Of a DNA stretch of 64,000 nucleotides, positions 1-64,000 are shown piece after piece; positions within the stretch are counted from its first letter, which is position 1, and the number at the start of each line of letters is the position of its first letter. The translations under genes were made by a program, and so were the position numbers. The notes beneath the pieces were generated by a model. The model did no database searches, was not told the origin of the DNA, and worked only from the letters and a program-made list of their open reading frames with translations. This stretch comes from Streptomyces triticirhizae (GTDB taxonomy: Bacteria > Actinomycetota > Actinomycetes > Streptomycetales > Streptomycetaceae): assembly GCF_003696235.1 (NCBI RefSeq), contig NZ_RFFJ01000001.1:62001-126000 (forward strand), in the 5' to 3' direction.

Positions 1-525
1 GACGGCACCCAGCCCGAGCCCGGCGCCGTCGAGCTGCGGCCCGGCGTCCACGCGCACCCGCTGTGGTTCTTCACCGAGGAGGGCGTCTACCGCATCCGGC
101 TGGAGATGAGCGCCACGTTGTCGACCGGCGAACGCGTCGCCGACACGGGCACGTTGACCGCCGTGGTCGGCGACACCGACCCCGACGAGGTCGAACTTCC
201 CGCCCCGGAGGAGCCCGGCGAACCGGAAGAGCCCGAGGAGCCGGAAGAGCCCGGCGATGCCGATGGTGGTGAGGCGGGCGGAGCAGGGGACTCGGGCGGC
301 AGCGCGGGGACCTCGGCGGGCGAAGGAGCCGCCGGCGGTCCGCCGGCGGATACATCGGCCGGCCCCTCAAACGTCGGAGACAGCGGCACCGGCGACTCCT
401 CGGGCGAGCTGGCCGAGACCGGGAGTGACGCGGTGCTCCTCGGCGGTGGCGCCCTGCTGCTCCTGACGGCGGGTGCCGGGCTCGTGGCCGTCATCCGGCG
501 GCGGCAGCGGACGCGCATCGACTGA
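1..525 (+). CDS. C-terminal part of a surface-anchored wall protein (5' end outside window)
   Basis: The reading frame is open from the first base, so the start lies upstream. The visible part begins with a beta-rich segment (HPLWFFTEEGVYRIRLEMSA) that resembles the actinobacterial 'choice-of-anchor M' or surface-anchored repeat domain. An acidic Glu/Pro/Gly/Ser stalk follows. The protein ends with a sortase signal: LAETG at bases 409-423, a hydrophobic segment rich in Leu, Gly and Ala, and a basic tail RRRQRTRID. LAxTG signals are typical of class E sortase substrates of Streptomyces. The protein is therefore expected to be exported and linked to peptidoglycan. Some family members sit with metal ABC transporters, but that neighbourhood is not visible here. 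The anchor is certain; the domain name is likely. Confidence 0.85.
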   Translation, partial: DGTQPEPGAVELRPGVHAHPLWFFTEEGVYRIRLEMSATLSTGERVADTGTLTAVVGDTDPDEVELPAPEEPGEPEEPEEPEEPGDADGGEAGGAGDSGGSAGTSAGEGAAGGPPADTSAGPSNVGDSGTGDSSGELAETGSDAVLLGGGALLLLTAGAGLVAVIRRRQRTRID

Positions 526-581
526 GACATGGCCGTCGCACTCATGATCCGTGCCACCTGTCCAAGGGAAAGCGAGAAGCG

Positions 582-1322
582 TTGAACCTCCAAGAAGACA
601 CCACGACCGATCCCTACGCCCTGTCCGCGCCGTTCATCGATCCCATGATTGCCGGCTTCTGGCAGCAGGTCGGGCCGTCGCTCGTCGCCGAACTCCAACC
701 ACTGTCGGGGCTGAGCGGCCCCGTGATCGACCTCGGCGCTGGCGCGGGGCGCGGGACACGGATCGTCGCGGCGTCGCTGCCCGAAGCCCCGATCTTCGCC
801 GTGGAACCGTCGGCGGCCATGCGAACGGCGCTGCTGGCGCGGCTGATGGACGACGCGCCTCTCGCCGCGCGGACCACGGTAGTGGCCGGCGGCGCCCTGG
901 AGTTCCCGTTCCCCGAGCGGGTGTCCGTGGTGCTCGCGATGAACATGATCGGGCACCTGGCGCCTGACGACCGGCGCTCGCTGTGGGAGAGGATCGCCGC
1001 ACACCTGGATCCGGCCGGAGCGGTGTTGGTCAACAACCTCCCACCGACCGTTGCCGCGACCGTCCCGCGTTCCGCCGGGCCGGTCGTCCGAGTGGGCACC
1101 TACGAGTACCGAGGGTGGTCGGAGGCCGAACCCGCCGGCGACCAACGCTTGGTGTGGCACATGACCTACGAAACCCTCCAGCAGGGGCGGGTTCTCGCAC
1201 GGGTTGAGGTGGACTACGACTGGTGGGTCGTCACCGACGAGGAGCTGCACGCGGAATGGGCGGCCTGCGGCCTCGGCGCACGGACCCTTGGGAACGTCAA
1301 CCTCCATGTGCTCAGCCCCTGA
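582..1322 (+). CDS. Class I SAM-dependent methyltransferase
   Basis: A 246-residue protein starting at TTG 582 behind an AAGGGAAAG ribosome site. Motif I of the Rossmann methyltransferase fold is clear (VIDLGAGAGRGTRIVA, about residues 47-62), with the acidic motif II end at FAVEPSAAM and a motif IV-like VVLAMNMIGHL. It probably transfers a methyl group from SAM to a small molecule; the substrate cannot be read from the sequence. It stands alone after the surface protein gene and is convergent with the next gene. Nothing ties it to the 7-deazapurine cluster further on. Confidence 0.75.
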   Translation: MNLQEDTTTDPYALSAPFIDPMIAGFWQQVGPSLVAELQPLSGLSGPVIDLGAGAGRGTRIVAASLPEAPIFAVEPSAAMRTALLARLMDDAPLAARTTVVAGGALEFPFPERVSVVLAMNMIGHLAPDDRRSLWERIAAHLDPAGAVLVNNLPPTVAATVPRSAGPVVRVGTYEYRGWSEAEPAGDQRLVWHMTYETLQQGRVLARVEVDYDWWVVTDEELHAEWAACGLGARTLGNVNLHVLSP

Positions 1323-1416
1323 TTGCCTCATAGCACCCGTCTCTCCGTGCCATCGGTCACGTGGTTTTCTCGCTTGATGTCCTCGAGGCGGCTCTTGAGC
1401 CGGCAGCCGGAAGTCG

Positions 1417-2670
1417 TTACTCGGCCGGCAGCGGGGTGCCTTGGGCGAGGAAGACACAAGGCAGGAAGACCAGACGCCACTGCCCCTGCATTGGCTCAGG
1501 ACGCGGATTGGCTTCGGCGTTCTCCCTTACCCATCGCAGCTCGGCGGTGACGCGCTCTGCGTCCGAGTGGACCAGGGTCACCACCACCGTGCCCGCGGCT
1601 GCCATGTCGTGACGGATCGCACGGATCTCGAAATCGGCCAGTGGAAACGGCTCAAAGGCCCGGCGGGTCTCGCTGCGCACTGACCTCCCGTGCTTGCGGT
1701 GCAGGTCGTGGGTCAGCAGATCGCTGAGAGAACCGTAGTTACGACGCTTCCAGTAGCTCAGCAGCTCATGAGTTCGCTGATAGAGGAGGTGGTTGCGGAA
1801 GTCGTCGCTGTCGGGCAGGTACTCGGCTGGCGTCCACTCCCTGTTGGCGCGGTCCGCCTCGGCCTGCTCTCTGATCGCGCCGAACGCCTCTTTGAGTTGC
1901 CGACACACGGTGGACCAGGTGGGAGGCCCCTCGGCCTGGTACTTTTTCTCCTTCTCGCGCGCGAAGGCCCAGTCGGCGACGGCGAAGAGCCGGTTGAAGG
2001 CCTTTGTCGCCACGGTGATGTTGTCGTAGTTGAGAATGCTGCCGTGCACGATGCCGTTGCGGTACAGCTCGAGGACGGGTTCCTCCCGGGTGGCGCCGCG
2101 ACCCTTGGTGAACGTCCTGTGGGCGTGGGCGAGGCCGAGGTGGTGGCCGACGACGCTGTCCCAGGCGTGGAGTCCTTCGGGCTGACGGGCGTGGAGGCCT
2201 CGCCTCACGGTTTCGAACTCGTTGACGAAGCCATCCATGACGCTGAGTAGGACGTGGACGGTGGAGTAGAAGCGGCCTTCGAAGTAATCGCGGCGAGCTT
2301 TGTCAATCAGGTCGCCTCTGCGACGCATGGCGGGCAGTTTCCGCAGGGGGAGCAGCATGAGTCTGAGCTGTTCGGGGTCGTGGTAATGCTTGATCAGAAG
2401 CTGTTCCGCTCGGTCAGCATCGTCGCCTGCGGTGTCCAAGACTGCGCGGATCGCCGTGAGGGAAAGTCGGTCGTGGAAGATCCAGTGCTTGTCGCCGAGC
2501 AGTTCGTAGAAGGCATCCACGGTGTCCGCTAGCTCACGTATCTGCATCTCGATCGACGCAGCTTGTCCCCGGCTCGTCTTCCCGAGTAGTCGCAGCAGCT
2601 TCAACTGTCGGTCCAGTTCGAGGAAAGAGGGAAGATCGCGAGCAGATCTGTAGGACATGCGGTCGATCAT
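1417..2670 (-). CDS. Hypothetical protein with an RX4H (HEPN-like) motif
   Basis: A 417-residue, largely helical protein with no enzyme signature that I recognise. Residues 204-209 read R-N-G-I-V-H, followed by G. This fits the RX4-6H pattern, with a polar residue after Arg, used by HEPN ribonucleases and Abi-type proteins. The flanking residues (LYRNGIVHGS) resemble the 'RN...HG' form common in HEPN-like proteins of unknown role. The gene is monocistronic. The start at ATG 2670 is not supported by a clear ribosome site; ATG 2658 is an alternative. HEPN membership is an inference from one motif. Confidence 0.55.
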   Translation of the reverse strand: MIDRMSYRSARDLPSFLELDRQLKLLRLLGKTSRGQAASIEMQIRELADTVDAFYELLGDKHWIFHDRLSLTAIRAVLDTAGDDADRAEQLLIKHYHDPEQLRLMLLPLRKLPAMRRRGDLIDKARRDYFEGRFYSTVHVLLSVMDGFVNEFETVRRGLHARQPEGLHAWDSVVGHHLGLAHAHRTFTKGRGATREEPVLELYRNGIVHGSILNYDNITVATKAFNRLFAVADWAFAREKEKKYQAEGPPTWSTVCRQLKEAFGAIREQAEADRANREWTPAEYLPDSDDFRNHLLYQRTHELLSYWKRRNYGSLSDLLTHDLHRKHGRSVRSETRRAFEPFPLADFEIRAIRHDMAAAGTVVVTLVHSDAERVTAELRWVRENAEANPRPEPMQGQWRLVFLPCVFLAQGTPLPAE

Positions 2671-3046
2671 AGGCGCCGGCGCTGGTATGAGCAGTGGCTC
2701 GGATGCATTGCGTTCCCAGACGTGCGGCTGGGAAAAAGCTTGCGGGGGGCGCGTTGTGTTGTGGCACCCCGGATACGCCCCTTCGCTGGGGGCTTGCTTC
2801 GCCGGCCGGTCTGGGAGTGATCCGCGCCGACTTGAGCCGAACGAAGACCATCAGCCGGCGCGCACCGAAGCCCTCGGAAGCAGATCGCCGTCGACGCGAA
2901 GGCCTGCCAGCTCCCACCACGAAGTGGAAGCGTCTTGATCAGCATCCGCCAGCTCTCAGCTCAACGCGTCGGCACGTCAGTTGGTGATCACCCGCCACAT
3001 TGCTCGCGTGGCTTACCGGAGACGTCGCGGCGGCTGGCGGGGATGA
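2671..3046. other. Intergenic stretch without a recognisable gene
   Basis: This gap of 376 bases lies upstream of the RX4H gene and downstream of the phosphotransferase gene. Short frames exist on both strands, but they lack homology-like motifs and ribosome sites. I see no tRNA and no strong hairpin. The promoter of the RX4H gene is expected here. Confidence 0.4.
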
Positions 3047-3940
3047 TCAGGCTGCTGGGGGCCAGGTCCAGGGGCGGGGGCCGCGTTGTCCCTGGATGCA
3101 GGCGAGGCGGTGGCGGGCCCGTTCGAGCGCGGACGGGCGTTGGTTGGCGAGTTGGAAGGCGAAGGTGACCTTGCGGAGTTCGCGGATGCCGCGAAGGGTG
3201 GGGTATCCGGGCCAGGTCATGACGTCGTGGCCGTAGGCGGTGCGGAAGTCCCGGTACTGGTCCTGGGAGAGCGCGTCGAGGGTTTCGTGGTCGACGGCAG
3301 TGGCCGTGAGGTCCCACTCCGGAGGACCGATCGCCGTTCGCTCGAAGTCCAGCAGGTAGGCCGTGCCGTTCTCGGTGACGGCGACGTTGCCGTACCAGGC
3401 GTCGCCGTGGAGCACGCAGAGGTCCATGCCGGGAGGAAGGGTCGCCCATTGTTCCCGCAGGGAGGCGAGGTGTTCCAGCAGCCACCGTCGTTCGTCGTCG
3501 GTGAGCGCGCTGGCCGCGCTGATGCGCGCCTCCAGGCGGACGAACGGGTCCAGTGGCCTGAGGCCGAGGTCGCGGGCGGGGTGCGGGAGTTGATGGAGGT
3601 CCTTCAGGAGCTTAGCCAGCTCTGCTCCGGTGCCGGCGCGGTGAGGCGGGAGTTCCTCCCACAGGGTCGCGCATCGGCCGTCGACCTGAACCGGTTGTTC
3701 GATCGGCAGGGGGCGGACGGCGGGGACGTGGTGTTCGGCGAGCCAGCGGGTCACCGCGACCTCGCGTGCGGCGGCAGCATCCTGGCCGGCGCGGGCGATC
3801 CGGACCACGACCCTCTTCGGCAGCCGCCACAGGTCATTCTCGCCGAGGCGGATGGGCTGGGCGCCTTCCGCGGAGAGGCCAGCTGCGGCGGCGATCCGTC
3901 GCAGGAGCGCGAAGGACGCTTCGACGCGGGGATCGGTCAT
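3047..3940 (-). CDS. Aminoglycoside phosphotransferase-like kinase
   Basis: This 297-residue protein has the APH/choline kinase fold. The Brenner motif is H178-G-D180-AWYG-N185, and the DFG-equivalent motif reads LLDFERTAIGPPEWD, so the catalytic Asp, metal-binding Asn and Asp are present. The start ATG at 3940 overlaps the stop of the upstream regulator gene (ATGA), so the two are translationally coupled. Longer frames starting further upstream are shadows of that regulator gene. Pairs of XRE/TPR regulator and APH-like kinase are common in Streptomyces. The substrate is unknown; antibiotic resistance is possible but not shown. Confidence 0.8.
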   Translation of the reverse strand: MTDPRVEASFALLRRIAAAAGLSAEGAQPIRLGENDLWRLPKRVVVRIARAGQDAAAAREVAVTRWLAEHHVPAVRPLPIEQPVQVDGRCATLWEELPPHRAGTGAELAKLLKDLHQLPHPARDLGLRPLDPFVRLEARISAASALTDDERRWLLEHLASLREQWATLPPGMDLCVLHGDAWYGNVAVTENGTAYLLDFERTAIGPPEWDLTATAVDHETLDALSQDQYRDFRTAYGHDVMTWPGYPTLRGIRELRKVTFAFQLANQRPSALERARHRLACIQGQRGPRPWTWPPAA

Positions 3941-5310
3941 GGCGCGACCGCGGTCCGGATGCGCTCGCGCAACTCGGCGACGTCCGCTCGCCGGGCGAAC
4001 CGGGACGACGCCGATGCCAGTGCCTCGACGTCGGTGACCGCACGCTGCGAACGGAGCTGCCCGATCTCCTCCAGTGCCCGGTGGGCGATCGTCACCGCCC
4101 GCTGCGGGTCGCCTCGGCGCATGACCAGGGTCGCCAACTTCGTTCCGGACAGGGAACGGGAGCGCACGTAGGCGTCGGTGTGGTGCTCGATCGCGGTCGT
4201 CAGGCGCGTCTCTGCCAGGTGCGCGGGCTGGCCGTCCAGGAGGGCGATGTCGAAGGCGGCGTGCCCGGTGTCGCCATGGTGTTGGGCGTAGTCGTAGTAG
4301 GCCATCCACTCCGGGTCTTCGCGGGGGCGGGCGAGGGCGAAGGCGTCGTCGGCGCGTCCGATGGCGGCCAGCGTGGCTTCACGCTGTCCCATCTTCGCCA
4401 GCGCCCTGGCGCGGGCTCCGTGGAGCATCGCCCGCTCACGTGGAGTGAGGCGGTCGGCTCGCACCAGCCCCATCTCGGCGTACGTCAGCCCCCAGTCGGG
4501 CGACCCTCGCCAAGTCGCCTGCCGCGAGCGCCAGTTGAGCGCCCGGGCCCGCAGATGCCAGTTCCCGGAGCGCTCGGCGCAGTGGACCGAGAGGTCGAAG
4601 AGCTGCGCCGCGTGCTCGTGTTCGTAGGCGTCGAAGGCGGATGCCCCCAACGTCGCGGCGAGGACGCCCACGGCCGTGAACAGCTCCGGTTCGAGCTTCG
4701 GCGGGCACGCGACGTTGAGCAGGTTGGATGCCCAGTGGAGTTGCCCGACCGCCGTGGCGCGCGCCAGGCCGCCACCGCCGTAGCGGTTGTCCCAGCTGGC
4801 ATGGTCGCGAGCCGCCGAGCGAATCTGCTCGATGTCCTCCGGCCGCACGCTCCTGGGCAGGGCGTGAGCGAGGTGCGGGGCCAGGTCGGTGAGGGACACG
4901 GCGGCCATGCCGCCTGCGGTGAGGAAGGCGCGGCGTTCCACGGGCGACTCCAGGAGCGGTGGTCGGTCTGGAGCCATCCTGCCCGGGGTCGTCGGGCCGA
5001 TGCGACGTCGGTCTCCCGGCAGCCGACCGATGTCCGCATCACGGTCCCGGTCCGCATCGTCCTCGACCCGCCGCCAGAGGCGCTTCAGCGCCCCGCCGGC
5101 CTGAAGGGCGTCGTCGAACGCGGCGGCCAGTCTCGGTGTGCAGGAACGCTCGGCCTTCTCGATCCTCTCGACCGAGGTCTTGCTGAGCTGGACCTTGTCG
5201 CCGAGAGCCTGGGTGCTCAGCCCTCTGGCCTTGCGCCAGTTCCTCAGTTCGACGCCGAACCAGGCGCGCATCGACACGGTGTCGTCCAGGGGGCGTTCTG
5301 GCTGTGGCAT
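3937..5310 (-). CDS. XRE-family regulator with TPR-like C-terminus
   Basis: A 457-residue protein. The N-terminal helix-turn-helix (about residues 14-70; LRNWRKARGLSTQALGDKV, then SKTSVERIEKAERS) is of the XRE type. After a linker comes a helical array with TPR-like repeats (RARALAKMGQREATLAAIGR, DPQRAVTIAHRALEEIGQL). Such proteins are DNA-binding regulators, many of which respond to small signals through the TPR part. I prefer ATG 5310 because upstream codons in frame look non-coding. The gene overlaps the phosphotransferase gene by 4 bases, so the kinase is probably made from the same message. Confidence 0.75.
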   Translation of the reverse strand: MPQPERPLDDTVSMRAWFGVELRNWRKARGLSTQALGDKVQLSKTSVERIEKAERSCTPRLAAAFDDALQAGGALKRLWRRVEDDADRDRDADIGRLPGDRRRIGPTTPGRMAPDRPPLLESPVERRAFLTAGGMAAVSLTDLAPHLAHALPRSVRPEDIEQIRSAARDHASWDNRYGGGGLARATAVGQLHWASNLLNVACPPKLEPELFTAVGVLAATLGASAFDAYEHEHAAQLFDLSVHCAERSGNWHLRARALNWRSRQATWRGSPDWGLTYAEMGLVRADRLTPRERAMLHGARARALAKMGQREATLAAIGRADDAFALARPREDPEWMAYYDYAQHHGDTGHAAFDIALLDGQPAHLAETRLTTAIEHHTDAYVRSRSLSGTKLATLVMRRGDPQRAVTIAHRALEEIGQLRSQRAVTDVEALASASSRFARRADVAELRERIRTAVAP

Positions 5311-5532
5311 GGCATCCTCGCCTGCGCTGATGCGGACAACCCGGCGAGTGTGGGGATGTCCCCATCGCGGTGGGTTCTCCGCAGACGTTCCATCAACTGG
5401 CGGTCCTCTACCCTGCCCGAGGGAGTCACAAGACACGGCCGGGCAGCGGTACTTCGGGACGGTTGGCTGGTCGGCACGTGGGTGGCCCGAGCCGACCAGC
5501 CGGGATTACTGGCTCCTGGGAAGTGGCCGGGC

Positions 5533-5730
5533 TCAGCCCAGTATCCGGGCGCGCAGTGCCTCCGCGAACGTCGACCAGGCGGCGGGGGAGAAGGCGACGC
5601 GCGGGCCGCCGGGCTGCTTGGAGTCGCGGGCCAGAACGTTCTGCCCTGCCGTCGCGCACTCGACGCACTCGCTGTTGGGCGCGCCGCTGTACGAACTCTT
5701 GAACCACTGCGGTTCGGCCTGATCTGCCAT
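5533..5730 (-). CDS. DUF397-domain small protein
   Basis: A 65-residue protein with the DUF397 signature: WFKSSYSG near the N-terminus, then CVECA, RDSKQPGGP, and F.P.AW..F at the end. DUF397 proteins are partners of WhiJ-like XRE regulators in Streptomyces and control development and antibiotic production. The gene starts 5 bases after the stop of the upstream XRE gene and has an AAGGGAC ribosome site, so the two form an operon. Regulator and DUF397 pairs have been suggested to act like antitoxin and toxin; that is not testable here. Confidence 0.9.
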   Translation of the reverse strand: MADQAEPQWFKSSYSGAPNSECVECATAGQNVLARDSKQPGGPRVAFSPAAWSTFAEALRARILG

Positions 5731-5735
5731 GTCCC

Positions 5736-6638
5736 TTACTTCTTTCGTTTCTTTCGCAGATGCGATGAACGGACCTCGGCGATGAGTTGCGCCGAGGCGT
5801 CCGGGGCGAGTGCTTCCTCGCGCAGGAACGCAAGGCCCTGGGCGTAGACCTGGCGCGCCTCCGGCTCCTCCAGGAAGAGCGAGCCGCCTGCTGTCTCGAT
5901 GAAGATGACATCGAGGGATGGGTCAGCCCCGCCGTAGACGATGACGTTGCCGAGTGCGGCAGCGTAGACGCCCTGGGAGAACGGCAGGACCTGGATGGTG
6001 ATGTTCGGCTCGGCTCCCCGGCTCAGGAGATGGTCGAGCTGCCGCCCCGTGGTCTCCGGGTCGCCCACGACGCGCCGGAGCACGCTCTCGTCGAGAACTA
6101 CCTGGAACTCCGGAGGAGTTGCCCGGTCAAGGATCTGCTGGCGATGCATCCTCATGGCGAGGTACTCGTCAACGTCCTCCGGTGGGATCGTGCTGCCCGG
6201 GGTTTGCTTGATCGCCTTCGCGTACTCCAGGGTCTGGAGGAGACCCGGCACCACGCCGGCCGCGTACTGCTCGACGCGCGATGCCTCGTCCTCGATCGCG
6301 AGCAGGAGCCGCATCGGCCGGCTGAGCCGCCCGGCGTAGGGAACCCACCACCCCTCCGTCGCCTTGCTGTGCTTCGCCAGAGAGATGAGTTCCTGGGTTT
6401 CCTCGTCCGTTGTGCCGTAGACGCGGCACAGCGCCTCCACCTGGTTCCATCGGACGTTGCCGTGGCCACGCTCGTACCTGCTGACCGTGGCCTGGGAGAC
6501 CCCGGCGCGTTCCCCCGCCACGCCCGCCGACAGGCCGGCCTCCTCGCGCAACGCCAGGAGGCGGAGGCCGAGTTGCCGACGCCGCGTCGTCGGTCCCACC
6601 TGCTCCAACTCGGCTGTATCGCCCTGTCTGTCCGCCAT
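5736..6638 (-). CDS. WhiJ-like XRE regulator with DUF5753 domain
   Basis: A 300-residue protein. The XRE helix-turn-helix is at about residues 23-75 (LALREEAGLSAGVAGERAGV, SQATVSRYERG). The rest matches the DUF5753 module (IEDEASRVEQYAAGVVPGLLQT, VLDESVLRR, ITIQVLPFSQG). This is the WhiJ-type architecture. With the DUF397 gene downstream and a divergent HATPase gene upstream, it forms the three-part module seen at whiJ- and abaA-like loci of Streptomyces. The start at ATG 6638 gives the usual family length. Autoregulation through the divergent promoter region is likely. Confidence 0.9.
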   Translation of the reverse strand: MADRQGDTAELEQVGPTTRRRQLGLRLLALREEAGLSAGVAGERAGVSQATVSRYERGHGNVRWNQVEALCRVYGTTDEETQELISLAKHSKATEGWWVPYAGRLSRPMRLLLAIEDEASRVEQYAAGVVPGLLQTLEYAKAIKQTPGSTIPPEDVDEYLAMRMHRQQILDRATPPEFQVVLDESVLRRVVGDPETTGRQLDHLLSRGAEPNITIQVLPFSQGVYAAALGNVIVYGGADPSLDVIFIETAGGSLFLEEPEARQVYAQGLAFLREEALAPDASAQLIAEVRSSHLRKKRKK

Positions 6639-7046
6639 CACGCGCTCCCTCTGAAGCAGTGCCACAAGTCTCCGCGCTAGGTGCGGGCAGCCACAAGGAT
6701 TGCACGGCGGATCATGTGTGGCTTCCGAGTCGACGCGCATCAGCCATGCGGACACTTCCGCCATGACTGATTCATGGCGCATGAGTCGTTGCCATACTCC
6801 CAACTCCACGCAACCGCAGCCGACCCGAGAGGCTCTCCGGTGGCCAGACCACTCAACTCCAGGGCTGCTGCCCCTCGCCGGGTGACCAGCTCCGAGAGCG
6901 CCCTCCTGAGGGGCAGTGGGGCCACGGCATCGCCGAACGGCCGGCCCGATCAGCTGCCGCTCGGCGACGGCCGTCCTCGACCGCACCAACTCGTCGAGGA
7001 GCCGGTCGATCGCCGTGCTTCGGAGGTACGGCCCGCTGGAGGAAGC
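6639..7046. promoter_or_regulatory. Divergent promoter region with a palindromic operator candidate
   Basis: These 408 bases separate the WhiJ-like gene (minus) from the HATPase gene (plus). They hold a perfect inverted repeat, CGCCATGA / TCATGGCG, at 6759-6779 with a 5-base spacer. They also hold two direct copies of GCCACAAG at 6661-6668 and 6690-6697, spaced 29 bases and close to the regulator start. Either element could be the operator of the WhiJ-like protein. No convincing gene lies in this stretch; longer in-frame extensions of the HATPase gene into it look non-coding. Confidence 0.5.
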
Positions 7047-7499
7047 ATGACCGCTCATGTCCAAACCGTTGGCGCTCAGCAGGACGTCCGCTGGCTGTTA
7101 ACCGTCAGCCCGCAGGAGATCGAGCGGTGGCGTGCGGCGATCGCAGGCGCGTTGTCCGACTGGCGGGCCTCGCGGGAGGCCGTGGAGCTGGCGCGGCTGG
7201 GCGTCTCGGAGCTGCTGGCGAACGTCGCCAAGCACACGGCGAGTCGGCGGTGCGGCCTGCGGCTGGTGCGGGTGGGGGCCGACGTGGTGGTGCAGGTCTT
7301 CGACGAGTCGAAGCAGCTGCCCGTGGTGCGGACCCCCGACTGGTGCTCGGAGGACGGCCGGGGCCTGTGGCTGCTGCGGGAGATGGCGGACGGGTTCGGC
7401 TACATGCCCATCCCGCTCGTCACCGACACGTCCTACCGACTGGGCAAGGTCGTGTGGTTCTCGTGCTGGGGTGCGTTGCCCGAGGCGGGCGCCGCATGA
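7047..7499 (+). CDS. RsbW-like ATP-binding protein (HATPase, anti-sigma type)
   Basis: This 150-residue protein has the GHKL/HATPase fold of serine-kinase anti-sigma factors. The N box reads GVSELLANVAKHT and the G1 box DGRGLWLLREMADGFGY. The start at ATG 7047 follows GGAGGA at a good distance. Proteins of this type bind ATP and control sigma factors or anti-anti-sigma factors. In Streptomyces they are often paired with WhiJ-like regulators and DUF397 proteins, as here on the opposite strand. It overlaps the next gene by 4 bases. Confidence 0.85.
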   Translation: MTAHVQTVGAQQDVRWLLTVSPQEIERWRAAIAGALSDWRASREAVELARLGVSELLANVAKHTASRRCGLRLVRVGADVVVQVFDESKQLPVVRTPDWCSEDGRGLWLLREMADGFGYMPIPLVTDTSYRLGKVVWFSCWGALPEAGAA

Positions 7500-7942
7500 G
7501 CGTGGCCAGGGACGGCCGCCCGACCGCTCCCGCGCTCTTCGGCGACGCGGAGTGGGAGTTCCAGATCCCCCTGCCGGGGCGGTTGGGCGAGGAGCAGTGG
7601 GCCCTGGGGCCCTGCTGGTTCTTCTGCGGGCACCGGGTCGCGCCGGTGGTGTGGATCGGGTGCCTGACCTCGGAGGGCGGTGCCGCTCCGCTGTACGCCT
7701 GCGACACCTGCCTGCGCCAACTGAACGCCATGGCCTGGGACTTCACCGACGCAGCCCGGGCAGCCCCGCTCGACGGCGAAGGACAGCCGGTGCCGCCGTA
7801 CCAACCGCTCGGACGCGCCCGGGCGCCGTCACCGCCTCACGGGCGGTGGCACCACCCGGCGCGCACGACGTTCGGCACACGGTTCTGGCACCCCGAGACC
7901 GACGTCAGCGACCGGGCAACGAAGGACACGACCAACGGATGA
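7496..7942 (+). CDS. Cysteine-containing hypothetical protein
   Basis: A 148-residue protein of unknown function, translationally coupled to the HATPase gene (ATGA overlap). The middle has Cys/His groups, CWFFCGH and YACDTCLRQL, that could bind a metal. The C-terminal third is Pro/Arg rich. There is no signal peptide or membrane segment. Similar small proteins often accompany WhiJ/HATPase modules in Streptomyces, which suggests a role in the same regulatory unit; I cannot say more. Confidence 0.6.
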   Translation: MSVARDGRPTAPALFGDAEWEFQIPLPGRLGEEQWALGPCWFFCGHRVAPVVWIGCLTSEGGAAPLYACDTCLRQLNAMAWDFTDAARAAPLDGEGQPVPPYQPLGRARAPSPPHGRWHHPARTTFGTRFWHPETDVSDRATKDTTNG

Positions 7943-7955
7943 AGAAAGGGGACTC

Positions 7956-8330
7956 GTGACGAACGACGACGACGGCGGCGACAGGGTGTCCATCGTCAGG
8001 GGCTCGGACCGGGTGCTGGTGGAAGAACGCGGGCCCGGGGTGCCGGAGGGAATCTTCGGCGTGGACTGCATGACGTGCGAGGCCACGTCCCCGCTCTTCG
8101 ACGACGACCCGCTGCCGGTGGCGGTATGGGCGATCCAACACTCCCAGGACCAGCCGGAGCACACGCTCTTCCTCGCACGGACGGAGAGGCACTGGCGGGT
8201 GGTGCCGCGCCCCGACCCTCCGGCCGAACCGTCCACGCACCGTGGCGGCAGTGTGCTGGGGCCGGCGTTCGTCGGGCTGATGTGCCTGCTGACGGCCCTG
8301 TCCGGGCTGCTGCCCGCCCTCACCTACTAG
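7956..8330 (+). CDS. Small hypothetical protein with C-terminal membrane segment
   Basis: A 124-residue protein starting at GTG 7956 behind AAAGGGGA, 13 bases after the previous gene. The N-terminal part contains FGVDCMTCEATS followed by AVWAIQHSQDQPEHTLFL, a layout resembling the DUF7848 family of short Streptomyces proteins (CxxC, then a helix with His residues). Residues from about 100 onward form a single hydrophobic segment (VLGPAFVGLMCLLTALSGLL), an unusual tail for that family. Function unknown; probably co-transcribed with the HATPase gene. Confidence 0.55.
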   Translation: MTNDDDGGDRVSIVRGSDRVLVEERGPGVPEGIFGVDCMTCEATSPLFDDDPLPVAVWAIQHSQDQPEHTLFLARTERHWRVVPRPDPPAEPSTHRGGSVLGPAFVGLMCLLTALSGLLPALTY

Positions 8331-8387
8331 CCATCCGACCCAACCAACTCACCAACTCACCAACAGAGCAAGGAACAAGGAACCTTC

Positions 8388-8846
8388 ATGCGCACGACCA
8401 TCCGCACCTCGCCCGTTCCGTTCACCTTCCACATCCTGGCCACCACCGCGACCAACCACGTGCTGATGGTGCGGGGGAAGCGGGAGGGGATGGACGACGG
8501 CTGGGTGCTCCCGCACGGCACCGTCCCGCAGGGGCGCTGCGCCATCCTCGCCGCGCGGGAAGTCCTCAACGAGACGACGGGGCTCGACCGTTCGCTCTCC
8601 GAGGTGCTGGCCGTCACGCCGACCACCGACGACGACGGGGCGCTCACCGGCTTCTCCTATGTCCTGGACGGCGGGGTGATCCCGGAGCTGCCGTCCAACG
8701 ACCCGGCCGAGGGCGCGAGTTGGGTGCCGATGCGCGAGCTGCACGAGCCGCCGGCGCTCTACCAGTACGCGATCATCGCCGCCGGCCAACGCCGCCGCCT
8801 CCCCCTCCTCGTCAACGCCGACCGCCCCGACGCCGCGTTCATCTGA
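8388..8846 (+). CDS. NUDIX-like protein with a degenerate Nudix box
   Basis: A 152-residue protein with the layout of a NUDIX hydrolase: a first strand with MVRGKREGMDDGWVLPHG, then a box region GTVPQGRCAILAAREVLNET, and FSYVL / ASWVPMREL further on. The box departs from GX5EX7REUXEEXGU: the first Glu position is Arg, one catalytic Glu is Asn, and an extra residue precedes the final Gly. It may bind a nucleotide without hydrolysing it. It is the last gene of the HATPase-led group. Confidence 0.6.
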   Translation: MRTTIRTSPVPFTFHILATTATNHVLMVRGKREGMDDGWVLPHGTVPQGRCAILAAREVLNETTGLDRSLSEVLAVTPTTDDDGALTGFSYVLDGGVIPELPSNDPAEGASWVPMRELHEPPALYQYAIIAAGQRRRLPLLVNADRPDAAFI

Positions 8847-9147
8847 CCCAGCCCGACAGCGCGGCCCCGCAGTTCCTGCTGGTGGTAGGCCAAAGCGCCG
8901 CACCTTGGTGAACCTCGATACCGGGTTTCGCTGAGCTGGTCCAACAGCTGGGGACGCGTTCTGCGACCACGGTGTTCTGGCGCTGATCGCCGGACGCCAA
9001 CGGCCCCGCGATACCAGCGTTCGTCTGATCCACGAAGGGTGTGGCACTGCGGCATACACGCCCACACCGCGAGAGGAGATCATGGCCGTGAGCATCAGCT
9101 CCAAGCGTCTCGCGGTGTGGGCACGGCTCTGTGGTCGTGTTCGGGAG
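8847..9147. other. Intergenic stretch between convergent genes
   Basis: About 300 bases between the NUDIX-like gene (plus) and the cluster regulator (minus). I find no supported gene and no strong terminator hairpin here. Both genes read into this space. Confidence 0.35.
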
Positions 9148-10557
9148 CTACGCGGCTGTGCCGTCGGCTCGGATTGGGGCGGGAAGGGTGCTCAGGCGTT
9201 CCGTCAGCTGGGTGGCCGAGTCGATCGTCGAGGTGTTGAGGAGGCGTCCGAGTCGGGCCAGGCGGGTTCGGGCGGTGGCCCGGAGGCGCTGTGGAGGGAT
9301 CAGGTCGAGCACGCCGAGGGCGCGGTTGGCTGCTTCTTCAGGGGTGTCGCGGGCCTCGGCGAGTGCGAGGACGAGGGTGGCGGCCACCCACGCCGGTGTC
9401 TCGGCGGGTGCGGCGGCGATGGATTCGCGGGCGACGTTGGCGGCGCGGTCGAAGCGTTCGAGGGTGAGGTGGGCTTCGGCGACGTGCAGGCGGTGCTCGG
9501 CTCGGTCGTAGCCGAAGCGTCCGGGGAGTTCCACGGCGGAGCGCATGATCTCGTCGCTTTCGCTGATGACGTCGTCTGCTTCCGATACCTGCTGTGTGGC
9601 CGCGAGCGTGGGCAGCAGCGCCCAGCCCAGGAGTTGGGCACGGCGCAGGCCCTCGGGGGCGTGTTGCAGGCCGTACCGTGCGTGGTTCTGGGCGTGGTCC
9701 CAGTCCCTGCGGGCGGTGGCGACCATGGCCAGTGCCCCGCTGGCCCACGCGGAGAGCGCGGGTTCGTGCGTGGATTCGCCGAGTGCGCCGGCCAGGGTGA
9801 GATGAGTTCTGGCTCCGGCGCGGTCGTCCAGGTGGTAGGCGAGGTTACCGAGAAGCGCCGACAGCCAGCCGACCTGCCGCCGAAGGCCTTCCGTTTCCCC
9901 GGGGTCCGCTCCGGCGACGGCCTTGGACAGAAGGTTCCGCGTTGCGCGGACCTCTTCGAGCAGGACGGCCGGTGGGTGCTTGCTGTAGTTGAGGGCGTAG
10001 TGCTCCACGGCCGCCTCGGCCAGAGCAACGAGGGCCGGGGAGTCGCCTGGGGCTTCCAGGACGGCCCACTGCACGGATTCGCGGATGGCGGGCAGTCCGC
10101 TGGCGGTCGTCATGGGTCCCCTTCGGCTGGTGGTCGTCTCCTCGCTCTGGTGCTGACGGTAGTGGAGAGGCTGCGGGGACGCGCAGGTGCTACACCACAA
10201 GCAGCGTGTCGCCAGCCCAAGTTGGTCGGGCCGGGCTCCGTACGCCCGGGAGATCATCAGCCGGTACTCGTCTCCGGGCGCCTCCTGCCCGTGCTCGTAC
10301 CGGCACAGCGCGGCCGGCGTCAGGCCCGGTGGCAGCAGGCCGTCGGATCGGTAGACGGCCGCCACCTCGCGCACCGCCTGCGGGCGCGACCACCCCAGCG
10401 CCAGACGCCACGCCTCCAGGGCCGTCAGCTCCGGCAGCGCCGTTCGGAGGCTGGTGACGATCCGTTCCTGGGGGTGCCCGTCGCGCTGGCACTGAGCACG
10501 GATACGGGATGCCTCCCGCTGAATCTCCGCGCGCCGACTTCGGGTGACTCTGCTCAT
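9148..10557 (-). CDS. XRE/TPR regulator, probable regulator of the 7-deazapurine-type operon
   Basis: A 469-residue protein. The N-terminal part holds a DNA-binding region (ALGWSRPQAVREVAAVYRSD, then PAALCRYEHGQEAPGDEYRL), a Cys pair (CLWCSTCASPQ) and a long helical TPR-like array typical of Streptomyces signal-responsive regulators (GARTHLTLAGALGEST; RAEHRLHVAEAHLTLERFDR). It is transcribed away from the queD operon across a 231-base divergent region, the usual position for a cluster-situated regulator. The start at ATG 10557 removes an upstream extension that reads like non-coding sequence. Its ligand is unknown. Confidence 0.75.
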   Translation of the reverse strand: MSRVTRSRRAEIQREASRIRAQCQRDGHPQERIVTSLRTALPELTALEAWRLALGWSRPQAVREVAAVYRSDGLLPPGLTPAALCRYEHGQEAPGDEYRLMISRAYGARPDQLGLATRCLWCSTCASPQPLHYRQHQSEETTTSRRGPMTTASGLPAIRESVQWAVLEAPGDSPALVALAEAAVEHYALNYSKHPPAVLLEEVRATRNLLSKAVAGADPGETEGLRRQVGWLSALLGNLAYHLDDRAGARTHLTLAGALGESTHEPALSAWASGALAMVATARRDWDHAQNHARYGLQHAPEGLRRAQLLGWALLPTLAATQQVSEADDVISESDEIMRSAVELPGRFGYDRAEHRLHVAEAHLTLERFDRAANVARESIAAAPAETPAWVAATLVLALAEARDTPEEAANRALGVLDLIPPQRLRATARTRLARLGRLLNTSTIDSATQLTERLSTLPAPIRADGTAA

Positions 10558-10788
10558 GGCCCGCCCCTTCGCCACAACCCCTGCCCGCCAGCGTCCCGGT
10601 GGACACCGGACGGACATTGCGCAGACCCATCAATGTTCCAACAAGACACCCGCAATGACGGCTGATCAGCTCCGCACGCATCGTGGGAGGGCAGTGTCAA
10701 CCGCCCGCTGAACCTTCCGCCAGCCCACCGGGCCGCTCTGGCCTTCGGCGGCCGGAGGCGCCTCGTCCGCAACACAAGAAGGAGCATC
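10558..10788. promoter_or_regulatory. Divergent promoter region of the cluster
   Basis: 231 bases between the regulator gene (minus) and queD (plus). The promoter of the 13-gene operon must lie here or in the upstream half, because later genes overlap or are only a few dozen bases apart. I see the AAGAAGGAG ribosome site of queD at its end, but no riboswitch-like structure that I can defend. Confidence 0.45.
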
Positions 10789-11199
10789 ATGGACTTACGT
10801 TCCATTCTGTTGCCGCCCGGGACCTTCACCATCGGCAAGAAGTTCGACTTCGAGGCCGGCCACCGGCTCGCCGGGCTGGCCCCCGGGCACAAGTGCGCCC
10901 GGCAGCACGGCCACAGCTACGAGGTCGAGGTCCTCCTGACCGCGCCCACCCTGGAGATCCCCGGGTTCGTCACGGACTTCGGCCTGCTCGGCCCGTTCAA
11001 GGAGTTCCTGGACACCGAGCTGGACCACCGCGACCTGCACGAGATCCTCCCCTTCGAGCCGACCTCGGAGCGCCTCGCCCAGTTCCTGGCCGGCTGGTTC
11101 ATCCAACACCTCCAGCCGAAGGTCCACGGCCGCCTGGTCGCCGTCAACGTCCGTGAGACGAGGAGCAGTTGGGCCCGCTTCGACGTGGAGGAGCGGTGA
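10789..11199 (+). CDS. queD: 6-carboxytetrahydropterin synthase QueD
   Basis: A 136-residue enzyme of the PTPS/QueD family, of normal length. It converts 7,8-dihydroneopterin triphosphate to 6-carboxy-5,6,7,8-tetrahydropterin, the second step towards 7-deazaguanines. The zinc ligands are H25 (FEAGHRL) and H40 and H42 (CARQHGH). The catalytic Cys is C36 in the CxxxHGH pattern that marks QueD-type members. VTDFG, LDHRDLHE, PTSERLAQF and VRET are the other family blocks. The start ATG follows AAGAAGGAG. It overlaps queE by 4 bases and opens the operon. Confidence 0.93.
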   Translation: MDLRSILLPPGTFTIGKKFDFEAGHRLAGLAPGHKCARQHGHSYEVEVLLTAPTLEIPGFVTDFGLLGPFKEFLDTELDHRDLHEILPFEPTSERLAQFLAGWFIQHLQPKVHGRLVAVNVRETRSSWARFDVEER

Positions 11200-11942
11200 C
11201 CACCTCCGAGCCGACCGACATCGACCCGGCGGCAGACGATGCGGCGTTCCGGCTGATCGTCGCGGAGTGCTTCGGCGTCGAGGCATCGACCTTCCAGGGC
11301 GAGGGCCCGAGCTGCGGGCACCCCGCCCTGTTCATCCGCCTGTCCCGGTGCAACCTCACCTGCGCCAGGTGCGACACCCAGTACACCTGGGACTGGTCCC
11401 GGTTCGACCCGCGCGAGGAGTCGGCGAGGCGGACGGTGGCTGGCCTCGTGGCCTGGGCCACGTCCTCCCTGGTGGAGTTGGTCGTGATCACCGGCGGGGA
11501 GCCGCTGCTCCAGCAGAAGCGTCTGGTGCCGCTCGTGCGGCAGCTGCTGGCTGCCGGGAAGCGGGTGGAGTTCGAGACGAACGGCACCCTCGCGCCGCTG
11601 CCCGGGCTGGTGGTTGACGGCGTCCACTTCAACGTCTCGCCCAAGATCGCCAGCTTTGGTGTGGACGAGGCCAAGAGCGTCGTGCCCGCCGCGCTGGAGG
11701 CGTTCGCGGCGTCCGGGCGGGCGGTGTTCAAGTTCGTCGCGTCCTCGGTGGCCGACCTCGACCGGATCGCCGAGCTGGCCGACGCGCACCGGTTGGCGCC
11801 GGTGTGGGTGATGCCCGAGGGCAACACCGTGGACGCGATCACCGCGACGACGCGGGCGCTCGCGGACGCGGTCGCGGCCCGGCACTGGCACTTCACCACC
11901 CGGCTGCACGTGCTTGCCTTCGCCGGCGCGCGGGGCCGCTGA
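11196..11942 (+). CDS. queE: 7-carboxy-7-deazaguanine synthase QueE
   Basis: A 248-residue radical SAM enzyme starting at GTG 11196, which overlaps the queD stop (GTGA) and has GGAGGAG upstream. It rearranges 6-carboxytetrahydropterin to 7-carboxy-7-deazaguanine (CDG). The FeS motif is CxxxCxxC at C52, C56 and C59 (SRCNLTCARCDTQYTWDW). FQGEGP near the N-terminus, TGGEPLLQ, ETNGT and the NVSPK substrate block all match QueE. With queD and folE it forms a complete CDG pathway. No queC gene follows. Confidence 0.93.
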   Translation: MTTSEPTDIDPAADDAAFRLIVAECFGVEASTFQGEGPSCGHPALFIRLSRCNLTCARCDTQYTWDWSRFDPREESARRTVAGLVAWATSSLVELVVITGGEPLLQQKRLVPLVRQLLAAGKRVEFETNGTLAPLPGLVVDGVHFNVSPKIASFGVDEAKSVVPAALEAFAASGRAVFKFVASSVADLDRIAELADAHRLAPVWVMPEGNTVDAITATTRALADAVAARHWHFTTRLHVLAFAGARGR

Positions 11943-11994
11943 TCTCCCGCCCCTGGCCCATCCGTTCCCCTCAACTCCCGGGAGGAAGAGGTCC

Positions 11995-12630
11995 ATGACG
12001 AGCTTCGCCACCGGCTCCACGCCTGAGCCGAGCCTCGCCCCGACGACCAATCGATCCATCGCCGCCATCGACACCGGTCGGGTCGCCGACCTGATCTCCC
12101 AGCTGCTGGTCGAGCTGGGCGAGGACCCCTCCCGCGAAGGGCTGCTCGGCACCCCTGACCGGGTCGCGGCCTGGTGGAGCACCTTCCTGTCCCCGGGTGG
12201 CGCCGCGCCGGCCGCCTGTTTCGCCGAGTCCCAGGTGAGCGACCAACTGGTCGTCGTCGGCGGCATGAGCGTGTGGTCGCTGTGCGAGCACCACCTGCTG
12301 CCCATGAACCTCCACGTGACCGCCGGCTACGTGCCGGAAGGCGAGGTGGTGGGTCTGTCGAAGTTCGGGCGGATCGCCCGGCACTTCGCCGGCCGGCTTC
12401 AGGTCCAGGAACGCTTCACCCGGCAGGTCGCAGAGCACCTGGCCGGCGTGATCGGACGCGAGGACGTCGCCGTCGCGGTACGCGGCACGCACCTGTGCAT
12501 GACCATGCGCGGCGTGCGGATGGAAGACGCCCGCACCACCACGGTGCACACCGGCGGCAGGTTCTGGAGCGACCCGGTGCTCAACCAGCAGTTCGTCACC
12601 CTCGCCGCTGCCCGGTGGAACGCGGCCTGA
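11995..12630 (+). CDS. folE: GTP cyclohydrolase I FolE
   Basis: A 211-residue type I GTP cyclohydrolase, slightly short at the N-terminus. It opens GTP to give dihydroneopterin triphosphate, the substrate of QueD. The zinc ligands are C97 and H100 (SLCEHHLLP) and C168 (HLCMTMRG); the catalytic histidines correspond to H99 and H166. GRIARHFAGRLQVQERFT is the conserved helix. The start ATG at 11995 follows GGGAGGAAGAGG. As a cluster-located copy it is likely dedicated to this pathway rather than to folate synthesis. Confidence 0.93.
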   Translation: MTSFATGSTPEPSLAPTTNRSIAAIDTGRVADLISQLLVELGEDPSREGLLGTPDRVAAWWSTFLSPGGAAPAACFAESQVSDQLVVVGGMSVWSLCEHHLLPMNLHVTAGYVPEGEVVGLSKFGRIARHFAGRLQVQERFTRQVAEHLAGVIGREDVAVAVRGTHLCMTMRGVRMEDARTTTVHTGGRFWSDPVLNQQFVTLAAARWNAA

Positions 12631-12670
12631 CTCTCAACTGGCAAGCAAAGCAAGGAGGCAGGGACAGCAG

Positions 12671-13201
12671 ATGGCCACGTCACGAACTCCGCGCGCGAGC
12701 AACGCTGACCGGCCTGCCCCCGTGTTTCTGACGTGGGAGGACATCGGCGCCGCCACCCAGACCATCGCGGATCAGGTGACGGCCGGCGGGGCGCCTGACG
12801 TGGTGGTGGGCATCGTACGCGGCGGCATGATCCCGGCCGCCTGGCTCGCCCACCGTCTCGGAATCCGCGACGTGCGCGCCATCGAGGTCACCCACACCAC
12901 CGGCGACGGCATCCACGCCGCCAAGACCCTGCTGCCAACCACCCGCAACCCCGCCTCGCTCGGCGACCTGACGGGCTTGGACGTGCTGCTCGTGGACGAC
13001 ATCGCCGGCAGCGGGGCGACGCTCGCCCACACGGCCAGCCTGCTCCGCGGCCTCGGCACCGCCCGCGTGCGCACCGCGGTCCTCACGGTGAACCGGGCCA
13101 ACTGGACGCAGGAGACCGAGCCCCACCACGCCATCGACCACATCGCGTCGCTGAACGACACCTGGATCGTTTTCCCCTGGGAGGGACAGCATGAGCGCTG
13201 A
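12671..13201 (+). CDS. Type I phosphoribosyltransferase
   Basis: A 176-residue type I phosphoribosyltransferase. The PRPP-binding loop is VLLVDDIAGSGATL at about residues 107-120, and the N-terminal VVVGIVRGGMIPA block is typical of xanthine/hypoxanthine-guanine PRTases. The known toyocamycin-type clusters of Streptomyces also contain a PRTase that puts a ribose phosphate on the 7-deazapurine base. By analogy this enzyme would turn CDG, or a derivative, into its ribotide. The gene ends 11 bases inside the next one. Confidence 0.85.
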   Translation: MATSRTPRASNADRPAPVFLTWEDIGAATQTIADQVTAGGAPDVVVGIVRGGMIPAAWLAHRLGIRDVRAIEVTHTTGDGIHAAKTLLPTTRNPASLGDLTGLDVLLVDDIAGSGATLAHTASLLRGLGTARVRTAVLTVNRANWTQETEPHHAIDHIASLNDTWIVFPWEGQHER

Positions 13202-14009
13202 ACTGGACGAGCAGTACCGCACCCGGCCGGGCACGCCGATGATCGGCCCGTACAGCACCAACCAGATGGACGACTTCTACGCCGCGCTCAACCTCGGTGA
13301 GGCGAAGCCGTCCGGACTGATGAACCTGATGCAGCACCTCATCGTCGCCGAGCGGTGCGCGGATGGCGCCAGTGTGCTCGATGTGTGCTGCGGCCGGGGG
13401 CTGGCCCTGCCGCTGCTGCACCGGTACGCGCCGAAGATCTCCCGCTACGTCGGTCTGGACATCAGCCCGGACAACCTCGCCGAGGCCCGCACGCGGCTGG
13501 CCGGCCTGCGCCGCGAGTACGGCAGCCCGTTCCCCGTCGACTTCGTCGAGTGCGACGTCGCCGGCCCGTGGCCGCAGCTGCCGCAGTTCGACGTCGCGTT
13601 GTACACCTCGGCTCTGGAGCACCTGCCGTACCAGCTCGGGGTGAGGAGCCTCGCCGCCGCCGGGGCGGCGCTCGCCCCCAACGGCGTGCTGTACCTCTCC
13701 ACGCCGCAGGCGTTCGGGCTCCCGCCCCGCCCGCTGCGGTATCGGGTCCACGTGTACGAGTGGTCGCGCGAGGAGGTCGTGAGCGCCGTCGAGACCGCCG
13801 GCCTGGTCGTGGACGACGTGATGGGGCTCCTGCCGCCCGAGCCGGACGAGGTGGCCGTCGAACTCGCCGAACGATACGGACCCGGCGCCGTCCACTGGTA
13901 CCGCGACCTGGCCGGCCGAGTGCCGAAGGCGCTGCTGGACACCGTGTCGTCCGTCGTCGTTCCCGACCGGGCGACCGAGCTGCTCTTCGTGTGCCGGAGG
14001 CCGGCATGA
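13191..14009 (+). CDS. Class I SAM-dependent methyltransferase (cluster)
   Basis: A 272-residue methyltransferase with motif I VLDVCCGRGLALPLL, acidic motif II YVGLDISPDN, and a later YTSALEHLPY with the LAPNGVLYLSTPQ strand. It overlaps the PRTase gene by 11 bases and the kinase gene by 4, so it is in the middle of the operon. A methyl donor step on the nucleoside or its side group is expected. The substrate cannot be told from the sequence. Confidence 0.82.
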   Translation: MSAELDEQYRTRPGTPMIGPYSTNQMDDFYAALNLGEAKPSGLMNLMQHLIVAERCADGASVLDVCCGRGLALPLLHRYAPKISRYVGLDISPDNLAEARTRLAGLRREYGSPFPVDFVECDVAGPWPQLPQFDVALYTSALEHLPYQLGVRSLAAAGAALAPNGVLYLSTPQAFGLPPRPLRYRVHVYEWSREEVVSAVETAGLVVDDVMGLLPPEPDEVAVELAERYGPGAVHWYRDLAGRVPKALLDTVSSVVVPDRATELLFVCRRPA

Positions 14010-14728
14010 GCGCCGGCACGATCCCCGGGCCCCGCCGCGCCGGGGAGGTTCCCGGCCGTCCGCTGTGGGTGAGCGTGGAGGGGATCAACGGGGTCGGGAA
14101 GACCACCGCCGTCCGTGCGGCGGCCGCCTCCCTCGGCTCGCGGTGCCTGCGGCTGGACGAGCTGACCGACCAGGCCGCCGACACCCTGCCAGGACAGGTG
14201 ATCGCCGCCCTCGCTGCGGGAGGGGACGTCTGCCTGCGGACCGGGCACCCGGTCGTGGAGACGCTGGCGCTGCTGGCGCTGAAGTTCCGTGAGTTCGAGC
14301 GCCTCACCCCCGAACTGCTGGACGGCGTTGACGTGATCCTTGAGGACCGAGGCGTGGACAGCGTGGCCGTGTGCCAGGGGGCGATCCTGCACGCCGAGCA
14401 CCGGGCCACCCCCGCCCTGGCCGTGGCGGAACAGATCCTGGCCACCGCTCGCCGGTGGCGGTCGATGCCGGACGCCACCCTCCTGCTGGCCGGCGACCGC
14501 GAGATCTGCACGACCCGGTTCACCGCCCGGATCGGCCGACCGCTCCCGGCGAGCGCCGTGGACGTGATCGAGCAGACCGACCGGCTCTATCGAGAACTGG
14601 CCGCTACCGAGCCCGACCGGTTCACCGTGATCGACGTGACCGGCCAAGGCCCGGCGGAGACCGGCGAGGCCGTCGAAGACGCCGTCCGCTCTCTCGTGAC
14701 CCAGCGGGAGGACAGCCGTGCCTCGTGA
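14006..14728 (+). CDS. Thymidylate-kinase-like P-loop kinase (first copy)
   Basis: A 240-residue protein with the TMPK fold. The Walker A is SVEGINGVGKTT at about residues 23-34 and the DR motif region reads ILEDRGVDSVAVCQG, close to the DRY..S..AYQG block of thymidylate kinases. It overlaps both neighbours (ATGA at its start; 11 bases with the radical SAM gene). Its presence with a second, divergent copy in the same operon suggests phosphorylation of an unusual nucleoside or nucleotide, not general dTMP supply. It may also protect against, or activate, the product; that is inference. Confidence 0.8.
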   Translation: MSAGTIPGPRRAGEVPGRPLWVSVEGINGVGKTTAVRAAAASLGSRCLRLDELTDQAADTLPGQVIAALAAGGDVCLRTGHPVVETLALLALKFREFERLTPELLDGVDVILEDRGVDSVAVCQGAILHAEHRATPALAVAEQILATARRWRSMPDATLLLAGDREICTTRFTARIGRPLPASAVDVIEQTDRLYRELAATEPDRFTVIDVTGQGPAETGEAVEDAVRSLVTQREDSRAS

Positions 14729-15752
14729 CATCACCCTGCTGTGGGCCGTGCGTTCGCCCTGCTCGTTTGGCTGCCCGCACTGCTACTTCGGGGAGTTGGA
14801 GGAGCACAAGGAGACGCTCCCCGAGGGGCCGGGTGTGCTGTCCCATATCCCGGTCCGCGACCTCGACCGTGCCGTCAGGAAGGAGTTCGCCCGGACCCTG
14901 GCCGGCTCGCCGGTCGAACGGGTCGTCCTCGCCGGCGGTGAGCCGCTGGACTGGCTGCCCACCCTCAGCCTGATCAAGACGATCAAGGACGCCGGGTGCG
15001 AGGTCGTCGTCGCGACGAACGGCGTGCCGCTCATCCGGCCCGGCATCGCCCGCCGGCTCGTCGAACTCGGCGTCGACGGTGTCTCGGTGTCCCTGGACAG
15101 CGCGGACGCGACCGTCAACGACCGGCTGCGGCCCTCCCGTTCCGGTCGGGTGGGCCACCGCGAAGTCCTGGCCGGCATCCGCACCCTGCTGAGAGAGCGG
15201 GGCTCCGAGCCGGGCCCCCGGGTCGGTGTCTACACCGTGGTCATGCGCGACCGCCCCCAGGAGATCACCGACGTCGCCCGGCTCGCCTCCGACATCGGCG
15301 TCGACTACTACGTCCCGCAGCCCATCTCCCTCCCGCCCGACCACAAGCTGTTCGCCGAGCGGTGCCACACCTCCGGGGACGTCCCCGCCGTCAAGGACCA
15401 ACTGCGCCGTCTCCAGGCGGAACCCCGAGGACTCTCCCTCCCCGACCCCGCCTACATGCGGCAGTTCCTCGTCTCGATCTCCACCCAGGGCAGCGGCCGG
15501 GTCGCGGACTGCTTCGGCGGGGCGCGCCTGTTCTTCATCCAGCCCGACGGCTCGCTATGGGACTGCCCTTCCGACCGTCGGATCGCCGCCACATCGGCCA
15601 GTGCGCGGCGCACCATCGTCGGCGGCGACGCGCGGACCCTGTTCGCCGACCGCCCCGCGTGCACGGACTGCTCCCACTTCTCCCGGGACTGCGTGAACAT
15701 GGGCCCGCTCGTGCTGGACATGCCCCGCCTCCTCGGAAGGGAGGCACCGTGA
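14718..15752 (+). CDS. Radical SAM protein with SPASM-like C-terminus
   Basis: A 344-residue radical SAM enzyme starting at GTG 14718. The cluster motif is CSFGCPHCYFG (CxxxCxxC, about residues 15-22), followed by AGGEPL and a TIM-barrel pattern. The C-terminal third adds Cys residues (VADCFGG, LWDCPSD, CTDCSHFSRDC) typical of SPASM/Twitch auxiliary FeS domains. Such enzymes modify peptides or small molecules by radical chemistry. Here it may install the amine or carbon fragment attached to the deazaguanine. It overlaps both neighbours. Confidence 0.82.
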   Translation: MPRDITLLWAVRSPCSFGCPHCYFGELEEHKETLPEGPGVLSHIPVRDLDRAVRKEFARTLAGSPVERVVLAGGEPLDWLPTLSLIKTIKDAGCEVVVATNGVPLIRPGIARRLVELGVDGVSVSLDSADATVNDRLRPSRSGRVGHREVLAGIRTLLRERGSEPGPRVGVYTVVMRDRPQEITDVARLASDIGVDYYVPQPISLPPDHKLFAERCHTSGDVPAVKDQLRRLQAEPRGLSLPDPAYMRQFLVSISTQGSGRVADCFGGARLFFIQPDGSLWDCPSDRRIAATSASARRTIVGGDARTLFADRPACTDCSHFSRDCVNMGPLVLDMPRLLGREAP

Positions 15753-16861
15753 CTGGCCTGCCACCGCTCCGCGCGACGGAGGAGCTGAGCCAGAGCACCC
15801 TGGCCGCGCTGGCCGGTATGCCCGACCCCGCCGGCGCCGAATGCACCACCAGGTTCGAGCACGACCTCACCGAGGCGTTCGCCAGCCGCCACGCGGTCTC
15901 GGTCTCCTCCGGCACGATGGCCCTGCACGCCGCGCTGTCCGCAATCGGCGTCGGGCCTGGCGACGAGGTCTTGGTCCCGGCGCTCACCGTCATCATGACG
16001 GCCGCACCGGTCGTTCAGCTCGGCGCGAGACCGGTTTTCGTCGACAGCGACCCCGCCACCCTTGACCTGGACTACGCCGACGCCGCCGCCAAGATCACGG
16101 CCCGCACCATGGCGATCGTCCCGGTGCACCTGTGGGGCAGGATGGGCGACCCGGCCGCCCTCCGCGCCTTCGCCGCCGCGAAAGGGCTCATCATCGTCGA
16201 GGACGCCGCCCAGGCCTTGGGAACCTCGCGTGCCGGCGTCAGAGCCGGAACGGTCGGCGCAACCGGGTGCTTCAGCATGAAGGACGGCAAGCTCCTCTGG
16301 AGTGGTGAGGGCGGCTTCGTCCTGACCGACGACTTCGCTCTCGCCGCCCACGTACGGGCCTTCCGCAGCCACTGGTTGACGCCGCCGCCCGGCAGCCTCC
16401 CTCAAGAACAGCTCGCGGTCAACGCACGCTTGGCCGAGCCGCTCGCCGCGCTCGCGCGGGCCAACTTACGCAAATTTTCTGCTCTGTTGGGGCGCCGCCG
16501 GGCCCAGACGGTTCACCTGCTCCGCGCCCTGCGGGAAGCTCGCGGACTCACGCCGCTGCGGCCAGCGACGGACGAGACGTGGAACCACTACGCCCCGCTC
16601 CTGCACATCGGCCTGCCGAATCCTCGGGCGTTCGCCGAGCACCTCGCTGAACGGGGCGTGCCCAACTCCACCGGCAGCTTCCGGTTGGTGCCGTGCGACA
16701 CCCGTCCCATGTTCACCAGCGCGGACCGGGCACCGTGCCGGGGCGCCGCCCAGATCCTGGACCACACCCTCGCGCTCATCATCACCGAACGCGACGACGA
16801 AGCGGTGCTCGACCGCTACGCCGCCATCATCGCCCGGGAGGCCGCCGCATGGCGCGCATGA
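15749..16861 (+). CDS. DegT/DnrJ/EryC1/StrS-type PLP aminotransferase
   Basis: A 370-residue PLP enzyme starting at GTG 15749 on the stop of the radical SAM gene. The phosphate-binding block is SVSSGTMALHAAL, the pyridine-stacking/Asp block is IVEDAAQALG, and the Schiff-base lysine is K181 within CFSMKDGKLLWSGEGG, aligned with the family pattern FSxxxxKxxxxGEGG. These enzymes usually aminate keto-sugars or cyclitols with glutamate. In this operon it may produce the amine for the ligase, or an amino sugar. Activity is plausible because all key residues are kept. Confidence 0.88.
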   Translation: MTGLPPLRATEELSQSTLAALAGMPDPAGAECTTRFEHDLTEAFASRHAVSVSSGTMALHAALSAIGVGPGDEVLVPALTVIMTAAPVVQLGARPVFVDSDPATLDLDYADAAAKITARTMAIVPVHLWGRMGDPAALRAFAAAKGLIIVEDAAQALGTSRAGVRAGTVGATGCFSMKDGKLLWSGEGGFVLTDDFALAAHVRAFRSHWLTPPPGSLPQEQLAVNARLAEPLAALARANLRKFSALLGRRRAQTVHLLRALREARGLTPLRPATDETWNHYAPLLHIGLPNPRAFAEHLAERGVPNSTGSFRLVPCDTRPMFTSADRAPCRGAAQILDHTLALIITERDDEAVLDRYAAIIAREAAAWRA

Positions 16862-17610
16862 CCTACTGCAGCCGCGGCCCGCTGATCTCCACCGAGGGCC
16901 TCAACGGAGTCGGCAAGACGTACCTGACGAACCGTGCCGTCGAAGCCCTCGCGGTCAAGCCGCTGATGCTGGACGAGTTCTCCCAGCGCGCGAACGGGCG
17001 CCTGGGCCTGGGCGAGGCCCTGCTCCGCGCGCTGCGCGAGGCCAGCGGCGGCGACCCGTTCCTGCGCGGCGGCACCCCGATGGCCGAGGCCCTGATCCTC
17101 ATGGCCATCAAGCGACACGACCTGGACACCGTCCTGACCGATCTGGCCCGTGGGCAGGTCGTAGTCGAGGGCCGCAGCGTGGACACCACCGCCGTGTGCC
17201 AGGCACTCCTGCTGCACCCCGACGACCCGGAAGCCGCCCTCCAGACGGCGATCGACCTGCTGGACCTCGCCTCGTCCTACCGACCGCTGCCTGACCTCAC
17301 GATCCTCGTCACCGACGACACCTCGAAGGCCGTGGAGCGCGCACAACGGCGTGACCGCCGTGAACTCACCAGCGAGCAGGTGGACTTCATGCGCGACGCG
17401 GGCGCCCTCTTCGAACAGCTCGCCGCCACCGACCCGGTCCGCTACCGCGTCGTGGACCGGCGGGTCGTCGACGAGTACGCGGCGGTCGAGCAGATCCGGA
17501 CGTGGATCAACGACGCCGGGAGCGACCTGGCCTGCCTGGTGGAGCCGTGGCAGCGCTCGGACGCGGTGTGCATGTGCTGCGGGCAGCTCACCCCGGTGGA
17601 AGCCTCATGA
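16849..17610 (+). CDS. Thymidylate-kinase-like P-loop kinase (second copy)
   Basis: A 253-residue paralogue of the protein encoded at 14006. The Walker A is STEGLNGVGKTYL and the later block is VVVEGRSVDTTAVCQALLL, where the Asp of the DR motif is replaced by Gly. An extra Cys pair (VCMCCGQL) sits at the C-terminus. I prefer ATG 16849 (GGGAGG seven bases upstream); ATG 16858 would give a 4-base overlap with the aminotransferase stop. Two TMPK-like genes in one operon could mean two phosphorylation steps or a heteromer. Confidence 0.8.
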   Translation: MARMTYCSRGPLISTEGLNGVGKTYLTNRAVEALAVKPLMLDEFSQRANGRLGLGEALLRALREASGGDPFLRGGTPMAEALILMAIKRHDLDTVLTDLARGQVVVEGRSVDTTAVCQALLLHPDDPEAALQTAIDLLDLASSYRPLPDLTILVTDDTSKAVERAQRRDRRELTSEQVDFMRDAGALFEQLAATDPVRYRVVDRRVVDEYAAVEQIRTWINDAGSDLACLVEPWQRSDAVCMCCGQLTPVEAS

Positions 17611-18272
17611 GCCAGGCCGGGAGCACCGCCGGGACCTGGGTGCCCACCATCGACGAGGGCGTCGAGGCCCTGATCCTCGACTTCGACGGAACCCTCGCCG
17701 ACACCAGGCGCGGCCACGAGGAATCCCTGAGAGCGGCCCTCGATCCGTACGGCGTCGACCTGGACCCCTCCTGGTACGCCCGGCACATCGGCTTGTCCAT
17801 CCACGACCTCCTGGCGAAGCTGCCCGGCGGCCAGGCGCTGCCCCGCGACGAGATCGTCCAACGCAGCCGCGCCCACCTGCTGGCAGCGGTCCACACGATC
17901 ACACCCGTCCCGTGCGTCGTCGAACTCCTGCGGCAGGCCCGACGCGCCGGGCTGCCCTGTGCCGTGGCGTCCGGCGCGAGCCGACTGCTCGTCAACCCGG
18001 GACTCCACGCCCTGGGCCTGCGCGACGCGTTCGTCGCCGTCGTTACGCGCGAAGACGTCACCCACGGCAAGCCGAACCCGGAACTGTTCCTCACGGCCGC
18101 CCGCCACCTGGGCGTCTCCCCGGGGCGATGCCTCGCGGTTGACGACGCCCCTGACGGCATCGCCTCCGCCCGCGCGGCAGGCACGCGGGTCATCACGGTG
18201 ATCGACGGTCACCTGGCCACCGCCCACGAAGAAGCGATGACGGCGCGCCGCCGTCGGCTTCGAGGAGCATGA
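17607..18272 (+). CDS. HAD-superfamily phosphatase
   Basis: A 221-residue HAD hydrolase of the beta-phosphoglucomutase/nucleotidase type. Motif I is LILDFDGTLADT with the nucleophile D25 and acid D27. Motif II is ASGASR, motif III Lys lies in THGKPNPELF, and motif IV is LAVDDAPDGI. It overlaps both neighbours by 4 bases. A HAD phosphatase also occurs in the toyocamycin-type clusters, where it is thought to release the nucleoside from the ribotide. The same role fits here. Confidence 0.87.
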   Translation: MSQAGSTAGTWVPTIDEGVEALILDFDGTLADTRRGHEESLRAALDPYGVDLDPSWYARHIGLSIHDLLAKLPGGQALPRDEIVQRSRAHLLAAVHTITPVPCVVELLRQARRAGLPCAVASGASRLLVNPGLHALGLRDAFVAVVTREDVTHGKPNPELFLTAARHLGVSPGRCLAVDDAPDGIASARAAGTRVITVIDGHLATAHEEAMTARRRRLRGA

Positions 18273-19237
18273 TGCCGGTCCTGAACTCGACCAAGAATCT
18301 GCACGTCGTCGAGCCGCCCACCGCCACGCGGGAAGGTATCGGCGTCTTCGAGTACACCGACCACTACACCGTCTTCCACTACGGCCGAATGCCGGACCCG
18401 ATCCCTGGTAAGGGCGAGGCGATCTGCCGGATGGCTGCCTTCAACTTCCTGATGTTGGAGGAGGCCGGCGTGCGGACGCACTTCCGCCGACACATCGCGC
18501 CGAACCAGATCGAGTTCACCCTCGCGCGCCTCCCGGACCCGGCCGACCGCCCCCACTCCCCGGCCTCCGGCAACTACCTCCTGCCTCTCCAGGTCCTCTT
18601 CCGAAACGAGCTTCCGCCCGGAAGCTCCGTCCACCGGCGGTTGGCCGCTGGCGAACTCGTCCCGGCCGACATCGGACTCGACGCGCTCCCGTCGGTCGGC
18701 CAGAAGCTGGCGCGACCGCTCATCGAGTACGCGACGACCCGGGAAGACACCAACCGGTTCCTCACCCCCGGCGAAGCCCAGTACCTCTCCGGCCTGGATG
18801 ACGAGCGGTTCCCCGCCCTGCGGGAGATCACCGTCAAGGTCGACGAGGTGCTGACCGGGCACGCGGCCGGGCTCGGGCTGAGCCACTGCGACGGCAAGGT
18901 CGAGTACCTGGTGACGGTCGAGCAGGAGCTGGTGCTCGGCGACAGTCCCGGCACACCGGACGAGAGCCGTCTGATGTTCGGCGGCGTGCACTGCGGCAAG
19001 CAGATCCTGCGGGACTGGTACGTGCGCTCCGGGCTCCAGATCCCCACCAGCGAGCTGATCGCCGAAGGCGTCCCCAGAAGCCGGTGGCCGAAGCCGGCCC
19101 CACTCCCACCAGAGTTCCTTCCGGTGATGACGGACCTGTACCGGTCCCTGAGCGAGACCTGGACGGGCGAGCGGCACTGGAACGCGCCGGACCTGCCGAC
19201 GGCAACCCACGCCGCCGCCCGCCTCATCAACCCGTGA
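18269..19237 (+). CDS. PurC-like (SAICAR synthetase fold) ATP-dependent amide ligase
   Basis: A 322-residue protein that matches the PurC family block by block: YTVFHYGRMPDPIPGKGEAI at residues 33-52, then CRMAAF and THF; PLQVLFRNELPPGSS at 106-120; ITVKVDEVL with GLSHCDGKVEY; and ESRLMFGGVHCGKQ followed by RDWY. True PurC joins aspartate to the carboxylate of CAIR using ATP. The protein differs from the usual streptomycete PurC and lies at the end of a CDG operon, so it more likely amidates the CDG carboxylate (as base or ribotide). No QueC is present, which this ligase could replace. Family assignment is strong; substrate is inference. Confidence 0.82.
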   Translation: MMPVLNSTKNLHVVEPPTATREGIGVFEYTDHYTVFHYGRMPDPIPGKGEAICRMAAFNFLMLEEAGVRTHFRRHIAPNQIEFTLARLPDPADRPHSPASGNYLLPLQVLFRNELPPGSSVHRRLAAGELVPADIGLDALPSVGQKLARPLIEYATTREDTNRFLTPGEAQYLSGLDDERFPALREITVKVDEVLTGHAAGLGLSHCDGKVEYLVTVEQELVLGDSPGTPDESRLMFGGVHCGKQILRDWYVRSGLQIPTSELIAEGVPRSRWPKPAPLPPEFLPVMTDLYRSLSETWTGERHWNAPDLPTATHAAARLINP

Positions 19238-19265
19238 CGGCGCAGCCAACCAGAAAGGTGACCGC

Positions 19266-19928
19266 ATGAGCAGCCTGACCGAGGACCCCGCCTTCCGGGC
19301 GACGACGTTCGTGGTGATCGACTTCGAGACGACGACCCCCACCGGCTATCCGGCCCAGCCCATCGAGGTCGCCGCGCTCGCCCTGCGCTGCGCGGACGGC
19401 ACATGGCAGGAGACCGGCCGCAGCGCGTCCCTGATCCGTCCACCCTCGTTCGCCCCGGTGACCCCGGCGGACACCGCCCAGACCGGCCTGACCGCCGAGC
19501 AGCTCCAGCAGGCGCCCACCCCGGACCGAGCGCTGGGAGCGCTGGACCGGCGGCTCACGGCCGGCACCCCGTACCTGCTGGTGGCCCAGCACGCGGCCAC
19601 CGAGGCCGGCATCATCCATCACCAGGCCGAGCACTGCCCGACGCTGGCCCGCACCGACTTCCTCGACACGATCCCCCTGGCCAAACACCTCATCCCGGGA
19701 CTCGCGAACTACAAACTCGACACCCTGCTCGCGCACTTCGGCATCCCACAACCCGCCGACCGGCACCGGGCCCCCGCCGATGTCGACGTCACCGCGAAGG
19801 TCTTCCTCCACCTCATCAGCGCCGCCGAGAACGACCCCCAACTCGTCGACCTCGCGGCGCTGGTGAGGACGGCGGGGCGCATGGCGAAGACCAACCGGCC
19901 CATCCAGGCGGGGCTGTTCGACGCCTGA
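19266..19928 (+). CDS. DnaQ-like DEDDh exonuclease-fold protein
   Basis: A 220-residue protein. Exo I is VVIDFETTTPTG (DxE), followed by EVAALAL; the Exo III region HRAPADVDVTAKV keeps the HxAxxD pattern of DEDDh enzymes. The middle Asp of Exo II is replaced by Glu in AQHAATEAGII, so activity may be reduced. A GAAAGG ribosome site precedes ATG 19266. Its place in a small-molecule operon is odd; similar proteins are found beside many Streptomyces clusters. It could act on nucleotides or DNA affected by the product. Confidence 0.75.
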   Translation: MSSLTEDPAFRATTFVVIDFETTTPTGYPAQPIEVAALALRCADGTWQETGRSASLIRPPSFAPVTPADTAQTGLTAEQLQQAPTPDRALGALDRRLTAGTPYLLVAQHAATEAGIIHHQAEHCPTLARTDFLDTIPLAKHLIPGLANYKLDTLLAHFGIPQPADRHRAPADVDVTAKVFLHLISAAENDPQLVDLAALVRTAGRMAKTNRPIQAGLFDA

Positions 19929-19985
19929 CCACCCCAACCACAAGGCATCCGTATGCCGATCCATGAAAGGACGGTGCCCGCTTCG

Positions 19986-20618
19986 ATGCCGAACGAAGAG
20001 CGGGAACGCACCGACGTGCCCCTCTGGTTCGACCCGCTGTGCCCGTGGGCATGGGTCACCTCGCGCTGGCTCCTGGAAGTCGAGAAAGTCCGGCCGGTGC
20101 GCGCGGACTGGCGGATCATGTCGCTGGCCTACCTCAACCTCGAACAGCGCAACGGTAAGGGGCTCAGCGACGACTACCGCGCGCTGATGGAGCAGGCATG
20201 GGGCCCGGTGCGCGTCTGCGCGGCCGCCACCGCGCACGCCGGCCGCGACGTTCTCGGCCCGCTGTACACCGCCATCGGCACCCGACTGCACCACCATCGA
20301 CGCCGAGACGACCCCACCGTGGTCACCCAGGCGCTCACCGAGACGCACCTGCCCGCCTCCCTGGCATCCGCCGCCACAAGCACGGAGTTCGACCAACGCA
20401 TCAAGGACTCGCACCACGAGGCGTTCGACGAGGTTGGCCTCGACGTCGGAACGCCCGTCCTACGCGTTGCCGGCACGGCTCTGTTCGGACCCGTACTCCG
20501 CCGGGCCCCTCGCGGCGAGGCCGCCGGACGACTCTGGGACGGCCTGGTCATGATCGCCGCGACGGACGGCTTCTACGAACTCAAGCGAAGCCGGGACGGC
20601 AAACCGTCCTTCTCATGA
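19986..20618 (+). CDS. Rv2466c-like mycothiol-dependent reductase (DsbA/thioredoxin fold)
   Basis: A 210-residue protein of the DsbA-like Rv2466c group: WFDPLCPWAWVTSRWLLEVE then MSLAYLNLEQRN. With the start at ATG 19986 the active-site Cys is C19 in CPWA, the same position as in Rv2466c, where the motif is CPWC; the second Cys is replaced by Ala here. An in-frame ATG at 19953 is possible but gives a longer N-terminus than usual. These enzymes use mycothiol, the actinobacterial thiol, for reduction. It is the last gene of the operon. Confidence 0.8.
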   Translation: MPNEERERTDVPLWFDPLCPWAWVTSRWLLEVEKVRPVRADWRIMSLAYLNLEQRNGKGLSDDYRALMEQAWGPVRVCAAATAHAGRDVLGPLYTAIGTRLHHHRRRDDPTVVTQALTETHLPASLASAATSTEFDQRIKDSHHEAFDEVGLDVGTPVLRVAGTALFGPVLRRAPRGEAAGRLWDGLVMIAATDGFYELKRSRDGKPSFS

Positions 20619-20662
20619 GCGAAGCCACCCGGCAGCCGACGCCGGCCAAGGGCCTTCCCTTT

Positions 20663-20743
20663 CCCTCACATCGGATACGACGTGAGGGCACGGCGGCGCC
20701 CACGACTACCTGTCCTGGTCAGCGGACCTTGGCGGGTCCGCTG
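20663..20743. terminator. Hairpins between convergent genes, likely bidirectional terminator
   Basis: Two inverted repeats lie between the end of the operon and the convergent NUDIX gene. The first is CCCTCAC / GTGAGGG (20663-20669 and 20682-20688). The second is stronger, CAGCGGACC / GGTCCGCTG (20720-20728 and 20735-20743, 6-base loop), and covers the 3' end of the NUDIX gene. No long T-run follows, as is common in high-GC actinomycetes. Confidence 0.55.
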
Positions 20744-21276
20744 ATCGCTCGTGTGATGCGGGGGCCGACGAGACGCTCGGCAAGCTCCAGCGGGTACCAG
20801 CCGGCACCGGTCACCTCGGACTCCTGGATGCGCCCGACATCCGCACGGGCCGTCGCGAAGGCGAACCCGATGTCCAAGTGGTGGTGCTCCGGCTCGTCCT
20901 TCGCTGGCCTCGCGGGCACCTGGCCGTACTCGACATAGGCGGGTGCCGACGAGACCACGGAGATCTGCCCTGGGTCGATACCGGTCTCTTCCGTCAGCTC
21001 GCGCATCGCCGCGTCGACCAGCGTGACGTCGGCCGGCTCAAGATGACCGCCGGGCTGCAGAGTGATCCCGTAGGCCAGGTGCTCGACGAGGAGGATCTCG
21101 GTGCTGTCGCGAACGAGGAGCGCGCCCACCGTCACGTGCATGGGGAAGCTGCGCCGGGAGGCGAAGCCCCGGCCCTCGGCCAGCAGCCGCAACGGCTCGG
21201 CCAGTTGCTCGGCCTCCTCCGGATAGCGCCCGAGATAGGCCGCAACGGCCTCCGAGATGTCGGAGTCACTGATCAT
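20719..21276 (-). CDS. NUDIX hydrolase
   Basis: A 185-residue NUDIX protein with an intact box region (GGHLEPADVTLVDAAMRELT then EETG) and the usual first strand HVTVGALLVRDSTEILLVEH. EHHHLDIGFAF and AGWYPLEL complete the fold. It probably hydrolyses a nucleoside diphosphate derivative. It runs towards the 7-deazapurine-type operon and may be a housekeeping nucleotide-pool cleaner or a self-protection enzyme for it. The start is ATG 21276; GTG 21279 is an alternative. Confidence 0.85.
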   Translation of the reverse strand: MISDSDISEAVAAYLGRYPEEAEQLAEPLRLLAEGRGFASRRSFPMHVTVGALLVRDSTEILLVEHLAYGITLQPGGHLEPADVTLVDAAMRELTEETGIDPGQISVVSSAPAYVEYGQVPARPAKDEPEHHHLDIGFAFATARADVGRIQESEVTGAGWYPLELAERLVGPRITRAISGPAKVR

Positions 21277-21549
21277 CACGAGCCACCTTCGCTCCGACCC
21301 GGGAGCCGAACCTCCGATAACCCATTGCTCGGATACGAGCGACAAGCACGTGCACGGGCAACTCCGCGAAAAGTCCATGGCGTACGGGGGGTTGGCACTC
21401 TACAAGTCAGAGCCGGGGCCACGCGGGTCAACGCGTCCCTCCTGCGGCGTGGCGGACACGTCGTTGTCGAGGCGACAGGCTCCTCGGAGCCCGGTTCCAT
21501 AAGGCCAGCCGCTCCTCGACGAGGGGGTGTCGTTGACCGGGCAGGCTTA
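21277..21549. other. Intergenic stretch upstream of the NUDIX gene
   Basis: 273 bases with mixed composition and no supported gene. The NUDIX promoter is expected here. Its right edge is the insertion-sequence relic that begins at 21550. Confidence 0.35.
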
Positions 21550-21720
21550 GACCGTGTCCTACGTGGTGAGTCGGCCGCTGGTCGGGTACGGGGAGTTCGC
21601 GGTGGGGATGGCGTGTTCCAGATGGTCCGTGGGAGATCGCACGGAACCTGCTGCCGTCTTCGCGGGTGCGTCCGCAGGGCGTGGGCGCCTGGGCTACCGC
21701 CCTGCGGGTTGCGGATCGTC
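21550..21720 (+). mobile_element. Relic left end of an IS5-family element
   Basis: The first 28 bases are identical to the left end of the insertion sequence at 22444 (GACCGTGTCCTACGTGGTGA and on), preceded by TTA. Downstream, one frame reads VPDGPWEIARNLLPSSRVRP and QGVG, which matches the N-terminus of IS5-family transposases and is missing in the copy at 22443. The homology stops near 21700 and no matching right end follows. This is the leftover of an older, decayed insertion. Confidence 0.7.
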
Positions 21721-21746
21721 AAACGCACCCCGGAGAAGGAGCTTGG

Positions 21747-22283
21747 CTACTCACCGTTGACCCACGGATGTTCCATGGGTCGTCCGTGGTCCTCATGTCT
21801 TGCTGTCGACTGCGCAAGCGCGTGCCAGTTCGACTCGCAGTGGATAATCGCGCCATTGGAGTCGGCGTGACAGGCCCGTGAGGAGATGTTGCGTATCGGG
21901 TACTTGGAGACGAACTCCCCGACAAAAACGCCATCGTACGGCCCTCCGGTTGTGCAGTCGTGGCCCGGGACCTTGCGGTAGTGCCAGTGCCCGGCCCAGG
22001 CTCCATTTTCATAGATCTCGTAGCGGAGCTGCGCCGTCGCGCAGTATCCGTCGGTGACAGTGTCGGAGATCAAGCCGTCCATAGAGAACCAGTTACCGTT
22101 GCGGCCCCAGCAGAGCTCCTGGTACACGCCACTGACATGGCTGAGGGTGCAGCCGGCGAAGGTGTGGTCCGCCGGTGGTTTGTCTGCGGTGTACCAGTCG
22201 TCCGTGCTGTGGGCGCTTGCGGCGCCGGGCAGGCCTAACACCAGTCCCATAGCCGCAATGAAAGCGAACAGGATGCGTCTCAC
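21747..22283 (-). CDS. Secreted cysteine-containing protein
   Basis: A 178-residue protein starting at GTG 22283 behind AGAGGGAA. It begins with a Sec signal peptide (basic VRR, hydrophobic LFAFIAAMGLVLGLPGAASA, cleavage after ASA). The mature part has six Cys residues (AGCTL, ELCWG, GYCAT, HDCTT, RACHA, IHCES), so up to three disulfides. It carries several Tyr/Trp/His-rich strands but no enzyme motif that I recognise. It sits between two IS5-type left ends and may have been moved with them. Confidence 0.65.
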   Translation of the reverse strand: MRRILFAFIAAMGLVLGLPGAASAHSTDDWYTADKPPADHTFAGCTLSHVSGVYQELCWGRNGNWFSMDGLISDTVTDGYCATAQLRYEIYENGAWAGHWHYRKVPGHDCTTGGPYDGVFVGEFVSKYPIRNISSRACHADSNGAIIHCESNWHALAQSTARHEDHGRPMEHPWVNGE

Positions 22284-22442
22284 GTTCCCTCTTCTCGTAG
22301 ATGGCGTCGGCACCGTACTGCGCGCGAATGGCCCGGTCGTTAGCCGAGCGCGCCACCTTGTTGGCACACAGCGCAAACCGGCCTCTCCCGTTCCCCGAAG
22401 CCGGGTGCGTCCCCCGGGTGGGGCCCCACCTGAGTGTCCTTA

Positions 22443-23236
22443 AGACCGTGTCCTACGTGGTGAGTCGGCCGTTGTTGCCGCCCTCACGGATGCGTCCGCA
22501 GGGCGGCGGGACACAGAACACGCCTGATGAGGCGGTGTTCGCGGCCATCGGTACGTGCTGACGAGCGGGTGCGCCTGGCGGCATCTGCCGCCGTGCTTCG
22601 GGATATCGAAGTCAACCGCCCACCGCAGGTTCCTGATCTGGTCTCGAGCCGGGGTGTGGGGCCGTCTACACCGGGCCGTGCTCGACGAACTCGCCGCGGC
22701 CGGGCTTCTCGACCTGTCCCGCGTCATTCTCGACACGGCTCACGTACGGGCTAAAAATGGGGCGGACACACGGGTCCGAGCCCTGTGGATCGGGGTAAGC
22801 CCGGTTCCAAGATGCACATCCTGTCCGATGCGGGCGGGCTGCCTGTCGTGGTCGCTGTCTCAGGTGGCAACGTCCACGACAGCCAGGGTCTGAAGCCGCT
22901 CCTCGCCGGTCTCCAAGCGAGACACGATCCCGACCGCAGCCGGCACTACCGTCCAGCAAGGCCACGCCGACAAAGCGTACGACCAGCCTGACCTGCGCAG
23001 ATGGCTCCGCGGAAAGCGCATCGGGTGCCGGATCGCCCGCAAGGGAGTCGAGTCCAGCCAGCAGCTCGGCCGGCACCGGTGGGTAATCGAACGCACCATG
23101 TCCTGGCTCTCCGGCTATCGCCGCCTCTCACCCCGTTACGAGCGTCAGCCGCGCAACTACCTGGCCCTTCTCGGACTCACCGCAGCCCTGTGCTGCTACA
23201 AACGTCTCCGACGACTCACCACGTAGGACACGGTCT
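22443..23236 (+). mobile_element. IS5-family insertion sequence, degenerate
   Basis: The ends are a perfect 25-bp inverted repeat: 22443-22467 and 23212-23236 (AGACCGTGTCCTACGTGGTG... and its complement). If the repeat is taken to begin at GACCGTG, the trinucleotide TAA flanks both sides (22441-22443 and 23236-23238), as expected for a TNA target duplication of IS5-like elements. The element is about 790 bp and carries one broken transposase. Part of the 5' coding region present in the relic at 21550 is deleted here. Confidence 0.85.
22470..23226 (+). pseudogene. IS5-family transposase, frameshifted
   Basis: Pieces of one transposase appear in successive frames: LLPPSRMRPQGGGTQNTPDE, then CAWRHLPPCFGISKSTAHRR and VILDTAHVRAKNG, then GKPGSKMHILSDAGGLPVVV, and finally HADKAYDQPDLRRWLRGKRI with RWVIERTMSWLSGYRRLSPR. 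The DDE-type residues are present, but at least three frame changes and a lost N-terminus make it inactive. The stop lies inside the right inverted repeat. Confidence 0.85.
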
Positions 23237-23683
23237 AAGCAGCCGGTTGCCGACGAGGAAGGTGGCGGACGGCGGCCGCCGGTGTAGCCGTCCGGCGCGG
23301 GGACGAAGTGGTAGGCAACGCGACGCTGGCGTCGGCGGGAGCCGCCCGGGCGCCGCGGGCCCTCCGCGCTGCGGGAGGACACACCGACCGCGGGCGCCGC
23401 TCAGCTCGATGCCGGCCTGCCGGCTGAGGCCGCAGTCGAGGCCGTTCGGGGAGACGGTGCATGGACCTGTGTCCTGAGGCAGAACCGGCCTGGTGGGTTG
23501 ACGGCCGTGCGCGCAGCACGTGCCATGAGACAACCAAGGATCGACCAGTGGTGCGACGACGGAGGTGGTGGAGTTCCACTCACCCTGTTGATGACGCCCG
23601 TTGCGTCGTGGGCATTCTCGATAGTCGTGCTTCTCCTGGTTGCACGGTTTCCTCCCTCGATTGGCTCTGCTCGACCGGCGCCC

Positions 23684-24502
23684 ATGGTCGAGTTGCCCGA
23701 GTATGGGGCTGTGTCCGACGAAGGAGGAGTAGAGGCGGGAGGGCGTTCGCGCCGAGACGAGACGGGCCTCGGGGAGATGTTGCGCGGTTGGCGACGCGTG
23801 GCTGGCATCCGGGAGGGCCGTCGCCGTGCGTTGACACAGGCGGTTGTGGCGGAGCGGGCCGGAGTGAGCGAGCGCTGGTACAGGAAGCTGGAGAAGGGCG
23901 AGTCGGTCCGTCTGGATCGTGAAACGCTGGAGCGGCTGGCGAGCGCGCTGCTGCTGGATCAGCCGGCGCGAGCCGCGCTCTTCCTCCAAGCGGTGCAACT
24001 GCTGCCGGTCCCTTCCCTTGAGGCTCAGGAGGATGAGGTCACCTACCAGGGGCTGCGGCTGATGGTGGCCTATGTACGGGCTCCGGCGGTGCTGACGACG
24101 GGGGCGTGGGACGTGGTCGCGACCAACGCGGCGATGGAGGAGCGCTTCCCGTGGATGTCGGAGCCTGGCGCGAACCTCGCTGCGTGGCTCTTGCGGCCCG
24201 AGGCGCAAGAGGTCTTCGGGGAGGAGGCGCACCAGGAGCAGGTGGAGCGGCTGCGCTCTGCTCTGCGTCTGGCCCGTGCGCACAATCCGGATGGGCGGAT
24301 CGCGGAGCTGGGGCGTCGCCTCGACATCGGGGAGTCGGAGGCCACAGTGCCGATGGCGGTCCCGCGAGGACCCTTCCGCCTCTACCTTCCCACCCGCACG
24401 GGCGCGGGGTCGGTGGCGGTGTTCGCGCACGTGCTGCGGCCCCTGGCAGACACGTCGGCTCGCGTCGCGGTGATCACGCCGATGGAGCCTCCGGTGCCGT
24501 AG
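23684..24502 (+). CDS. XRE regulator with MmyB-like ligand-binding domain
   Basis: A 272-residue protein if started at ATG 23684; ATG 23777 is an alternative nearer the domain. The helix-turn-helix (LTQAVVAERAGVSERWYRKL then EKGESVRLDRETLERLA) is followed by the MmyB-like region (RAPAVLTTGAWDVVATNAAM, FPW, NLAAWLL). MmyB-like domains have a PAS-like fold and bind small hydrophobic ligands. Streptomyces have many such regulators, usually next to a target gene; no clear target is adjacent here. Confidence 0.78.
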   Translation: MVELPEYGAVSDEGGVEAGGRSRRDETGLGEMLRGWRRVAGIREGRRRALTQAVVAERAGVSERWYRKLEKGESVRLDRETLERLASALLLDQPARAALFLQAVQLLPVPSLEAQEDEVTYQGLRLMVAYVRAPAVLTTGAWDVVATNAAMEERFPWMSEPGANLAAWLLRPEAQEVFGEEAHQEQVERLRSALRLARAHNPDGRIAELGRRLDIGESEATVPMAVPRGPFRLYLPTRTGAGSVAVFAHVLRPLADTSARVAVITPMEPPVP

Positions 24503-25173
24503 CCCTGTGTACTCCTTTCTGCCGTGCTGGAATGCCAATTCGGCACGTGCGTGCCGATTCCGGATTCAGATTCGGCACGCACGTGCCGATTTCTTTATGG
24601 CGGAAACTCGCCTGGCACATCTGCGCCACGGTCGCTTTGCAGTCTCTTCGGCCTCATGCGAACGCCTACCGCCCCGTCAAATGCGTTAAAGCCACGTCGA
24701 GTTGAAGCGATGGGGTGGTCGGGTGGTGGGGTGTGTGCGGGTCAATGGAAGGTATTGATCAAGTAATTGGTCGTTTGTAAGGTCAGTGAACTCTCGCTGA
24801 AAGGGGGGTGTGATGCCAGGTGCCAGTTTCGGCCCGGTCGCCATGTGTGACTGCCTGACCTCTGGTTTTGGTCTGGATGGATTGCCGGGCCGTGTCTATC
24901 GTTCTGGTCGCCAGCGGCAGTGGCTGCGCGGAATCGCGCGGTATCCGCTCATTTCCCTTGTGCTGTACGGGAGTTGGATGTGCGGGTCGCGCCGTGGTGC
25001 CCGGGTTTGCAGCCCCGGGCACCACGGAGTGCGCGCCGAGGCGAGCACATTCGGCAATCGAAGCGCCCCTGCACTGTGACGCGTGAGGGCTGCTTCGCCT
25101 ACTAGCGAAGGATTCTGACATGTCTTGTCTCCTACGGCTACCCGCACTGGTGAGAACGGTGGTGGGTTGAGCG
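24503..25173. other. Non-coding stretch with palindromes, left edge of the mobile element
   Basis: About 670 bases of lower coding character. It contains a pair of 16-base palindromic units in opposite orientation at 24541-24556 (CGGCACGTGCGTGCCG) and 24573-24588 (CGGCACGCACGTGCCG), and a perfect 14-bp hairpin at 24992-25005 / 25014-25027 (arm CCGTGGTGCCCGGG, 8-base loop). A short frame from about 24810 has a purine-rich leader but atypical codon use, so I do not call it. The left boundary of the conjugative element probably lies in or near this stretch; no tRNA is visible. Confidence 0.45.
24541..24588. repeat. Paired palindromic units, operator or recombination-site candidate
   Basis: Two 16-base units, each an imperfect palindrome and reverse complements of each other, are separated by 16 bases. 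They share flanking ATT/AAT bases, so the whole block could fold into one long hairpin or bind a dimer at each half. It lies 38 bases downstream of the MmyB-like regulator gene, so it may serve as its terminator, as an operator, or mark the element border. Confidence 0.5.
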
Positions 25174-26196
25174 GTGGCTCGTATTCGTACGATCAAGCCG
25201 GAGGCGTTCTTCTCCGAGTCCCTGGCGGGGGTGTCGTTGACGGCCGAGCGAACGTTCTTCGGGCTGGTGACGCAGGCGGATGATCAGGGGCGGTTTCGGG
25301 ATCATCCGGCGATCATCGCTGGGGTGTTGTGGCCGCTGCGGCCGGAGCATACGGCTGTGGACGTCGAGGCCGATCTGGGGGCGCTGGCGGAGGCGGGGTT
25401 GATCTGCCGGTACACCGGCTGCGACGGCCGGGGCTACCTGCACATCGTGACCTGGCACCTGCACCAGAAGATCGACCGGCCCTCGAAGTCGCGCACCCCG
25501 GCCTGCCCGATCCATCAGCCGAAGGCCACGTGCGGCGGGTGCGGCGCCGCCACCTGCCAGCACCCCAGCCGACCGGGAACCTCCTTCGTCGAGCCCGCGC
25601 GAGGGCTCGACGAGCCGTCGACGAGCGTGCCGCGAGTCCTCAACGAGGGCTCGTCGAGGACTCGTCGAGGAGTCGACGAGGCCGGCCCGCATCATGGCGA
25701 TGTTCGGGACGCGAGGGGTGATTGCGCAGGTCAGGAGCGTGTCGACGAGTCTTCGACGAACGCTCGAGGAGCCCTCGTCGAGGACTCGTCGAGTCCTCGC
25801 GAGGGTGTCGCGTCTGGATCTAGGACCGTGGACCTGGGATCTACCGCTAAAGCGGGGCGCGCCGCGCCCGCCGACCGCGCCGCCGCGCAGATGTTGATCG
25901 CGGAGTACGTGGCCGGGTGTGCCCACCGTCCGCCGAAGCAGGTGGTGGGGCATCTCGCTCGCCAGGTTGGCGCCCTGCTCGACGAGGGGGTGGACCCTGG
26001 TGCGGTGCGGGCGGGGCTGGAGCGCTTCCGCCAGCGCCCGATGCATCCGAGCGTGCTGCCAAGCCTGGTGAACGAGGCACTCAACCCTCCAGCCGATGGT
26101 GGTGGTTTGGGGCGACCGCGATCGGTGTCTACCGTGCCGAGGCATGTCGCGTGGACGAACCCCGTCGACCCGGCCGCCTACGAGGGGGAGCTGTGA
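25174..26196 (+). CDS. Phage-like replication initiation protein
   Basis: A 340-residue protein starting at GTG 25174 (MARIRTIKPEAFFSESLAGV). The N-terminal 110 residues match the winged-helix replication protein seen in actinobacterial phages and integrative elements (LTAERTFFGLVTQADDQGRF, RDHPAIIAGVLWPL, GYLHIVTWHLHQKIDRPSKS). A Cys/His cluster (CPIH...CGGCGAATC) follows, then a low-complexity middle encoded by repeated DNA, and a helical C-terminus (LARQVGALLDEGVDPGAVRA). It overlaps the DnaC-like gene by GTGA, the usual initiator and helicase-loader pair. It probably starts replication of the excised element. Confidence 0.72.
   Translation: MARIRTIKPEAFFSESLAGVSLTAERTFFGLVTQADDQGRFRDHPAIIAGVLWPLRPEHTAVDVEADLGALAEAGLICRYTGCDGRGYLHIVTWHLHQKIDRPSKSRTPACPIHQPKATCGGCGAATCQHPSRPGTSFVEPARGLDEPSTSVPRVLNEGSSRTRRGVDEAGPHHGDVRDARGDCAGQERVDESSTNARGALVEDSSSPREGVASGSRTVDLGSTAKAGRAAPADRAAAQMLIAEYVAGCAHRPPKQVVGHLARQVGALLDEGVDPGAVRAGLERFRQRPMHPSVLPSLVNEALNPPADGGGLGRPRSVSTVPRHVAWTNPVDPAAYEGEL
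25633..25799. repeat. Iteron-like palindromic repeats inside the replication gene, origin candidate
   Basis: The 19-mer TCGTCGAGGACTCGTCGAG occurs at 25651-25669 and again at 25775-25793. The two copies are in different codon phases, so protein sequence does not explain the repeat. Copy two lies in a near-perfect palindrome, arms CGAGGACTCG (25779-25788) and CGAGTCCTCG (25790-25799) with one T between. Copy one also pairs with an upstream CGAGTCCTC at 25633-25641. Many further CGTCGA/TCGACG units lie around them. Initiator genes of related plasmids often contain their own origin. Confidence 0.5.
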
Positions 26197-26903
26197 CGAG
26201 CCAACGCGCGGGTGAGCGCGCTTCCGTTGCCGAGGTGGCGCCAGGGCGTGCCGGGACGGCGGTGGAGCGGGTGTTCGCGATCATGGCCGCGCGAGGTATC
26301 CGGGTCGCCCAGCCGCCTTCACCGCCGGAGCCCGACTTCGGTGGTCGGCTCGATCCGCGTGTCCCCGCGCTCTTTCGCACCGCCGTGGCCGATCATCCCG
26401 GCGTGCTGGGCTGGGTGGAGCAGGTGGTGGCCTGCGCCCGTAGAACACCCGTCGGGGCCGTGAGCGTGGCCGGCGCCCGAAGCCTGCTCCTCCTCGGCCC
26501 GACGGGGACGGGCAAGACCCACCAGGCCTTCGGCGCCCTGACCTTGCTGGCCCGGCATGGGGTGCGTGTGGAGTGGCGGGCGGAGTCGGCCGCCGACCTC
26601 TACGGCAGTCTGCGACCCCGCCAAGGGGTTGATACGGAGCGGGAGGTGTGGCGGGTGGCGACCTGCCCGCTGCTGATGATCGACGACTTGGCCGCCGCGA
26701 AACCATCGCCGTGGACGGAGGAGATCACCTATCGGGTGGTCAACCACCGCTACGTTCACTGCTTGCCGATGCTGATCACCAGCAACGAGCCGCTCGCCCG
26801 CCTCCGCGAGGCGTTGGGGGATCGCGTCGCCTCCCGGCTCGCGCAGATGGCCGACCGCGTCGTGCTGACCGGCCCCGACCGCAGACGCCACCACCTCACC
26901 TGA
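26193..26903 (+). CDS. DnaC/IstB-like AAA+ ATPase, probable helicase loader
   Basis: A 236-residue AAA+ protein starting at GTG 26193 on the stop of the initiator gene. The Walker A is GPTGTGKT at residues 102-109, the Walker B LLMIDDLAA, sensor 1 MLITSNEPL and the Arg finger region LGDRVASRLAQMA. This is the DnaC/DnaI helicase-loader pattern. With the upstream replication protein it forms the replication module of the element. Confidence 0.82.
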   Translation: MTSQRAGERASVAEVAPGRAGTAVERVFAIMAARGIRVAQPPSPPEPDFGGRLDPRVPALFRTAVADHPGVLGWVEQVVACARRTPVGAVSVAGARSLLLLGPTGTGKTHQAFGALTLLARHGVRVEWRAESAADLYGSLRPRQGVDTEREVWRVATCPLLMIDDLAAAKPSPWTEEITYRVVNHRYVHCLPMLITSNEPLARLREALGDRVASRLAQMADRVVLTGPDRRRHHLT

Positions 26904-27032
26904 ACCACCAGTAGCCCTCCGCGACCACCCATGCGGATCGGTGTGATGCGCGCCCCCCGAGGACCCGAAGCCCCGGGTGATCGGGGTGCGGCGCCACCAC
27001 CGAGCCGGCGAGCGAGCAAGGAGTTCCACCAT

Positions 27033-27626
27033 ATGACCGACATCACCCCGATATCGCCATACCTCCGCCAGGTGTCACCGCCCTCGTCAAGTGGTGGGCG
27101 ACCGCGTCGACTTGGGGATCATGGCTGGCAGGAGCGCGCCGTCTGTCGCACCGCCCCCGAGGCGACGAACGATCCGGAGCTGTTCTTCCCTGACGCCGAC
27201 GACGACGCGCGTGTCGCCACGGCGAAGGCGCTGTGCGCCGGCTGTCCCGTCCGCGAGATCTGCCTGCAGACCGCGCTGGAGAGCGGCGCGCGGGACGGCA
27301 TCTGGGGCGGCACGACGGAGGAGGAGCGTGCCGACCTTCACCATCTGACCCACCACCGCCTGGACCCAGACAGGGTGCACGCCGCCTTGGCCGGCCGCGA
27401 TATCCACCTCAGTTTCCTGGAGCGCCGCGCGCTCGTGCACCTCGCTGTCCAACACTGCGTCACCCCCGAGCGGTTGGCCTACCTGCTGAAGGTCAGCGAG
27501 GCGCACGCCGAGCGCCTGCTGCGCGCGGCGCACCGGCAGCACCGCCAGGGGCGGCGCCGCTCCGCTGTCGCCCCCGTGTCCGCCGGGCGCCCCGTGGGCC
27601 AGCCGGAGTTGGGGAGGGCGGCATGA
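27033..27626 (+). CDS. WhiB-like iron-sulfur regulator
   Basis: A 197-residue Wbl protein with the four FeS-binding cysteines C38, C68, C71 and C77 (AVCRTAPE; CAGCPVREICL) and the GIWGGTTEEER turn. AAGGAG lies nine bases before ATG 27033. The C-terminal half (about residues 115-180) is longer than in most Wbl proteins and contains a helical region HCVTPERLAYLLKVSEAHAE that may form a second helix-turn-helix. Wbl proteins bind DNA or sigma factors in an oxygen- or NO-sensitive way. Element-borne copies are common and may control transfer. It overlaps the next gene (ATGA). Confidence 0.88.
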   Translation: MTDITPISPYLRQVSPPSSSGGRPRRLGDHGWQERAVCRTAPEATNDPELFFPDADDDARVATAKALCAGCPVREICLQTALESGARDGIWGGTTEEERADLHHLTHHRLDPDRVHAALAGRDIHLSFLERRALVHLAVQHCVTPERLAYLLKVSEAHAERLLRAAHRQHRQGRRRSAVAPVSAGRPVGQPELGRAA

Positions 27627-28612
27627 CCAGCCAGCATCCCGCTGCGGGGCGGATCAGCGGCTGGGACAAGGCGGCCATCGCCGGCCTTGGCGGCGCCGGC
27701 GCCATCCTGTCCTTCGACGCACTCCAGCAGATGGCGGGAGCCATCCACGTCCGTGACAGCCTGACCTGGCTTTTCCCCCTGGTCATCGACGGGTTCATCG
27801 CCTATGGCGTGCGGGCGCTGCTGGTCAACCGCCACGCGCCCCTGCGGGCCCGCGCCTACGTCTGGCTGCTGTTCGGCGTCGCGACCACCACCAGCATCTG
27901 GGCCAACGCCCTGCACGCCGTCCGCCTCAACCAGCAAGCCCCCACTGCCGCAGGGGATTTGCGGCTGGACGACGCCACCGTCGGGGTGCTGTCCACCGTC
28001 GCCCCCCTCGCGCTGGCCGGCGCCGTGCACCTGTACATCCTGATCGCCCGAGGCGCCGACACCGCCACCCACCAGACCCAGCGCGACACCGGAGCGGCCA
28101 AGGCGGCATCCCCGAGCGCGCCTTCACCGCCCCGCTCCCACCCATCTCCTGTGCATCCCGGCACTGCCCGATCCCTGGCGCACAGCCGCCACCGCACCCG
28201 TTCCCCGCACGCGGCCGTGCACCACCACGTCGAACGCATCCCCCAGCCCGCCCGCACCGGGCACCGCACCGGGTATCGCTCCGGCTTCGCCCAAGCGGCC
28301 GCACCCCAAGCCCTACTGGCAGCCACCAGCACATCCCCCGGATCGGGCGGACCGGCCTCCAACCCGTCCGCCGGTCCGTCCGCCGGCCGGCCGCCATCTG
28401 CAAGACCCAGGTCCGAAGTCGATGCCGACAGCGCCACCGGATTCGACGAGCGCGTGCTCCGGGCGGCCCGCACGACCGTCCAGGCCGAAGGGCGAGTGCG
28501 TCGCGACTCCATCGCCGGCGCCCTGCGCAGCCAGTCCATCTCCATTAGCAACGCGCGCTTGACCGCACTGATCGCCCAACTCCGCGAAGAGCACACGAGG
28601 AGGAGTTCGTGA
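27623..28612 (+). CDS. DUF2637 membrane protein with C-terminal helix-turn-helix-like region
   Basis: A 329-residue protein. Residues 15-150 contain about four membrane segments in the DUF2637 pattern (AAIAGLGGAGAILSFDALQQ, LFPLVIDGFIAYGVRALLV, YVWLLFGVATTTSIWANALH, TVAPLALAGAVHLYILIA). A long Pro/Ser/His linker follows, then a helical end with RVRRDSIAGALRSQSISISN that may bind DNA. DUF2637 proteins are frequent in Streptomyces plasmids and conjugative elements and are thought to act in spread or membrane association. It overlaps both neighbours by 4 bases. Confidence 0.78.
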   Translation: MTSQHPAAGRISGWDKAAIAGLGGAGAILSFDALQQMAGAIHVRDSLTWLFPLVIDGFIAYGVRALLVNRHAPLRARAYVWLLFGVATTTSIWANALHAVRLNQQAPTAAGDLRLDDATVGVLSTVAPLALAGAVHLYILIARGADTATHQTQRDTGAAKAASPSAPSPPRSHPSPVHPGTARSLAHSRHRTRSPHAAVHHHVERIPQPARTGHRTGYRSGFAQAAAPQALLAATSTSPGSGGPASNPSAGPSAGRPPSARPRSEVDADSATGFDERVLRAARTTVQAEGRVRRDSIAGALRSQSISISNARLTALIAQLREEHTRRSS

Positions 28613-28854
28613 CCACCGAACACGCCCACCACAAGACCGAGCACCCCCACCAACCGAAGCGCCGGCCCTATCGCTGCTCACGCTTCACCAAGATCAAGTC
28701 CGACTACGAGGCAGCGGCGGCCCGGGAAGAGGAGAGCGCCGGCCGTCGCACCGACCACAACCGACACGCCCTGCGCGGCAACGCCCACACCTACAAACGG
28801 CGCATGGCCGCCGCGCTCTCCTCCCACCTGGCGCGCTGCCGCCTGTGCGGGTGA
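28609..28854 (+). CDS. Small basic protein with terminal CxxC
   Basis: An 81-residue, His/Arg/Lys-rich protein coupled to the DUF2637 gene (GTG start on its stop). It ends in CRLCG and contains one further Cys near residue 23. No known domain. The position between the DUF2637 and the next small gene suggests a role in the same replication or spread operon. Confidence 0.6.
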   Translation: MTTEHAHHKTEHPHQPKRRPYRCSRFTKIKSDYEAAAAREEESAGRRTDHNRHALRGNAHTYKRRMAAALSSHLARCRLCG

Positions 28855-29087
28855 CCAGCTCCATGGCGCCAGGCCACGAGGAGGACCTCGCCGCAGTGTG
28901 GATCACCACCCTCCACCGCCACGGCGTGATCCACCAGGCCAGGTCCGAGGGCGAGGGCTGGGTCATCCAACTCACTGCCCAGGCGGGTGCGATGAGCCTG
29001 CCCACGGCCTCCTCGGTCCTGGAACTCGTCGCCCACCTCCAGCACCTTCGGCACCCGAGACGGTGCGGACCTCACGCCCCCTCGTAG
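28851..29087 (+). CDS. Small hypothetical protein
   Basis: A 78-residue protein starting at GTG 28851, which overlaps the stop of the previous gene (GTGA); GTG 28845 is an alternative. It has an alpha/beta look (DLAAVWITTLHRHGVIHQA, GWVIQLTAQAG, PTASSVLELVAHLQHL) but no family that I recognise. It is the last gene of the 25.2-29.1 kb operon. Confidence 0.55.
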   Translation: MTSSMAPGHEEDLAAVWITTLHRHGVIHQARSEGEGWVIQLTAQAGAMSLPTASSVLELVAHLQHLRHPRRCGPHAPS

Positions 29088-29885
29088 CCCATCCACCCCT
29101 CTGGTCCGTCCACCCCTTTCGTCCGTCCCTCTCGTCCGTCCGCACCACCCGGGCGACGGGCCCGGGGCGGACCGGTCCCGGGGGTTCCATCCACCCCCAC
29201 AGCGGATGGAACCCCTGCGCCGATCACCCTCGCTCCCGTCCGCGTCGCGGACTTCGTCCGTCCGTCCCCCCACCCGGTCGCCGCTCGGTTCCCTCCCTCG
29301 TCCGCCCCGGGCCCGTCGCCATGGAGGTTCGCCAACTTCGTGGACCGGCGAAGAGATGTGTCCGTGCGGGTCGTCCGGTGGCCCGCCGTCCGCGTCCACC
29401 AGCCGGTGCGCAACCCCGCGTCCGGGCCGCACGAGCGCTCTGCACGGGCCGCCGACGTCACCTCGCTGGAGTCCTCAACCGTGGTGGCCTGCCCCGTTGG
29501 TCTATCTGCGGGCGGACGACAGCCCGGTCGACTGAGGGACCGCGCTGGCGGACGGTCCGTTCCCATAGGAGCTGGCGGGATCGGGTCCACCCGACGGGAA
29601 TGCGGGGTGTTCGTCCGTTCATCCGCTGCCAGATGTCCGTCCGCTCGTCCGTCCGCCAGCGCGGACACCGAGGTGGCGGCGCCGGCTGGCACGTCGATCT
29701 GTCCAAGATCGTCCCCGGGCGTGGTCGGGTCTCGTTCGAGGGCGCCCCGGGGGGAGGCGCTCGTCCGTCCGCTCGAGGTCGAGCTGTGGCTGCTCGGCCG
29801 GTCCGTCCTGGGACCGGGGCCAGGTGCGCCGTGCCGGCCGGACCTCGTCCGTCCGCCCCACCCCCTGCATGAGGAGAAAGCTTTC
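29088..29885. repeat. Non-coding region with many CGTCCGTCC repeats
   Basis: This stretch of about 800 bases has no convincing gene on either strand. It contains at least seven copies of TCCGTCC, CGTCCGTCC or close variants, for example near 29120, 29134, 29255, 29644, 29761 and 29847, often as CTCGTCCGTCCG. Frames on the minus strand simply repeat Arg-Thr-Asp-Glu because of this. It lies immediately upstream of mobC and the oriT candidate. The repeats may be protein-binding iterons of the relaxosome or an origin. The promoter of mobC should be near its right end. Confidence 0.55.
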
Positions 29886-30479
29886 GTGACCGACGCCACC
29901 CACGCGACAGGGTGCAGGTGTGCGACGACCTGCTGTGTCCGAGCAAGTTGTGGGGTTCGAAACTCCTGCGCACGCGCAGGAGTTTCGAACCCTCTCCCCG
30001 CCCCAGGGGAGGCGGGGAGGGTTCGGCTCCAGGGGGAGCCGAACCAGGGGGAGGGGCCGCCGGAGCGGGCCGTCCGAGGGCCCGCTGGCCCTCGCCGCAG
30101 GCTTCGCAACCGGCTGGCCACCGCGCAGGTCCGCGACCAGGTCCGCAGCGTCCGCCTCAGCGTCGACGAGCTGGCGAGCGTGACCACCGCCGCGCGGGCG
30201 AGCGGGATGACCTTGGCCGGCTTCCTTGCCCAAGCGGCGGTCGAGGCTTCCCGGGATGCGGAGAGCGCCGAAGGGCGGATTGTTGGTGACCGCGAGTTGA
30301 TCACGGAGTTCTTCGCCGTCCGACGAAACCTGCGCCAGGTGGGAAACAACCTCAATCAGATCGCGAAGGCGATCAACAGCGGATCGGAAGCTCCCCCGCA
30401 GACGGATACCGTTCTCGTCGCCGTCGAGTCGGCGGTTCGGCGGATCGACGCGATTGTGGACATGGTCCTACGCAGCTGA
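29886..30479 (+). CDS. MobC-like relaxosome accessory protein
   Basis: A 197-residue reading frame from GTG 29886, which has GAGGAG nine bases upstream. The C-terminal 110 residues are MobC-like: an RHH-type region (VRSVRLSVDELASVTTAARA) and the hallmark FFAVRRNLRQVGNNLNQIAK AINSG. MobC proteins bind oriT and open DNA for the relaxase. The first 85 residues are encoded by hairpin-rich DNA and look unstructured; the true start may be downstream, but no ATG, GTG or TTG exists between 29886 and the conserved part. The relaxase gene lies 5.3 kb downstream. Confidence 0.75.
   Translation: MTDATHATGCRCATTCCVRASCGVRNSCARAGVSNPLPAPGEAGRVRLQGEPNQGEGPPERAVRGPAGPRRRLRNRLATAQVRDQVRSVRLSVDELASVTTAARASGMTLAGFLAQAAVEASRDAESAEGRIVGDRELITEFFAVRRNLRQVGNNLNQIAKAINSGSEAPPQTDTVLVAVESAVRRIDAIVDMVLRS
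29953..30086. other. oriT candidate: four consecutive hairpins at the start of mobC
   Basis: Four inverted repeats follow each other. (1) 29953-29971 / 29974-29992, a perfect 19-bp repeat (GGGTTCGAAACTCCTGCGC) with a 2-base centre. (2) CTCCCCGCC at 29994-30002 with 30011-30019. (3) GGTTCGGCTCC at 30020-30030 with 30035-30045, 4-base loop. (4) AGCGGGCC at 30064-30071 with 30079-30086. Long inverted repeats next to a mobC gene are the normal setting of oriT. The nick site cannot be assigned from sequence alone. Confidence 0.6.
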
Positions 30480-30535
30480 GATAGACGGTGAACCATGGAG
30501 TGCTCCGGGTGGTGAGAACGTGTCCGGTTGTGCTC

Positions 30536-31399
30536 TCAGTTGGACACCGCTGCCCGGACGAATTCCTCCCTCGCCGCCTTGAAGCCTGTCTTCAGTGGGT
30601 CTGCATGCCAGGTCACGACCATGTCGCTCCAAGCGAAGGGACGGGTGGTGACAGCGAGGACTCGTTGAATCTGGGCGTTGGTGAGCGCTTCGCTTTCGCG
30701 CAGGGAGAATTCGAGTTCCTCCAGGTGTTGCTCTCGCTCGTCTTCCTCGATATGGCCCCATTCGGTGAGGCATATCCACGCATGGATCGCCGAGCCGTGG
30801 ACTGGATCTTCACACCACTCAGAGTTGCCCGGGCACAGCTTCTCTTCCAGCCTGGCGCTTGCATGGTGGAGCACAGCTCGGTCGAGGGCTACCCGTTCCA
30901 TCCGTTGGCAATGAGTGAGCAATCCTCTGGCCTGTTCGGAGAGTTCATCGATTCCGAGTAGTTCCAGCGCGGCCCATGACTTGTGCACCTCCACGGTGGC
31001 TTCGCTGAGGAGTGCCTCTCGTAGGTCGTCGGTCACCTGGGGGAGCCTGTCGACCTCGTGTGCCAGTCGATCAGCGGCGCTGAGGAATGCCTCGCACGCG
31101 GCACGCCTGATCTCCTGAGACCGCTGGGCCCTTTCTGTCTCCTCCTGGCGTCGTGCGATCTCCACTGCGGTGTCGGCTTGCCGCCGTCCGACGGCAGCGG
31201 CCTCGTTGGACGCCCGTCGTGTCGCGTCTCGGACCCACCAGGCCGTGAGCACCGGGACAAGGACGGCCATCAATGCGACCTCGTGCGGAGTGACTTCGAG
31301 GAGAGTCTGTTGGTTCACGGCGGGATCATGCCCGACCTGTGCGGCGAAGAACTGGCCCGGCGCGCACAGATGTTGAGCCGGCGGGTCTGTGTTCAACAC
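30536..31399 (-). CDS. Membrane-anchored helical protein of unknown function
   Basis: A 287-residue protein from GTG 31399; GTG 31318 is an alternative start and neither has a good ribosome site. One membrane segment (VALMAVLVPVLTAWWV) is followed by a basic/acidic coiled coil (about residues 60-110, RRQADTAVEIARRQEETERA) and a helical C-terminal domain. The layout resembles DUF4760-type proteins, but I am not sure. Codon use is less biased than in its neighbours, so it may be a recent cargo gene of the element. Confidence 0.55.
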   Translation of the reverse strand: MLNTDPPAQHLCAPGQFFAAQVGHDPAVNQQTLLEVTPHEVALMAVLVPVLTAWWVRDATRRASNEAAAVGRRQADTAVEIARRQEETERAQRSQEIRRAACEAFLSAADRLAHEVDRLPQVTDDLREALLSEATVEVHKSWAALELLGIDELSEQARGLLTHCQRMERVALDRAVLHHASARLEEKLCPGNSEWCEDPVHGSAIHAWICLTEWGHIEEDEREQHLEELEFSLRESEALTNAQIQRVLAVTTRPFAWSDMVVTWHADPLKTGFKAAREEFVRAAVSN

Positions 31400-31473
31400 G
31401 GGGGATTCGGCAGGACGGATGACGAACCGCGTCGCTCACGCCGAGGTGCTGCCGACAACGAGGACGACGAGTT

Positions 31474-31959
31474 CTACGACAAGGGAGTGGTGATGCCGAT
31501 GTAGGGGCGGCCTTCTGCTTGTGCGGCGCGTTCGATCGAGCCGCTGGGGGAGAAGTCCAGGACGGGTTCGCCCGGGGGGCATGTTCGGATGAGGAGGCGG
31601 AGGTCGCGTGCGTGATCTCCCGTGAAATAGCCGGGCGTTGTGGGTATGGGGCTTCGGTAGGCGTCGGTTGTTCCCCACAGGAGAAAGTCGGCCCCCGTGT
31701 TGGGCCATGGTGTCACGCCGCGCCATGGCCATCCCGCGCTTTTCATGGCCTTCACGGTGGGCGCCAGCACTGTGCTGGCGACGAGCAGGAGACATGGGCT
31801 CTTCGGTCCGGTGACGCGGCGGCATTCTGTGAGGACGCCGCTCAGATCCCCGTCGCTCAATCGCCGTGTGCGTAGGTGCGTGATGACGCACTGGGCGCTT
31901 CCGGTGGCGAGTTCGGACAGTGAGGTGAACCTCTTGCCTTCATATGTTGAGCGGGGCAT
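31474..31959 (-). CDS. Degenerate DNA-methyltransferase-like protein lacking catalytic motifs
   Basis: A 161-residue protein that aligns with the intact beta-class methyltransferase encoded at 42401-43165. The catalytic block VITDPPY of the latter is VITHLRT here (D28-Y31 become H28-T31). The SAM-binding block LDFCCGSGSTG is LDFSPSGSIER. Other blocks are kept (ALQAAGWTW versus AMKSAGWPW; VWGTKG versus LWGTTD; RICPPGGTVLDF versus RTCPPGEPVLDF). The middle target-recognition part is missing. It cannot be an active methyltransferase; it may be a structural or DNA-binding remnant under its own selection, because the frame is intact. Confidence 0.65.
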   Translation of the reverse strand: MPRSTYEGKRFTSLSELATGSAQCVITHLRTRRLSDGDLSGVLTECRRVTGPKSPCLLLVASTVLAPTVKAMKSAGWPWRGVTPWPNTGADFLLWGTTDAYRSPIPTTPGYFTGDHARDLRLLIRTCPPGEPVLDFSPSGSIERAAQAEGRPYIGITTPLS

Positions 31960-32117
31960 GGCGTGTCCTTCTCCTTTCCGGTGACCGGGTTCTTCGAATC
32001 ACCGTGCGGCTCGTCTTCTTGGGCGATCTTCGGTATCTGAAGCTGCTTGGTGCCGCCGTGAATCGTCCTTAGGGTGCCTGTCTGGCTGGTCTTGGGATCG
32101 CGGCAGGAGGAACAGGT

Positions 32118-33332
32118 ATGACAGCGCCGCCCGGTGGTGGGTTGCCCTCGTCGGGACTGCGTCCGGGGGAGCTGCGAGCGATGGTGGCGCGTGCGCTGAT
32201 GGCGGCCGATTCCTCCGTTGCGTTGAGCGTGACGGAACTGTCCGCGAAGTTGGGACATTCATCGGGGGCGATCGGTGCGGCGTTGGAACGGCTGGTGGAG
32301 CGGGGCCAGGCTGAGCGGATTGGGGTGAATCCACGCCGGTACCGGGCGACGGATAGCACGTCTTCGGCCGCCACCTTCTCGCCCTCGGCCGGGAGTCGAC
32401 CGACATCGGCCGCCGCGACCTCGAGGGCGTCCCGTGGGGCGAGCGGGTCGGGAGGGGTGGTCCGGGCGTCGGGGCAGGAGTACTTCCCGCGCGAGCTGGC
32501 CGGGTTGCCGGATGTCGAGGCGCTGCAGCGCTTGCGCGAGGCCGACGTTCCGGTTCTTCTGCACGGTCCGCCGGGCACCGGCAAGACCTCTCTGCTGGAG
32601 GCGGCCTTCCCTGATCTGGTGACGGTGGCAGGGGATGGCGACACGACGGTGGGTGATCTCCTGGGGGAGTACAGCCAACGCGACGACGGCCGGTACGAGT
32701 TCCTGCACGGCCCGATGGTCACGGCGATGCGGGAAGGGCGGGCCCTGCTGCTGGATGACGCCACCTTGATTCCCCCGACGGTGATGGCAGCCCTGTATCC
32801 GGCCATGGACGGTCGTCGGGAGATCCGGATCAAGGCTCACGGGAACGAACTGGTCACCGCCATACCGGGGTTCTACGTGATAGCCGCGCACAACCCCGGG
32901 GCGCCTGGCGCGGTTCTCTCAGATGCGCTGGGATCGCGGTTCTCCGTGCAGATCAAGGTCACCTCCGACTACGACCTCGCCGCCCATCTGGGCGTGAATC
33001 GCACGATGGTGCGCGTGGCGCGCAACCTGGCGAAACGATGGGAGAGCGGACAGATCGGCTGGGCTCCGCAGCTGCGGGAACTTTTGGCGGCCAAACGGAT
33101 CACGCAGGCCCTTGGGATCGACATCGCCTTCGCCAACCTGATCGGCGTGGCGCCCGAGGAGGACCAGGAGGTCGTCGCCGAAGTCGTCTCCAAGGCGACC
33201 GGGAAAACGGTCACCGCGCTGGCGCTCGGGCCGTCCTCCAAGGTCACCTCATCCCCCTCGACCGCGACGACCAAGGGAGTTCCCCCGCCGTGTCCTTCTT
33301 CCCCGACGCCCGGCGCGCTGCCGCGCAGGTAA
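32118..33332 (+). CDS. MoxR-type AAA+ ATPase with N-terminal winged helix
   Basis: A 404-residue protein. Residues 15-80 form a winged-helix-like region (LSVTELSAKLGHSSGAIGAA). After a Ser/Ala linker comes an AAA_5/MoxR ATPase: Walker A GPPGTGKT at 150-157, Walker B ALLLDDATLIPP, sensor YVIAAHNPGAPG, and the DALGSRFSVQIKV block. MoxR ATPases work as chaperone-like partners of VWA proteins. The next gene, overlapping by 43 bases, encodes such a VWA protein. A divergent promoter region of 158 bases separates it from the methyltransferase-like gene. Confidence 0.82.
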   Translation: MTAPPGGGLPSSGLRPGELRAMVARALMAADSSVALSVTELSAKLGHSSGAIGAALERLVERGQAERIGVNPRRYRATDSTSSAATFSPSAGSRPTSAAATSRASRGASGSGGVVRASGQEYFPRELAGLPDVEALQRLREADVPVLLHGPPGTGKTSLLEAAFPDLVTVAGDGDTTVGDLLGEYSQRDDGRYEFLHGPMVTAMREGRALLLDDATLIPPTVMAALYPAMDGRREIRIKAHGNELVTAIPGFYVIAAHNPGAPGAVLSDALGSRFSVQIKVTSDYDLAAHLGVNRTMVRVARNLAKRWESGQIGWAPQLRELLAAKRITQALGIDIAFANLIGVAPEEDQEVVAEVVSKATGKTVTALALGPSSKVTSSPSTATTKGVPPPCPSSPTPGALPRR

Positions 33333-35086
33333 GCGCGGAGGCGCTCGCCCACGCCAGCTGGGAGGACGATGGTGGACCGCCGGCCCCGTCGTGGTACCGG
33401 CCCACGTCCCCGCACTGGCCTCGCATATCAGCCGCGCTCACGGAACGGGTGGCGGAACTAGCCGGCCGCGAGGACGTCCTGGTGACCTGCCGGCACGGCA
33501 CCCGTTCCGGCGCACCGGCCGCCTTCTACCCTGCCACCGCCGAGTTGGAGTTCGACGCCCAGCTGCTGGAACACCTGGCTCCGGCATCGATCGACCCCAG
33601 GCGGGCCGGTGACGAGGAGCGCTACCCGGCCGCCTGGGGAGTCCTGGTGCATGAGGCCGCGCACGCCGCGCACTCCCGATGGGAGGCCCCGATGGGACGG
33701 CGCGGCACCGAGGCGGACCAGGCGGCGACCCTGCTGGAGGAATCAAGGGCGGAGCACGCGCACGTGGCCCGCCGACCTCAAGATCGACGCTGGCTACGCG
33801 AGGCCACTCGCACACTGATCGCCCAGGACATCCTGGCCTCGATGCCGACGACCCGGGAGGCGGCGGCCGTGGCAGGCGGCCTACTCCTGGCACGCCGTGA
33901 TGCCGGAATACTCGATCCCGAGGAAACAGCACCCCTTGAACCCGTGCTGGACCGCCTGCTCGGCTCCGAACTCCTCGCGCGGTTGCGGGAGATCTGGCAG
34001 GCGGCTCATCGCACCGCGGATGACGACCACGAAGCGATGCTCCAGCACGGCCTGGACTGGTGCCAAGCCCTGGAAGGCCCCGGAGGCGGCACGCCCGCCC
34101 TCACACGATCCGAGGTCGACGCGGTCCACACCGCGCTCGCGGACGCCCTGGACCAGTTGGACGCTCGGATGGTGGAGCGGGACCGCGACGAGGCCGAGGA
34201 GGCGGCGCGCGCCGATGCCGCGCGTGCCGCAGCCCGTGCCGCCCGAAGCGAGGCAACTTCGATCAGGAGGAACGCCGAAGAACTGGCCAAGCAGGTCTTC
34301 GGTCCCGGCGGTGCCGGAAGAAAGGGCACGATCCGCGGAACGCGCGCGCCTACGGACGCCGAGAAGGCAGCGGCCGGTCAGCTCGCCCGCGGCCTGCGCC
34401 GTGCCGCCTACCGCGAACGCACCGTCACCCAAGTCTCCTCCACCACGCCCCCCGGGCGCTTGAGCGTGCGCCAGGCCCTCGCCCGGGATGCCCAACTCGC
34501 CGCCGGAGCCACCCCGACCGCCACCCCCTGGAAGCGCTCCGTGCGGCGCGCGACACCGACGCCACCCCTGCGGGTAGGGATCGCGGTGGACATCTCCGGT
34601 TCCATGACGAACGCAGTGGGGCCAATCGCGTCGGCAGCGTGGATCGTCGCCAACGCCGCCACCCGCCTCGACGCCCAATCCCGCACCGCCACCGTCGCGT
34701 TCGCGCGGCACGTCACGCCGATCACCGCCCCCGGCCGAGCCCCGAAGGACGTGACCGAGTTCGACACCAAGGGCGGCAACGAACACATCACCGAGGCCAT
34801 CGACGCCCTCACCGCCGCGCTTGACCTCGACCGGCCCGGCGCCGGCCGTCTCCTGGCCATCGCCTCCGACGGCTGGCATCCGGACCAGCAGATAGAGCGT
34901 GCGACCGACCGCGTAGCTCGCCTGCGGGCCGCCGGCTGCTCAGTGCTGTGGCTGGCCTTCGCCCCCCACCCCAAACCCCTGCCTGGCGTCACATTGGTGG
35001 AACTCCACCGCCCCGACCAAGCTGCCAGCGTGATCGCGCAGGCCGCCACCGCAGCTGTCCGCGGCGCCTCGACCCGCAGGCGCTAG
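33290..35086 (+). CDS. Metallopeptidase-like and VWA-domain protein, partner of the MoxR ATPase
   Basis: A 598-residue protein from GTG 33290. The N-terminal half contains a zinc-peptidase-type motif HEAAH at residues 121-125 (VLVHEAAHAAHSRW) with a later Glu-rich segment (TLLEESRAEHAH) that could supply the third ligand. The middle is a charged helical region with an Ala/Arg/Asp coiled coil. The C-terminus is a VWA domain with the MIDAS residues D434-I-S436-G-S438, an FDTKGGNEH block and IASDGWHP. VWA/MoxR pairs usually remodel or insert metal into target proteins. The combination with a peptidase motif in one chain is notable. Confidence 0.8.
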   Translation: MSFFPDARRAAAQVSAEALAHASWEDDGGPPAPSWYRPTSPHWPRISAALTERVAELAGREDVLVTCRHGTRSGAPAAFYPATAELEFDAQLLEHLAPASIDPRRAGDEERYPAAWGVLVHEAAHAAHSRWEAPMGRRGTEADQAATLLEESRAEHAHVARRPQDRRWLREATRTLIAQDILASMPTTREAAAVAGGLLLARRDAGILDPEETAPLEPVLDRLLGSELLARLREIWQAAHRTADDDHEAMLQHGLDWCQALEGPGGGTPALTRSEVDAVHTALADALDQLDARMVERDRDEAEEAARADAARAAARAARSEATSIRRNAEELAKQVFGPGGAGRKGTIRGTRAPTDAEKAAAGQLARGLRRAAYRERTVTQVSSTTPPGRLSVRQALARDAQLAAGATPTATPWKRSVRRATPTPPLRVGIAVDISGSMTNAVGPIASAAWIVANAATRLDAQSRTATVAFARHVTPITAPGRAPKDVTEFDTKGGNEHITEAIDALTAALDLDRPGAGRLLAIASDGWHPDQQIERATDRVARLRAAGCSVLWLAFAPHPKPLPGVTLVELHRPDQAASVIAQAATAAVRGASTRRR

Positions 35087-35243
35087 AGGGACGCACCCCC
35101 TTGAGCCGGCCCTCACGGGGCAGCGCAGGGGTTGGCCTTCTACCACCGATCGCCAGCAGGTCCAAGTCGCCCCCACTGATGCAAAGTCCCTTGACCGCGC
35201 GTGCGAAACCGTCGCGCGCCTCTGCCGAACGGAAGCCAACGAT

Positions 35244-35759
35244 ATGGGATACGCCCCTGATTTCGAGCTGTACGACAACGTGGGGCGAGACAGTGAGCAG
35301 ATCCGCTCCCACCGGACGGGAGAGCCCACTGAGGCAGACCAACAGCGCTGGGCCCGGCGATGGTTGCGTGAACGGCCGGCAACCGCCGCAGCGGAGCAGA
35401 CCACGGCCGCGTGGCGGCAACGCGTGGCCGACTGCACCACCGTCGAGCAGCTTCACGAGGTCTTCCGGTCCGCCCTTCGAGACGCTGACGAGGTCAGTGA
35501 ACGCTTCCGGGAGATGCTGCTGGATATCGCCTCCTGGGGGCCAGACGAACAGGGCCAGGCGTCCACACACGATCGCTGGGCGCACCACGCGGTGGTGACG
35601 ACCGCAGACCAACTCAGCGACCTCGCCGAGGACATGCACTTCCTACTGGGCACCCTCGCGGTCGATCTTCAGCGAGCCGCCAAGCACCCTGCCCCCGCCC
35701 CGCCCTCTCCTGCCGTCGCCCCGGAACCCCCCACGCGAAGCGAGGGGCGAGGACGCTGA
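35244..35759 (+). CDS. Hypothetical helical protein
   Basis: A 171-residue, mainly helical protein with no recognised domain (WARRWLRERPATAAAEQTTA; VFRSALRDADEVSERFREML) and a Pro-rich tail. It lies directly before the relaxase gene (9 bases apart), so it is probably co-transcribed and may be a relaxosome or transfer factor. Confidence 0.55.
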   Translation: MGYAPDFELYDNVGRDSEQIRSHRTGEPTEADQQRWARRWLRERPATAAAEQTTAAWRQRVADCTTVEQLHEVFRSALRDADEVSERFREMLLDIASWGPDEQGQASTHDRWAHHAVVTTADQLSDLAEDMHFLLGTLAVDLQRAAKHPAPAPPSPAVAPEPPTRSEGRGR

Positions 35760-35768
35760 TCCTGACCG

Positions 35769-37745
35769 GTGATACCGAAAATCTCCACCGGCTCCCGGAC
35801 GATCGGCCTGCTCGTCTACCTCTACGGGCCAGGGCTCCGCGAAGAACACACCGACCCCCACCTCGTGGGTGGCTGGGACCCGGCCGCACCTGACCCGGGC
35901 CGGGACCCGGACGCCTCCCTCGCGGCGCTGGCGCGCCTGCTGGATCAACCCTTGGCCGCCGCCGGCACACGCCGACCCACCTCCCACGTGTGGCACTGCT
36001 CGATCCGAGCGGCGCCGAAGGACCGCCTCCTCTCGGACGCGGAATGGGCCGCGATCGCCGGGCGCGTGCTGGCCGCCGTCGGCATCGCCGACAGGGACGA
36101 CCCGGCTGGCTGCCGGTGGGTCGCGGTCCGTCACGCCGCTGACCACATCCACATCGTGGCCACCCTGGTCCGCGAAGACGGTCGCCGCCCAGACCGATCC
36201 TTCGAACGCCGCAAGGCCCAGGCCACCTGCCGCGCCATCGAGAAGGAGTACGGCTTGCGCCAGCTCAACCCCGGTGATGGAACCGCCGCGCCGACCGCCC
36301 CGCGAGCCGAACGCCATGCGGCCATCCGGCTGGGGCGGGAGACCGCCCCGCGCGACCAACTACGCACCCTCGTGCGGCAGTCCCTGGCCGGCTCCCGCGA
36401 CGCCCCCGAGTTCCTCGACCGCCTCGACGAACACAGGGTGCTCGTCCGGCTTCGGCGGGCCCCCTCCGGCGACATCATCGGCTACACCCTCGCCCTTCCC
36501 GACCACGTCACCGCCGCCGGTGACCCGATCTGGTACTCCGGCGGAAAGCTCGCCCCCGACCTGTCCTGGCCGCAGATCACCCGACGCCTCACCTCTACTG
36601 CCACCAGTGTTGACAGCGCAGAGGTGCTGCCCACACCCGCAACGGCTGCCCGCGAGGCCGCCGACGTCGCCTGGCACACCGCCGCCGAACTGACCGACGC
36701 AGACGACGACCAGGCGGCCGACTACCTCACCGGCACCGGCGAGATCCTCGACGCCCTGGCCACCACCGCCACCGGACCCACCCGGCACCACGTCGTCGCT
36801 GCCGCTGCCGCATTCGAACGCGCGACGCGCTTCCACCACCGCGCCGCCCACGCCCACCACCAAGCCCTGCGCCACGCCGCACGCCAACTCCTCTCCTCCG
36901 GCCCCGCGTTGGGTCGCGGGCAGGACGGCGCCACCAGCGCCATGCTCCTCTCGGCCCTCCTTCTCCTCGTGGTCGCCACCCACCGCTGGCACGCCGCTCA
37001 CAAGCACCAACAGCAGGCCGCCGCCGCACTCGCCGCCGCCGCCCACCTGCGCGCCGCCTACGGCATCACCGCCCGCCCCCACATGGCCGGCCTCTACGAG
37101 CGTGGGCTCCGCCTCGCCCCGCCCGTCCACGCGCAACTCGCCAACGCCGTTCACTCCGCTGCGGCGCCGGACCTGGCCGAGCAGATCCTCACCGACCCCC
37201 GCTGGCCCATCCTGGCCGCCGCCCTCGCCACCTTCCACAGCTCCCACCCGGACGTCGACCTCGTCCCGACGCTGCGCCACGTCATCGCTCGCCGCGAACT
37301 GCGCTCCGCCGACTCCGTGATCGACGTGCTCGTCTGGCGCGTGCAACGCCTCGCCGAGGCCCAGAACCCGCACAACCGTCCGCAGACCAACAGCCCGACC
37401 CACCCGCAACCGATAGCCCGTGGAGAACACACCATGCCCCAGGGCCCGCCAACCGCTCATGAGCCGAACGAGCATGAGGTCGACCGCCTCCTCGACCTGG
37501 CCCAGGCCCTTCACCTGGAGCCCTTGGACCTCGACGAGGCCGTTCACGACGAGGCCGCAGCAGCTGCCGCCGCAGTGAACAACCTCGGCCTGGCCGGCCA
37601 GATCTCCTTCCTGTCGGCCCGCCTCGGCGCGGTCGACACGGAGGCCCTGATCCGCAGCATCCCCGGCGCGGCCCCCGAGGCCCCCTCCCTGCCCACTACT
37701 CCCTCTGCGACCGCCGCGCCCGCCACCCGCCGCCACCTTGCTTGA
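35769..37745 (+). CDS. Relaxase (conjugative nickase) with extra C-terminal domain
   Basis: A 658-residue protein from GTG 35769. The N-terminus MIPKISTGSRTIGLLVYLYG and GPG...EHTDPHLVGGWD is typical of actinobacterial relaxase/mobilization nucleases. The metal-binding triad is H122, H126, H128 (RHAADHIHIVATLVREDG). It would nick oriT and stay on the transferred strand. The middle has a helical Ala/His-rich region with a hydrophobic stretch (MLLSALLLLVVATHRW). From about residue 555 a separate domain follows that resembles the N-terminus of the next protein. An internal ATG at 37434 could start that domain alone. Confidence 0.82.
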   Translation: MIPKISTGSRTIGLLVYLYGPGLREEHTDPHLVGGWDPAAPDPGRDPDASLAALARLLDQPLAAAGTRRPTSHVWHCSIRAAPKDRLLSDAEWAAIAGRVLAAVGIADRDDPAGCRWVAVRHAADHIHIVATLVREDGRRPDRSFERRKAQATCRAIEKEYGLRQLNPGDGTAAPTAPRAERHAAIRLGRETAPRDQLRTLVRQSLAGSRDAPEFLDRLDEHRVLVRLRRAPSGDIIGYTLALPDHVTAAGDPIWYSGGKLAPDLSWPQITRRLTSTATSVDSAEVLPTPATAAREAADVAWHTAAELTDADDDQAADYLTGTGEILDALATTATGPTRHHVVAAAAAFERATRFHHRAAHAHHQALRHAARQLLSSGPALGRGQDGATSAMLLSALLLLVVATHRWHAAHKHQQQAAAALAAAAHLRAAYGITARPHMAGLYERGLRLAPPVHAQLANAVHSAAAPDLAEQILTDPRWPILAAALATFHSSHPDVDLVPTLRHVIARRELRSADSVIDVLVWRVQRLAEAQNPHNRPQTNSPTHPQPIARGEHTMPQGPPTAHEPNEHEVDRLLDLAQALHLEPLDLDEAVHDEAAAAAAAVNNLGLAGQISFLSARLGAVDTEALIRSIPGAAPEAPSLPTTPSATAAPATRRHLA

Positions 37746-38745
37746 CCCGGGAGACCCGATCTCGAACCAGCAGTTGCCCTTCGATGGTGGGGACGACCAG
37801 CGGCGTCTCGTCGCGCTCGCCACCTCCCTTGGCGTCGCACCCTCCGATCTGGCCGGCGTCGTGCATCACACCGCCTACGAGGAAGCTCTCACTGGCGACG
37901 CCACCGCCGTCTCACCGACGTCCAGCCGAAAGCCGGAGGATGCGTTCGACGTGGCCCTCTCCATCAACGCTGCCGGCCCGGGCCGCCAAGTTGCCTACCT
38001 TGCCTCCCGGGTGGGCGCCGTCGACACCGAACGCCTGCTGCGTGCCGCAGTGGTGCGCGCCACTCTCGACGACCTTCACCTGCTGGAGGACTTGGAGCCC
38101 GTCAGCGATTCGGTAGCCGCCGTTGCCGACGGTCTCGACCTGCGGGCTGCGGACTTGAGCGTCCTCGCACACCAGCACAGCCTGGATCACCGCGACAGCT
38201 ACCTCCTCCTCTACGACAACGCGGCCATGTTGAGCGACATCCCCGGAGCGCGCGAGTACGTCGGCCTGCACATCACCCGCGATCCGACCGCCGGCACCTT
38301 TGATCTTGCCGACCAGGAAGTGCCGTTGTGGCCGCTGGCGCGGGTCTGGCTCCTGGCCTTGGGGTGCCCGGCCCCGCTCTACCCGGCTGGCAGCCCTATT
38401 CCGGCCGACGCGGGCACTGTGAGGATCGAGCACACGATCGCCACCAGCCCCGACCGATACAGCCTCGTGGAGGACTACACCCACAACCCGGGAACAGGCG
38501 CCATCAAGACCAGCGTCATCCTGCTCGACCACCAGGACACCGCATCGCCCTACCGGCTACTCGTGGAGGACACGTTCACCACGTCCCCGACGTTCACCTA
38601 CCGCGTGGTCGAGCATGGCTTCGCCACCGCGCAGGAGGCGTCGGAGGCCTTCGAAGCCCTTCTCCCGCCGCCGCCGGACTTCGCTGTCGGTCGCCTGCCC
38701 CCGACGCCGCCGTCCTCACCAGGCCGGCGGCGTACCCGCGATTGA
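37738..38745 (+). CDS. Hypothetical protein sharing a domain with the relaxase C-terminus
   Basis: A 335-residue protein; the likely start is TTG 37738, overlapping the relaxase stop. Residues 20-100 parallel the last 100 residues of the relaxase: GRQVAYLASRVGAVDTERLL here versus GQISFLSARLGAVDTEALIR there. The rest (LALGCPAPLYPAG, VEDYTHNPGTGAIKTSVILL) is unfamiliar. It may bind the same partner as the relaxase tail. No signal peptide or membrane segment. Confidence 0.6.
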   Translation: MLDPGDPISNQQLPFDGGDDQRRLVALATSLGVAPSDLAGVVHHTAYEEALTGDATAVSPTSSRKPEDAFDVALSINAAGPGRQVAYLASRVGAVDTERLLRAAVVRATLDDLHLLEDLEPVSDSVAAVADGLDLRAADLSVLAHQHSLDHRDSYLLLYDNAAMLSDIPGAREYVGLHITRDPTAGTFDLADQEVPLWPLARVWLLALGCPAPLYPAGSPIPADAGTVRIEHTIATSPDRYSLVEDYTHNPGTGAIKTSVILLDHQDTASPYRLLVEDTFTTSPTFTYRVVEHGFATAQEASEAFEALLPPPPDFAVGRLPPTPPSSPGRRRTRD

Positions 38746-38886
38746 CGATGGCGAAGCTCCCCCTCGTCGCCTCCGCGAGGCTTTCAGCCTGCCTGGTGGG
38801 TGTGTTGGGAAACGTCGGTGGACAACTGCCGAGGCTGGTCGCATGATGCTGGTCTCGCACGACAGCAACGAGACCGGAGGGGCGCG

Positions 38887-39309
38887 GTGTTCAACCGACT
38901 CAGACGGCGGGTTACCCACCGCCCGCACGAGCAGGAGGCAGTACCCGGCCCCGCTGGTGCGCCGCCGGCGACCACCGAGCCCATCCCCTGCCCCGACACC
39001 GCCAAGGCCCTTGGCCGCGGCCGCGAGGTCACCCACTGGGTATGGGACTACCCCTTCGAACTGCCCCTGCAGCAGGGCATTTTGACCTGCGCGGCCTGTG
39101 GCGCGCGGCGTGACTGGCTGCTGCTTCTGCACCTTGCGACCGACGAGGTCTCCGTGCGGTGCCGCTGCACCCATCAGTGGGTCGAGCTACAGATCCCCGC
39201 CGACTGGTATCGCCGCCACACCGGGCGCATCTGCGGATACTTCACCGACGCCCACCACCGGGACAAGTCGCTCGGGTTCGACGGTACCTTCGCCGGTATC
39301 TACTGGTGA
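38887..39309 (+). CDS. Small protein with a zinc-ribbon-like Cys pattern
   Basis: A 140-residue protein from GTG 38887 with GGAGGGG five bases upstream. The core is LTCAACGARRDWLLLLHLAT followed by VRCRCTHQWVELQIPADWYR, that is two Cys pairs about 25 residues apart, as in a zinc ribbon. The C-terminus ends in GFDGTFAGIYW. No family that I can name. Confidence 0.6.
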   Translation: MFNRLRRRVTHRPHEQEAVPGPAGAPPATTEPIPCPDTAKALGRGREVTHWVWDYPFELPLQQGILTCAACGARRDWLLLLHLATDEVSVRCRCTHQWVELQIPADWYRRHTGRICGYFTDAHHRDKSLGFDGTFAGIYW

Positions 39310-39535
39310 CCCCGCCCTCCGGCACCGAGGCGAGCACCGACCCCCAACCGACGAGACGATCAACAGCAGGCGGATCGGGGACTACTGGGCGATCGGGCGC
39401 GGTGTACGAGGTGCTTCTCGACGACGGACGCGACGGTGCGCCTGCCGTAAGGCGAAGCGCGCGAGACAGCGCCTCTGGCACCCGGAGTTGAACAGCTGAA
39501 GGTGCGGGGCAGCGGCAACGCTGCGGACGTGTTCC

Positions 39536-39763
39536 TTGCTCACCACCGGCCGGCCCTGGGTCCACGAACTGAGCTGGCTCCGCCGCCCCAGCGAGTTGCT
39601 GACGCTTCCGCCGCGCGGGACTGCGGCGGACGCGAGGGTCAGCTTCGCCATCGTCACCGCTCCGGACCGTGTGACCGCCGAGCGCCGGCTGGAGACCCTT
39701 GTCCATGGACTTGGACCTGACGGTCGACCTCGCTGGAGGATGACGACCGACATAGAAAGGTGA
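39536..39763 (+). CDS. Possible small protein
   Basis: A 75-residue frame from TTG 39536 with strong G/C bias at third positions, ending exactly at a strong hairpin. It contains PWVHELSWLRRPSELLTLPP and VTAERRLETLVHGLGPDGRP. No ribosome site is obvious, and the start could be wrong. The 226 bases before it (39310-39535) hold nothing that I can support. Confidence 0.35.
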   Translation: MLTTGRPWVHELSWLRRPSELLTLPPRGTAADARVSFAIVTAPDRVTAERRLETLVHGLGPDGRPRWRMTTDIER

Positions 39764-39796
39764 ACGGGCTACGCGACCTTGTTCGCGTAGCCCGTT
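39763..39796. terminator. Perfect 14-bp hairpin between convergent genes
   Basis: AACGGGCTACGCGA at 39763-39776 pairs with 39783-39796, with a 6-base loop and TTGTTA following. It lies between the end of a plus-strand frame and the stop of the DUF317 gene on the minus strand, so it is well placed as a bidirectional terminator. Confidence 0.8.
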
Positions 39797-39803
39797 GACC
39801 TTG

Positions 39804-40586
39804 TTAGCGGGTGAGTCGGCTGCTTGCTCGGCTTCGGCTGGCACCTGCCGCTGACGGCGGAGGAGCGGGACGAGCAGGAGGCGGTGAGGGGCCTGTGGAC
39901 GATTGGGAGATGGTGATGTGGGCGCTGGGGGCGGGGAGTCGGTGTGGGTGACGGCGCGTGGGGGTGGGGTCGGTCATGGCGGTGGTGAGGGCGCCGATCA
40001 GGGGGGTGGGGGTCGCCCGGCTGAAGGTGATCCACCAGGCGGCGTCTTGGCGTCCGGCGCCGATCTGCCAGCCGGGGACCGACAGGGGACTGGTCTCGGG
40101 CGTGGACGGGGTTGCCTGGATGGCCACTGCCTGGGTGTCGGGGGAGGTGGTGAAGACGCGGCCTTGGGCCTGGTGCGTCGTCCACCCGGCCCGCTCCAGG
40201 GGAGCGGTGGCGAGGTAAGGCGCGAGCGGGCCGATGAGGTGTTGGTGGGCACCGTGGTGGCACATCTCCCCGAGCGTACGAAAGAACGGACGAAGGAGTT
40301 CCTCGGGCGCCACCGTGGCGTGGGCCGTCCACAGGGGCTGTCCGTAGGGGTCGCTCGCGGTGGTGATGCGCCAGGGCTGTGCGGGATCTCGTTCGAGCAG
40401 GTAGCCGATGCGGATGGTGTGGTCCGGGCTGGAGATGTGCCAGTTTCCAGCGGAGTCGCGGTGGAGGGGCCAGTCCTGGGCCAGCAGCGGGGCGAGGGCG
40501 TGCTCGGGGGCGTCGCGGGAGCCGGCCAGATAGATGGGGCTGACCCAACTCCAGGCTTCCGGGGTGGGCTGGTCGGCGGTGTTCAG
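39804..40586 (-). CDS. DUF317-like protein, apparently started at CTG
   Basis: A reading frame of about 260 residues. It contains VSPIYLAGSRDAPEHALAPL, WHISSPDHTIRIGYL, then a second half WQIGAGRQDAAWWITFSRAT and PTPLIGALTTAMTDP, the two-half layout of DUF317 proteins of Streptomyces. No ATG, GTG or TTG precedes the conserved N-terminus. A CTG codon at 40584-40586 overlaps the stop of the upstream gene (CTGA), mirroring the ATGA overlaps in the rest of this operon. GTG 40313 would cut the first half away. It is the last gene of the minus-strand operon. Confidence 0.6.
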   Translation of the reverse strand: MNTADQPTPEAWSWVSPIYLAGSRDAPEHALAPLLAQDWPLHRDSAGNWHISSPDHTIRIGYLLERDPAQPWRITTASDPYGQPLWTAHATVAPEELLRPFFRTLGEMCHHGAHQHLIGPLAPYLATAPLERAGWTTHQAQGRVFTTSPDTQAVAIQATPSTPETSPLSVPGWQIGAGRQDAAWWITFSRATPTPLIGALTTAMTDPTPTRRHPHRLPAPSAHITISQSSTGPSPPPARPAPPPSAAGASRSRASSRLTR

Positions 40587-41326
40587 GCGCGGTCATCTCC
40601 CACGTGGTCGAAGGCGGCCTCGGAGAACAGGTCGCTGGGCCGGTAGGACAGGCGAGGGGAGCGGTGTGGTGCGGGTTGTGGCTGGTGGTGAGTGGTGTGC
40701 CAGGTGGCGAGGCGGTGCAGGAGGGGTGGGAGTGCGTGGGCGTGGGGGGTGAGGTGGTAGGTCTGGCCTCGGGCGCTGTCCGACCCGCTGGTGGGGGTCA
40801 GGAGGTGGCGGAGGAGGAGGTGGGTTCCTCGGGCGTAGATGGTGGCGCGGGAGACGGTGGGCAGCCGGTGGGCGATGGCGTGCAGGGTGGCCGGGCCGGT
40901 GGCGGCGAAGGTGGACAGCAGGAGCAGGGTGTGGCGGCGGGCGAGGAGCGCGAGCGCCGTCTCGATGCGCTGGGTACGCGGGCACCGGGCCGAGGTTTCG
41001 GGCCACCAGTGCAGGAGTTGGGCGTAGAGGGGGGCCAGAGCGCGCCCGGCGGGGGCCAGGGCCCACAGTGCCGGGCCGGTGTGGACGAGGGGGTGGAGGA
41101 GGCGTTCGTCGACGAGCCGGGCGAGGTGGTCCTCGGCTGTGCTGCGGGTCAGATGCGGTATGGCTCGGGCGAGTTCGGCGACGGTGGAGGGCCCGCGCTG
41201 GTGCACCGCATGGAGCAGGCGGGTGGTCCATGGCCGGGCCAGCACCTCGACGGCCGTGGTGGCGTGGGTGAGCTGGTGGTCGGTGAGGGCGTGCCAGGTC
41301 GGTGCGTGGAGCGTGGCAGTGGTCAT
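40583..41326 (-). CDS. Duplicated winged-helix protein (HxlR-like)
   Basis: A 247-residue protein with two winged-helix-like halves: VEVLARPWTTRLLHAVHQRG with TVAELARAIPHLTRSTAEDH, and ALLARRHTLLLLSTFAATGP with LHAIAHRLPTVSRATIYARG. This resembles HxlR/MarR-type regulators in tandem. The start ATG 41326 overlaps the stop of the RelE/ParE-like gene (ATGA). Upstream in-frame extension is non-coding. It may regulate the operon or act with the neighbouring toxin-like protein. Confidence 0.68.
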   Translation of the reverse strand: MTTATLHAPTWHALTDHQLTHATTAVEVLARPWTTRLLHAVHQRGPSTVAELARAIPHLTRSTAEDHLARLVDERLLHPLVHTGPALWALAPAGRALAPLYAQLLHWWPETSARCPRTQRIETALALLARRHTLLLLSTFAATGPATLHAIAHRLPTVSRATIYARGTHLLLRHLLTPTSGSDSARGQTYHLTPHAHALPPLLHRLATWHTTHHQPQPAPHRSPRLSYRPSDLFSEAAFDHVGDDRA

Positions 41327-41739
41327 CGGCGGCGTCCAGGAGATGAGTTGGTGGGGGCCGGTCGGGTGGTGAGCACGGAGAGGTGTCGCGGGACGGGAGC
41401 GTGGGAGGGGAGGCGGCCGAGGCGGAGGGCCGCGGTGTTGTACACCTCGTGCGCCTCGCGTGGACCGATCGCGATGACGAAGATCTCGCGCCGGAATTCG
41501 CGAGATGTCGGGGCGGCACGTTCGCGGAAGACGATGCGCCACTCGGCGTCCGGGTCGACGTGCAGACGCCGATACCCCGAGAGGTCCACCCCCGCGCGCT
41601 TCCCAAGAGAAGTGCCGCGCTGCTCGCCGTGGACTAGCGATTGGAGTTGCAGGAGGGCCATATCGCGGATGCCGATGGGTAGGCGGCGGAGGTCTTCGAT
41701 GGCGCGGGGGTCCGCGGCGAAGCCGAAGCGGGCCGGCAT
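41323..41739 (-). CDS. RelE/ParE-like toxin-fold protein
   Basis: A 138-residue protein with the core of the RelE/ParE fold: AIEDLRRLPIGIRDMALLQL, GVDLSGYRRLHVDPDAEWRI then VFRER, and IFVIAIGPREAHEVYNTAAL RLGR. The order helix, helix and beta-sheet with the R...Y/H pattern fits mRNA interferase or gyrase-poison toxins. The Pro/Arg-rich tail after residue 110 is unusual. It overlaps DUF4913 (TGATG) and the winged-helix gene (ATGA). No classical antitoxin is adjacent. Confidence 0.6.
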   Translation of the reverse strand: MPARFGFAADPRAIEDLRRLPIGIRDMALLQLQSLVHGEQRGTSLGKRAGVDLSGYRRLHVDPDAEWRIVFRERAAPTSREFRREIFVIAIGPREAHEVYNTAALRLGRLPSHAPVPRHLSVLTTRPAPTNSSPGRRR

Positions 41740-42401
41740 CAGGCTTCGGCGTTCGGGACGCCGGGGTCATCGGTGTTGGTGTTGGGGGGAGGGGGCAGGA
41801 GGCGGTGGGCGGGCCGGTGGGGGTGGGTCATACACGCGGCGAACGGGCCCATAGCAGAGCGGAGTTGGGCCATGGTGTGGTCCAGGAAGTCGCGGTGCCA
41901 GATCGCCGGACCTGAGGGGCCGGCGTCCCGTGCGATGTGCTGGCGCCAGGCCGCCCACAGGGCGTGCAGGCGGGCGACGGCCTCGGGGTGCTGCGGCCAC
42001 CAGGGGCACCAGGGCACCGGGGTGGAGATTTCCCGGCCGTAGTTCGGTAGCAGGATGTCATCTACCCACCGCACCAGCCGGGCCAGTTCGCGCTCGCGTG
42101 CGCGGCCGTGCTTGAGCAGGATGAATCCGGCTCCACCCGGCCGGGCTGGCTGCGGCAGCTCGTCGTCGAGGTCCTCCAAGGGGTCCAACTCGTTGTCTTC
42201 GGCGGGGTTGTTGAAGACGTTGCTGAGTCGGGCGAGATGGGTGGCGAGGTCGGCGGGGTCCAGGCGTATCGGCTCGGGCAGATGCTCCTCGACCTGCTCC
42301 GGCTCGTCGACCTGCTCCGGCGCGGCCGGTTCCTGCGGTGGTGGGGCTGCTTCCCGCAGGGTGAGCTGGTTGGGGGTGGTGGGCTCGGGGCTGTCGGTCA
42401 T
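41739..42401 (-). CDS. DUF4913-domain protein
   Basis: A 220-residue protein. After an acidic Pro/Glu-rich N-terminus the C-terminal half reads LVRWVDDILLPNYGREISTP then VPWCPWW.HPEAVARLHALWAAW and FLDHTMAQL, the DUF4913 pattern found in Streptomyces conjugative elements. The function is unknown; association with transfer genes is consistent. It is coupled to the methyltransferase gene upstream (TGATG) and to the toxin-like gene downstream. Confidence 0.78.
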   Translation of the reverse strand: MTDSPEPTTPNQLTLREAAPPPQEPAAPEQVDEPEQVEEHLPEPIRLDPADLATHLARLSNVFNNPAEDNELDPLEDLDDELPQPARPGGAGFILLKHGRARERELARLVRWVDDILLPNYGREISTPVPWCPWWPQHPEAVARLHALWAAWRQHIARDAGPSGPAIWHRDFLDHTMAQLRSAMGPFAACMTHPHRPAHRLLPPPPNTNTDDPGVPNAEA

Positions 42402-43165
42402 CACTGCTCCTCGGGGCCGGCCAGGCCCAGGTCGTCCGGTCCGGTGGTCTGGTTGAGCGCGGTCTCCAGGCGGCTGCGGGCGATGCCGGCGTAGTGCGGG
42501 CTCATCTCGATGCCGATGAAGTCCAGCCCTTGCTGGAGGGCGGCGACGCCGGTGGAGCCGGACCCGCAGCAGAAATCGAGGACAGTCCCTCCAGGGGGGC
42601 ATATCCGCACCAGCTGCCGCATGACCGCGAGAGGCTTTTGCGTGATGTGCTGTCGGTCCTTGCGAGGCTGTGATGCGGAGTACAGGCCGGGGAGATAGAC
42701 CGGGTTCTGGGAGGCGGCGATGCGTCCCTTGGTTCCCCAGACGATGTATTCGCTGTCCTGGCGCAGGCCTCCCTTTCGGGGGCGGGCGGCGGGCTTGTGC
42801 CAGGTGGCGATTCCCTGCCAGGTCCATCCAGCGGCTTGCAGGGCGTCTGCCGTGGTGGATACCTGCCGCCAGTCTGTGAAGATCAGCGCGGGGCTGCCGG
42901 GCTTCGAAAGGCGGTATGCCTCCGTCAGGTTGAGCGTGAGCCAATACCCGTACGAGTGTTGGTCTTTGTTCTCGCCGTCGAAATCCGCGAGGTGGTGGCG
43001 CACGCCGCCGCTGACGTACTTGGCGCGGGCGGTGCGGCTGGTCCGCTCGGTCGTGGTGCGGCCACCCGAGTTGTAGGGCGGGTCGGTGATGACGCAGTCG
43101 ACCGCTTGGTCGGGCAGGGTGGCCATCACCATCAGGGCATCCCCCTGGTGGAGAGAGAAAGGCAA
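42401..43165 (-). CDS. Beta-class DNA methyltransferase (N6-adenine or N4-cytosine)
   Basis: A 254-residue enzyme from TTG 43165 with GGGGAG upstream. The catalytic motif DPPY is at residues 28-31 (CVITDPPYNSGG), before the SAM motif VLDFCCGSGSTGVAALQQG, so it is of the beta class. ITQKPLAVMRQLVRICPP is the usual block between them. It has no restriction partner and is the first gene of a five-gene minus-strand operon, so it may protect the element during transfer. The protein encoded at 31474 is its decayed relative. Confidence 0.85.
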   Translation of the reverse strand: MPFSLHQGDALMVMATLPDQAVDCVITDPPYNSGGRTTTERTSRTARAKYVSGGVRHHLADFDGENKDQHSYGYWLTLNLTEAYRLSKPGSPALIFTDWRQVSTTADALQAAGWTWQGIATWHKPAARPRKGGLRQDSEYIVWGTKGRIAASQNPVYLPGLYSASQPRKDRQHITQKPLAVMRQLVRICPPGGTVLDFCCGSGSTGVAALQQGLDFIGIEMSPHYAGIARSRLETALNQTTGPDDLGLAGPEEQ

Positions 43166-43495
43166 ATCGACTCCCCGAAATCAAAAGACGAAGGAGAGCC
43201 GAGGATAGGCGCCGGATCGTGTCGCCCCAAGAAAGCGTATAGCCCGCCGCAACCGCGGGCTAACCCCGCCTGCTGACAGTGCCAGTTGGGGCGACCGTGA
43301 TTCGTCTCTACAGTCGATCACGACGTCGAGAGGCAACTCGACATCGCGGGCTTGGCCTGCTTGTAATTCGACAGAAGGGGGGATGTGTCGTGCGCGGCAG
43401 ATTACGCCTCGGGTGATCGCTTCGAGGGCATGGGCGAGCCGTCCGGAAGAGATCGCTCTCTCTTCCGGACGGCGCGGAAAACGCGGGAGAAACCA
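43166..43495. promoter_or_regulatory. Divergent region between the methyltransferase operon and the T4SS operon
   Basis: 330 bases with no supported gene. They contain a perfect hairpin, GTCCGGAAGAG at 43441-43451 with its complement at 43460-43470 and an 8-base loop, ending 25 bases before the start of the NlpC/P60 gene. It may be an operator or an attenuator of the T4SS operon, since it lies in the untranslated leader. Confidence 0.55.
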
Positions 43496-44560
43496 GTGAA
43501 GAAGACGGCGTTGGGGGTTGGCTTGGTGATGGCCACCTCCCCGGTGATGGTCGCCCTCGCTGCGGCCGTCGCTGTGGGCGGCGGTGCCCCAGCTGCCGCT
43601 GGCTGCTTGGCACCCGACTGGCTTGCCGCAGGCATCCCGGCCGATGCCCGCGAGGTGGCGGCCCTGATCCAGGACCGGCACGAGGTGCTGCTGGATGAGG
43701 AGCAGATCGCCTCAGCCGCCCAGATCCTGGCCGCCGGCGGGGATCTTGGGGTGCCGGCGCGGGGGCAGATCATCGCGCTGGCCACCGCGATGCAGGAATC
43801 CAGCCTCCGGAACCTGGAGTACGGCGACCGCGACTCCCTGGGCCTCTTCCAACAACGGTCCTCGCAGGGGTGGGGCAGCGCGCAGGAGATCCAAGACCCC
43901 ACCTACGCCTCAACCCGCTTCTACCGCGCGCTCCTTGAGGTGGCCGGGTGGCAGGAGATGCCGCTGGCCGTGGCCGCCCAGCGGGTGCAGCGCAGCGCCT
44001 ACCCGGATGCCTACGCCCGGTGGGAGTCCCTCGCCGTCGACCTGCACGCCGCCCTCGTGCCGACCGCCGCCGACGACGCCCTCGCGAACTGCGCCACTCC
44101 TTCTGGCGTGTTGTTGGAGATCCCGGCTGGCGAGCTGCCGGCCGGCTACCAGATCCCGGCCGGGGTGCCCGGTGAGGTGGCGGTCGCGATCCACTGGGCG
44201 CTGGCGCAGCTGGGCACCCCCTACCAGTGGGGCGGCACCTGCACGGCGCCGCGAGGGCCCGATCCGATGGGCCGGTGCGACTGCTCGAGCCTGATGCAGG
44301 CCGCCTACCGCGCGGCCGGGGTGAGCATCTCCCGCACCACCTACACCCAGATCCATGACGGGCAGCCCGTCGCCGAAGCCGATATCCGGCCGGGTGATCT
44401 GGTGTTGACCGGTCTGGGGCCGGATGGACCCGACCATGTCGGGATGGCGCTCGGGCAGGGCCTGGTGGTGCACGCACCCCGCACGGGCGATGTCGTGAAG
44501 GTCTCCCGGCTGCAGGACTGGGCCGGCCAGATCAGCTACATCAGGCGCATCGTCCCCTAA
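43496..44560 (+). CDS. T4SS peptidoglycan hydrolase (lysozyme-like plus NlpC/P60)
   Basis: A 354-residue protein from GTG 43496 (GGGAGA six bases upstream). An N-terminal membrane anchor or signal segment (LGVGLVMATSPVMVALAAAV) is followed by a lysozyme-like region (ALATAMQESSLRN, DSLGLFQQRSSQGWGSAQEI). The C-terminus is an NlpC/P60 peptidase: catalytic Cys in RCDCSSLMQ, His in DHVGMALG, third residue in VVHAPRTG. Such VirB1/TcpG-like enzymes open the cell wall for the transfer channel. It is the first gene of the T4SS operon. Confidence 0.86.
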   Translation: MKKTALGVGLVMATSPVMVALAAAVAVGGGAPAAAGCLAPDWLAAGIPADAREVAALIQDRHEVLLDEEQIASAAQILAAGGDLGVPARGQIIALATAMQESSLRNLEYGDRDSLGLFQQRSSQGWGSAQEIQDPTYASTRFYRALLEVAGWQEMPLAVAAQRVQRSAYPDAYARWESLAVDLHAALVPTAADDALANCATPSGVLLEIPAGELPAGYQIPAGVPGEVAVAIHWALAQLGTPYQWGGTCTAPRGPDPMGRCDCSSLMQAAYRAAGVSISRTTYTQIHDGQPVAEADIRPGDLVLTGLGPDGPDHVGMALGQGLVVHAPRTGDVVKVSRLQDWAGQISYIRRIVP

Positions 44561-44654
44561 GTCCGCGTTCGCGGCACTTTCTCCGGCGGACCACCCCGCC
44601 GTCCCCCTCTTTCTCTCCCTTCGCTTTCTCGTTCCCCGAGGAGACAGATCCCGC

Positions 44655-44966
44655 ATGGGCATATCCACCCTCGTCCGCTCCGTTCTGGCATATGACCCCG
44701 GCATATCACCCGAGGAGGGCGGGCTGCCCGGGCTCGATGTCCTGGTGGACGTCATGGGCTCGATCAATCTCTACGGAATCATCGCGATCGTCGGCGCATT
44801 CGCCCTGGCCGCCACGGCCTGGGCCTACGGGCACTTCGGGTCGAGCCCCGGTGCCGAGCAGACGGGCAAGAGGGGGCTGCTGGTCGCGACCGGCTCCGCT
44901 TTGCTGCTGGGCGCGGCCAACGGCATCATTGCCTTCTTCAGCGCGCTTGGGGAGCGTGTCGAATGA
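44655..44966 (+). CDS. Small two-span membrane protein (pilin/DUF6112-like)
   Basis: A 103-residue protein with two membrane segments (NLYGIIAIVGAFALAATAWA and GLLVATGSALLLGAANGIIA), like VirB2-type pilins and the DUF6112 proteins of actinobacterial T4SS loci. GAGGAGA precedes the ATG. It overlaps the next gene by 4 bases. Confidence 0.75.
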   Translation: MGISTLVRSVLAYDPGISPEEGGLPGLDVLVDVMGSINLYGIIAIVGAFALAATAWAYGHFGSSPGAEQTGKRGLLVATGSALLLGAANGIIAFFSALGERVE

Positions 44967-45658
44967 CGAAGACCACCTCCCCCCTCCTCCATGCCAGGGT
45001 GCCGCGCGTGCGGCGGGTGCTGATCGGCCTTCTGGTGCTGGCGATCGTGGCAGCCGGCGGACTGGCGGTCGCCCTGCTCAACGGGAACGACTCATCTGGC
45101 GCTGGGATGTCGGCACGGGAGGAAGGCAGGGGGCTGCCGCGGCCGGGTGATGGCGCTTCGAGTCCTACTCCTCGTCTGCCCATCCCGCCTGAGCGCCCGG
45201 GGCCGGTGCCGCAGCCGTCCTCGACGGACCCGATCGCCTACGCCGAAGCCGTGGCCGGCCTCTTGTGGGTCTACGACACCCGCACCACCACCCACCGGGA
45301 ACGCGTCGAGCAGCTGGCCGGGTTGATGACCGGCGAGGAGGAACTGGCCGACGTCGACTCGGTGTTGGCGACGGTGCCGCCGGAGGAGGTCTGGGGGCAG
45401 CTGGCGCAGATCGAGCAGTACGCCACCGCCGAGGTCGACGCCGGCCGGTATCCGGAGTCCTTCCGGGAGGTCCTCCAAAACCGGCCCGAGCTGGTTCGCC
45501 AGAACGGGGTCTATGCGGTGACGGTGACCGGTCGGCAGTCGATCCACTGGACTGATGGCGGACGCGGTGCGGAGGAGCGGGCCATCACCCTGGCCGTGCA
45601 GTGCCGCCCCGACACCCTGTGTGCGCTGGTCGGCGTCCTCCCGGGGGTCGCCCCATGA
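44963..45658 (+). CDS. TcpC/VirB8-like T4SS membrane protein
   Basis: A 231-residue protein with one N-terminal membrane segment (VLIGLLVLAIVAAGGLAVAL), a Pro-rich linker and an extracytoplasmic domain of about 140 residues (YAEAVAGLLWVYDTRTTTHR; ENGVYAVTV-like strand NGVYAVTVTGRQSIHWTDGG). Layout and place match TcpC/VirB8-type scaffold proteins of Gram-positive T4SS. It ends at an ATGA overlap with the next gene. Confidence 0.65.
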   Translation: MTKTTSPLLHARVPRVRRVLIGLLVLAIVAAGGLAVALLNGNDSSGAGMSAREEGRGLPRPGDGASSPTPRLPIPPERPGPVPQPSSTDPIAYAEAVAGLLWVYDTRTTTHRERVEQLAGLMTGEEELADVDSVLATVPPEEVWGQLAQIEQYATAEVDAGRYPESFREVLQNRPELVRQNGVYAVTVTGRQSIHWTDGGRGAEERAITLAVQCRPDTLCALVGVLPGVAP

Positions 45659-45700
45659 CCCGCGCCACCATCAGCACCACCAAGCCGAACTTGTCGGGGG

Positions 45701-46963
45701 GTGGTTGCGGTGCCGGGCGTGTGTGATGTTCCGGGGATCAACATGGTCTGCGACGCCGTCGGCGAGGCGGCCACCGCCGGGGCCGGCGCCGTGATGGGTC
45801 CGGTCGGCGACTGGATCGCCGCGTCCCTGGGGGACTTGGCGGGCTCGGCCGCCGAACTCGCCGCCACGGCCGTAGACTCCACCACTACCGTCAACCTGGA
45901 AGCGCAGTGGTTTCGCGACCACTACGCCCTGCTGGTGCCGATCGCGTTGACTGCGTTGGTCGGTGCGTTCTGCCTGAACCTTGTGGTCGCCGCGTGGCGG
46001 GCGGATGGGGTGGCGCTGCGCCGGGCCCTGACCGGCACCATCCACGGCAGCCTGTTCGCCTTCGTCGTGGTGCCGGTGACGATGATCGCCCTGACGGTCA
46101 CCGACGCACTCTCCGCTGGGCTCTTCGAGGCCGCCGGCACTTCGCTGCCCGACGCGGTGCGCCGCCTGGTCGACGTCGCCCTGCTGGCCTCGTTGGGCGG
46201 GTTGGGGTGGGCGCTGGCCGCGCTGGTCGCGCTCGCGATGGCCATCGGCGCGTTCCTCTTCTGGGGCGTGATGATCCTTCGGAAGGTCGGCCTCCTCATC
46301 CTCCTCGCACTCGCCCCTTTCGCCGGCGCCGGTGCGGGGTTTGAGTTCGGCCGCCGGATGCGGCGTGGGTGGATCGAGCTGACCGCCACGCTGATCGTCT
46401 CGAAGGCCGTGATGACGGTTGTCTTCGTGGTGGGCGTCGCGGCACTGGGGGAGGCCTCTCCGGCGGATACCGGTGACATGGCCGCGCTGTCCGATGCCAT
46501 CGCGGGCCTGGTCGTCATGCTCCTGGTGCTGCTCTCCCCGGTCGCCGTGTACCGGTTCGTGCGGTGGGCTGGTGACGGTGCGGGTGAGGAGGCACACCGC
46601 ACCGGCTCGTCCGGTATCGGGATCGGAGCCCAACGCCTACGGCAGACTGCCGTGTTGGCGGCCGGCGCCGGCGTGGGCGCGGGAAAGGCAGCGCCGCAGG
46701 GGCCGACATCCGCCTCCTTCTCCGAGGGCCTGGTCCCCTCCTCCTCTTCCACCTCGGCATCTGCTGGGCAGGGCGTCGCATCCGGATCAACACCGTCCCC
46801 GACGCCGCCGGCCGCCAATCCCCAAGCGCCTACCGGTGGCCAAGCGCACCGGCAGGCACCGTCCCAGCCCGTGCCGCCACCGAGCTGGACACCGGCACCT
46901 GCGGACCTGCGTAAGCCGCCGTCCAGCCGCCCGCCGGCCGCGCCGCCGGAAGGCGGGCGGTGA
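45701..46963 (+). CDS. VirB6/TrbL-like polytopic membrane protein (start probably frameshifted)
   Basis: A 420-residue frame with five or six membrane segments (YALLVPIALTALVGAFCLNL, LFAFVVVPVTMIALTV, ALVALAMAIGAFLFWGVMIL, KVGLLILLALAPFAGAGAGF, AVMTVVFVVGVAAL, IAGLVVMLLVLLSPVAVYRF) and a Pro/Ser-rich tail. It is the likely inner-membrane channel protein. The expected start is ATG 45655, which overlaps the previous stop, but that frame is broken at a run of six G (45696-45701). With five G it would read MTRATISTTKPNLSGVV into this protein. As it stands translation must begin at GTG 45701 or 45710. Confidence 0.75.
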   Translation: MVAVPGVCDVPGINMVCDAVGEAATAGAGAVMGPVGDWIAASLGDLAGSAAELAATAVDSTTTVNLEAQWFRDHYALLVPIALTALVGAFCLNLVVAAWRADGVALRRALTGTIHGSLFAFVVVPVTMIALTVTDALSAGLFEAAGTSLPDAVRRLVDVALLASLGGLGWALAALVALAMAIGAFLFWGVMILRKVGLLILLALAPFAGAGAGFEFGRRMRRGWIELTATLIVSKAVMTVVFVVGVAALGEASPADTGDMAALSDAIAGLVVMLLVLLSPVAVYRFVRWAGDGAGEEAHRTGSSGIGIGAQRLRQTAVLAAGAGVGAGKAAPQGPTSASFSEGLVPSSSSTSASAGQGVASGSTPSPTPPAANPQAPTGGQAHRQAPSQPVPPPSWTPAPADLRKPPSSRPPAAPPEGGR

Positions 46964-48444
46964 GCGTGCCGCAGCCGGCCGAGGGCTCGCCCGCTCCGAC
47001 GGTGCGCTTCCCCCACCGCTCCCGGCGCGGCGTGCTGGTGGGCCTGTCCGCCATGCAACTGGCCGCCGCCGGGGTCGGGGTGGTGGCGCTCCTTGCCGCT
47101 TTGACCGCCGGCGGCATCCCGCGCGCCCTCCAACTCGCCCCGGCCTGGGGAGGGTTGGCGGCGGTGATCTGGGTGCGCCGCGCTGGCCGCCCGGTGGTGG
47201 ACTGGGCGCCGCTGATCCTCGCCTACCTGTGGCGGCGGATGACCGGACAGCTGCGGTGGCTGGCCCACCCGGCCACCCGCCCCCAGCAGGAAGGCGCGCT
47301 CCACCTACCCGGCGCGGCCGGCTCCCTGCGCGTGATCACCGCCCCCAGCCGGCACTTCGGCGCGCTGTATGACCCCCACGCCCGCACCCTGACCGTCGTG
47401 GTCCGCGCCGCCGCCCGCGCGTTCGCGCTGCTGGACCCCTCGGTGCAGACCGACCAAGTCGACGGCTGGGGCCGGGCCCTTGCCACGCTGGCACGCACCG
47501 GGCACCTGCGCGCGGTGCAGGTGGTGGAGCGCACCGTGCCGGACGCCGGCGACGCCCTGATCCGGCACGCCGACCGCCAGGCGCGGCCGATCGCGCCGCC
47601 GGCCGAGCCCATCTACCGCGACCTGATCCAAGCGGCCGGACCGGCCGCCGCGCCCCACGAAACCTATGTGGCGCTGGCGATCGACCTGCGAGCCGCCCGC
47701 CGGGTCATCAACCGGGCCGGCGGCGGCCTGAGCGGCGCCTGCGCGGTGGCCGGCCAACTCCTCGCCTCCTTCGGCCAGTCGGCCCGGCAGGCCGGACTGC
47801 TGTCCTTGGGGTGGCTGACGGCTGAGGAGATCGCCGCGGTGATGCGCACCGCCTACGACCCGGCCGTCCTCCCCGCACTCCAACGCTGGTCGCCCAGCTC
47901 GACCAGCTCGACCGCGCGAGCGGCCCCCGCCGCCGCAGGACCCCTGGTCCAGATGGAGACCCCAGACCACCTGGTCACCGACACCGCCTGCCACACCACC
48001 TACTGGGTCCACGACTGGCCCCGCACCGAATCCCACGCCGGCTTCCTCCACCAGGTGCTGTTCGCGCCCGGCGTGCGCAGGACCGTCTCGCTGACCTACC
48101 GGCCCTCCTCCATCGACGCCGCCCTGCGCGATGTCCAGCGCCGGAAAGCCTCCGTTGTGGCAGACGCGGCCGAGCGAGCCCGCCGAGGCCGCGTGGAGGC
48201 CGAAGCACACGGAATCGAGTACGCCGACGTCCAGGACAGGGAGCGGCAGCTGATCGCCGGCCATGCCGACGTGCGGTTCACCGGGCTGGTCACCGTCTCC
48301 GCCGACACCCGCCAGGCCCTGGCCGAGGCGTGCGCGGCGATCGAGACCGCCGCAGGCCACGCCGGGATCGACCTGCGCCGCCTGACCTGGCAACAGGCCT
48401 CCGCGTTCACCGCCGCCGCGCTGCCGCTGGCCCGCCCCCTCTAA
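46960..48444 (+). CDS. SCO6880-like T4SS protein
   Basis: A 494-residue protein from GTG 46960 on the stop of the VirB6-like gene. It has two N-terminal membrane segments (GVLVGLSAMQLAAAGVGVVA; APAWGGLAAVIWVRRAG) and then a soluble domain (APSRHFGALYDPHARTLTVV, DQVDGWGRALATLARTGHLR, TYVALAIDLRAARRVI) in the SCO6880 / PrgI-fused pattern of actinobacterial conjugation loci. It probably works with the VirB4-like ATPase two genes downstream. Confidence 0.85.
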   Translation: MSVPQPAEGSPAPTVRFPHRSRRGVLVGLSAMQLAAAGVGVVALLAALTAGGIPRALQLAPAWGGLAAVIWVRRAGRPVVDWAPLILAYLWRRMTGQLRWLAHPATRPQQEGALHLPGAAGSLRVITAPSRHFGALYDPHARTLTVVVRAAARAFALLDPSVQTDQVDGWGRALATLARTGHLRAVQVVERTVPDAGDALIRHADRQARPIAPPAEPIYRDLIQAAGPAAAPHETYVALAIDLRAARRVINRAGGGLSGACAVAGQLLASFGQSARQAGLLSLGWLTAEEIAAVMRTAYDPAVLPALQRWSPSSTSSTARAAPAAAGPLVQMETPDHLVTDTACHTTYWVHDWPRTESHAGFLHQVLFAPGVRRTVSLTYRPSSIDAALRDVQRRKASVVADAAERARRGRVEAEAHGIEYADVQDRERQLIAGHADVRFTGLVTVSADTRQALAEACAAIETAAGHAGIDLRRLTWQQASAFTAAALPLARPL

Positions 48445-48490
48445 CCCCTCCTTCTTTCTTCTCCGTCCGTGCGTTGAAAGGCCCCTTGCT

Positions 48491-48883
48491 GTGCGTTCAC
48501 CCGCCCATCACAACCCATGGGCCCACCCCGCCGCCGGGCCGGCCACACGCGAGGACCTCGACCAACTCCACGCTCACCTGGTGGAGTTGCACTACGTCGC
48601 CGAGGACCTCACCAGCGGGGCTCGGGTCGCTGACCTGTCCGCGCAGGCATCCCACCTGGCCGCTGTGCGGCTGCGCCTGTGGCAGGCAGCCTCCTGCTTG
48701 CACGATGCGTTCCACGCCACCCCTTCCAGCCCAACAGCCGGTGCCGGGCGCCGGTTTGGGATCTGCCGCCGGCACCTGGCCGCCTCCACACTGGCCCGGC
48801 TGCGCACCACCCGCGGCCAGCTACACGACCCGATCCACGGTCATACCACCCACCCCGACCCGACCACCGGGGAGACAGGATGA
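48491..48883 (+). CDS. Small T4SS-locus protein (DUF6238-like)
   Basis: A 130-residue protein from GTG 48491, between the SCO6880-like and VirB4-like genes and overlapping the latter by 4 bases. It contains LDQLHAHLVELHYVAEDLTS and LRLWQAASCLHDAFHA, a helical pattern that I associate with DUF6238 without certainty. No membrane segment. A role in the transfer apparatus is likely from position. Confidence 0.6.
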   Translation: MRSPAHHNPWAHPAAGPATREDLDQLHAHLVELHYVAEDLTSGARVADLSAQASHLAAVRLRLWQAASCLHDAFHATPSSPTAGAGRRFGICRRHLAASTLARLRTTRGQLHDPIHGHTTHPDPTTGETG

Positions 48884-50448
48884 AGGCCGGGGAGCGGGAC
48901 CTCGACCTCCTCCTGCGCCGCCAACGCCACCAGCCGCAGCGGCGGCGGACGAGCCGGGACGAGCAGGAGGAGCAGCCCACGGGAGCGTGGCCGGCGCCGT
49001 TGTTCGGGTCGGGCGGACGTCCCGGACCCGACTCGGGCCGGGCCGGATGGCTACGGCTTCCCGCAGCCCACCGCATCACCACCCACATCGCCGCCCGGGC
49101 CTACCCCTTCCTGGCCGAGGGCGGACTCGGCTCGGCCGGCATCTACCTTGGCCGCGATGTCCACGCCGAAGCATCGTTCTGCTTCGACCCCTTCCAGCTC
49201 TACGGAACACTCGAGGGCTTCACCAACCCGAACGTCGTGCTGGCCGGGGTGATCGGCACGGGGAAGTCAGCGCTCGCGAAGTCCATCGCGCTGCGCAGCA
49301 GCGTCTTCGGCTACCGCGTCTATGTCCCGTGCGATCCCAAGGGGGAGTGGACTCCGGTCGCCCGCGCGCTCGGCGGGGCGAGCATCGCGCTGGGGCCAGG
49401 ACTGCCGGGCCGCCTCAACCCCTTGGACGCGCCCCGGCCGCGCTCGGTGAGCCGCCAGGACTGGGACGGGCAGACCCGCAGCCGGCGCCTGGCCCTCCTG
49501 ACATCCCTGGCCAAGACGGTGCTGGGGCGGGACCTGGCGCCGATGGAACACACCGCTCTGCAGGTGGCGCTCGACGTGGCCACCACGCACACCGAAGCCG
49601 CCGGACACACCCTGCTGCTAGGCCACATCGACCACGCTCTCAACCGGGCCGACCTGCTGCGCTCCGGCGGCGGCACCGTCGCCGGCGACCTGGGCGAGGC
49701 AGCCGTCGACCTCGCCCACGCCATGCGCCGCCTCGTTGGGGGCGACCTCGCCCACCTCTTCGACGCCCCCTCCACCGTCGCCTTCGACCCCGAGCTGCCC
49801 ATCCTGACCATCGACCTCTCCCGCCTCGGCGACACCGGCGAAACCGCCCTCGAACTCGCCATGACCTGCGCCTCCGCGTGGATGGAGACTGCCCTGGCCG
49901 ACCCGCACGCCGGCCGGCGATGGGTGATCTACGACGAGGCCTGGCGACTGATGCGCCACCTCCCACTGCTCGAACGCATGCAAGCCCAGTGGAAGCTTTC
50001 GCGCGGGCTCGGCATCGCCAACCTCATGATCATCCACCGCCTCTCGGACCTCCTGGCCGCAGGCGACGTTGGCTCACGTGGCAGGGCCCTGGCCGAAGGC
50101 CTCCTCGCCGACTGCTCCACCCGCGTCATCTACCGCCAAGAAGCAGACCAACTCAACGCCGCCGCAACGCTGTTGGGACTCACCCGCACCGAAATCCAAG
50201 CCATCTCCGCGCTGACCCGCGGCCGAGGCCTGTGGAAGGTCGCCGACCGTTCCTTCATCACCCACCACATCCTCCACGAAAGGGAAGCGGCCCTGTTCGA
50301 CACCGACGCCCGCATGACTGGCGAAGTCCACGAGGTGCCGACCTCTGCAGACCCTCAATCCGATGAACCCAAGGGGGGCGGCCCGATGACGCATTCATCC
50401 CCTGCTGTGGATTTCCGGCCCCAAGACGGGCCGGGGAGGAGTGTATGA
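48880..50448 (+). CDS. VirB4-like conjugative ATPase
   Basis: A 522-residue ATPase. The Walker A is GVIGTGKS at residues 123-130 (NPNVVLAGVIGTGKSALAKS) and the Walker B RRWVIYDEAWRLM. FQLYGTLEGFTNPNV, LSRGLGIANLMIIHRLSDL and ADCSTRVIYRQEADQL are typical of the C-terminal half of VirB4/TraC proteins. The N-terminal membrane-interaction half of VirB4 is absent, which is normal where SCO6880-like proteins are separate. It powers assembly or DNA transport by the T4SS. Confidence 0.87.
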   Translation: MKAGERDLDLLLRRQRHQPQRRRTSRDEQEEQPTGAWPAPLFGSGGRPGPDSGRAGWLRLPAAHRITTHIAARAYPFLAEGGLGSAGIYLGRDVHAEASFCFDPFQLYGTLEGFTNPNVVLAGVIGTGKSALAKSIALRSSVFGYRVYVPCDPKGEWTPVARALGGASIALGPGLPGRLNPLDAPRPRSVSRQDWDGQTRSRRLALLTSLAKTVLGRDLAPMEHTALQVALDVATTHTEAAGHTLLLGHIDHALNRADLLRSGGGTVAGDLGEAAVDLAHAMRRLVGGDLAHLFDAPSTVAFDPELPILTIDLSRLGDTGETALELAMTCASAWMETALADPHAGRRWVIYDEAWRLMRHLPLLERMQAQWKLSRGLGIANLMIIHRLSDLLAAGDVGSRGRALAEGLLADCSTRVIYRQEADQLNAAATLLGLTRTEIQAISALTRGRGLWKVADRSFITHHILHEREAALFDTDARMTGEVHEVPTSADPQSDEPKGGGPMTHSSPAVDFRPQDGPGRSV

Positions 50449-50897
50449 GTCTGCATCTCGTGCCGGTACGGTTCCGCGAGGCCGCTGCGTTCGTTCGGGA
50501 CTGGCATCGTCATCACCCCCCGCCGGTCGGACAGATATTTTCCGTAGGTGCCGCAGGCGACGACGGGATTCTCCGAGCAGTCGCGATTGTGGGCCGGCCA
50601 GTCGCACGTCATTATGATGACGGAGCCACCCTGGAAGTTACTCGTACCTGCAGCGACGGCGCCCGAAATGCCAACTCGATATTGTACGGTGCCGCATGGC
50701 GGGCGGCGAAAGCTCTGGGCTACACGCGCTTGATCACCTACACCCAGGACGGAGAGAGCGGGGCAAGCCTTCGGGGCGCCAATTGGCGGGTCGTCGCTCG
50801 TCGGCGCCCCCGCCCTGGATGGCACACCCCATCTCGCCCACGAAACTCGCAAGGCACTGAGTATGTTGCCCGCACGTTGTGGGAGGCGGTGGGATAG
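50445..50897 (+). CDS. XF1762-family GNAT-like protein
   Basis: A 150-residue protein coupled to the VirB4-like gene (ATGA). It matches the XF1762 family closely: MSLHLVPVRFREAAAFV, DWHRHHPPPVGQIFSVG, VAIVGRPVARHYDDGATLEV, TRTCSDGARNANSILYGAAW, and TYTQDGESGASLRGANWRVV. The fold is probably acetyltransferase-like. Members occur in phages and mobile elements; the substrate is unknown. Its codon use is less GC-rich than its neighbours, which fits separate acquisition. Confidence 0.82.
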   Translation: MSLHLVPVRFREAAAFVRDWHRHHPPPVGQIFSVGAAGDDGILRAVAIVGRPVARHYDDGATLEVTRTCSDGARNANSILYGAAWRAAKALGYTRLITYTQDGESGASLRGANWRVVARRRPRPGWHTPSRPRNSQGTEYVARTLWEAVG

Positions 50898-51072
50898 TGC
50901 AGCGGATACTCGTCGCATGGAATAGGGATATCGAGAGGTCTTCAAAAGGCCCGAAAGAATTTCGAGGTTTTCACCTGGCTGACCTGTGCTTACTGACCAG
51001 GGAGCCCGCTGCAGGGCTCAATGGGGAATTCCCCGCATAAAGAAATCACCTCACTTTCCCACGGGAGGCAGC

Positions 51073-51642
51073 TTGCCCTGGTCCACCATCCGCTTCGCAC
51101 GCACTGACACCCGGGTGACCGCTTTCGGCGCCTACAGCTCCAAAGCCAGCCGAGCTTTGGAGAGCGTCGGGTTTCGCCGCGATACCGTCACCGGGGAGCA
51201 CTACCACCCCGCCCACCCCAAGCGGCAGGAAGCGGTCATTCACCGTGCCGTCGATACTTTGGTCGCGGCCGGGATCACCCATTTCGGGATTACCACTTCG
51301 GTGGATCGGCTCGTCAGCGCCATCCCCACGGCGGAGGACGTCGACGAACTGGCGACGCTTATTGAGGCGGTCGTGAATCACGAGGACCAGCGCTTCGAGG
51401 AAGCCATCGACGCCGCATACGAGTCACTCAGGCGCCTGAACCCGGGCGCCACGCAGTTGCTGGACGACCTCGAGATCATCTCTTCCCGGGTGTCCTGGGC
51501 CACGTCTGACTTCCTTTCCGTCGCCGAGATTCTTCGCCACCCCCCGGCGGACGGGCTTGGGTCGTCCCGCAGTCAGCCACCCGCCCCCACTCCGCCCTCC
51601 CCGCACAACCCACCCAACGCCTCGACCTCGCGCGGCCGTTGA
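51073..51642 (+). CDS. Hypothetical protein
   Basis: A 189-residue protein; the likely start is TTG 51073 with GGGAGG seven bases upstream. It contains STIRFARTDTRVTAFGAYSS and a helical middle (EDVDELATLIEAVVNHEDQR) and ends in a Pro/Ser tail. No family that I recognise. The 175 bases before it hold no gene. Confidence 0.55.
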   Translation: MPWSTIRFARTDTRVTAFGAYSSKASRALESVGFRRDTVTGEHYHPAHPKRQEAVIHRAVDTLVAAGITHFGITTSVDRLVSAIPTAEDVDELATLIEAVVNHEDQRFEEAIDAAYESLRRLNPGATQLLDDLEIISSRVSWATSDFLSVAEILRHPPADGLGSSRSQPPAPTPPSPHNPPNASTSRGR

Positions 51643-51673
51643 GTCGATCCGGACCAGCCCCTTGGAGTCGTGC

Positions 51674-51931
51674 TTGCACCACCCGCTCAGCCTGGCTGTC
51701 GGCCACCACCCTCACGACCGGACCGACCCCGCTCCCTACCTCACCTCCCGCCGCTTCGCTCGCTGCCCTCGACTGCGCGCCTGGGTACCGCCAGCCGACC
51801 TACCCGTCGACCAGCAGCATCGAGCCATCACCGACGCCGTCGCCCACCTCGGCGCCTCGGGACACCCCGTCGTTCACGTGCACCACGGACACCGCACCGC
51901 GGACATCGAGCACTGCTGCGAGCAGACATGA
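51674..51931 (+). CDS. Small hypothetical protein, coupled to the next gene
   Basis: An 85-residue frame; I propose TTG 51674, seven bases after GGAG. Its stop overlaps the ATG of the next gene (ATGA), which supports its being translated. It contains DPAPYLTSRRFARCPRLRAW and HRAITDAVAHLGASGHPVVH, the second part resembling a short alpha/beta unit. Unknown function. Confidence 0.45.
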   Translation: MHHPLSLAVGHHPHDRTDPAPYLTSRRFARCPRLRAWVPPADLPVDQQHRAITDAVAHLGASGHPVVHVHHGHRTADIEHCCEQT

Positions 51932-52587
51932 ACTGGTTCGCCCCTGAACCCGAGGTGGTCATCGAGTGGGACCAGGTCACCGGAGAAACCACCGTCGTCA
52001 TCGCCCGAGCCAAGCCGGCATCAGAGGTGGTGGAGGTGTTGGAGGCAGAGGGCTTTCGCCAAGTGGAGGTCGGGGGCCACGTGCTGCGTGGCGTCGACCC
52101 CTACCAGGCTGCCCGGCAGATCTCCCTGGTCACTAGGCTCCTGGACTCGAAGGGCGTCACCTGCGTCATGCGCGGCCCTCTACCTCCGGTGCCGGACATC
52201 GACGACACCGACACGGCGATCGACACGGTGTTCCAGCTCTTCGATCGACTGCCGGAGATCTGGCACCCCGAGCAGCTGAGCTGGGAGATCTATCAACTCC
52301 TCGGCAGGCGGCACTCGTTGATCGCTGCGACCGTCGAGGTCCTCCAGGAGGTCGCTCACGCGCTAGCCGCAGGCGACCCGCCAGCAGGCGACTCCGTGCT
52401 GGACCGGATCGAGGAGATCGTCGGCCACCTTCGCTCGGCCGCCAGCCTCGGGGCCGCACTGCAGCCGGAGGTCACCAGGCTGGCCCGCGCCATCTCCCCA
52501 GACCTCTCGTCGCACCCCGCGCACCCCGCGAACCCGGCGCCGCCAAAGCCTGAGGCACCGCCGGCACCACCCCGACCTGGACGGTGA
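51928..52587 (+). CDS. Hypothetical protein
   Basis: A 219-residue protein. An N-terminal beta/alpha/beta unit (EVVIEWDQVTGETTVVIARA; VEVLEAEGFRQVEVGGHVLR) is followed by a helical part (LIAATVEVLQEVAHALAAGD) and a Pro-rich end. No family is recognised. It lies in a run of small element genes between the VirB4-like and coupling-protein genes. Confidence 0.55.
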   Translation: MNWFAPEPEVVIEWDQVTGETTVVIARAKPASEVVEVLEAEGFRQVEVGGHVLRGVDPYQAARQISLVTRLLDSKGVTCVMRGPLPPVPDIDDTDTAIDTVFQLFDRLPEIWHPEQLSWEIYQLLGRRHSLIAATVEVLQEVAHALAAGDPPAGDSVLDRIEEIVGHLRSAASLGAALQPEVTRLARAISPDLSSHPAHPANPAPPKPEAPPAPPRPGR

Positions 52588-52683
52588 GAACACGCCGTTT
52601 GCTAGCACGAGATCCCGGCACCACCAAGCTCCGGAACGGCACGCACCCTGACGGCTCCGTCTCTGTTCGTGAAGGAGCCTGTC

Positions 52684-53115
52684 ATGGAAGAAGACCAGCC
52701 GACCCGGCGAATGACGATCATCGTGGACACGCCCACCTTCACGCGCCGCGTCGACCACGACCACTTCGCGCCCGGCGAGCAGGTCCTGATCATCCTCGGC
52801 GCCAAGGACGGCGCGTTGACCGGGGATGTCTTCGACGTGGTCGCTCCCTCGTGGCACCAGGCCACCGACGTCGACGGGTGGAGGGTGCGGGACCCTCGGG
52901 GCGGCACCGTCTCCTACTTCACCGCGGCCCCGAAGTACCTCATCCACACCGGAGTTGATTGCTCGCCGTGCGTGGACTACCTCCGCCAGCTGGAGCGGTG
53001 GGTCCTGCCCCACCTGACCGGCGAACCCGGCCAGCGCGACACCAACTCCTACCGCATCGTCGACGGCGAGCTGGTCCACATCGCCGACGCCATCACCGCC
53101 GACGAAGCCTGGTAG
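52684..53115 (+). CDS. Hypothetical protein
   Basis: A 143-residue protein from ATG 52684 with AAGGAG six bases upstream. Beta-rich: RRMTIIVDTPTFTRRVDHDH, EQVLIILGAKDGALTGDVFD, DPRGGTVSYFTAAPKYLIHT, then GVDCSPCVDYL with a CxxC pair. It has no known domain. It precedes the coupling-protein gene by 113 bases. Confidence 0.55.
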   Translation: MEEDQPTRRMTIIVDTPTFTRRVDHDHFAPGEQVLIILGAKDGALTGDVFDVVAPSWHQATDVDGWRVRDPRGGTVSYFTAAPKYLIHTGVDCSPCVDYLRQLERWVLPHLTGEPGQRDTNSYRIVDGELVHIADAITADEAW

Positions 53116-53228
53116 CCCTCCACCACCCGCCCCACCACCCACAGCAAGGACCGCCTCGTGCCCCGACCACCCAGAAACGCATGGCTGTTCCCCGCCCTCG
53201 AACACCCCCCACAGCGCAGGAACCCGCC

Positions 53229-55010
53229 ATGCCCCCCTCCTCCCCGTCCCCGAGCGCCTCCTCGCCCCTGACCGACGCCCTCGTCCACGCTCTCGTCGGG
53301 CTCGTCGCCACCGGCGTGATCCTCGCCCACACCGCCTGGCTCGGCGGGAACCTCGCCACCCTCGCCACCGACTCCGGGTCCTGGGCCCCCTACACCCCCA
53401 CCGACGCGCTCACGCACCCCGACCGGCTGTGGCCCCGCACGCCAACCGTCGGCCTGGTCATCGGCTGCTGGATCATCCCCGGCCTCCTGGCCCTTGCCGG
53501 CCTGCTGGCCGCAGGGTGGTGGTGGCGCGATCACCGCCCCGGCCGTCCACGCCCGGTGCGGCGGCTGGCCAGCGCCCGTCAGGTCGCCCCGCTCCTGCCC
53601 CGGGCAACTACCGCCCGGGCGCGGCAACTTCGCCCCGGCCTCGCGCGGCGCCCCGCTGCCGAGCAGATCGGCATCCAACTGGGCCACCTTGCCCCCACCA
53701 GCCGGCCCGTCTTCGCCAGCTGGGAGGACGTCCAGGTCGCGATCATGGCCCCGCGCTCGGGCAAGACCACCAGCCTGGCGATCCCAGCCGTGCTTGCCGC
53801 ACCCGGACCGGTGATGCTTACCAGCAACAAAGCCGGCGGCGACGCGTTCACCGTCACCCACACCGCCCGCGCCCGAAAGGGCCGCGTGTGGACTCTCGAC
53901 CCTCAGCAGGTCGCCCACGCCGCGCGGGAGATGTGGTGGGACATCCTCGCCGAGGCCACCACCGCCGAAGGCGCCGCGCGCCTGGCCGGCCACTTCGTCG
54001 CCGCCACCATCAGCGACTCCGACCGCGACTTCTGGTCCTCGGCCGCCCAAAACACTCTGACCTCGCTGTTTCTCGCCGCCGCCCGCACCCGGCGTCCGGT
54101 CACAGCCGTCCTCGGGTGGCTGGCCGCCCCCGCAGATCGCACCCCGATCGACGCGTTGCGCGACATCGGTGAGGATCACCGCGCCGACCAGTTGGAAGGA
54201 ACGGTCGCTGGAGCCGCTGAAACCCGCGATGGAATCTATGAGACGGCACGGCAGTTCGTCGCCTGCCTGCTCGATCCCTCCGTCGCCGCCTGGGTCACCC
54301 CCCAACCCGACCTTCCGCAGTTCCAGCCTGAGGAGTTCGCGCGCTCCCGCGACACGCTCTTCCTGCTGTCGAAGGACGGGGGAGGAGGGGCCGGCGGGGT
54401 GATCGCCGCAGCGGCCGACGCCGTCATGCGCGCCGCCGTCCGCACCGCCGAACGAGCCGGAGGACGGCTGGACCCCCCGATGATCTGCGTCTTGGATGAG
54501 GCCGCCAACATCTGCAAAATCGCCGATCTCCCCGACCTGTATTCGCACTTGGGCAGCCGCGGCGTCCTTCCCCTGACGATCCTGCAGTCCTACCGCCAAG
54601 GCCAGCGCGTGTGGGGCGAGGTGGGGATGGACGCCCTCTGGTCAGCCGCCACCATCAAGATCATCGGTGCCGGTGTCGACGACCCCGACTTCGCCGACAA
54701 ACTCAGCAGGTTCGTCGGCGAGCACGAAGTCCCCACCACCTCCCGCTCCTGGGGCGAGCAGGGCCGCTCCACCAGCATCTCCACCCGCACCGAGCGCATC
54801 CTGCCCCCGGACCAGATCCGCGCGCTCCCCAAAGGCCAAGCCCTGCTGCTGGCCACCGGACTGCCTGTCGCGCTGATCACCCTCACCCCCTGGTATCGCC
54901 GCCCTGACGCCGAGCAACTGGCAGCCGAATCCGCCGCCCAGACCCAGGGCATCACCCACCGCGCCACTCACCCGACCCCCACGAGGGACGCGTTCCGAAA
55001 GGCCGCCTGA
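53229..55010 (+). CDS. VirD4/TraG-type coupling protein
   Basis: A 593-residue protein from ATG 53229 (AGGAA upstream). Two N-terminal membrane segments (LVHALVGLVATGVILAHTAW; TVGLVIGCWIIPGLLALAGL) are followed by the ATPase domain. The Walker A is APRSGKTTS near residue 173 and the Walker B MICVLDEAANI near 418. LPLTILQSYRQGQRVWGEVG and LTPWYRRPDAEQ are typical of TraG/TraD. It brings the relaxase-bound strand to the T4SS channel. ATG 53181 is an alternative start. Confidence 0.9.
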   Translation: MPPSSPSPSASSPLTDALVHALVGLVATGVILAHTAWLGGNLATLATDSGSWAPYTPTDALTHPDRLWPRTPTVGLVIGCWIIPGLLALAGLLAAGWWWRDHRPGRPRPVRRLASARQVAPLLPRATTARARQLRPGLARRPAAEQIGIQLGHLAPTSRPVFASWEDVQVAIMAPRSGKTTSLAIPAVLAAPGPVMLTSNKAGGDAFTVTHTARARKGRVWTLDPQQVAHAAREMWWDILAEATTAEGAARLAGHFVAATISDSDRDFWSSAAQNTLTSLFLAAARTRRPVTAVLGWLAAPADRTPIDALRDIGEDHRADQLEGTVAGAAETRDGIYETARQFVACLLDPSVAAWVTPQPDLPQFQPEEFARSRDTLFLLSKDGGGGAGGVIAAAADAVMRAAVRTAERAGGRLDPPMICVLDEAANICKIADLPDLYSHLGSRGVLPLTILQSYRQGQRVWGEVGMDALWSAATIKIIGAGVDDPDFADKLSRFVGEHEVPTTSRSWGEQGRSTSISTRTERILPPDQIRALPKGQALLLATGLPVALITLTPWYRRPDAEQLAAESAAQTQGITHRATHPTPTRDAFRKAA

Positions 55011-55044
55011 CCACCCGCCCCCGCCCTGAAGGAAAGCCGACCGT

Positions 55045-55866
55045 ATGGCACCACCTGACCTCGCCGCTTTGACCCGACTCCTCACCTACATCGAGAGTTT
55101 CAGCGACACCGACCCACCTCCCGAAGCCGACTTCATCGCCGCCGGTCTCGACCCACGCCTGCGACCCTTCCTCTCCACGGCCCCACACGCCGAGGTCTTC
55201 CTCACCCCACCCGCACCTCCCGCCACCCGTCTCGACGAACTGTCGCGTCAAGCAGCCAGGGCCGAGGACCTGGCTGACCTTGCTGCCCTCGTCCACAGCG
55301 CCCTGACCGAGCACCTCACACAGCTGGCAGGGTTTCTCCGCAAAGCGACCATCCGAGCAGAGGCCCTCGATCCCACCGCCCACGTGCGCGGCCGTATCTT
55401 CGTCGACTCCGACCTCGCCCGCGGTGTCCACGCGACGGCCCGCCACCTCGCCACCATGGCCGTGGTTCTCCCCGCCATCGCCGCCAGTAGGAACGCCCTT
55501 GCCACGCCGGACCGGCACCACCACACCAGCAGCACTGCCACCCCACCGGGCCCCGTCACGCTGACACCAGCACAGCAACGAGCACTGGAGATCATCGACC
55601 AGCACCCAGTGCAGATGCGGGAGTCACGCGTGGGCCAGGCAAAGATCTCCACCGACATCGACGCACGCATCTCCATAGCCACCTACTACGCCCTGGGGAA
55701 CAAGGGGCTGGTTCGCCGAGACACCAGCACCAGTCTCTACCACGGACAGACCATCACCCTCACCCCGGACGGAAAGCGTGCCCTCGCCGCCCTCCGGGCC
55801 ACCCCGCGCCCTCAACCGCCTAATCCTGCCACTCCGCCTAGCCCACCATCCAGCCGCAAGCGCTAA
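55045..55866 (+). CDS. Hypothetical protein with C-terminal winged-helix-like region
   Basis: A 273-residue protein. The first 150 residues are helical without a known domain. The C-terminal part (LTPAQQRALEIIDQHPVQMR, ISIATYYALGNKGLVRRDTS, GQTITLTPDGKRALAALRA) reads like a winged helix with a wing and a final helix. It may be a DNA-binding protein of the element. AAGGAAAG precedes ATG 55045. Confidence 0.55.
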   Translation: MAPPDLAALTRLLTYIESFSDTDPPPEADFIAAGLDPRLRPFLSTAPHAEVFLTPPAPPATRLDELSRQAARAEDLADLAALVHSALTEHLTQLAGFLRKATIRAEALDPTAHVRGRIFVDSDLARGVHATARHLATMAVVLPAIAASRNALATPDRHHHTSSTATPPGPVTLTPAQQRALEIIDQHPVQMRESRVGQAKISTDIDARISIATYYALGNKGLVRRDTSTSLYHGQTITLTPDGKRALAALRATPRPQPPNPATPPSPPSSRKR

Positions 55867-55949
55867 CCCACTAGCACACCCGCACTTTTCACGGTGCGAC
55901 GGCCCGGCGGGCACTCACTCTCAACCGGTATGAGAAGAACTTGACATCT

Positions 55950-56405
55950 ATGAAGCGTCCCCTAGACGTCGATCCCGAGGACCACCAGCAAGTGATGCTG
56001 CTCGCACGGGCTATGAAGGTTTCCCCTAGTGCGATCATCGCGCACCTACTTCGCCATTACGCTGAGTCCGCAAACGAAGATCCAGGCCTCGAAGGTGCAC
56101 ACGTCTCCGTTTACGCGATTTATCATCGCCATCGCGCCGAAGGGTATTTCTATCCCGCCACGGGCGCCCTCAGTATCCTCTCCGGGCCCGGTGCGGGGCA
56201 CTACACGACGGCCAGTGGTGCCGCCGGCGCGGTGATTAAGGCGACACGCCCCCATGTCAAACCCACTCGACCGGGTTGGACTTTTTGGCGCCTGTCCGAA
56301 AATGGCGCCTTCCTGGAGACGATCCGTCACACCGTAGGACGGCCAGGCCGTGCCGCCCCGCGCTCTCAGCTGCCGCCCAGTCCGCCATCCGGCCGTAGTC
56401 GCTGA
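55950..56405 (+). CDS. Small protein with RHH-like start and RAMA-like end
   Basis: A 151-residue protein from ATG 55950; TTG 55941 is possible. Residues 5-40 (DVDPEDHQQVMLLARAMKVS then PSAIIAHLLRHYAES) look like a ribbon-helix-helix. The second half (HRAEGYFYPATGALSILSGP, YTTASGAAGAVIKATRPHV, GWTFWRLSENGAFLETIR) resembles RAMA-type domains, which accompany DNA-modification enzymes. The neighbours include a PP-loop protein and a methyltransferase relic, which would fit. Domain names are tentative. Confidence 0.55.
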   Translation: MKRPLDVDPEDHQQVMLLARAMKVSPSAIIAHLLRHYAESANEDPGLEGAHVSVYAIYHRHRAEGYFYPATGALSILSGPGAGHYTTASGAAGAVIKATRPHVKPTRPGWTFWRLSENGAFLETIRHTVGRPGRAAPRSQLPPSPPSGRSR

Positions 56406-56446
56406 GCCAGCGATTCCAAGCATCTCTCAATTCTGGAGCTGCCCCT

Positions 56447-57370
56447 GTGACACCGATCCCCACACTGCGCCTCTTGTCCCTGGGCGCCGGAGTTCAATCC
56501 ACCGCCCTCCTACTCCTGGCCGCCCGCGGCCGACTCGACTCCCTCGACGGTGCCATCTTCGCGGACACCAAATGGGAGCCTGAGACTGTATATCGCCACC
56601 TCGACCGCTTGGAACGGGAGGTAGCCCAACCTGCCGGCATACCCATCCACCGCGTCTCGGCTGGCGATATCCGCGCAGATGCTCTCAACCCGAAGAAGCG
56701 ATTCGCCTCCATGCCGCTCCACATCCTCAACCCTGACGGAAAGCCGGGGATGATGCGCCGGCAATGCACATCCGAATACAAAATCAAACCCATAAAGCGG
56801 CAAGTGCGTCATCTCCTTGGGTTTCCCCATCCCACCCGCGTGCCCAAGGGGATATGCGTCGAACAGTGGATCGGAATATCAATCGATGAATTCCACCGTG
56901 CCAAGGACTCCGACGTCCGCTACATCACCAACCGCCACCCCCTGATCGACCTCGGATGGACCCGCGACGACTGCCTGACCTATCTGCGGGAGCTGGGCTT
57001 CGAATCCACCCCGAAATCCGCCTGTCTCGGTTGTCCATATCACGGGAATGCGCAATGGCGGAAGATCCGCGACGAAAGCCCGCAGGAGTGGGAAGATGTC
57101 GTCGCCTTCGACACCGCGATTCGGTCCGGCAACGCCCGCGCAAACGCAGCCGGAAACCCTCTACTCGGGCAGGCCTTTCTCCACCGCTCCCGCCTCCCGC
57201 TATCCGAGGCTCCGATCGACCGGTTGAGCGCACGGGAGTGGGCCGAACGCCAGCCACCCCTGCCTGAGACAGCAGAGGAAGTTCTCGAAGCCGGGGTCGA
57301 GGACGGATGCTCACCGTGGTCCTGCCGCTCCGACGCCCCCGTCCCCTCCGACTATGACCAAGCGGCCTGA
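56447..57370 (+). CDS. PAPS-reductase-like PP-loop ATPase (phage type)
   Basis: A 307-residue protein from GTG 56447. The PP-loop reads LLSLGAGVQSTALLLLA (SGGxDS-type, with AGVQS), followed by AIFADTKWEPETVY. Cys residues occur in RRQCTSEYKIKP, SACLGCPYHG and GCSPWSC, a pattern that could hold a FeS cluster or zinc as in DndC/PAPS-reductase relatives of phages. It hydrolyses ATP at the alpha-beta bond in related enzymes. It may take part in nucleic acid modification. It overlaps the next gene by one base (TGATG). Confidence 0.72.
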   Translation: MTPIPTLRLLSLGAGVQSTALLLLAARGRLDSLDGAIFADTKWEPETVYRHLDRLEREVAQPAGIPIHRVSAGDIRADALNPKKRFASMPLHILNPDGKPGMMRRQCTSEYKIKPIKRQVRHLLGFPHPTRVPKGICVEQWIGISIDEFHRAKDSDVRYITNRHPLIDLGWTRDDCLTYLRELGFESTPKSACLGCPYHGNAQWRKIRDESPQEWEDVVAFDTAIRSGNARANAAGNPLLGQAFLHRSRLPLSEAPIDRLSAREWAERQPPLPETAEEVLEAGVEDGCSPWSCRSDAPVPSDYDQAA

Positions 57371-57969
57371 TGCCGCCTCACCTCCGACTCGGTCCCGGGC
57401 GCATCCCGCCCGGGACCCGCATCAGTCACCTCGCCCACCACGGCCGACATGGCGTCCTCATCGCCATCGAAACCGCCGCAGCCCGGTGGCGCCCCGACAT
57501 CCCCTGCGGTGCCCGCAAGGCCCGTGCCCCCTTTGACTCGACGCCCCTGCCGGCGGGCCAGATGTACACCGGGCCCTACAACCGAGCCGCCCGCCGCGCC
57601 GCCGACGCCCTCACCGACTCCGGACACGCCGGTCGCATCCTGATCCTCTCCGCCCGCTACGGACTCCTCGATCCCGCTGAGGCGATTCGCTCCTACGACC
57701 TCCGCCTCGGCGCCCCAGGCAGCATCACCACCGAGCAACTGCGCCAGCAGGCAGACGACTTGACCCTCAACGGTGCACTCGTCACCGTGCTGGCCGGCCG
57801 TACCTACACCGACCTGGTACGCAGCGTCTTCCCCGACGCACACACGCCGCTGGCCGGTGCCCGCGGAATCGGCGATCACCTCTCACGCCTGGCCCACATC
57901 AGCCGAGCAACCACCCCTACCACTCCGACCACCCTGGCCAGGTCAACCCCCCGACGGGCGGGACGATGA
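57370..57969 (+). CDS. DUF6884-like protein
   Basis: A 199-residue protein. The pattern IPCGARKARAP, then MYTGPYNRAARRAADAL, RILILSARYGLLDPAEAIRS and YDLRLG is that of DUF6884 and of the related YaaA/archaeosine-synthase-like folds (CGxxK, ILSAKYGLL). These are linked to base modification or salvage in some phages. The exact role is unknown. It is coupled to the PP-loop gene upstream, and its stop overlaps the methyltransferase relic. Confidence 0.65.
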   Translation: MPPHLRLGPGRIPPGTRISHLAHHGRHGVLIAIETAAARWRPDIPCGARKARAPFDSTPLPAGQMYTGPYNRAARRAADALTDSGHAGRILILSARYGLLDPAEAIRSYDLRLGAPGSITTEQLRQQADDLTLNGALVTVLAGRTYTDLVRSVFPDAHTPLAGARGIGDHLSRLAHISRATTPTTPTTLARSTPRRAGR

Positions 57970-58210
57970 TCCTCGACCTCTTCGCCGGGGCCGGTGGTTG
58001 GGCCGTCGGCCTGGCCCAACTCCGCACGAAGAGTCGGGAGATCGGCCTCGAGCTGGACGCCGCTGCCTGCGCCACCCGCGCCGCCGCCGGACACCTCACC
58101 ATCCGCACCGACGTCATCCACCAGGTCGGCGGCGTCCCCCCCCAGCCCTCGCCGCGTATCTGCTCCACCCGCACGTTACCGGCTCCGGCGACTTCACCCT
58201 CGCGGCCTGA
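57966..58210 (+). pseudogene. C5-cytosine DNA methyltransferase with internal deletion and frameshift
   Basis: The N-terminus MILDLFAGAGGWAVGLAQL with IGLELDAAA is motif I and II of a C5-cytosine methyltransferase. After only 50 codons it jumps to QVGGVPP and, one frame over, ALAAYLLHPHVTGSGDFTLA, which is the motif X end of the same family (cf. IGNAVPP.LA..L). Motifs IV (catalytic Cys), VI, VIII, IX and the target-recognition region are gone. The frame change falls at a run of eight C (58136-58143). The ATG overlaps the previous stop, so the gene was once part of this operon. Confidence 0.75.
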
Positions 58211-58242
58211 CGCCCTCCCGCCCTCGGCCCCGGAGGTCCTCC

Positions 58243-59253
58243 TTGTCTCTCCTCCAGCACGCGGAGCAGGCGGTCCTGGGCGCTTGCCTCCTCGACCCCA
58301 CCCAACTCGTCCACCTCAAGCAACAACGCCTGAAGCCGGAGGACTTCGAGAAGCCGATCCACCGAGCGATCTACCAGGCGCTCCTCGACCTCCACGACAC
58401 GAAAACACCGACCACCACCACTGCCTGGCCCACCGCAGTCCTCGCCCAAGCACGCCGCTACGTGCGCGGGCTCAATACCTCCTACCTCTACCGCGTCACC
58501 GGCGCCTGCCCACGGCCCAGCCACGCCCCCACCTACGCCACCATCGTCCGCGAAGGAGCCACCCGCCGACTCCTCATCCAAGCGGCCACCCGCCTGCAAC
58601 AGGCGGCAGGGGAAGGAGCGCTCCTTCGCGTCATCGACGCCGCCGAACCCCTCATCACCCAGTTCCAACACCATCCCCCACCCCCAGCCATCCACCGCGA
58701 CCCCTCCGCCCCACCGGACCCGCCACCGACCGATCCTGAACACGTCGCCGACGAACTCGACCTTCTCACCACCCTCACCCACCACCCCGAAGGACTTCGC
58801 GACATCCCCTGGCTCCACCCCACCGACTTCACCAACCCCACCCGAGCCCACCTCTACCAGTGCCTGACCGCACTCGCCCACCGCGGCGACCCCATCGACT
58901 CCCTCACCCTCCACTGGGAGATGCACCGCCGCCAAACACTCAACGGCGACGCATCCCACCATCTCGACGCCATCGCCGACCATCCCACCGGCAGTTCACC
59001 AACTTTCCTCGCTGATCGGCTCCTTACTTCTTCGGTCCTTCGCGCGGCTACCCGCACCGCCGAGACCATCCACACCCACGCCACCAACGAAGCGACGCCC
59101 CTGCGCACCGTCGTCCGTCACGCCCAACAGCCACTGAACTACCTGGCCACCACCATTCGCCGTTGGCAAGCCAGGCACCCCACCTCTGGCAGCCGTTCAC
59201 GCGCCACCTCCACGGCAGGACCAGCCCCAGTGACTGCCCACCGCCACGTTTGA
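58243..59253 (+). CDS. DnaB-N-terminal-like protein
   Basis: A 336-residue protein from TTG 58243 with GGAGG upstream. Residues 3-45 (LQHAEQAVLGACLLDPTQLV then EDFEKPIHRAIYQALLDLHD) match the N-terminal domain of replicative helicase DnaB. A second copy follows near residue 165 (ELDLLTTLTHHPEGLRDIPW; FTNPTRAHLYQCLTALAHRG). No Walker motifs and no helicase domain are present. It may be a loader-binding or inhibitor protein for the host or element helicase. Confidence 0.7.
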   Translation: MSLLQHAEQAVLGACLLDPTQLVHLKQQRLKPEDFEKPIHRAIYQALLDLHDTKTPTTTTAWPTAVLAQARRYVRGLNTSYLYRVTGACPRPSHAPTYATIVREGATRRLLIQAATRLQQAAGEGALLRVIDAAEPLITQFQHHPPPPAIHRDPSAPPDPPPTDPEHVADELDLLTTLTHHPEGLRDIPWLHPTDFTNPTRAHLYQCLTALAHRGDPIDSLTLHWEMHRRQTLNGDASHHLDAIADHPTGSSPTFLADRLLTSSVLRAATRTAETIHTHATNEATPLRTVVRHAQQPLNYLATTIRRWQARHPTSGSRSRATSTAGPAPVTAHRHV

Positions 59254-59387
59254 CCCAGTGGGAACACCGAACCCGCGTCGCGCCGATCAGAGGTCTCGGG
59301 AACGACCCACGGGCCCACGGCCGATCCACGGTCGAACGCGTGGCCGTGCTGCCTCGGGCGGGTTGACGATCTGGGTGGTGCTCCGTA

Positions 59388-61217
59388 CTAGCTGGTGGTG
59401 GAACGGACTCCGTGGGGAATGAACGGCTTGTCGGGGCTGAAGGCGGTGGTGCGCACGCCGGGGTGGGTGGTGGGCAGGTCATGGGCTGTCGTCAGGATGA
59501 GCTGCGCGGCCTCTCCTGCGTCTGCGCTGGCCGCGATGATGGCTCGCAGTGCGGCGTTGGTGTGGCGTTCTCCGACGTCGCCCGCCCCCAGTCCGTCGAA
59601 GGGGGAGTCGGCCCATAGCAGGCCGGGCAGCCGCGCGCCGGGCAAGGTCCGCGCGGCGGTGAACAGGGCCAGGTACATCGCGAGGTTGGCCAGGGCCAGT
59701 AGACCGGCGCTCGTGGCGAGTTCCCTGATTGGCCTGCCATTCGCCCGAGGACGCAGGGTCAGGGCGTCGATGGAAGCGGTACGCACCTCGCTGCGGTCGG
59801 TCAGGGCCAACAGGTAGTCCGAGTACAGACGGGAGAGTTCCTTTGCGACGCGCTGCTGTTGCGCGTCCACCTCGTCCTGCGCGACCTCCCAAGCTCGCTT
59901 GGCCTCCTCCGCGCGGGTGGCGGTGTGCTCTACCTCCCGCTCCAGCAGTGAGATCTCGGTGAGCTCGCGCCGATGCTCGGCCAGCGCCTCCAGCCGTGCC
60001 TGGGTCACCTTCACCATGGTCTCGGCGCGCGCCTTCTCCTCTTCCGCGGGCGCGATCTGGCTGACTCGGTAAGCCTCGGCGTCCGACAGGGCGTCGCTCA
60101 GTTTCTTCTCGGCGGTCAGGCGGTCCCGCACCGCGGTCTCCTCCGCCTGACGAGCGTCAGCGACCGACTTCACCAACGCGGACGCCTTCTCGTCGGCGGC
60201 CTTCTCCTCCTGCCCCAGCTGTGCCTCGATCTCGGCAGCGTGCTGGCCACATACCCCACACAGCCCAGGAGCCCGAGACGGCAACGACTGCCGGCACGCG
60301 GGACAGCCCGTGCGCCCGTTCAGTTCTTCTCGCAGGACCTTGTACCTCTCCCGTGCTCCACCGAGCCGCTCCAGGAGCGGTCCGATCCGATGTGCCGCCT
60401 CCTGAGCCACCCCCGCTGCGGCGGACACCTGCTCCCGTGCGCTTGCGACCTGCGCGGTCAACTCGTCGTAGCAGCCCGTGCGTTCCTTGAAGGATTGGGC
60501 AGTTCGTTCCTGCTCCTGTTTGGCCTCCCGCAGCCGCTCCCGTAGCCGTTGCTCCTCGACATCGAACTCGTGCTCAGTGAAAAGGCCCTGCGCCCGCCGG
60601 CGCTCCCGGGCCTTCTCCAACCGGTTGGCGGCCTTCCGCGCGCCGGACGCAGTGACTTTCTGCCGAGAGCGCAGGTGGCAGGCGCGTTCATCCGAGATCC
60701 CGAGCACGATTCGCATCGTCAGATCGTGGTCAGTCCCTCCCGTGCGATGGCCGAACAGCGTGGGGGAGCTGGCCAGGGCCTGCGGGAAGTACAGCAGCCG
60801 CATCACGCTGTCGATCGTGACCTTCCCGCTCTCGGTCTCCACCGAGGGCACGCCCATCAGACCCAGTGCGAAGCGACCTGCGCTGTCCGAACCATCCTTC
60901 GGCTTCACCGACCGCCGCTGAACCTCACCTCCTCCCAGGCAGGCGAACTCCACCTCGCCGGCCGACAAGTCGCAGCTGGCCGTCCACACCCCCGAGGCCG
61001 TGCCCAGGGTGAGCCTGATCCCCTTCACCTGGTTACGGAAGGGCTCGGGTAGCCCGGTCAGCGGGGTCGTTGCCCCCAACGCCACCCAGGCCGACTCCGC
61101 GCACAGACTGCCGGCCGAACCAGTTGTCGCCCGGTAGTGCCGAAGTTGCGCCGCGTGGGAGAGCCCGTCCCACACCCCGTCGATCAACCACTCCTGCCGC
61201 AGAAACTTGAACTCCAC
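59388..61217 (-). CDS. SMC/Rad50-like coiled-coil ATPase lacking its N-terminal P-loop
   Basis: About 609 residues from GTG 61217. The middle is a long coiled coil with a zinc-hook-like centre (GCPACRQSLP and LCGVCGQH). The C-terminus has an ABC-type signature helix (ATSAGLLALANLAMYLALF), a Walker B-like LLWADSPFDGLG and a final LILTTAHDLP, as in Rad50/RecN-type proteins. The N-terminal part has EFKFLRQEWLIDGVWDGL but no Walker A (GxxGxGK[ST]). The gene begins next to a foreign fragment, so its 5' end was probably lost. Activity is doubtful. Such ATPases often serve in defence or repair. Confidence 0.6.
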   Translation of the reverse strand: MEFKFLRQEWLIDGVWDGLSHAAQLRHYRATTGSAGSLCAESAWVALGATTPLTGLPEPFRNQVKGIRLTLGTASGVWTASCDLSAGEVEFACLGGGEVQRRSVKPKDGSDSAGRFALGLMGVPSVETESGKVTIDSVMRLLYFPQALASSPTLFGHRTGGTDHDLTMRIVLGISDERACHLRSRQKVTASGARKAANRLEKARERRRAQGLFTEHEFDVEEQRLRERLREAKQEQERTAQSFKERTGCYDELTAQVASAREQVSAAAGVAQEAAHRIGPLLERLGGARERYKVLREELNGRTGCPACRQSLPSRAPGLCGVCGQHAAEIEAQLGQEEKAADEKASALVKSVADARQAEETAVRDRLTAEKKLSDALSDAEAYRVSQIAPAEEEKARAETMVKVTQARLEALAEHRRELTEISLLEREVEHTATRAEEAKRAWEVAQDEVDAQQQRVAKELSRLYSDYLLALTDRSEVRTASIDALTLRPRANGRPIRELATSAGLLALANLAMYLALFTAARTLPGARLPGLLWADSPFDGLGAGDVGERHTNAALRAIIAASADAGEAAQLILTTAHDLPTTHPGVRTTAFSPDKPFIPHGVRSTTS

Positions 61218-61394
61218 ACCGGCCTCGCTTCCCTGGGGCGACCGGGCGCTCGCCGGCCACGCAAGCCCCAACGACTCCCTGCCTCGCCGGATACGCCCTG
61301 CGCGGCACGGGGCCGAGACACGGTGGACGTCGCTCACCCCCCGCTTACGACTACCACCGGCACTAGACAAACCGGGCCGAGGGCCGGGGACATT

Positions 61395-61812
61395 CTGCGC
61401 GATCGTCTCGCTGGTCGACACCGCCTATCCGGCGGGCGAGGCGCTGGACGCCTACCACCTCGGCGCCGGCGGGCTGTCCGTGCCGACCTATCTGGACACG
61501 GTGCGCCCCGGCTCCACCAGCGTGGTCTCCGAGATCGACCCCGGCGTGATCGAGATCGACCGGGAACGACTGGGCGTGGCGACCGGTGAACGTCTCCAGG
61601 TGCGGGTGGAGGACGCCCGGTTGGGGCTGCGCCGGCTCGCCGACGACTCCCGCGACCTGGTCGTCGGCGACGCGTTCGGAGGCGTCAGCGTGCCTTGGCA
61701 CCTCACCACCCGCGAGGCGCTGGCCGACGTCGGGCGAACGCTGCGCCCCGGGCGGCCACAGGCAGTACACCGCGCAAACGGCGGTGAAGGTTCGTCATGC
61801 CGGGGACGGTAG
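61395..61812 (+). pseudogene. Internal fragment of a fused spermidine synthase
   Basis: The frame from about 61395 reads IVSLVDTAYPAGEALDAYHL, GAGGLSVPTYLDTVRPGSTS, VVSEIDPGVIEIDRERLGV, and DLVVGDAFGGVSVPWHLTTR, which is the SpeE-like domain of fused membrane spermidine synthases. It has no start codon of its own and stops soon after LADVGRTLRPG. The N-terminal membrane part is missing. An intact gene of the same family starts 2 kb downstream at 63792. Confidence 0.72.
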
Positions 61813-62055
61813 GAGGCCGCTCTGTCATGTTGTGGGACAAACGGATCAACGGTGTAGCTTGATCCGAGGAATGGATTCCCACATGTAGTGCAACAGCCAG
61901 ACGTATCTGGGGCGCGATCCGCGATTTCCGCATCACGTTGAACCGGTCCCGGCGTCGAAGTGGGCAGTCCAAAGAACCAGACCTTGCGGGAACCTCGCTT
62001 CGTCGGCCAAAGGGAAGTCACTAGAAATTGAGGGGCACAGGGAATTCGTTTCGTT
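61813..62055. other. Intergenic stretch where an integrase gene would be expected
   Basis: 243 bases downstream of the Xis-like gene on its own strand. In Streptomyces integrative elements the integrase normally follows xis. Here no integrase motif (R..H-R-Y or serine type) is visible on either strand, so the gene appears deleted or located elsewhere. Confidence 0.45.
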
Positions 62056-62253
62056 CTAATGGCCTTCTCGACGCGGCACCTGTAGACGGCGGTGCTCGTG
62101 CAGCCACTGTTCGATCTCGTGGGGGCGGAAGCGCAGTTGCTGCCCGATGCGATAGCTCGGTACCTTTTCGCGTGCGTGGTTTTCGTAGACCCACGACGTA
62201 GGCTTGTCGAGGAACTTAGCGAGATCCTTGACTGTCCATAGGGTGTTCTTCAT
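62056..62253 (-). CDS. Excisionase/AlpA-like DNA-binding protein
   Basis: A 65-residue winged-helix protein of the MerR/AlpA/Xis type: LWTVKDLAKFLDKPTSWVYE then VPSYRIGQQLRFRPHEIEQW. AAGGAGATC precedes the ATG. Such proteins direct excision of integrative elements, normally with an integrase encoded just downstream. It marks the right edge of the element. Confidence 0.85.
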   Translation of the reverse strand: MKNTLWTVKDLAKFLDKPTSWVYENHAREKVPSYRIGQQLRFRPHEIEQWLHEHRRLQVPRREGH

Positions 62254-62510
62254 TTCATGATCTCCTTGGCGCCAGCGTTGTCTTCGGACAGGTTAAGGAA
62301 ATCAGGCGGTCACCCCAAACGGGCGAGACCGGGTGAGTGCCCGGCTCGTTCAACATCCAGCACTGATCCAGCACGATGGGCGTGAACGGACCGAAACGGG
62401 CGGCAACGGAAGCCAGCACCGAGTCAGCACGGCAGGTGGAGGCGACTCAACTCCCCTTGTGTCGCAACGGCTTGACCAGCACATTTGCGAACAAGGGGAG
62501 TTGGTGGTAG
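62254..62510. other. Region with a 13-bp inverted repeat, attachment-site or operator candidate
   Basis: Upstream of the Xis-like gene. CAACTCCCCTTGT at 62448-62460 is the exact inverse of ACAAGGGGAGTTG at 62491-62503, with 30 bases between. The repeat lies just before an orphan coding fragment. It may be an Xis or integrase arm site, or an operator. I found no second copy near the left edge of the element by eye. Confidence 0.45.
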
Positions 62511-62669
62511 GAGCGCATCGAGCAGTTCGAGAACATCTGGCTCCGCACCCAGCGGTACGACGAGAACGGCCAGGTCAGAGGCGGCACGGGCGGGGTCTGC
62601 TACCTGTACTTCCCGACCAGCCCCACCGCCCGCCAACGCCGCGCGCTGCGGCGGCTGGGCTGCCGCTGA
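62511..62669 (+). pseudogene. C-terminal coding fragment without a start
   Basis: Fifty-two codons in one frame, opening right after a stop codon and without a usable start: ERIEQFENIWLRTQRYDENG, then GGVCYLYFPTSPTARQRRAL and RRLGCR. The codon bias is that of a true gene. I do not recognise the family. It is probably the leftover 3' end of a gene broken at the element border. Confidence 0.45.
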
Positions 62670-63203
62670 GCGCCGGCGGCCCTCCTGGGTGAGGGGTGGC
62701 CGCAGCGGTCGACCGTGACCGTGGTCGGGCGGTGTTCCCGTCAACGAGAGACCCGTGGGGAGGACCTCCCGGCCGGGGTCACGGTCGTGCGCGGGCGCGG
62801 CGTGGGTCGCGCGGCCCGTGGTGGGGGAGGCGAGAATGTCTGGTGCTCCGGTTCCAGAAATCTCCTCAGGAAATCCGGATGGGGAGCGTCCCCTTCCCGA
62901 CGGGGATCGGCAGGCGTTGCGCGTAGGTGCGATGGGACTCGGGGCGGAAACGTCCCGCGTTTCCCCGCGTGTTCATCACGGGACTGGTCGAGGCGAGGTC
63001 GTGTCGCACCGCGCCCCAGGTCGCGGGGGCGGTCAGTCGCTGACGCCGCGCGGCCTCCTCCCAACCCACACAGCGCGCGCGGGCGCGTTGTGTGTTTTCG
63101 GTGACGGCCCGTCAGTGGGTGACCGAGGTCGTCTTGTCGGGTCATGTCGAGCCTCGTCATTCTGGACGCTCCGAATGCCGGTCTCCTCTGAGAGGAATTC
63201 ACT
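62670..63203. other. Intergenic stretch with an 11-bp inverted repeat
   Basis: About 530 bases. CGACCGTGACC at 62710-62720 is repeated inverted at 62777-62787. Long frames on the minus strand are Arg/Pro-rich and have no motif, so I do not call a gene. The promoter of the secreted-peptide gene lies in the right part. Confidence 0.4.
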
Positions 63204-63422
63204 GTGCGCCTTCGATCCGCTCTCGTTCTCGCCCCGCTGACGCTCGCGCTGGCCGTCGGCGGCGTGTCCACCGCGAGCGCCGCCACCGAGCCGGCGGAGA
63301 GTCCCATCGACGCGACCCTCAACGTCACCGTCGACATCGTCGGCGTGGTCGGCTGCGTGGTCGACGCGGCCGGGAACCCCACGAACCCGACCGTGCTGCT
63401 CAACTGTCTGACCGGCCGCTGA
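63204..63422 (+). CDS. Small secreted peptide with two cysteines
   Basis: A 72-residue protein from GTG 63204 with AGAGGAA seven bases upstream. A Sec signal peptide (basic RLRS, hydrophobic ALVLAPLTLALAVGGVSTAS, cleavage near A26/A27) leaves a mature peptide of about 45 residues. It ends with VDIVGVVGCVVDAAGNPTNP and TVLLNCLTGR, with C51 and C68 likely forming a disulfide. It is not a chaplin by sequence. A strong terminator follows 20 bases after the stop, so this is a complete single-gene unit. The function is unknown. Confidence 0.75.
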   Translation: MRLRSALVLAPLTLALAVGGVSTASAATEPAESPIDATLNVTVDIVGVVGCVVDAAGNPTNPTVLLNCLTGR

Positions 63423-63442
63423 CGCGCGCCTCGCGCTGAACG

Positions 63443-63470
63443 GAGGCCCCCGCCAGCCGGCGGGGGCCTC
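63443..63470 (+). terminator. Strong intrinsic terminator of the secreted-peptide gene
   Basis: A perfect 12-bp stem (GAGGCCCCCGCC with GGCGGGGGCCTC, 4-base loop) followed by TTCTCCTC. It lies 21 bases after the stop codon of the secreted-peptide gene. Confidence 0.9.
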
Positions 63471-63791
63471 TTCTCCTCCGGGTCTGACCCGCCTTCCGGC
63501 GGCCTGCCGACCGAGGCGTCGCCGAGCCGCTGGGAAGCGCTCGGGCACCCCAGGGCGGATGCATCACGTCTCCCCGGGCCGCTCGTAAGGGAGTTGACGC
63601 GTGGGCGACCCACCGGCGCGTTCCGCATCCGAGGGGCGGAACGGCCGCGCGGCTGCTGGCAGGATGAGGAACGCGGCGATGCCGGACGGCCGTTCGGCCG
63701 GCCTCCGGGGCGCCCCCGCGCGGTCGGCATGGCGCCGTCCCGGCAACGCCCGTGCAACCCGGCGGACTTCACCTTTCGAACGTAGGTCGAC
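63471..63791. other. Intergenic stretch upstream of the spermidine synthase gene
   Basis: About 320 bases with no supported gene. Frames on both strands are short and lack ribosome sites. The promoter of the spermidine synthase gene should be here. Confidence 0.4.
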
Positions 63792-64000
63792 ATGACTGCT
63801 CACGCATCAGGGACAACGGGCCGTGACCGCCCCTCGGACACGCGCGCCACGCCAACCGGAGCCGCCCGGGGGGAGGGCGGGGAGCCGGCGCCCGCGCCGG
63901 GGATCGGCCCGCGCACCGGCGCCGTGCTGGTCTTCGGGTCTTCGGCGGCGGTGCTCGTCGTCGAGCTGGTCGCGCTGCGGCTGCTGGCGCCCTATGTCGG
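63792..64000 (+). CDS. Fused membrane spermidine synthase, N-terminal part (3' end outside window)
   Basis: The first 69 codons from ATG 63792. After a Gly/Ala/Pro-rich lead of about 45 residues comes the first membrane helix TGAVLVFGSSAAVLVVELVA, then LRLLAPYVG, a hallmark of fused membrane/spermidine synthase-like proteins. Such proteins carry several membrane spans and a SpeE-like domain that transfers aminopropyl groups. A fragment of the SpeE-like domain of such a gene lies at 61395-61812. Confidence 0.75.
   Translation, partial: MTAHASGTTGRDRPSDTRATPTGAARGEGGEPAPAPGIGPRTGAVLVFGSSAAVLVVELVALRLLAPYV

Follow-up and report, generated by a model that had tools for sequence, protein, structure and literature searches.

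What becomes of 7-carboxy-7-deazaguanine (CDG) in an actinomycete operon that joins the genes expected to make it to a PurC-like ligase, with no QueC among them? The operon that raises this question extends over 10 kb of the window, the stretch of 64,000 nucleotides analyzed here. We show that it belongs to a conserved and mobile family of gene clusters, and we judge the chance to be only somewhat short of even that these clusters follow a QueC-free route to a 7-deazaguanine aminonucleoside, which would probably act as an antimetabolite. If true, CDG would have a further fate beside nitrile formation by QueC and the decarboxylation of the tubercidin pathway, and the family would show how purine-pathway ligases are recruited and remodeled for nucleoside antibiotics.

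The families named in the initial annotation, namely FolE, QueD, QueE, a phosphoribosyltransferase (PRT), a methyltransferase (MT), a radical SAM protein, a DegT aminotransferase, a HAD phosphatase and the PurC-like ligase, were all recovered on the forward strand between 10789 and 20618, with Pfam and NCBIfam in agreement on the families (Table 1); the NCBIfam scores of QueD and QueE lie below the equivalog cut-offs. The catalytic residues described as intact are present in the window, comprising the zinc histidines, Cys, Asp-His pair and Glu of QueD, the CX3CX2C motif of QueE and the Cys/His/His/Cys set of FolE. Equally intact are the PRPP loop, the DegT lysine, the HAD aspartates and the radical SAM cysteines. 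The genes are packed as tightly as had been claimed, the 12 junctions among 13 genes consisting of 8 overlaps of 4 to 11 bases and 4 gaps of 24 to 52 bases. The gene list itself was correct in what it named and omitted two thymidylate-kinase-like genes, whose products are 37% identical to each other, and a convergent Nudix gene; it also missed the nature of the last two operon genes, which encode a DEDDh exonuclease and an Rv2466c-like protein. The operon is larger and more conserved than first described.

Table 1. Genes of the cluster and its upstream neighbor, with positions in the window.
Feature	Coordinates	Strand	Evidence
QueD, 6-carboxytetrahydropterin synthase	10789..11199	+	PF01242 3.3e-25; Zn-His, Cys36, Asp79-His80, Glu94 intact
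QueE, CDG synthase (radical SAM)	11196..11942	+	NCBIfam QueE models, best 2e-22 (below cut-offs); CX3CX2C, QGE intact
FolE, dedicated GTP cyclohydrolase I	11995..12630	+	PF01227 4.8e-50
Phosphoribosyltransferase, proposed CDG phosphoribosyltransferase	12671..13201	+	PF00156 5.9e-18; PRPP loop DDIAGSG
Class I SAM methyltransferase (MT)	13191..14009	+	PF13489
Thymidylate-kinase-like nucleotide kinase 1	14006..14728	+	PF02223 4e-10; P-loop and DR kept
Radical SAM protein, proposed sugar-alcohol dehydrogenase	14718..15752	+	PF04055 3.8e-17; CX3CX2C + C-terminal CX17C ... CX2CX6C
DegT/DnrJ/EryC1/StrS aminotransferase	15749..16861	+	PF01041 1e-72; PLP lysine K181 in 20/20
Thymidylate-kinase-like nucleotide kinase 2	16858..17610	+	PF02223 9.4e-9
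HAD-IA phosphatase	17607..18272	+	PF00702 8.9e-32; catalytic Asp pair
PurC-like (SAICAR-synthetase family) ligase, proposed CDG-ribotide amide ligase	18269..19237	+	PF01259 3.8e-19, over cut-off
DEDDh 3'-5' exonuclease, proposed self-protection	19266..19928	+	PF00929 5.9e-17; tested residues kept 19/19
Rv2466c-like (DsbA fold) protein	19953..20618	+	PF22234 3.1e-82; CPWA motif
Nudix hydrolase, convergent, cluster end	20719..21378	-	PF00293 2.9e-16
NsdA-like TPR regulator, divergent	9148..10617	-	NF053720 74.3 bits, just below cut-off 75

The same gene order was found in 20 loci, the window's included, from ten named genera and three further genomes, a recurrence far beyond chance. The set of about 14 genes consists of QueD, QueE, FolE, PRT, MT, the two kinases, the radical SAM protein, DegT, HAD, the PurC-like protein, the exonuclease, the Rv2466c-like protein and the convergent Nudix hydrolase. 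QueD, QueE, PRT, both kinases, the radical SAM protein, the aminotransferase and PurC are present in every locus, FolE in 18, HAD and the exonuclease in 19 each and Nudix in 18, always on the strand opposite to the operon. Six loci have exchanged MT for an unrelated methyltransferase (MTb), such that each of the 20 carries exactly one of the two. The PurC-like protein of the window is 59 to 90% identical to those of the other 19 loci, and the least conserved members of the set are the CDG genes and PRT, with identities down to 34% (QueD), 41% (QueE) and 35% (PRT). Seven of the 20 are located on plasmids whose records are labeled complete. The cluster is mobile and often plasmid-carried among soil actinomycetes.

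Absence of the usual CDG-processing genes, claimed for the operon from the outset, extends well beyond it. No queC occurs in any of the 20 loci within the stretches read (12 to 32 kb each), and neither QueC nor a PF01702 match, as expected of a TGT/DpdA-type transglycosylase, was detected in the window's genome (6.56 Mb in 428 contigs, rated 100% complete). Nitrile hydratase, which the toy cluster has, GMP reductase and UbiD have no Pfam match among the 14 cluster proteins. A separate housekeeping PurC and a second FolE (G000:C370) are present in the same genome. With neither QueC nor TGT in this genome, and with FolE and PurC to spare, the CDG of the operon would not serve tRNA queuosine.

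The PurC-like protein is the most informative member of the set. Its predicted structure (pLDDT 85.6) matches SAICAR synthetase with a Z score of 26.2 over 228 residues at 2.1 A, and a structure search returned 31 SAICAR-synthetase/PAICS entries at Z 18.4 to 26.2, the next entry scoring 6.2. The clade it forms stands apart from housekeeping PurC with support of 100/100, and the copy is not the sole purC, another being present in each of the 15 genomes searched. The clade is nested, with support of 99/97, among three PurC copies (L037, L082 and L093, L082 being a long branch of unsure placement) whose loci each carry a beta-RFAP (C-nucleoside) synthase-family gene (TIGR00144, over cut-off, 3/3); the tree took in no PrfC (pyrazofurin) or formycin PurC.

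Across 66 aligned rows R112, D208, K210, R234, K244 and R248 are invariant. With residue numbers of PAICS and the E. coli enzyme assigned by motif rather than superposition, the equivalents of the aspartate-binding Lys191, Lys228 and Arg232 of PAICS are kept in all 66 rows, including 21/21 clade members, as are those of the CAIR-binding Arg94, Asp175 and Arg199 of E. coli and of Glu193. Three ATP/Mg2+ residues of PAICS are replaced in all 21 clade members: Glu97 by Gln, Lys131 by Thr or Met and Asp137 by Asn. Gln at the first position also occurs in the three C-nucleoside-type copies; among the rows compared, the second and third changes are unique to the clade. The earlier comparison of the substrate with CAIR is a loose one, since the protein has replaced one lysine of PurC and two of its metal-binding acids. 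Taken together with the sister cluster described below, these findings make the 7-carboxylate the probable target of the PurC-like protein and aspartate the most likely amine.

The aspartate assignment bears directly on the origin of the amine. The initial annotation had the amine that the PurC-like enzyme couples to the carboxylate come from the aminotransferase or the radical SAM enzyme. On this reading the partner of CDG, or of CDG ribotide, could be an amino sugar and the product an amide resembling echiguanine. DegT enzymes do make amino sugars, this one having its best solved matches in perosamine synthetases and its next in further aminotransferases of sugars and cyclitols, and the radical SAM and aminotransferase genes are adjacent, with purC two to four genes on, in 20/20 loci. 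But the invariant residues gripping the two carboxylates of aspartate are better suited to an acidic amino acid than to the amine of a sugar, and Pfam finds no nucleotidyltransferase or glycosyltransferase for a free sugar among the 14 proteins. A sister cluster, for which we found no description in the literature, adds to this. Carried on plasmids of Streptomyces sp. NBC_00445, S. longwoodensis and S. liliifuscus, it shares with the window QueD (81-84% identity), QueE (80-85%), FolE, PRT (56-60%), a kinase, the radical SAM protein (48-49%), the aminotransferase (48-49%) and HAD (44-47%), with QueDE/FolE in two of the three. It has a QueC-like protein, an A-T NRPS protein, a TIM barrel, an epimerase and others of its own, and no match to PurC, MT, MTb or the Rv2466c-like protein. 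Because the sister cluster keeps the core without a PurC match, the radical SAM/aminotransferase step is independent of PurC. The proposed source of the amine is left unsupported by these results, and we consider it unlikely. The two clusters, with PurC in one and a QueC-like protein in the other around one core, constitute a natural experiment.

The radical SAM protein and the aminotransferase probably modify the sugar. The former bears C-terminal cysteines (C265-X17-C283 and C315-X2-C318), C315 being kept in 19/20 loci (Gly in one) and the other seven cysteines tested in 20/20; the spacing may resemble that of BtrN, with one auxiliary cluster in a twitch domain. Since its similarity to solved enzymes is remote (best 3.7e-6, cytosylglucuronate decarboxylase) and its predicted structure is too poor for use (pLDDT 58.7), the putative alcohol-to-ketone role rests on this possible likeness to BtrN and on the neighboring aminotransferase.

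Because three ATP/Mg2+ residues are lost, all of them in the ATP/metal site of human PAICS, the PurC-like protein may not be an ordinary ligase; it could instead be a substrate-binding or structural partner, or catalyze another reaction such as transfer from a pre-activated carboxylate. The invariance of the Glu193, Asp175, Lys191, Arg199, Lys228 and Arg232 equivalents across the 66 rows, the occurrence of the Glu97 change in C-nucleoside-type copies and the match to SAICAR synthetases across the whole fold make such a loss of ligase function quite improbable. Very unlikely, too, is that its substrate is CAIR, or a carboxylate of the pyrazole type, supplied by another pathway, with the CDG genes as a separate branch: the closest relatives in the tree do come from C-nucleoside-type loci, but no beta-RFAP (C-glycoside) synthase, PurA or PurB was found by Pfam among the 14 cluster proteins, and purC accompanies queD and queE in 20/20 loci. 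That the nucleotide marks or attacks nucleic acid, as in DNA or RNA modification or phage defense, rather than becoming a secreted metabolite, would suit the kinases, exonuclease and Nudix hydrolase, the frequent plasmid location, the conserved set without an exporter and the PADLOC matches of the radical SAM protein to viperin (6.5e-15) and of the exonuclease to a CRISPR-associated DEDDh protein (1.6e-21), both broad superfamily matches, but is highly improbable given the genome without TGT, the absence from the 14 proteins of any Pfam match to a polymerase, transglycosylase or restriction gene, the extra C-terminal cysteines and aminotransferase partner of the radical SAM protein, and the MFS or ABC transporter genes that flank several plasmid loci.

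For the aminonucleoside reading, a route can be proposed. What we observed is gene content, conservation, phylogeny, the absence of QueC and the active-site residues kept or changed; we infer every substrate, the sequence in which the steps occur, the choice of aspartate, the position that is aminated and any protective function. FolE, QueD and QueE would yield CDG, which the phosphoribosyltransferase would combine with PRPP to form the CDG ribotide, in the manner of TubE in the tubercidin pathway. Using ATP, the PurC-like enzyme would activate the 7-carboxylate and couple it to L-aspartate or to a similar dicarboxylic amine. The 7-carboxamide ribotide so formed, of the N-succinyl type, would either be cleaved by housekeeping PurB or be kept; as the cluster has no PurB, the product may stay an amino-acid amide. 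The thymidylate-kinase-like enzymes would raise the nucleotide to the di- or triphosphate, the radical SAM protein would oxidize a sugar hydroxyl to the ketone and the DegT enzyme would aminate it, following the Pur10/Pur4 logic with a radical oxidant. Whichever of MT and MTb is present would methylate, and HAD and Nudix would remove phosphates. The exonuclease, Nudix and Rv2466c-like proteins may shield the host from its own nucleotide, which would stop chains from growing; a chain-blocking GTP mimic as product would explain the exonuclease and Nudix genes. Against this route count the replaced ATP/Mg2+ residues, the lack of PurB in the operon and of an exporter in the conserved set, the loci without FolE or HAD, the low conservation of the CDG genes and PRT, and the remote similarity of the radical SAM protein to solved enzymes. 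The full version, a widespread and plasmid-mobile CDG aminonucleoside family in which aspartate coupling by a ligase derived from PurC, its metal site rebuilt, replaces QueC while the radical SAM and DegT enzymes put an amine on ribose, is possible but doubtful.

Known pathways offer precedents for single steps. The tub and toy clusters share FolE, QueD, QueE and a PRTase with the window's; a UbiD-type decarboxylase and an enzyme of the GMP reductase type are encoded in tub, and QueC in toy (PMC6112128). The window's cluster has none of these and instead has PurC, the radical SAM protein, the aminotransferase and kinases. TubE is a demonstrated CDG phosphoribosyltransferase, and the tub genes TubA to TubI include no QueC (PMC6112128). 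In pyrazofurin, too, an actinomycete nucleoside pathway has taken up a PurC homologue for amidation: PrfC and PrfB are described as using PurC/PurB chemistry to amidate a C-ribotide that bears a carboxylate (PMC8724604). Pyrazofurin and formycin, however, are C-nucleosides made with PurB and other Pur enzymes, unlike the window's cluster with QueDE, a PRTase and no PurB. Together with the separate PurC clade and the absence of queC, the TubE and PrfC/PrfB precedents support the QueC-free route from CDG through the ribotide to a PurC-type amide that was initially suggested. Ribosylation of CDG without QueC is already known from tubercidin, and amidation of the PurC type from pyrazofurin; their combination was not found in the literature searched. 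Cadeguomycin is 7-carboxy-7-deazaguanosine. As a 2025 review lists it without a known cluster (PMC12648386), orphan chemistry of this kind exists.

For the sugar, the source on Pur10, Pur4, Pur7 and Pur3 covers puromycin and the GTP mimic ADG, and the likeness, by functional class, extends to sugar-hydroxyl oxidation, transamination and Nudix, phosphatase and methyltransferase steps (PMC11641026). Puromycin uses a Pur10-type NAD-dependent dehydrogenase, whereas among the 14 cluster proteins Pfam finds no dehydrogenase and the radical SAM protein would take that place, on a CDG base. If the full version is true, the cluster would supply a base-tailoring step and a ligase specificity that are both new, along with a radical counterpart of Pur10. 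The actinomycete huimycin (hui) cluster shares FolE, QueD, QueE and a methyltransferase but has QueC (HuiB) and a glycosyltransferase, and its gene table contains no PRTase, PurC or aminotransferase (PMC7439116). At the upstream edge of the window's operon, the divergent NsdA-like TPR protein is a possible regulator.

The initial annotation had described these genes as one tightly overlapping operon. This is confirmed and extended to thirteen genes on one strand, with a convergent Nudix gene, a divergent regulator and a gene order that is identical in 20 of 20 loci carrying the set. The order is QueD, QueE, FolE, phosphoribosyltransferase (PRTase), methyltransferase, thymidylate-kinase-like protein 1 (kinase 1), radical SAM protein, DegT aminotransferase, thymidylate-kinase-like protein 2 (kinase 2), HAD, PurC-like protein, DEDDh exonuclease and Rv2466c-like protein. 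Eight of the twelve junctions overlap, the remaining four being gaps of 24-52 bases, and active-site residues are intact in the window copies. Scanning for promoters and terminators returned nothing exceeding shuffles, and there are zero tRNA or Rfam matches within the window.

Features of the window, in window coordinates
Feature	Position	Orientation or place	Basis or score
Small extra Nudix gene	8388-8846	upstream of regulator	
NsdA-like regulator	9148-10617	divergent, before operon	74.3 bits against a cut-off of 75
Operon, 13 genes	10789-20618	one strand	Pfam and NCBIfam family assignments
Nudix gene	20719-21378	convergent, after operon	
Relaxase	35769-37742		PF03432
TrbL-like, weak	45701-46960		22.2 bits, under Pfam cut-off
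SCO6880-family protein	46960-48441		under NCBIfam cut-off
VirB4-like, weak	48679-50445		under NCBIfam cut-off

The genome (6.56 Mb, rated 100% complete) holds a second FolE and one housekeeping PurC besides the operon copies. PurB is not part of the operon; one housekeeping gene over the family cut-off lies elsewhere in the genome. Neither QueC nor TGT was found in its 428 contigs. A role in queuosine synthesis or DNA modification is rejected because the genome has no TGT. Phage origin is rejected as well: matches in 16 phage records (15 from Synechococcus phages and one other) are weak, at 23-28% identity, and none exceeds 80% coverage.

A search with the PurC-like protein covered 296 genomes, that of the window together with relatives, with an E limit of 0.001. 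Matches occur in 21: close members at 71-100% identity in four, the window's genome among them, a sister protein in genome G028 at 52%, and weak matches in the remaining 16. Scanning 84,980 species genomes brought up 11 loci in actinomycetes and a single archaeal PurC, and plasmid records added seven further clusters. After merging of duplicates, 20 loci carry the set and two more (L027, L097) are relics. Seventeen of the 20 are from Streptomyces, Kitasatospora, Streptacidiphilus, Kibdelosporangium, Nonomuraea, Frankia, Kineosporia, Actinomadura, Micromonospora and Streptosporangium; the other three are the window's own, L035 and L036. At 1e-30, a phylum-wide scan with the radical SAM profile matched one of 396 genomes, the window's own.

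QueD, QueE, PRTase, both kinases, the radical SAM protein, the aminotransferase and the PurC-like protein are present in all 20 loci. FolE is found in 18 (missing from L033 and L036), HAD in 19 (missing from L088, with only a partial match in L099), the exonuclease in 19, the Rv2466c-like protein in 19 (one copy is short and contains an internal stop) and Nudix in 18. The exonuclease and Rv2466c-like gaps (L035) and the Nudix gaps (L030, L035) all fall at contig ends. The CDG (7-carboxy-7-deazaguanine) genes and the PRTase vary more between loci than the other genes, down to 34-41% identity. The constant set contains no exporter; MFS or ABC genes adjoin some plasmid loci. Seven of the 20 loci are plasmid-borne. 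Conjugation genes at 35769-50445 suggest that the window itself probably derives from a mobile element, either a plasmid or an integrative element.

Every locus has exactly one of two unrelated methyltransferases (E 0.059 between them). The window's type lies between the PRTase and kinase 1 in 14 of 20 loci, and the other (MTb) follows the Rv2466c-like gene in six; the two types never occur together, and no locus lacks both. It is thus probable that methylation is a required step, recruited on two occasions.

QueC was also sought in 15 genomes carrying the PurC-like clade or its sister L037. PF06508 exceeds the family cut-off in ten, and the match is full-length only in Kineosporia (5.5e-60), on a different contig from the cluster. 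The others cover 57-75 of 210 positions in frames of 400-1083 aa and are taken as putative other ATP-pyrophosphatases. QueC was found in none of the 20 loci by tblastn over 12-32 kb around each, with the Kineosporia and sister-cluster QueC proteins as queries.

We reject the idea that the PurC-like protein is the housekeeping PurC, since the genome encodes another one for that role and the tree parts the two. The best matches of the predicted structure (pLDDT 85.6) are 31 entries for SAICAR synthetase or PAICS, with Z 18.4-26.2, after which the score falls to 6.2. For the tree and residue table, PurC rows were extracted with an HMM from a hand-trimmed alignment. Of 68 loci entered 66 were used, L083 and L084 being dropped when no PurC domain was extracted; L097 was left out as a fragment, and L027 was kept despite an N-terminus fused to a gpsA-like segment. 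Among these 66 rows the 21 cluster proteins, including L027, group in a single clade (100/100), and 21 actinomycete PurC rows of housekeeping type group in another (100/100). The cluster clade joins L037 (96/81) and then L082 with L093 (99/97). L034 and L082 were flagged as long branches, which leaves the position of L082 unsure. Beyond these stand 20 PurC rows from actinobacteria related at phylum level only. A phylum-wide scan at 1e-12 matched the PurC-like protein in 23 of 396 genomes; apart from the window's own, these matches are at 31-48% in genomes related at phylum level only, so that in those genomes the wider subfamily is ordinary PurC-like.

In the L037, L082 and L093 loci a gene of the beta-RFAP synthase (C-nucleoside synthase) family, scoring above the TIGR00144 cut-off, is accompanied by PurA, PurB and PurH, respectively. 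The L093 locus (13292-19171), on a plasmid of the rhizobial Mesorhizobium L-2-11 isolated from Lotus japonicus, is C-nucleoside-like, with genes for the beta-RFAP synthase-family protein, PurC and PurH and with GMC oxidoreductase and HAD genes nearby. An Aminobacter plasmid (H21) gives a 42% match as well.

Human PAICS is described as holding the aspartate carboxylates with Arg232, Lys228, Thr40 and Lys191, binding metals through Glu97 and Asp137 and placing Lys131 on ATP (PMC9376930), and E. coli PurC as contacting CAIR through Arg94, Ser100, Asp175 and Arg199 (PMC3261824). All 66 rows retain the equivalents of Lys191, Lys228, Arg232, Arg94, Asp175 and Arg199. The Glu97 equivalent is Gln in the 21 cluster proteins and the three C-nucleoside-type proteins and Glu in the other 42; at the Lys131 position all 21 cluster proteins have Thr or Met, and all 45 others have Lys. 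At the Asp137 position every one of the 21 cluster proteins has Asn and the 24 non-housekeeping others have Asp, the column being unreliable in the 21 housekeeping rows owing to an alignment shift. From these residues the clade looks able to hold both ribotide and aspartate in an enzyme whose ATP/metal site has been rebuilt. In CAIR a ring nitrogen next to the carboxylate is expected to take part in metal chelation; in CDG that position is a carbon, which on chemical grounds would explain the loss of metal ligands. With the lysine and acids gone, ligase activity may also be changed or absent.

A radical SAM protein at 48-49% identity is encoded on five Streptomyces plasmid records, of which three were read (L089/L092, NZ_CP107915.1; L090, NZ_CP107737.1; L096, NZ_CP066832.1). 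In NBC_00445 and S. liliifuscus, where the upstream region was read, identity to the window's proteins is 74-85% for QueD, QueE and FolE, 56-60% for the PRTase, 48% for the aminotransferase, 44-46% for HAD and about 30% for one kinase. The stretch read in S. longwoodensis begins downstream of the expected QueDE/FolE site and is in agreement. Over these stretches, the three records have no match to PurC, either methyltransferase or the Rv2466c-like protein, and the exonuclease has only a 26% match, in S. liliifuscus and S. longwoodensis. They instead carry a QueC-like protein (PF06508, 59.2 bits) and an adenylation-thiolation NRPS protein, with further genes for a TIM barrel and a ribulose-phosphate-epimerase-like protein. 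Both sister copies tested retain all eight radical SAM cysteines. The shared core thus works whether PurC is present or not, and the 7-carboxylate looks to be treated in alternative ways, by PurC in one cluster and by the QueC-like/NRPS set in the other.

Sequence evidence makes a QueC-free CDG pathway with PurC-type amidation likely, and this part of the earlier interpretation stands. Its other part, that the amine is made by the radical SAM enzyme or aminotransferase, is not supported, mainly because the same core occurs in the sister cluster; the amine is more probably aspartate. From the enzyme families present, FolE, QueD and QueE would yield CDG, and the PRTase is proposed to ribosylate it, as TubE has been demonstrated to do for tubercidin (PMC6112128). 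On phylogeny and residues, the PurC-like enzyme would then amidate the 7-carboxylate with aspartate, much as pyrazofurin PrfC/PrfB are described as amidating a carboxylated C-ribotide (PMC8724604).

The radical SAM protein and aminotransferase, by analogy, probably modify the sugar. Puromycin-type sugar steps are described as using the ATP dehydrogenase Pur10, aminotransferase Pur4, Nudix Pur7 and phosphatase Pur3, with homologues of all four in the cluster for the GTP mimic ADG (PMC11641026). Here the kinases, radical SAM protein, DegT aminotransferase, Nudix and HAD could run equivalent steps, the radical SAM protein being proposed for the oxidation that Pur10, a dehydrogenase, performs for puromycin. 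The exonuclease and Nudix would guard the host against a chain-blocking nucleotide. The radical SAM protein has CX3CX2C followed by C-terminal C265-X17-C283 and C315-X2-C318-X6-C325, a pattern that may resemble the BtrN auxiliary cluster. It matches solved enzymes only remotely, and its predicted structure (pLDDT 58.7) is too poor for use. The gene set is a variant among 7-deazapurine nucleoside clusters rather than a separate kind of system; the open-licence literature searched does not describe it, and it may have been published elsewhere.

Individual loci depart from the common form. QueD is a tandem two-domain fusion in L029 (1617-2465), L036 (a reverse-strand ORF of 291 aa) and L098 (an ORF of 237 aa from 8562). 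For L036 and L098, a complete zinc/cysteine site is confined to the second domain and the Asp-His pair to the first; the active site thus appears to be divided across the two. The relic in Streptomyces alanosinicus (L085 10049-11194, the same place as L027) has the PurC-like gene fused in frame behind the gpsA-like segment; the set's other upstream genes give no match, and the exonuclease, Rv2466c-like and Nudix genes remain. In the second relic (L097 6001-7024), on a Nonomuraea sp. NBC_00507 plasmid, a PurC fragment adjoins an annotated exonuclease gene. The Rv2466c-like gene may be dispensable, since its match in Frankia sp. AiPs1 (L031 11734-11850) is short, with a stop at the CPWA cysteine position. 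Between its genes for the aminotransferase and kinase 2, L036 carries a second exonuclease copy (10225-10878) that shares 56% identity with the window's.
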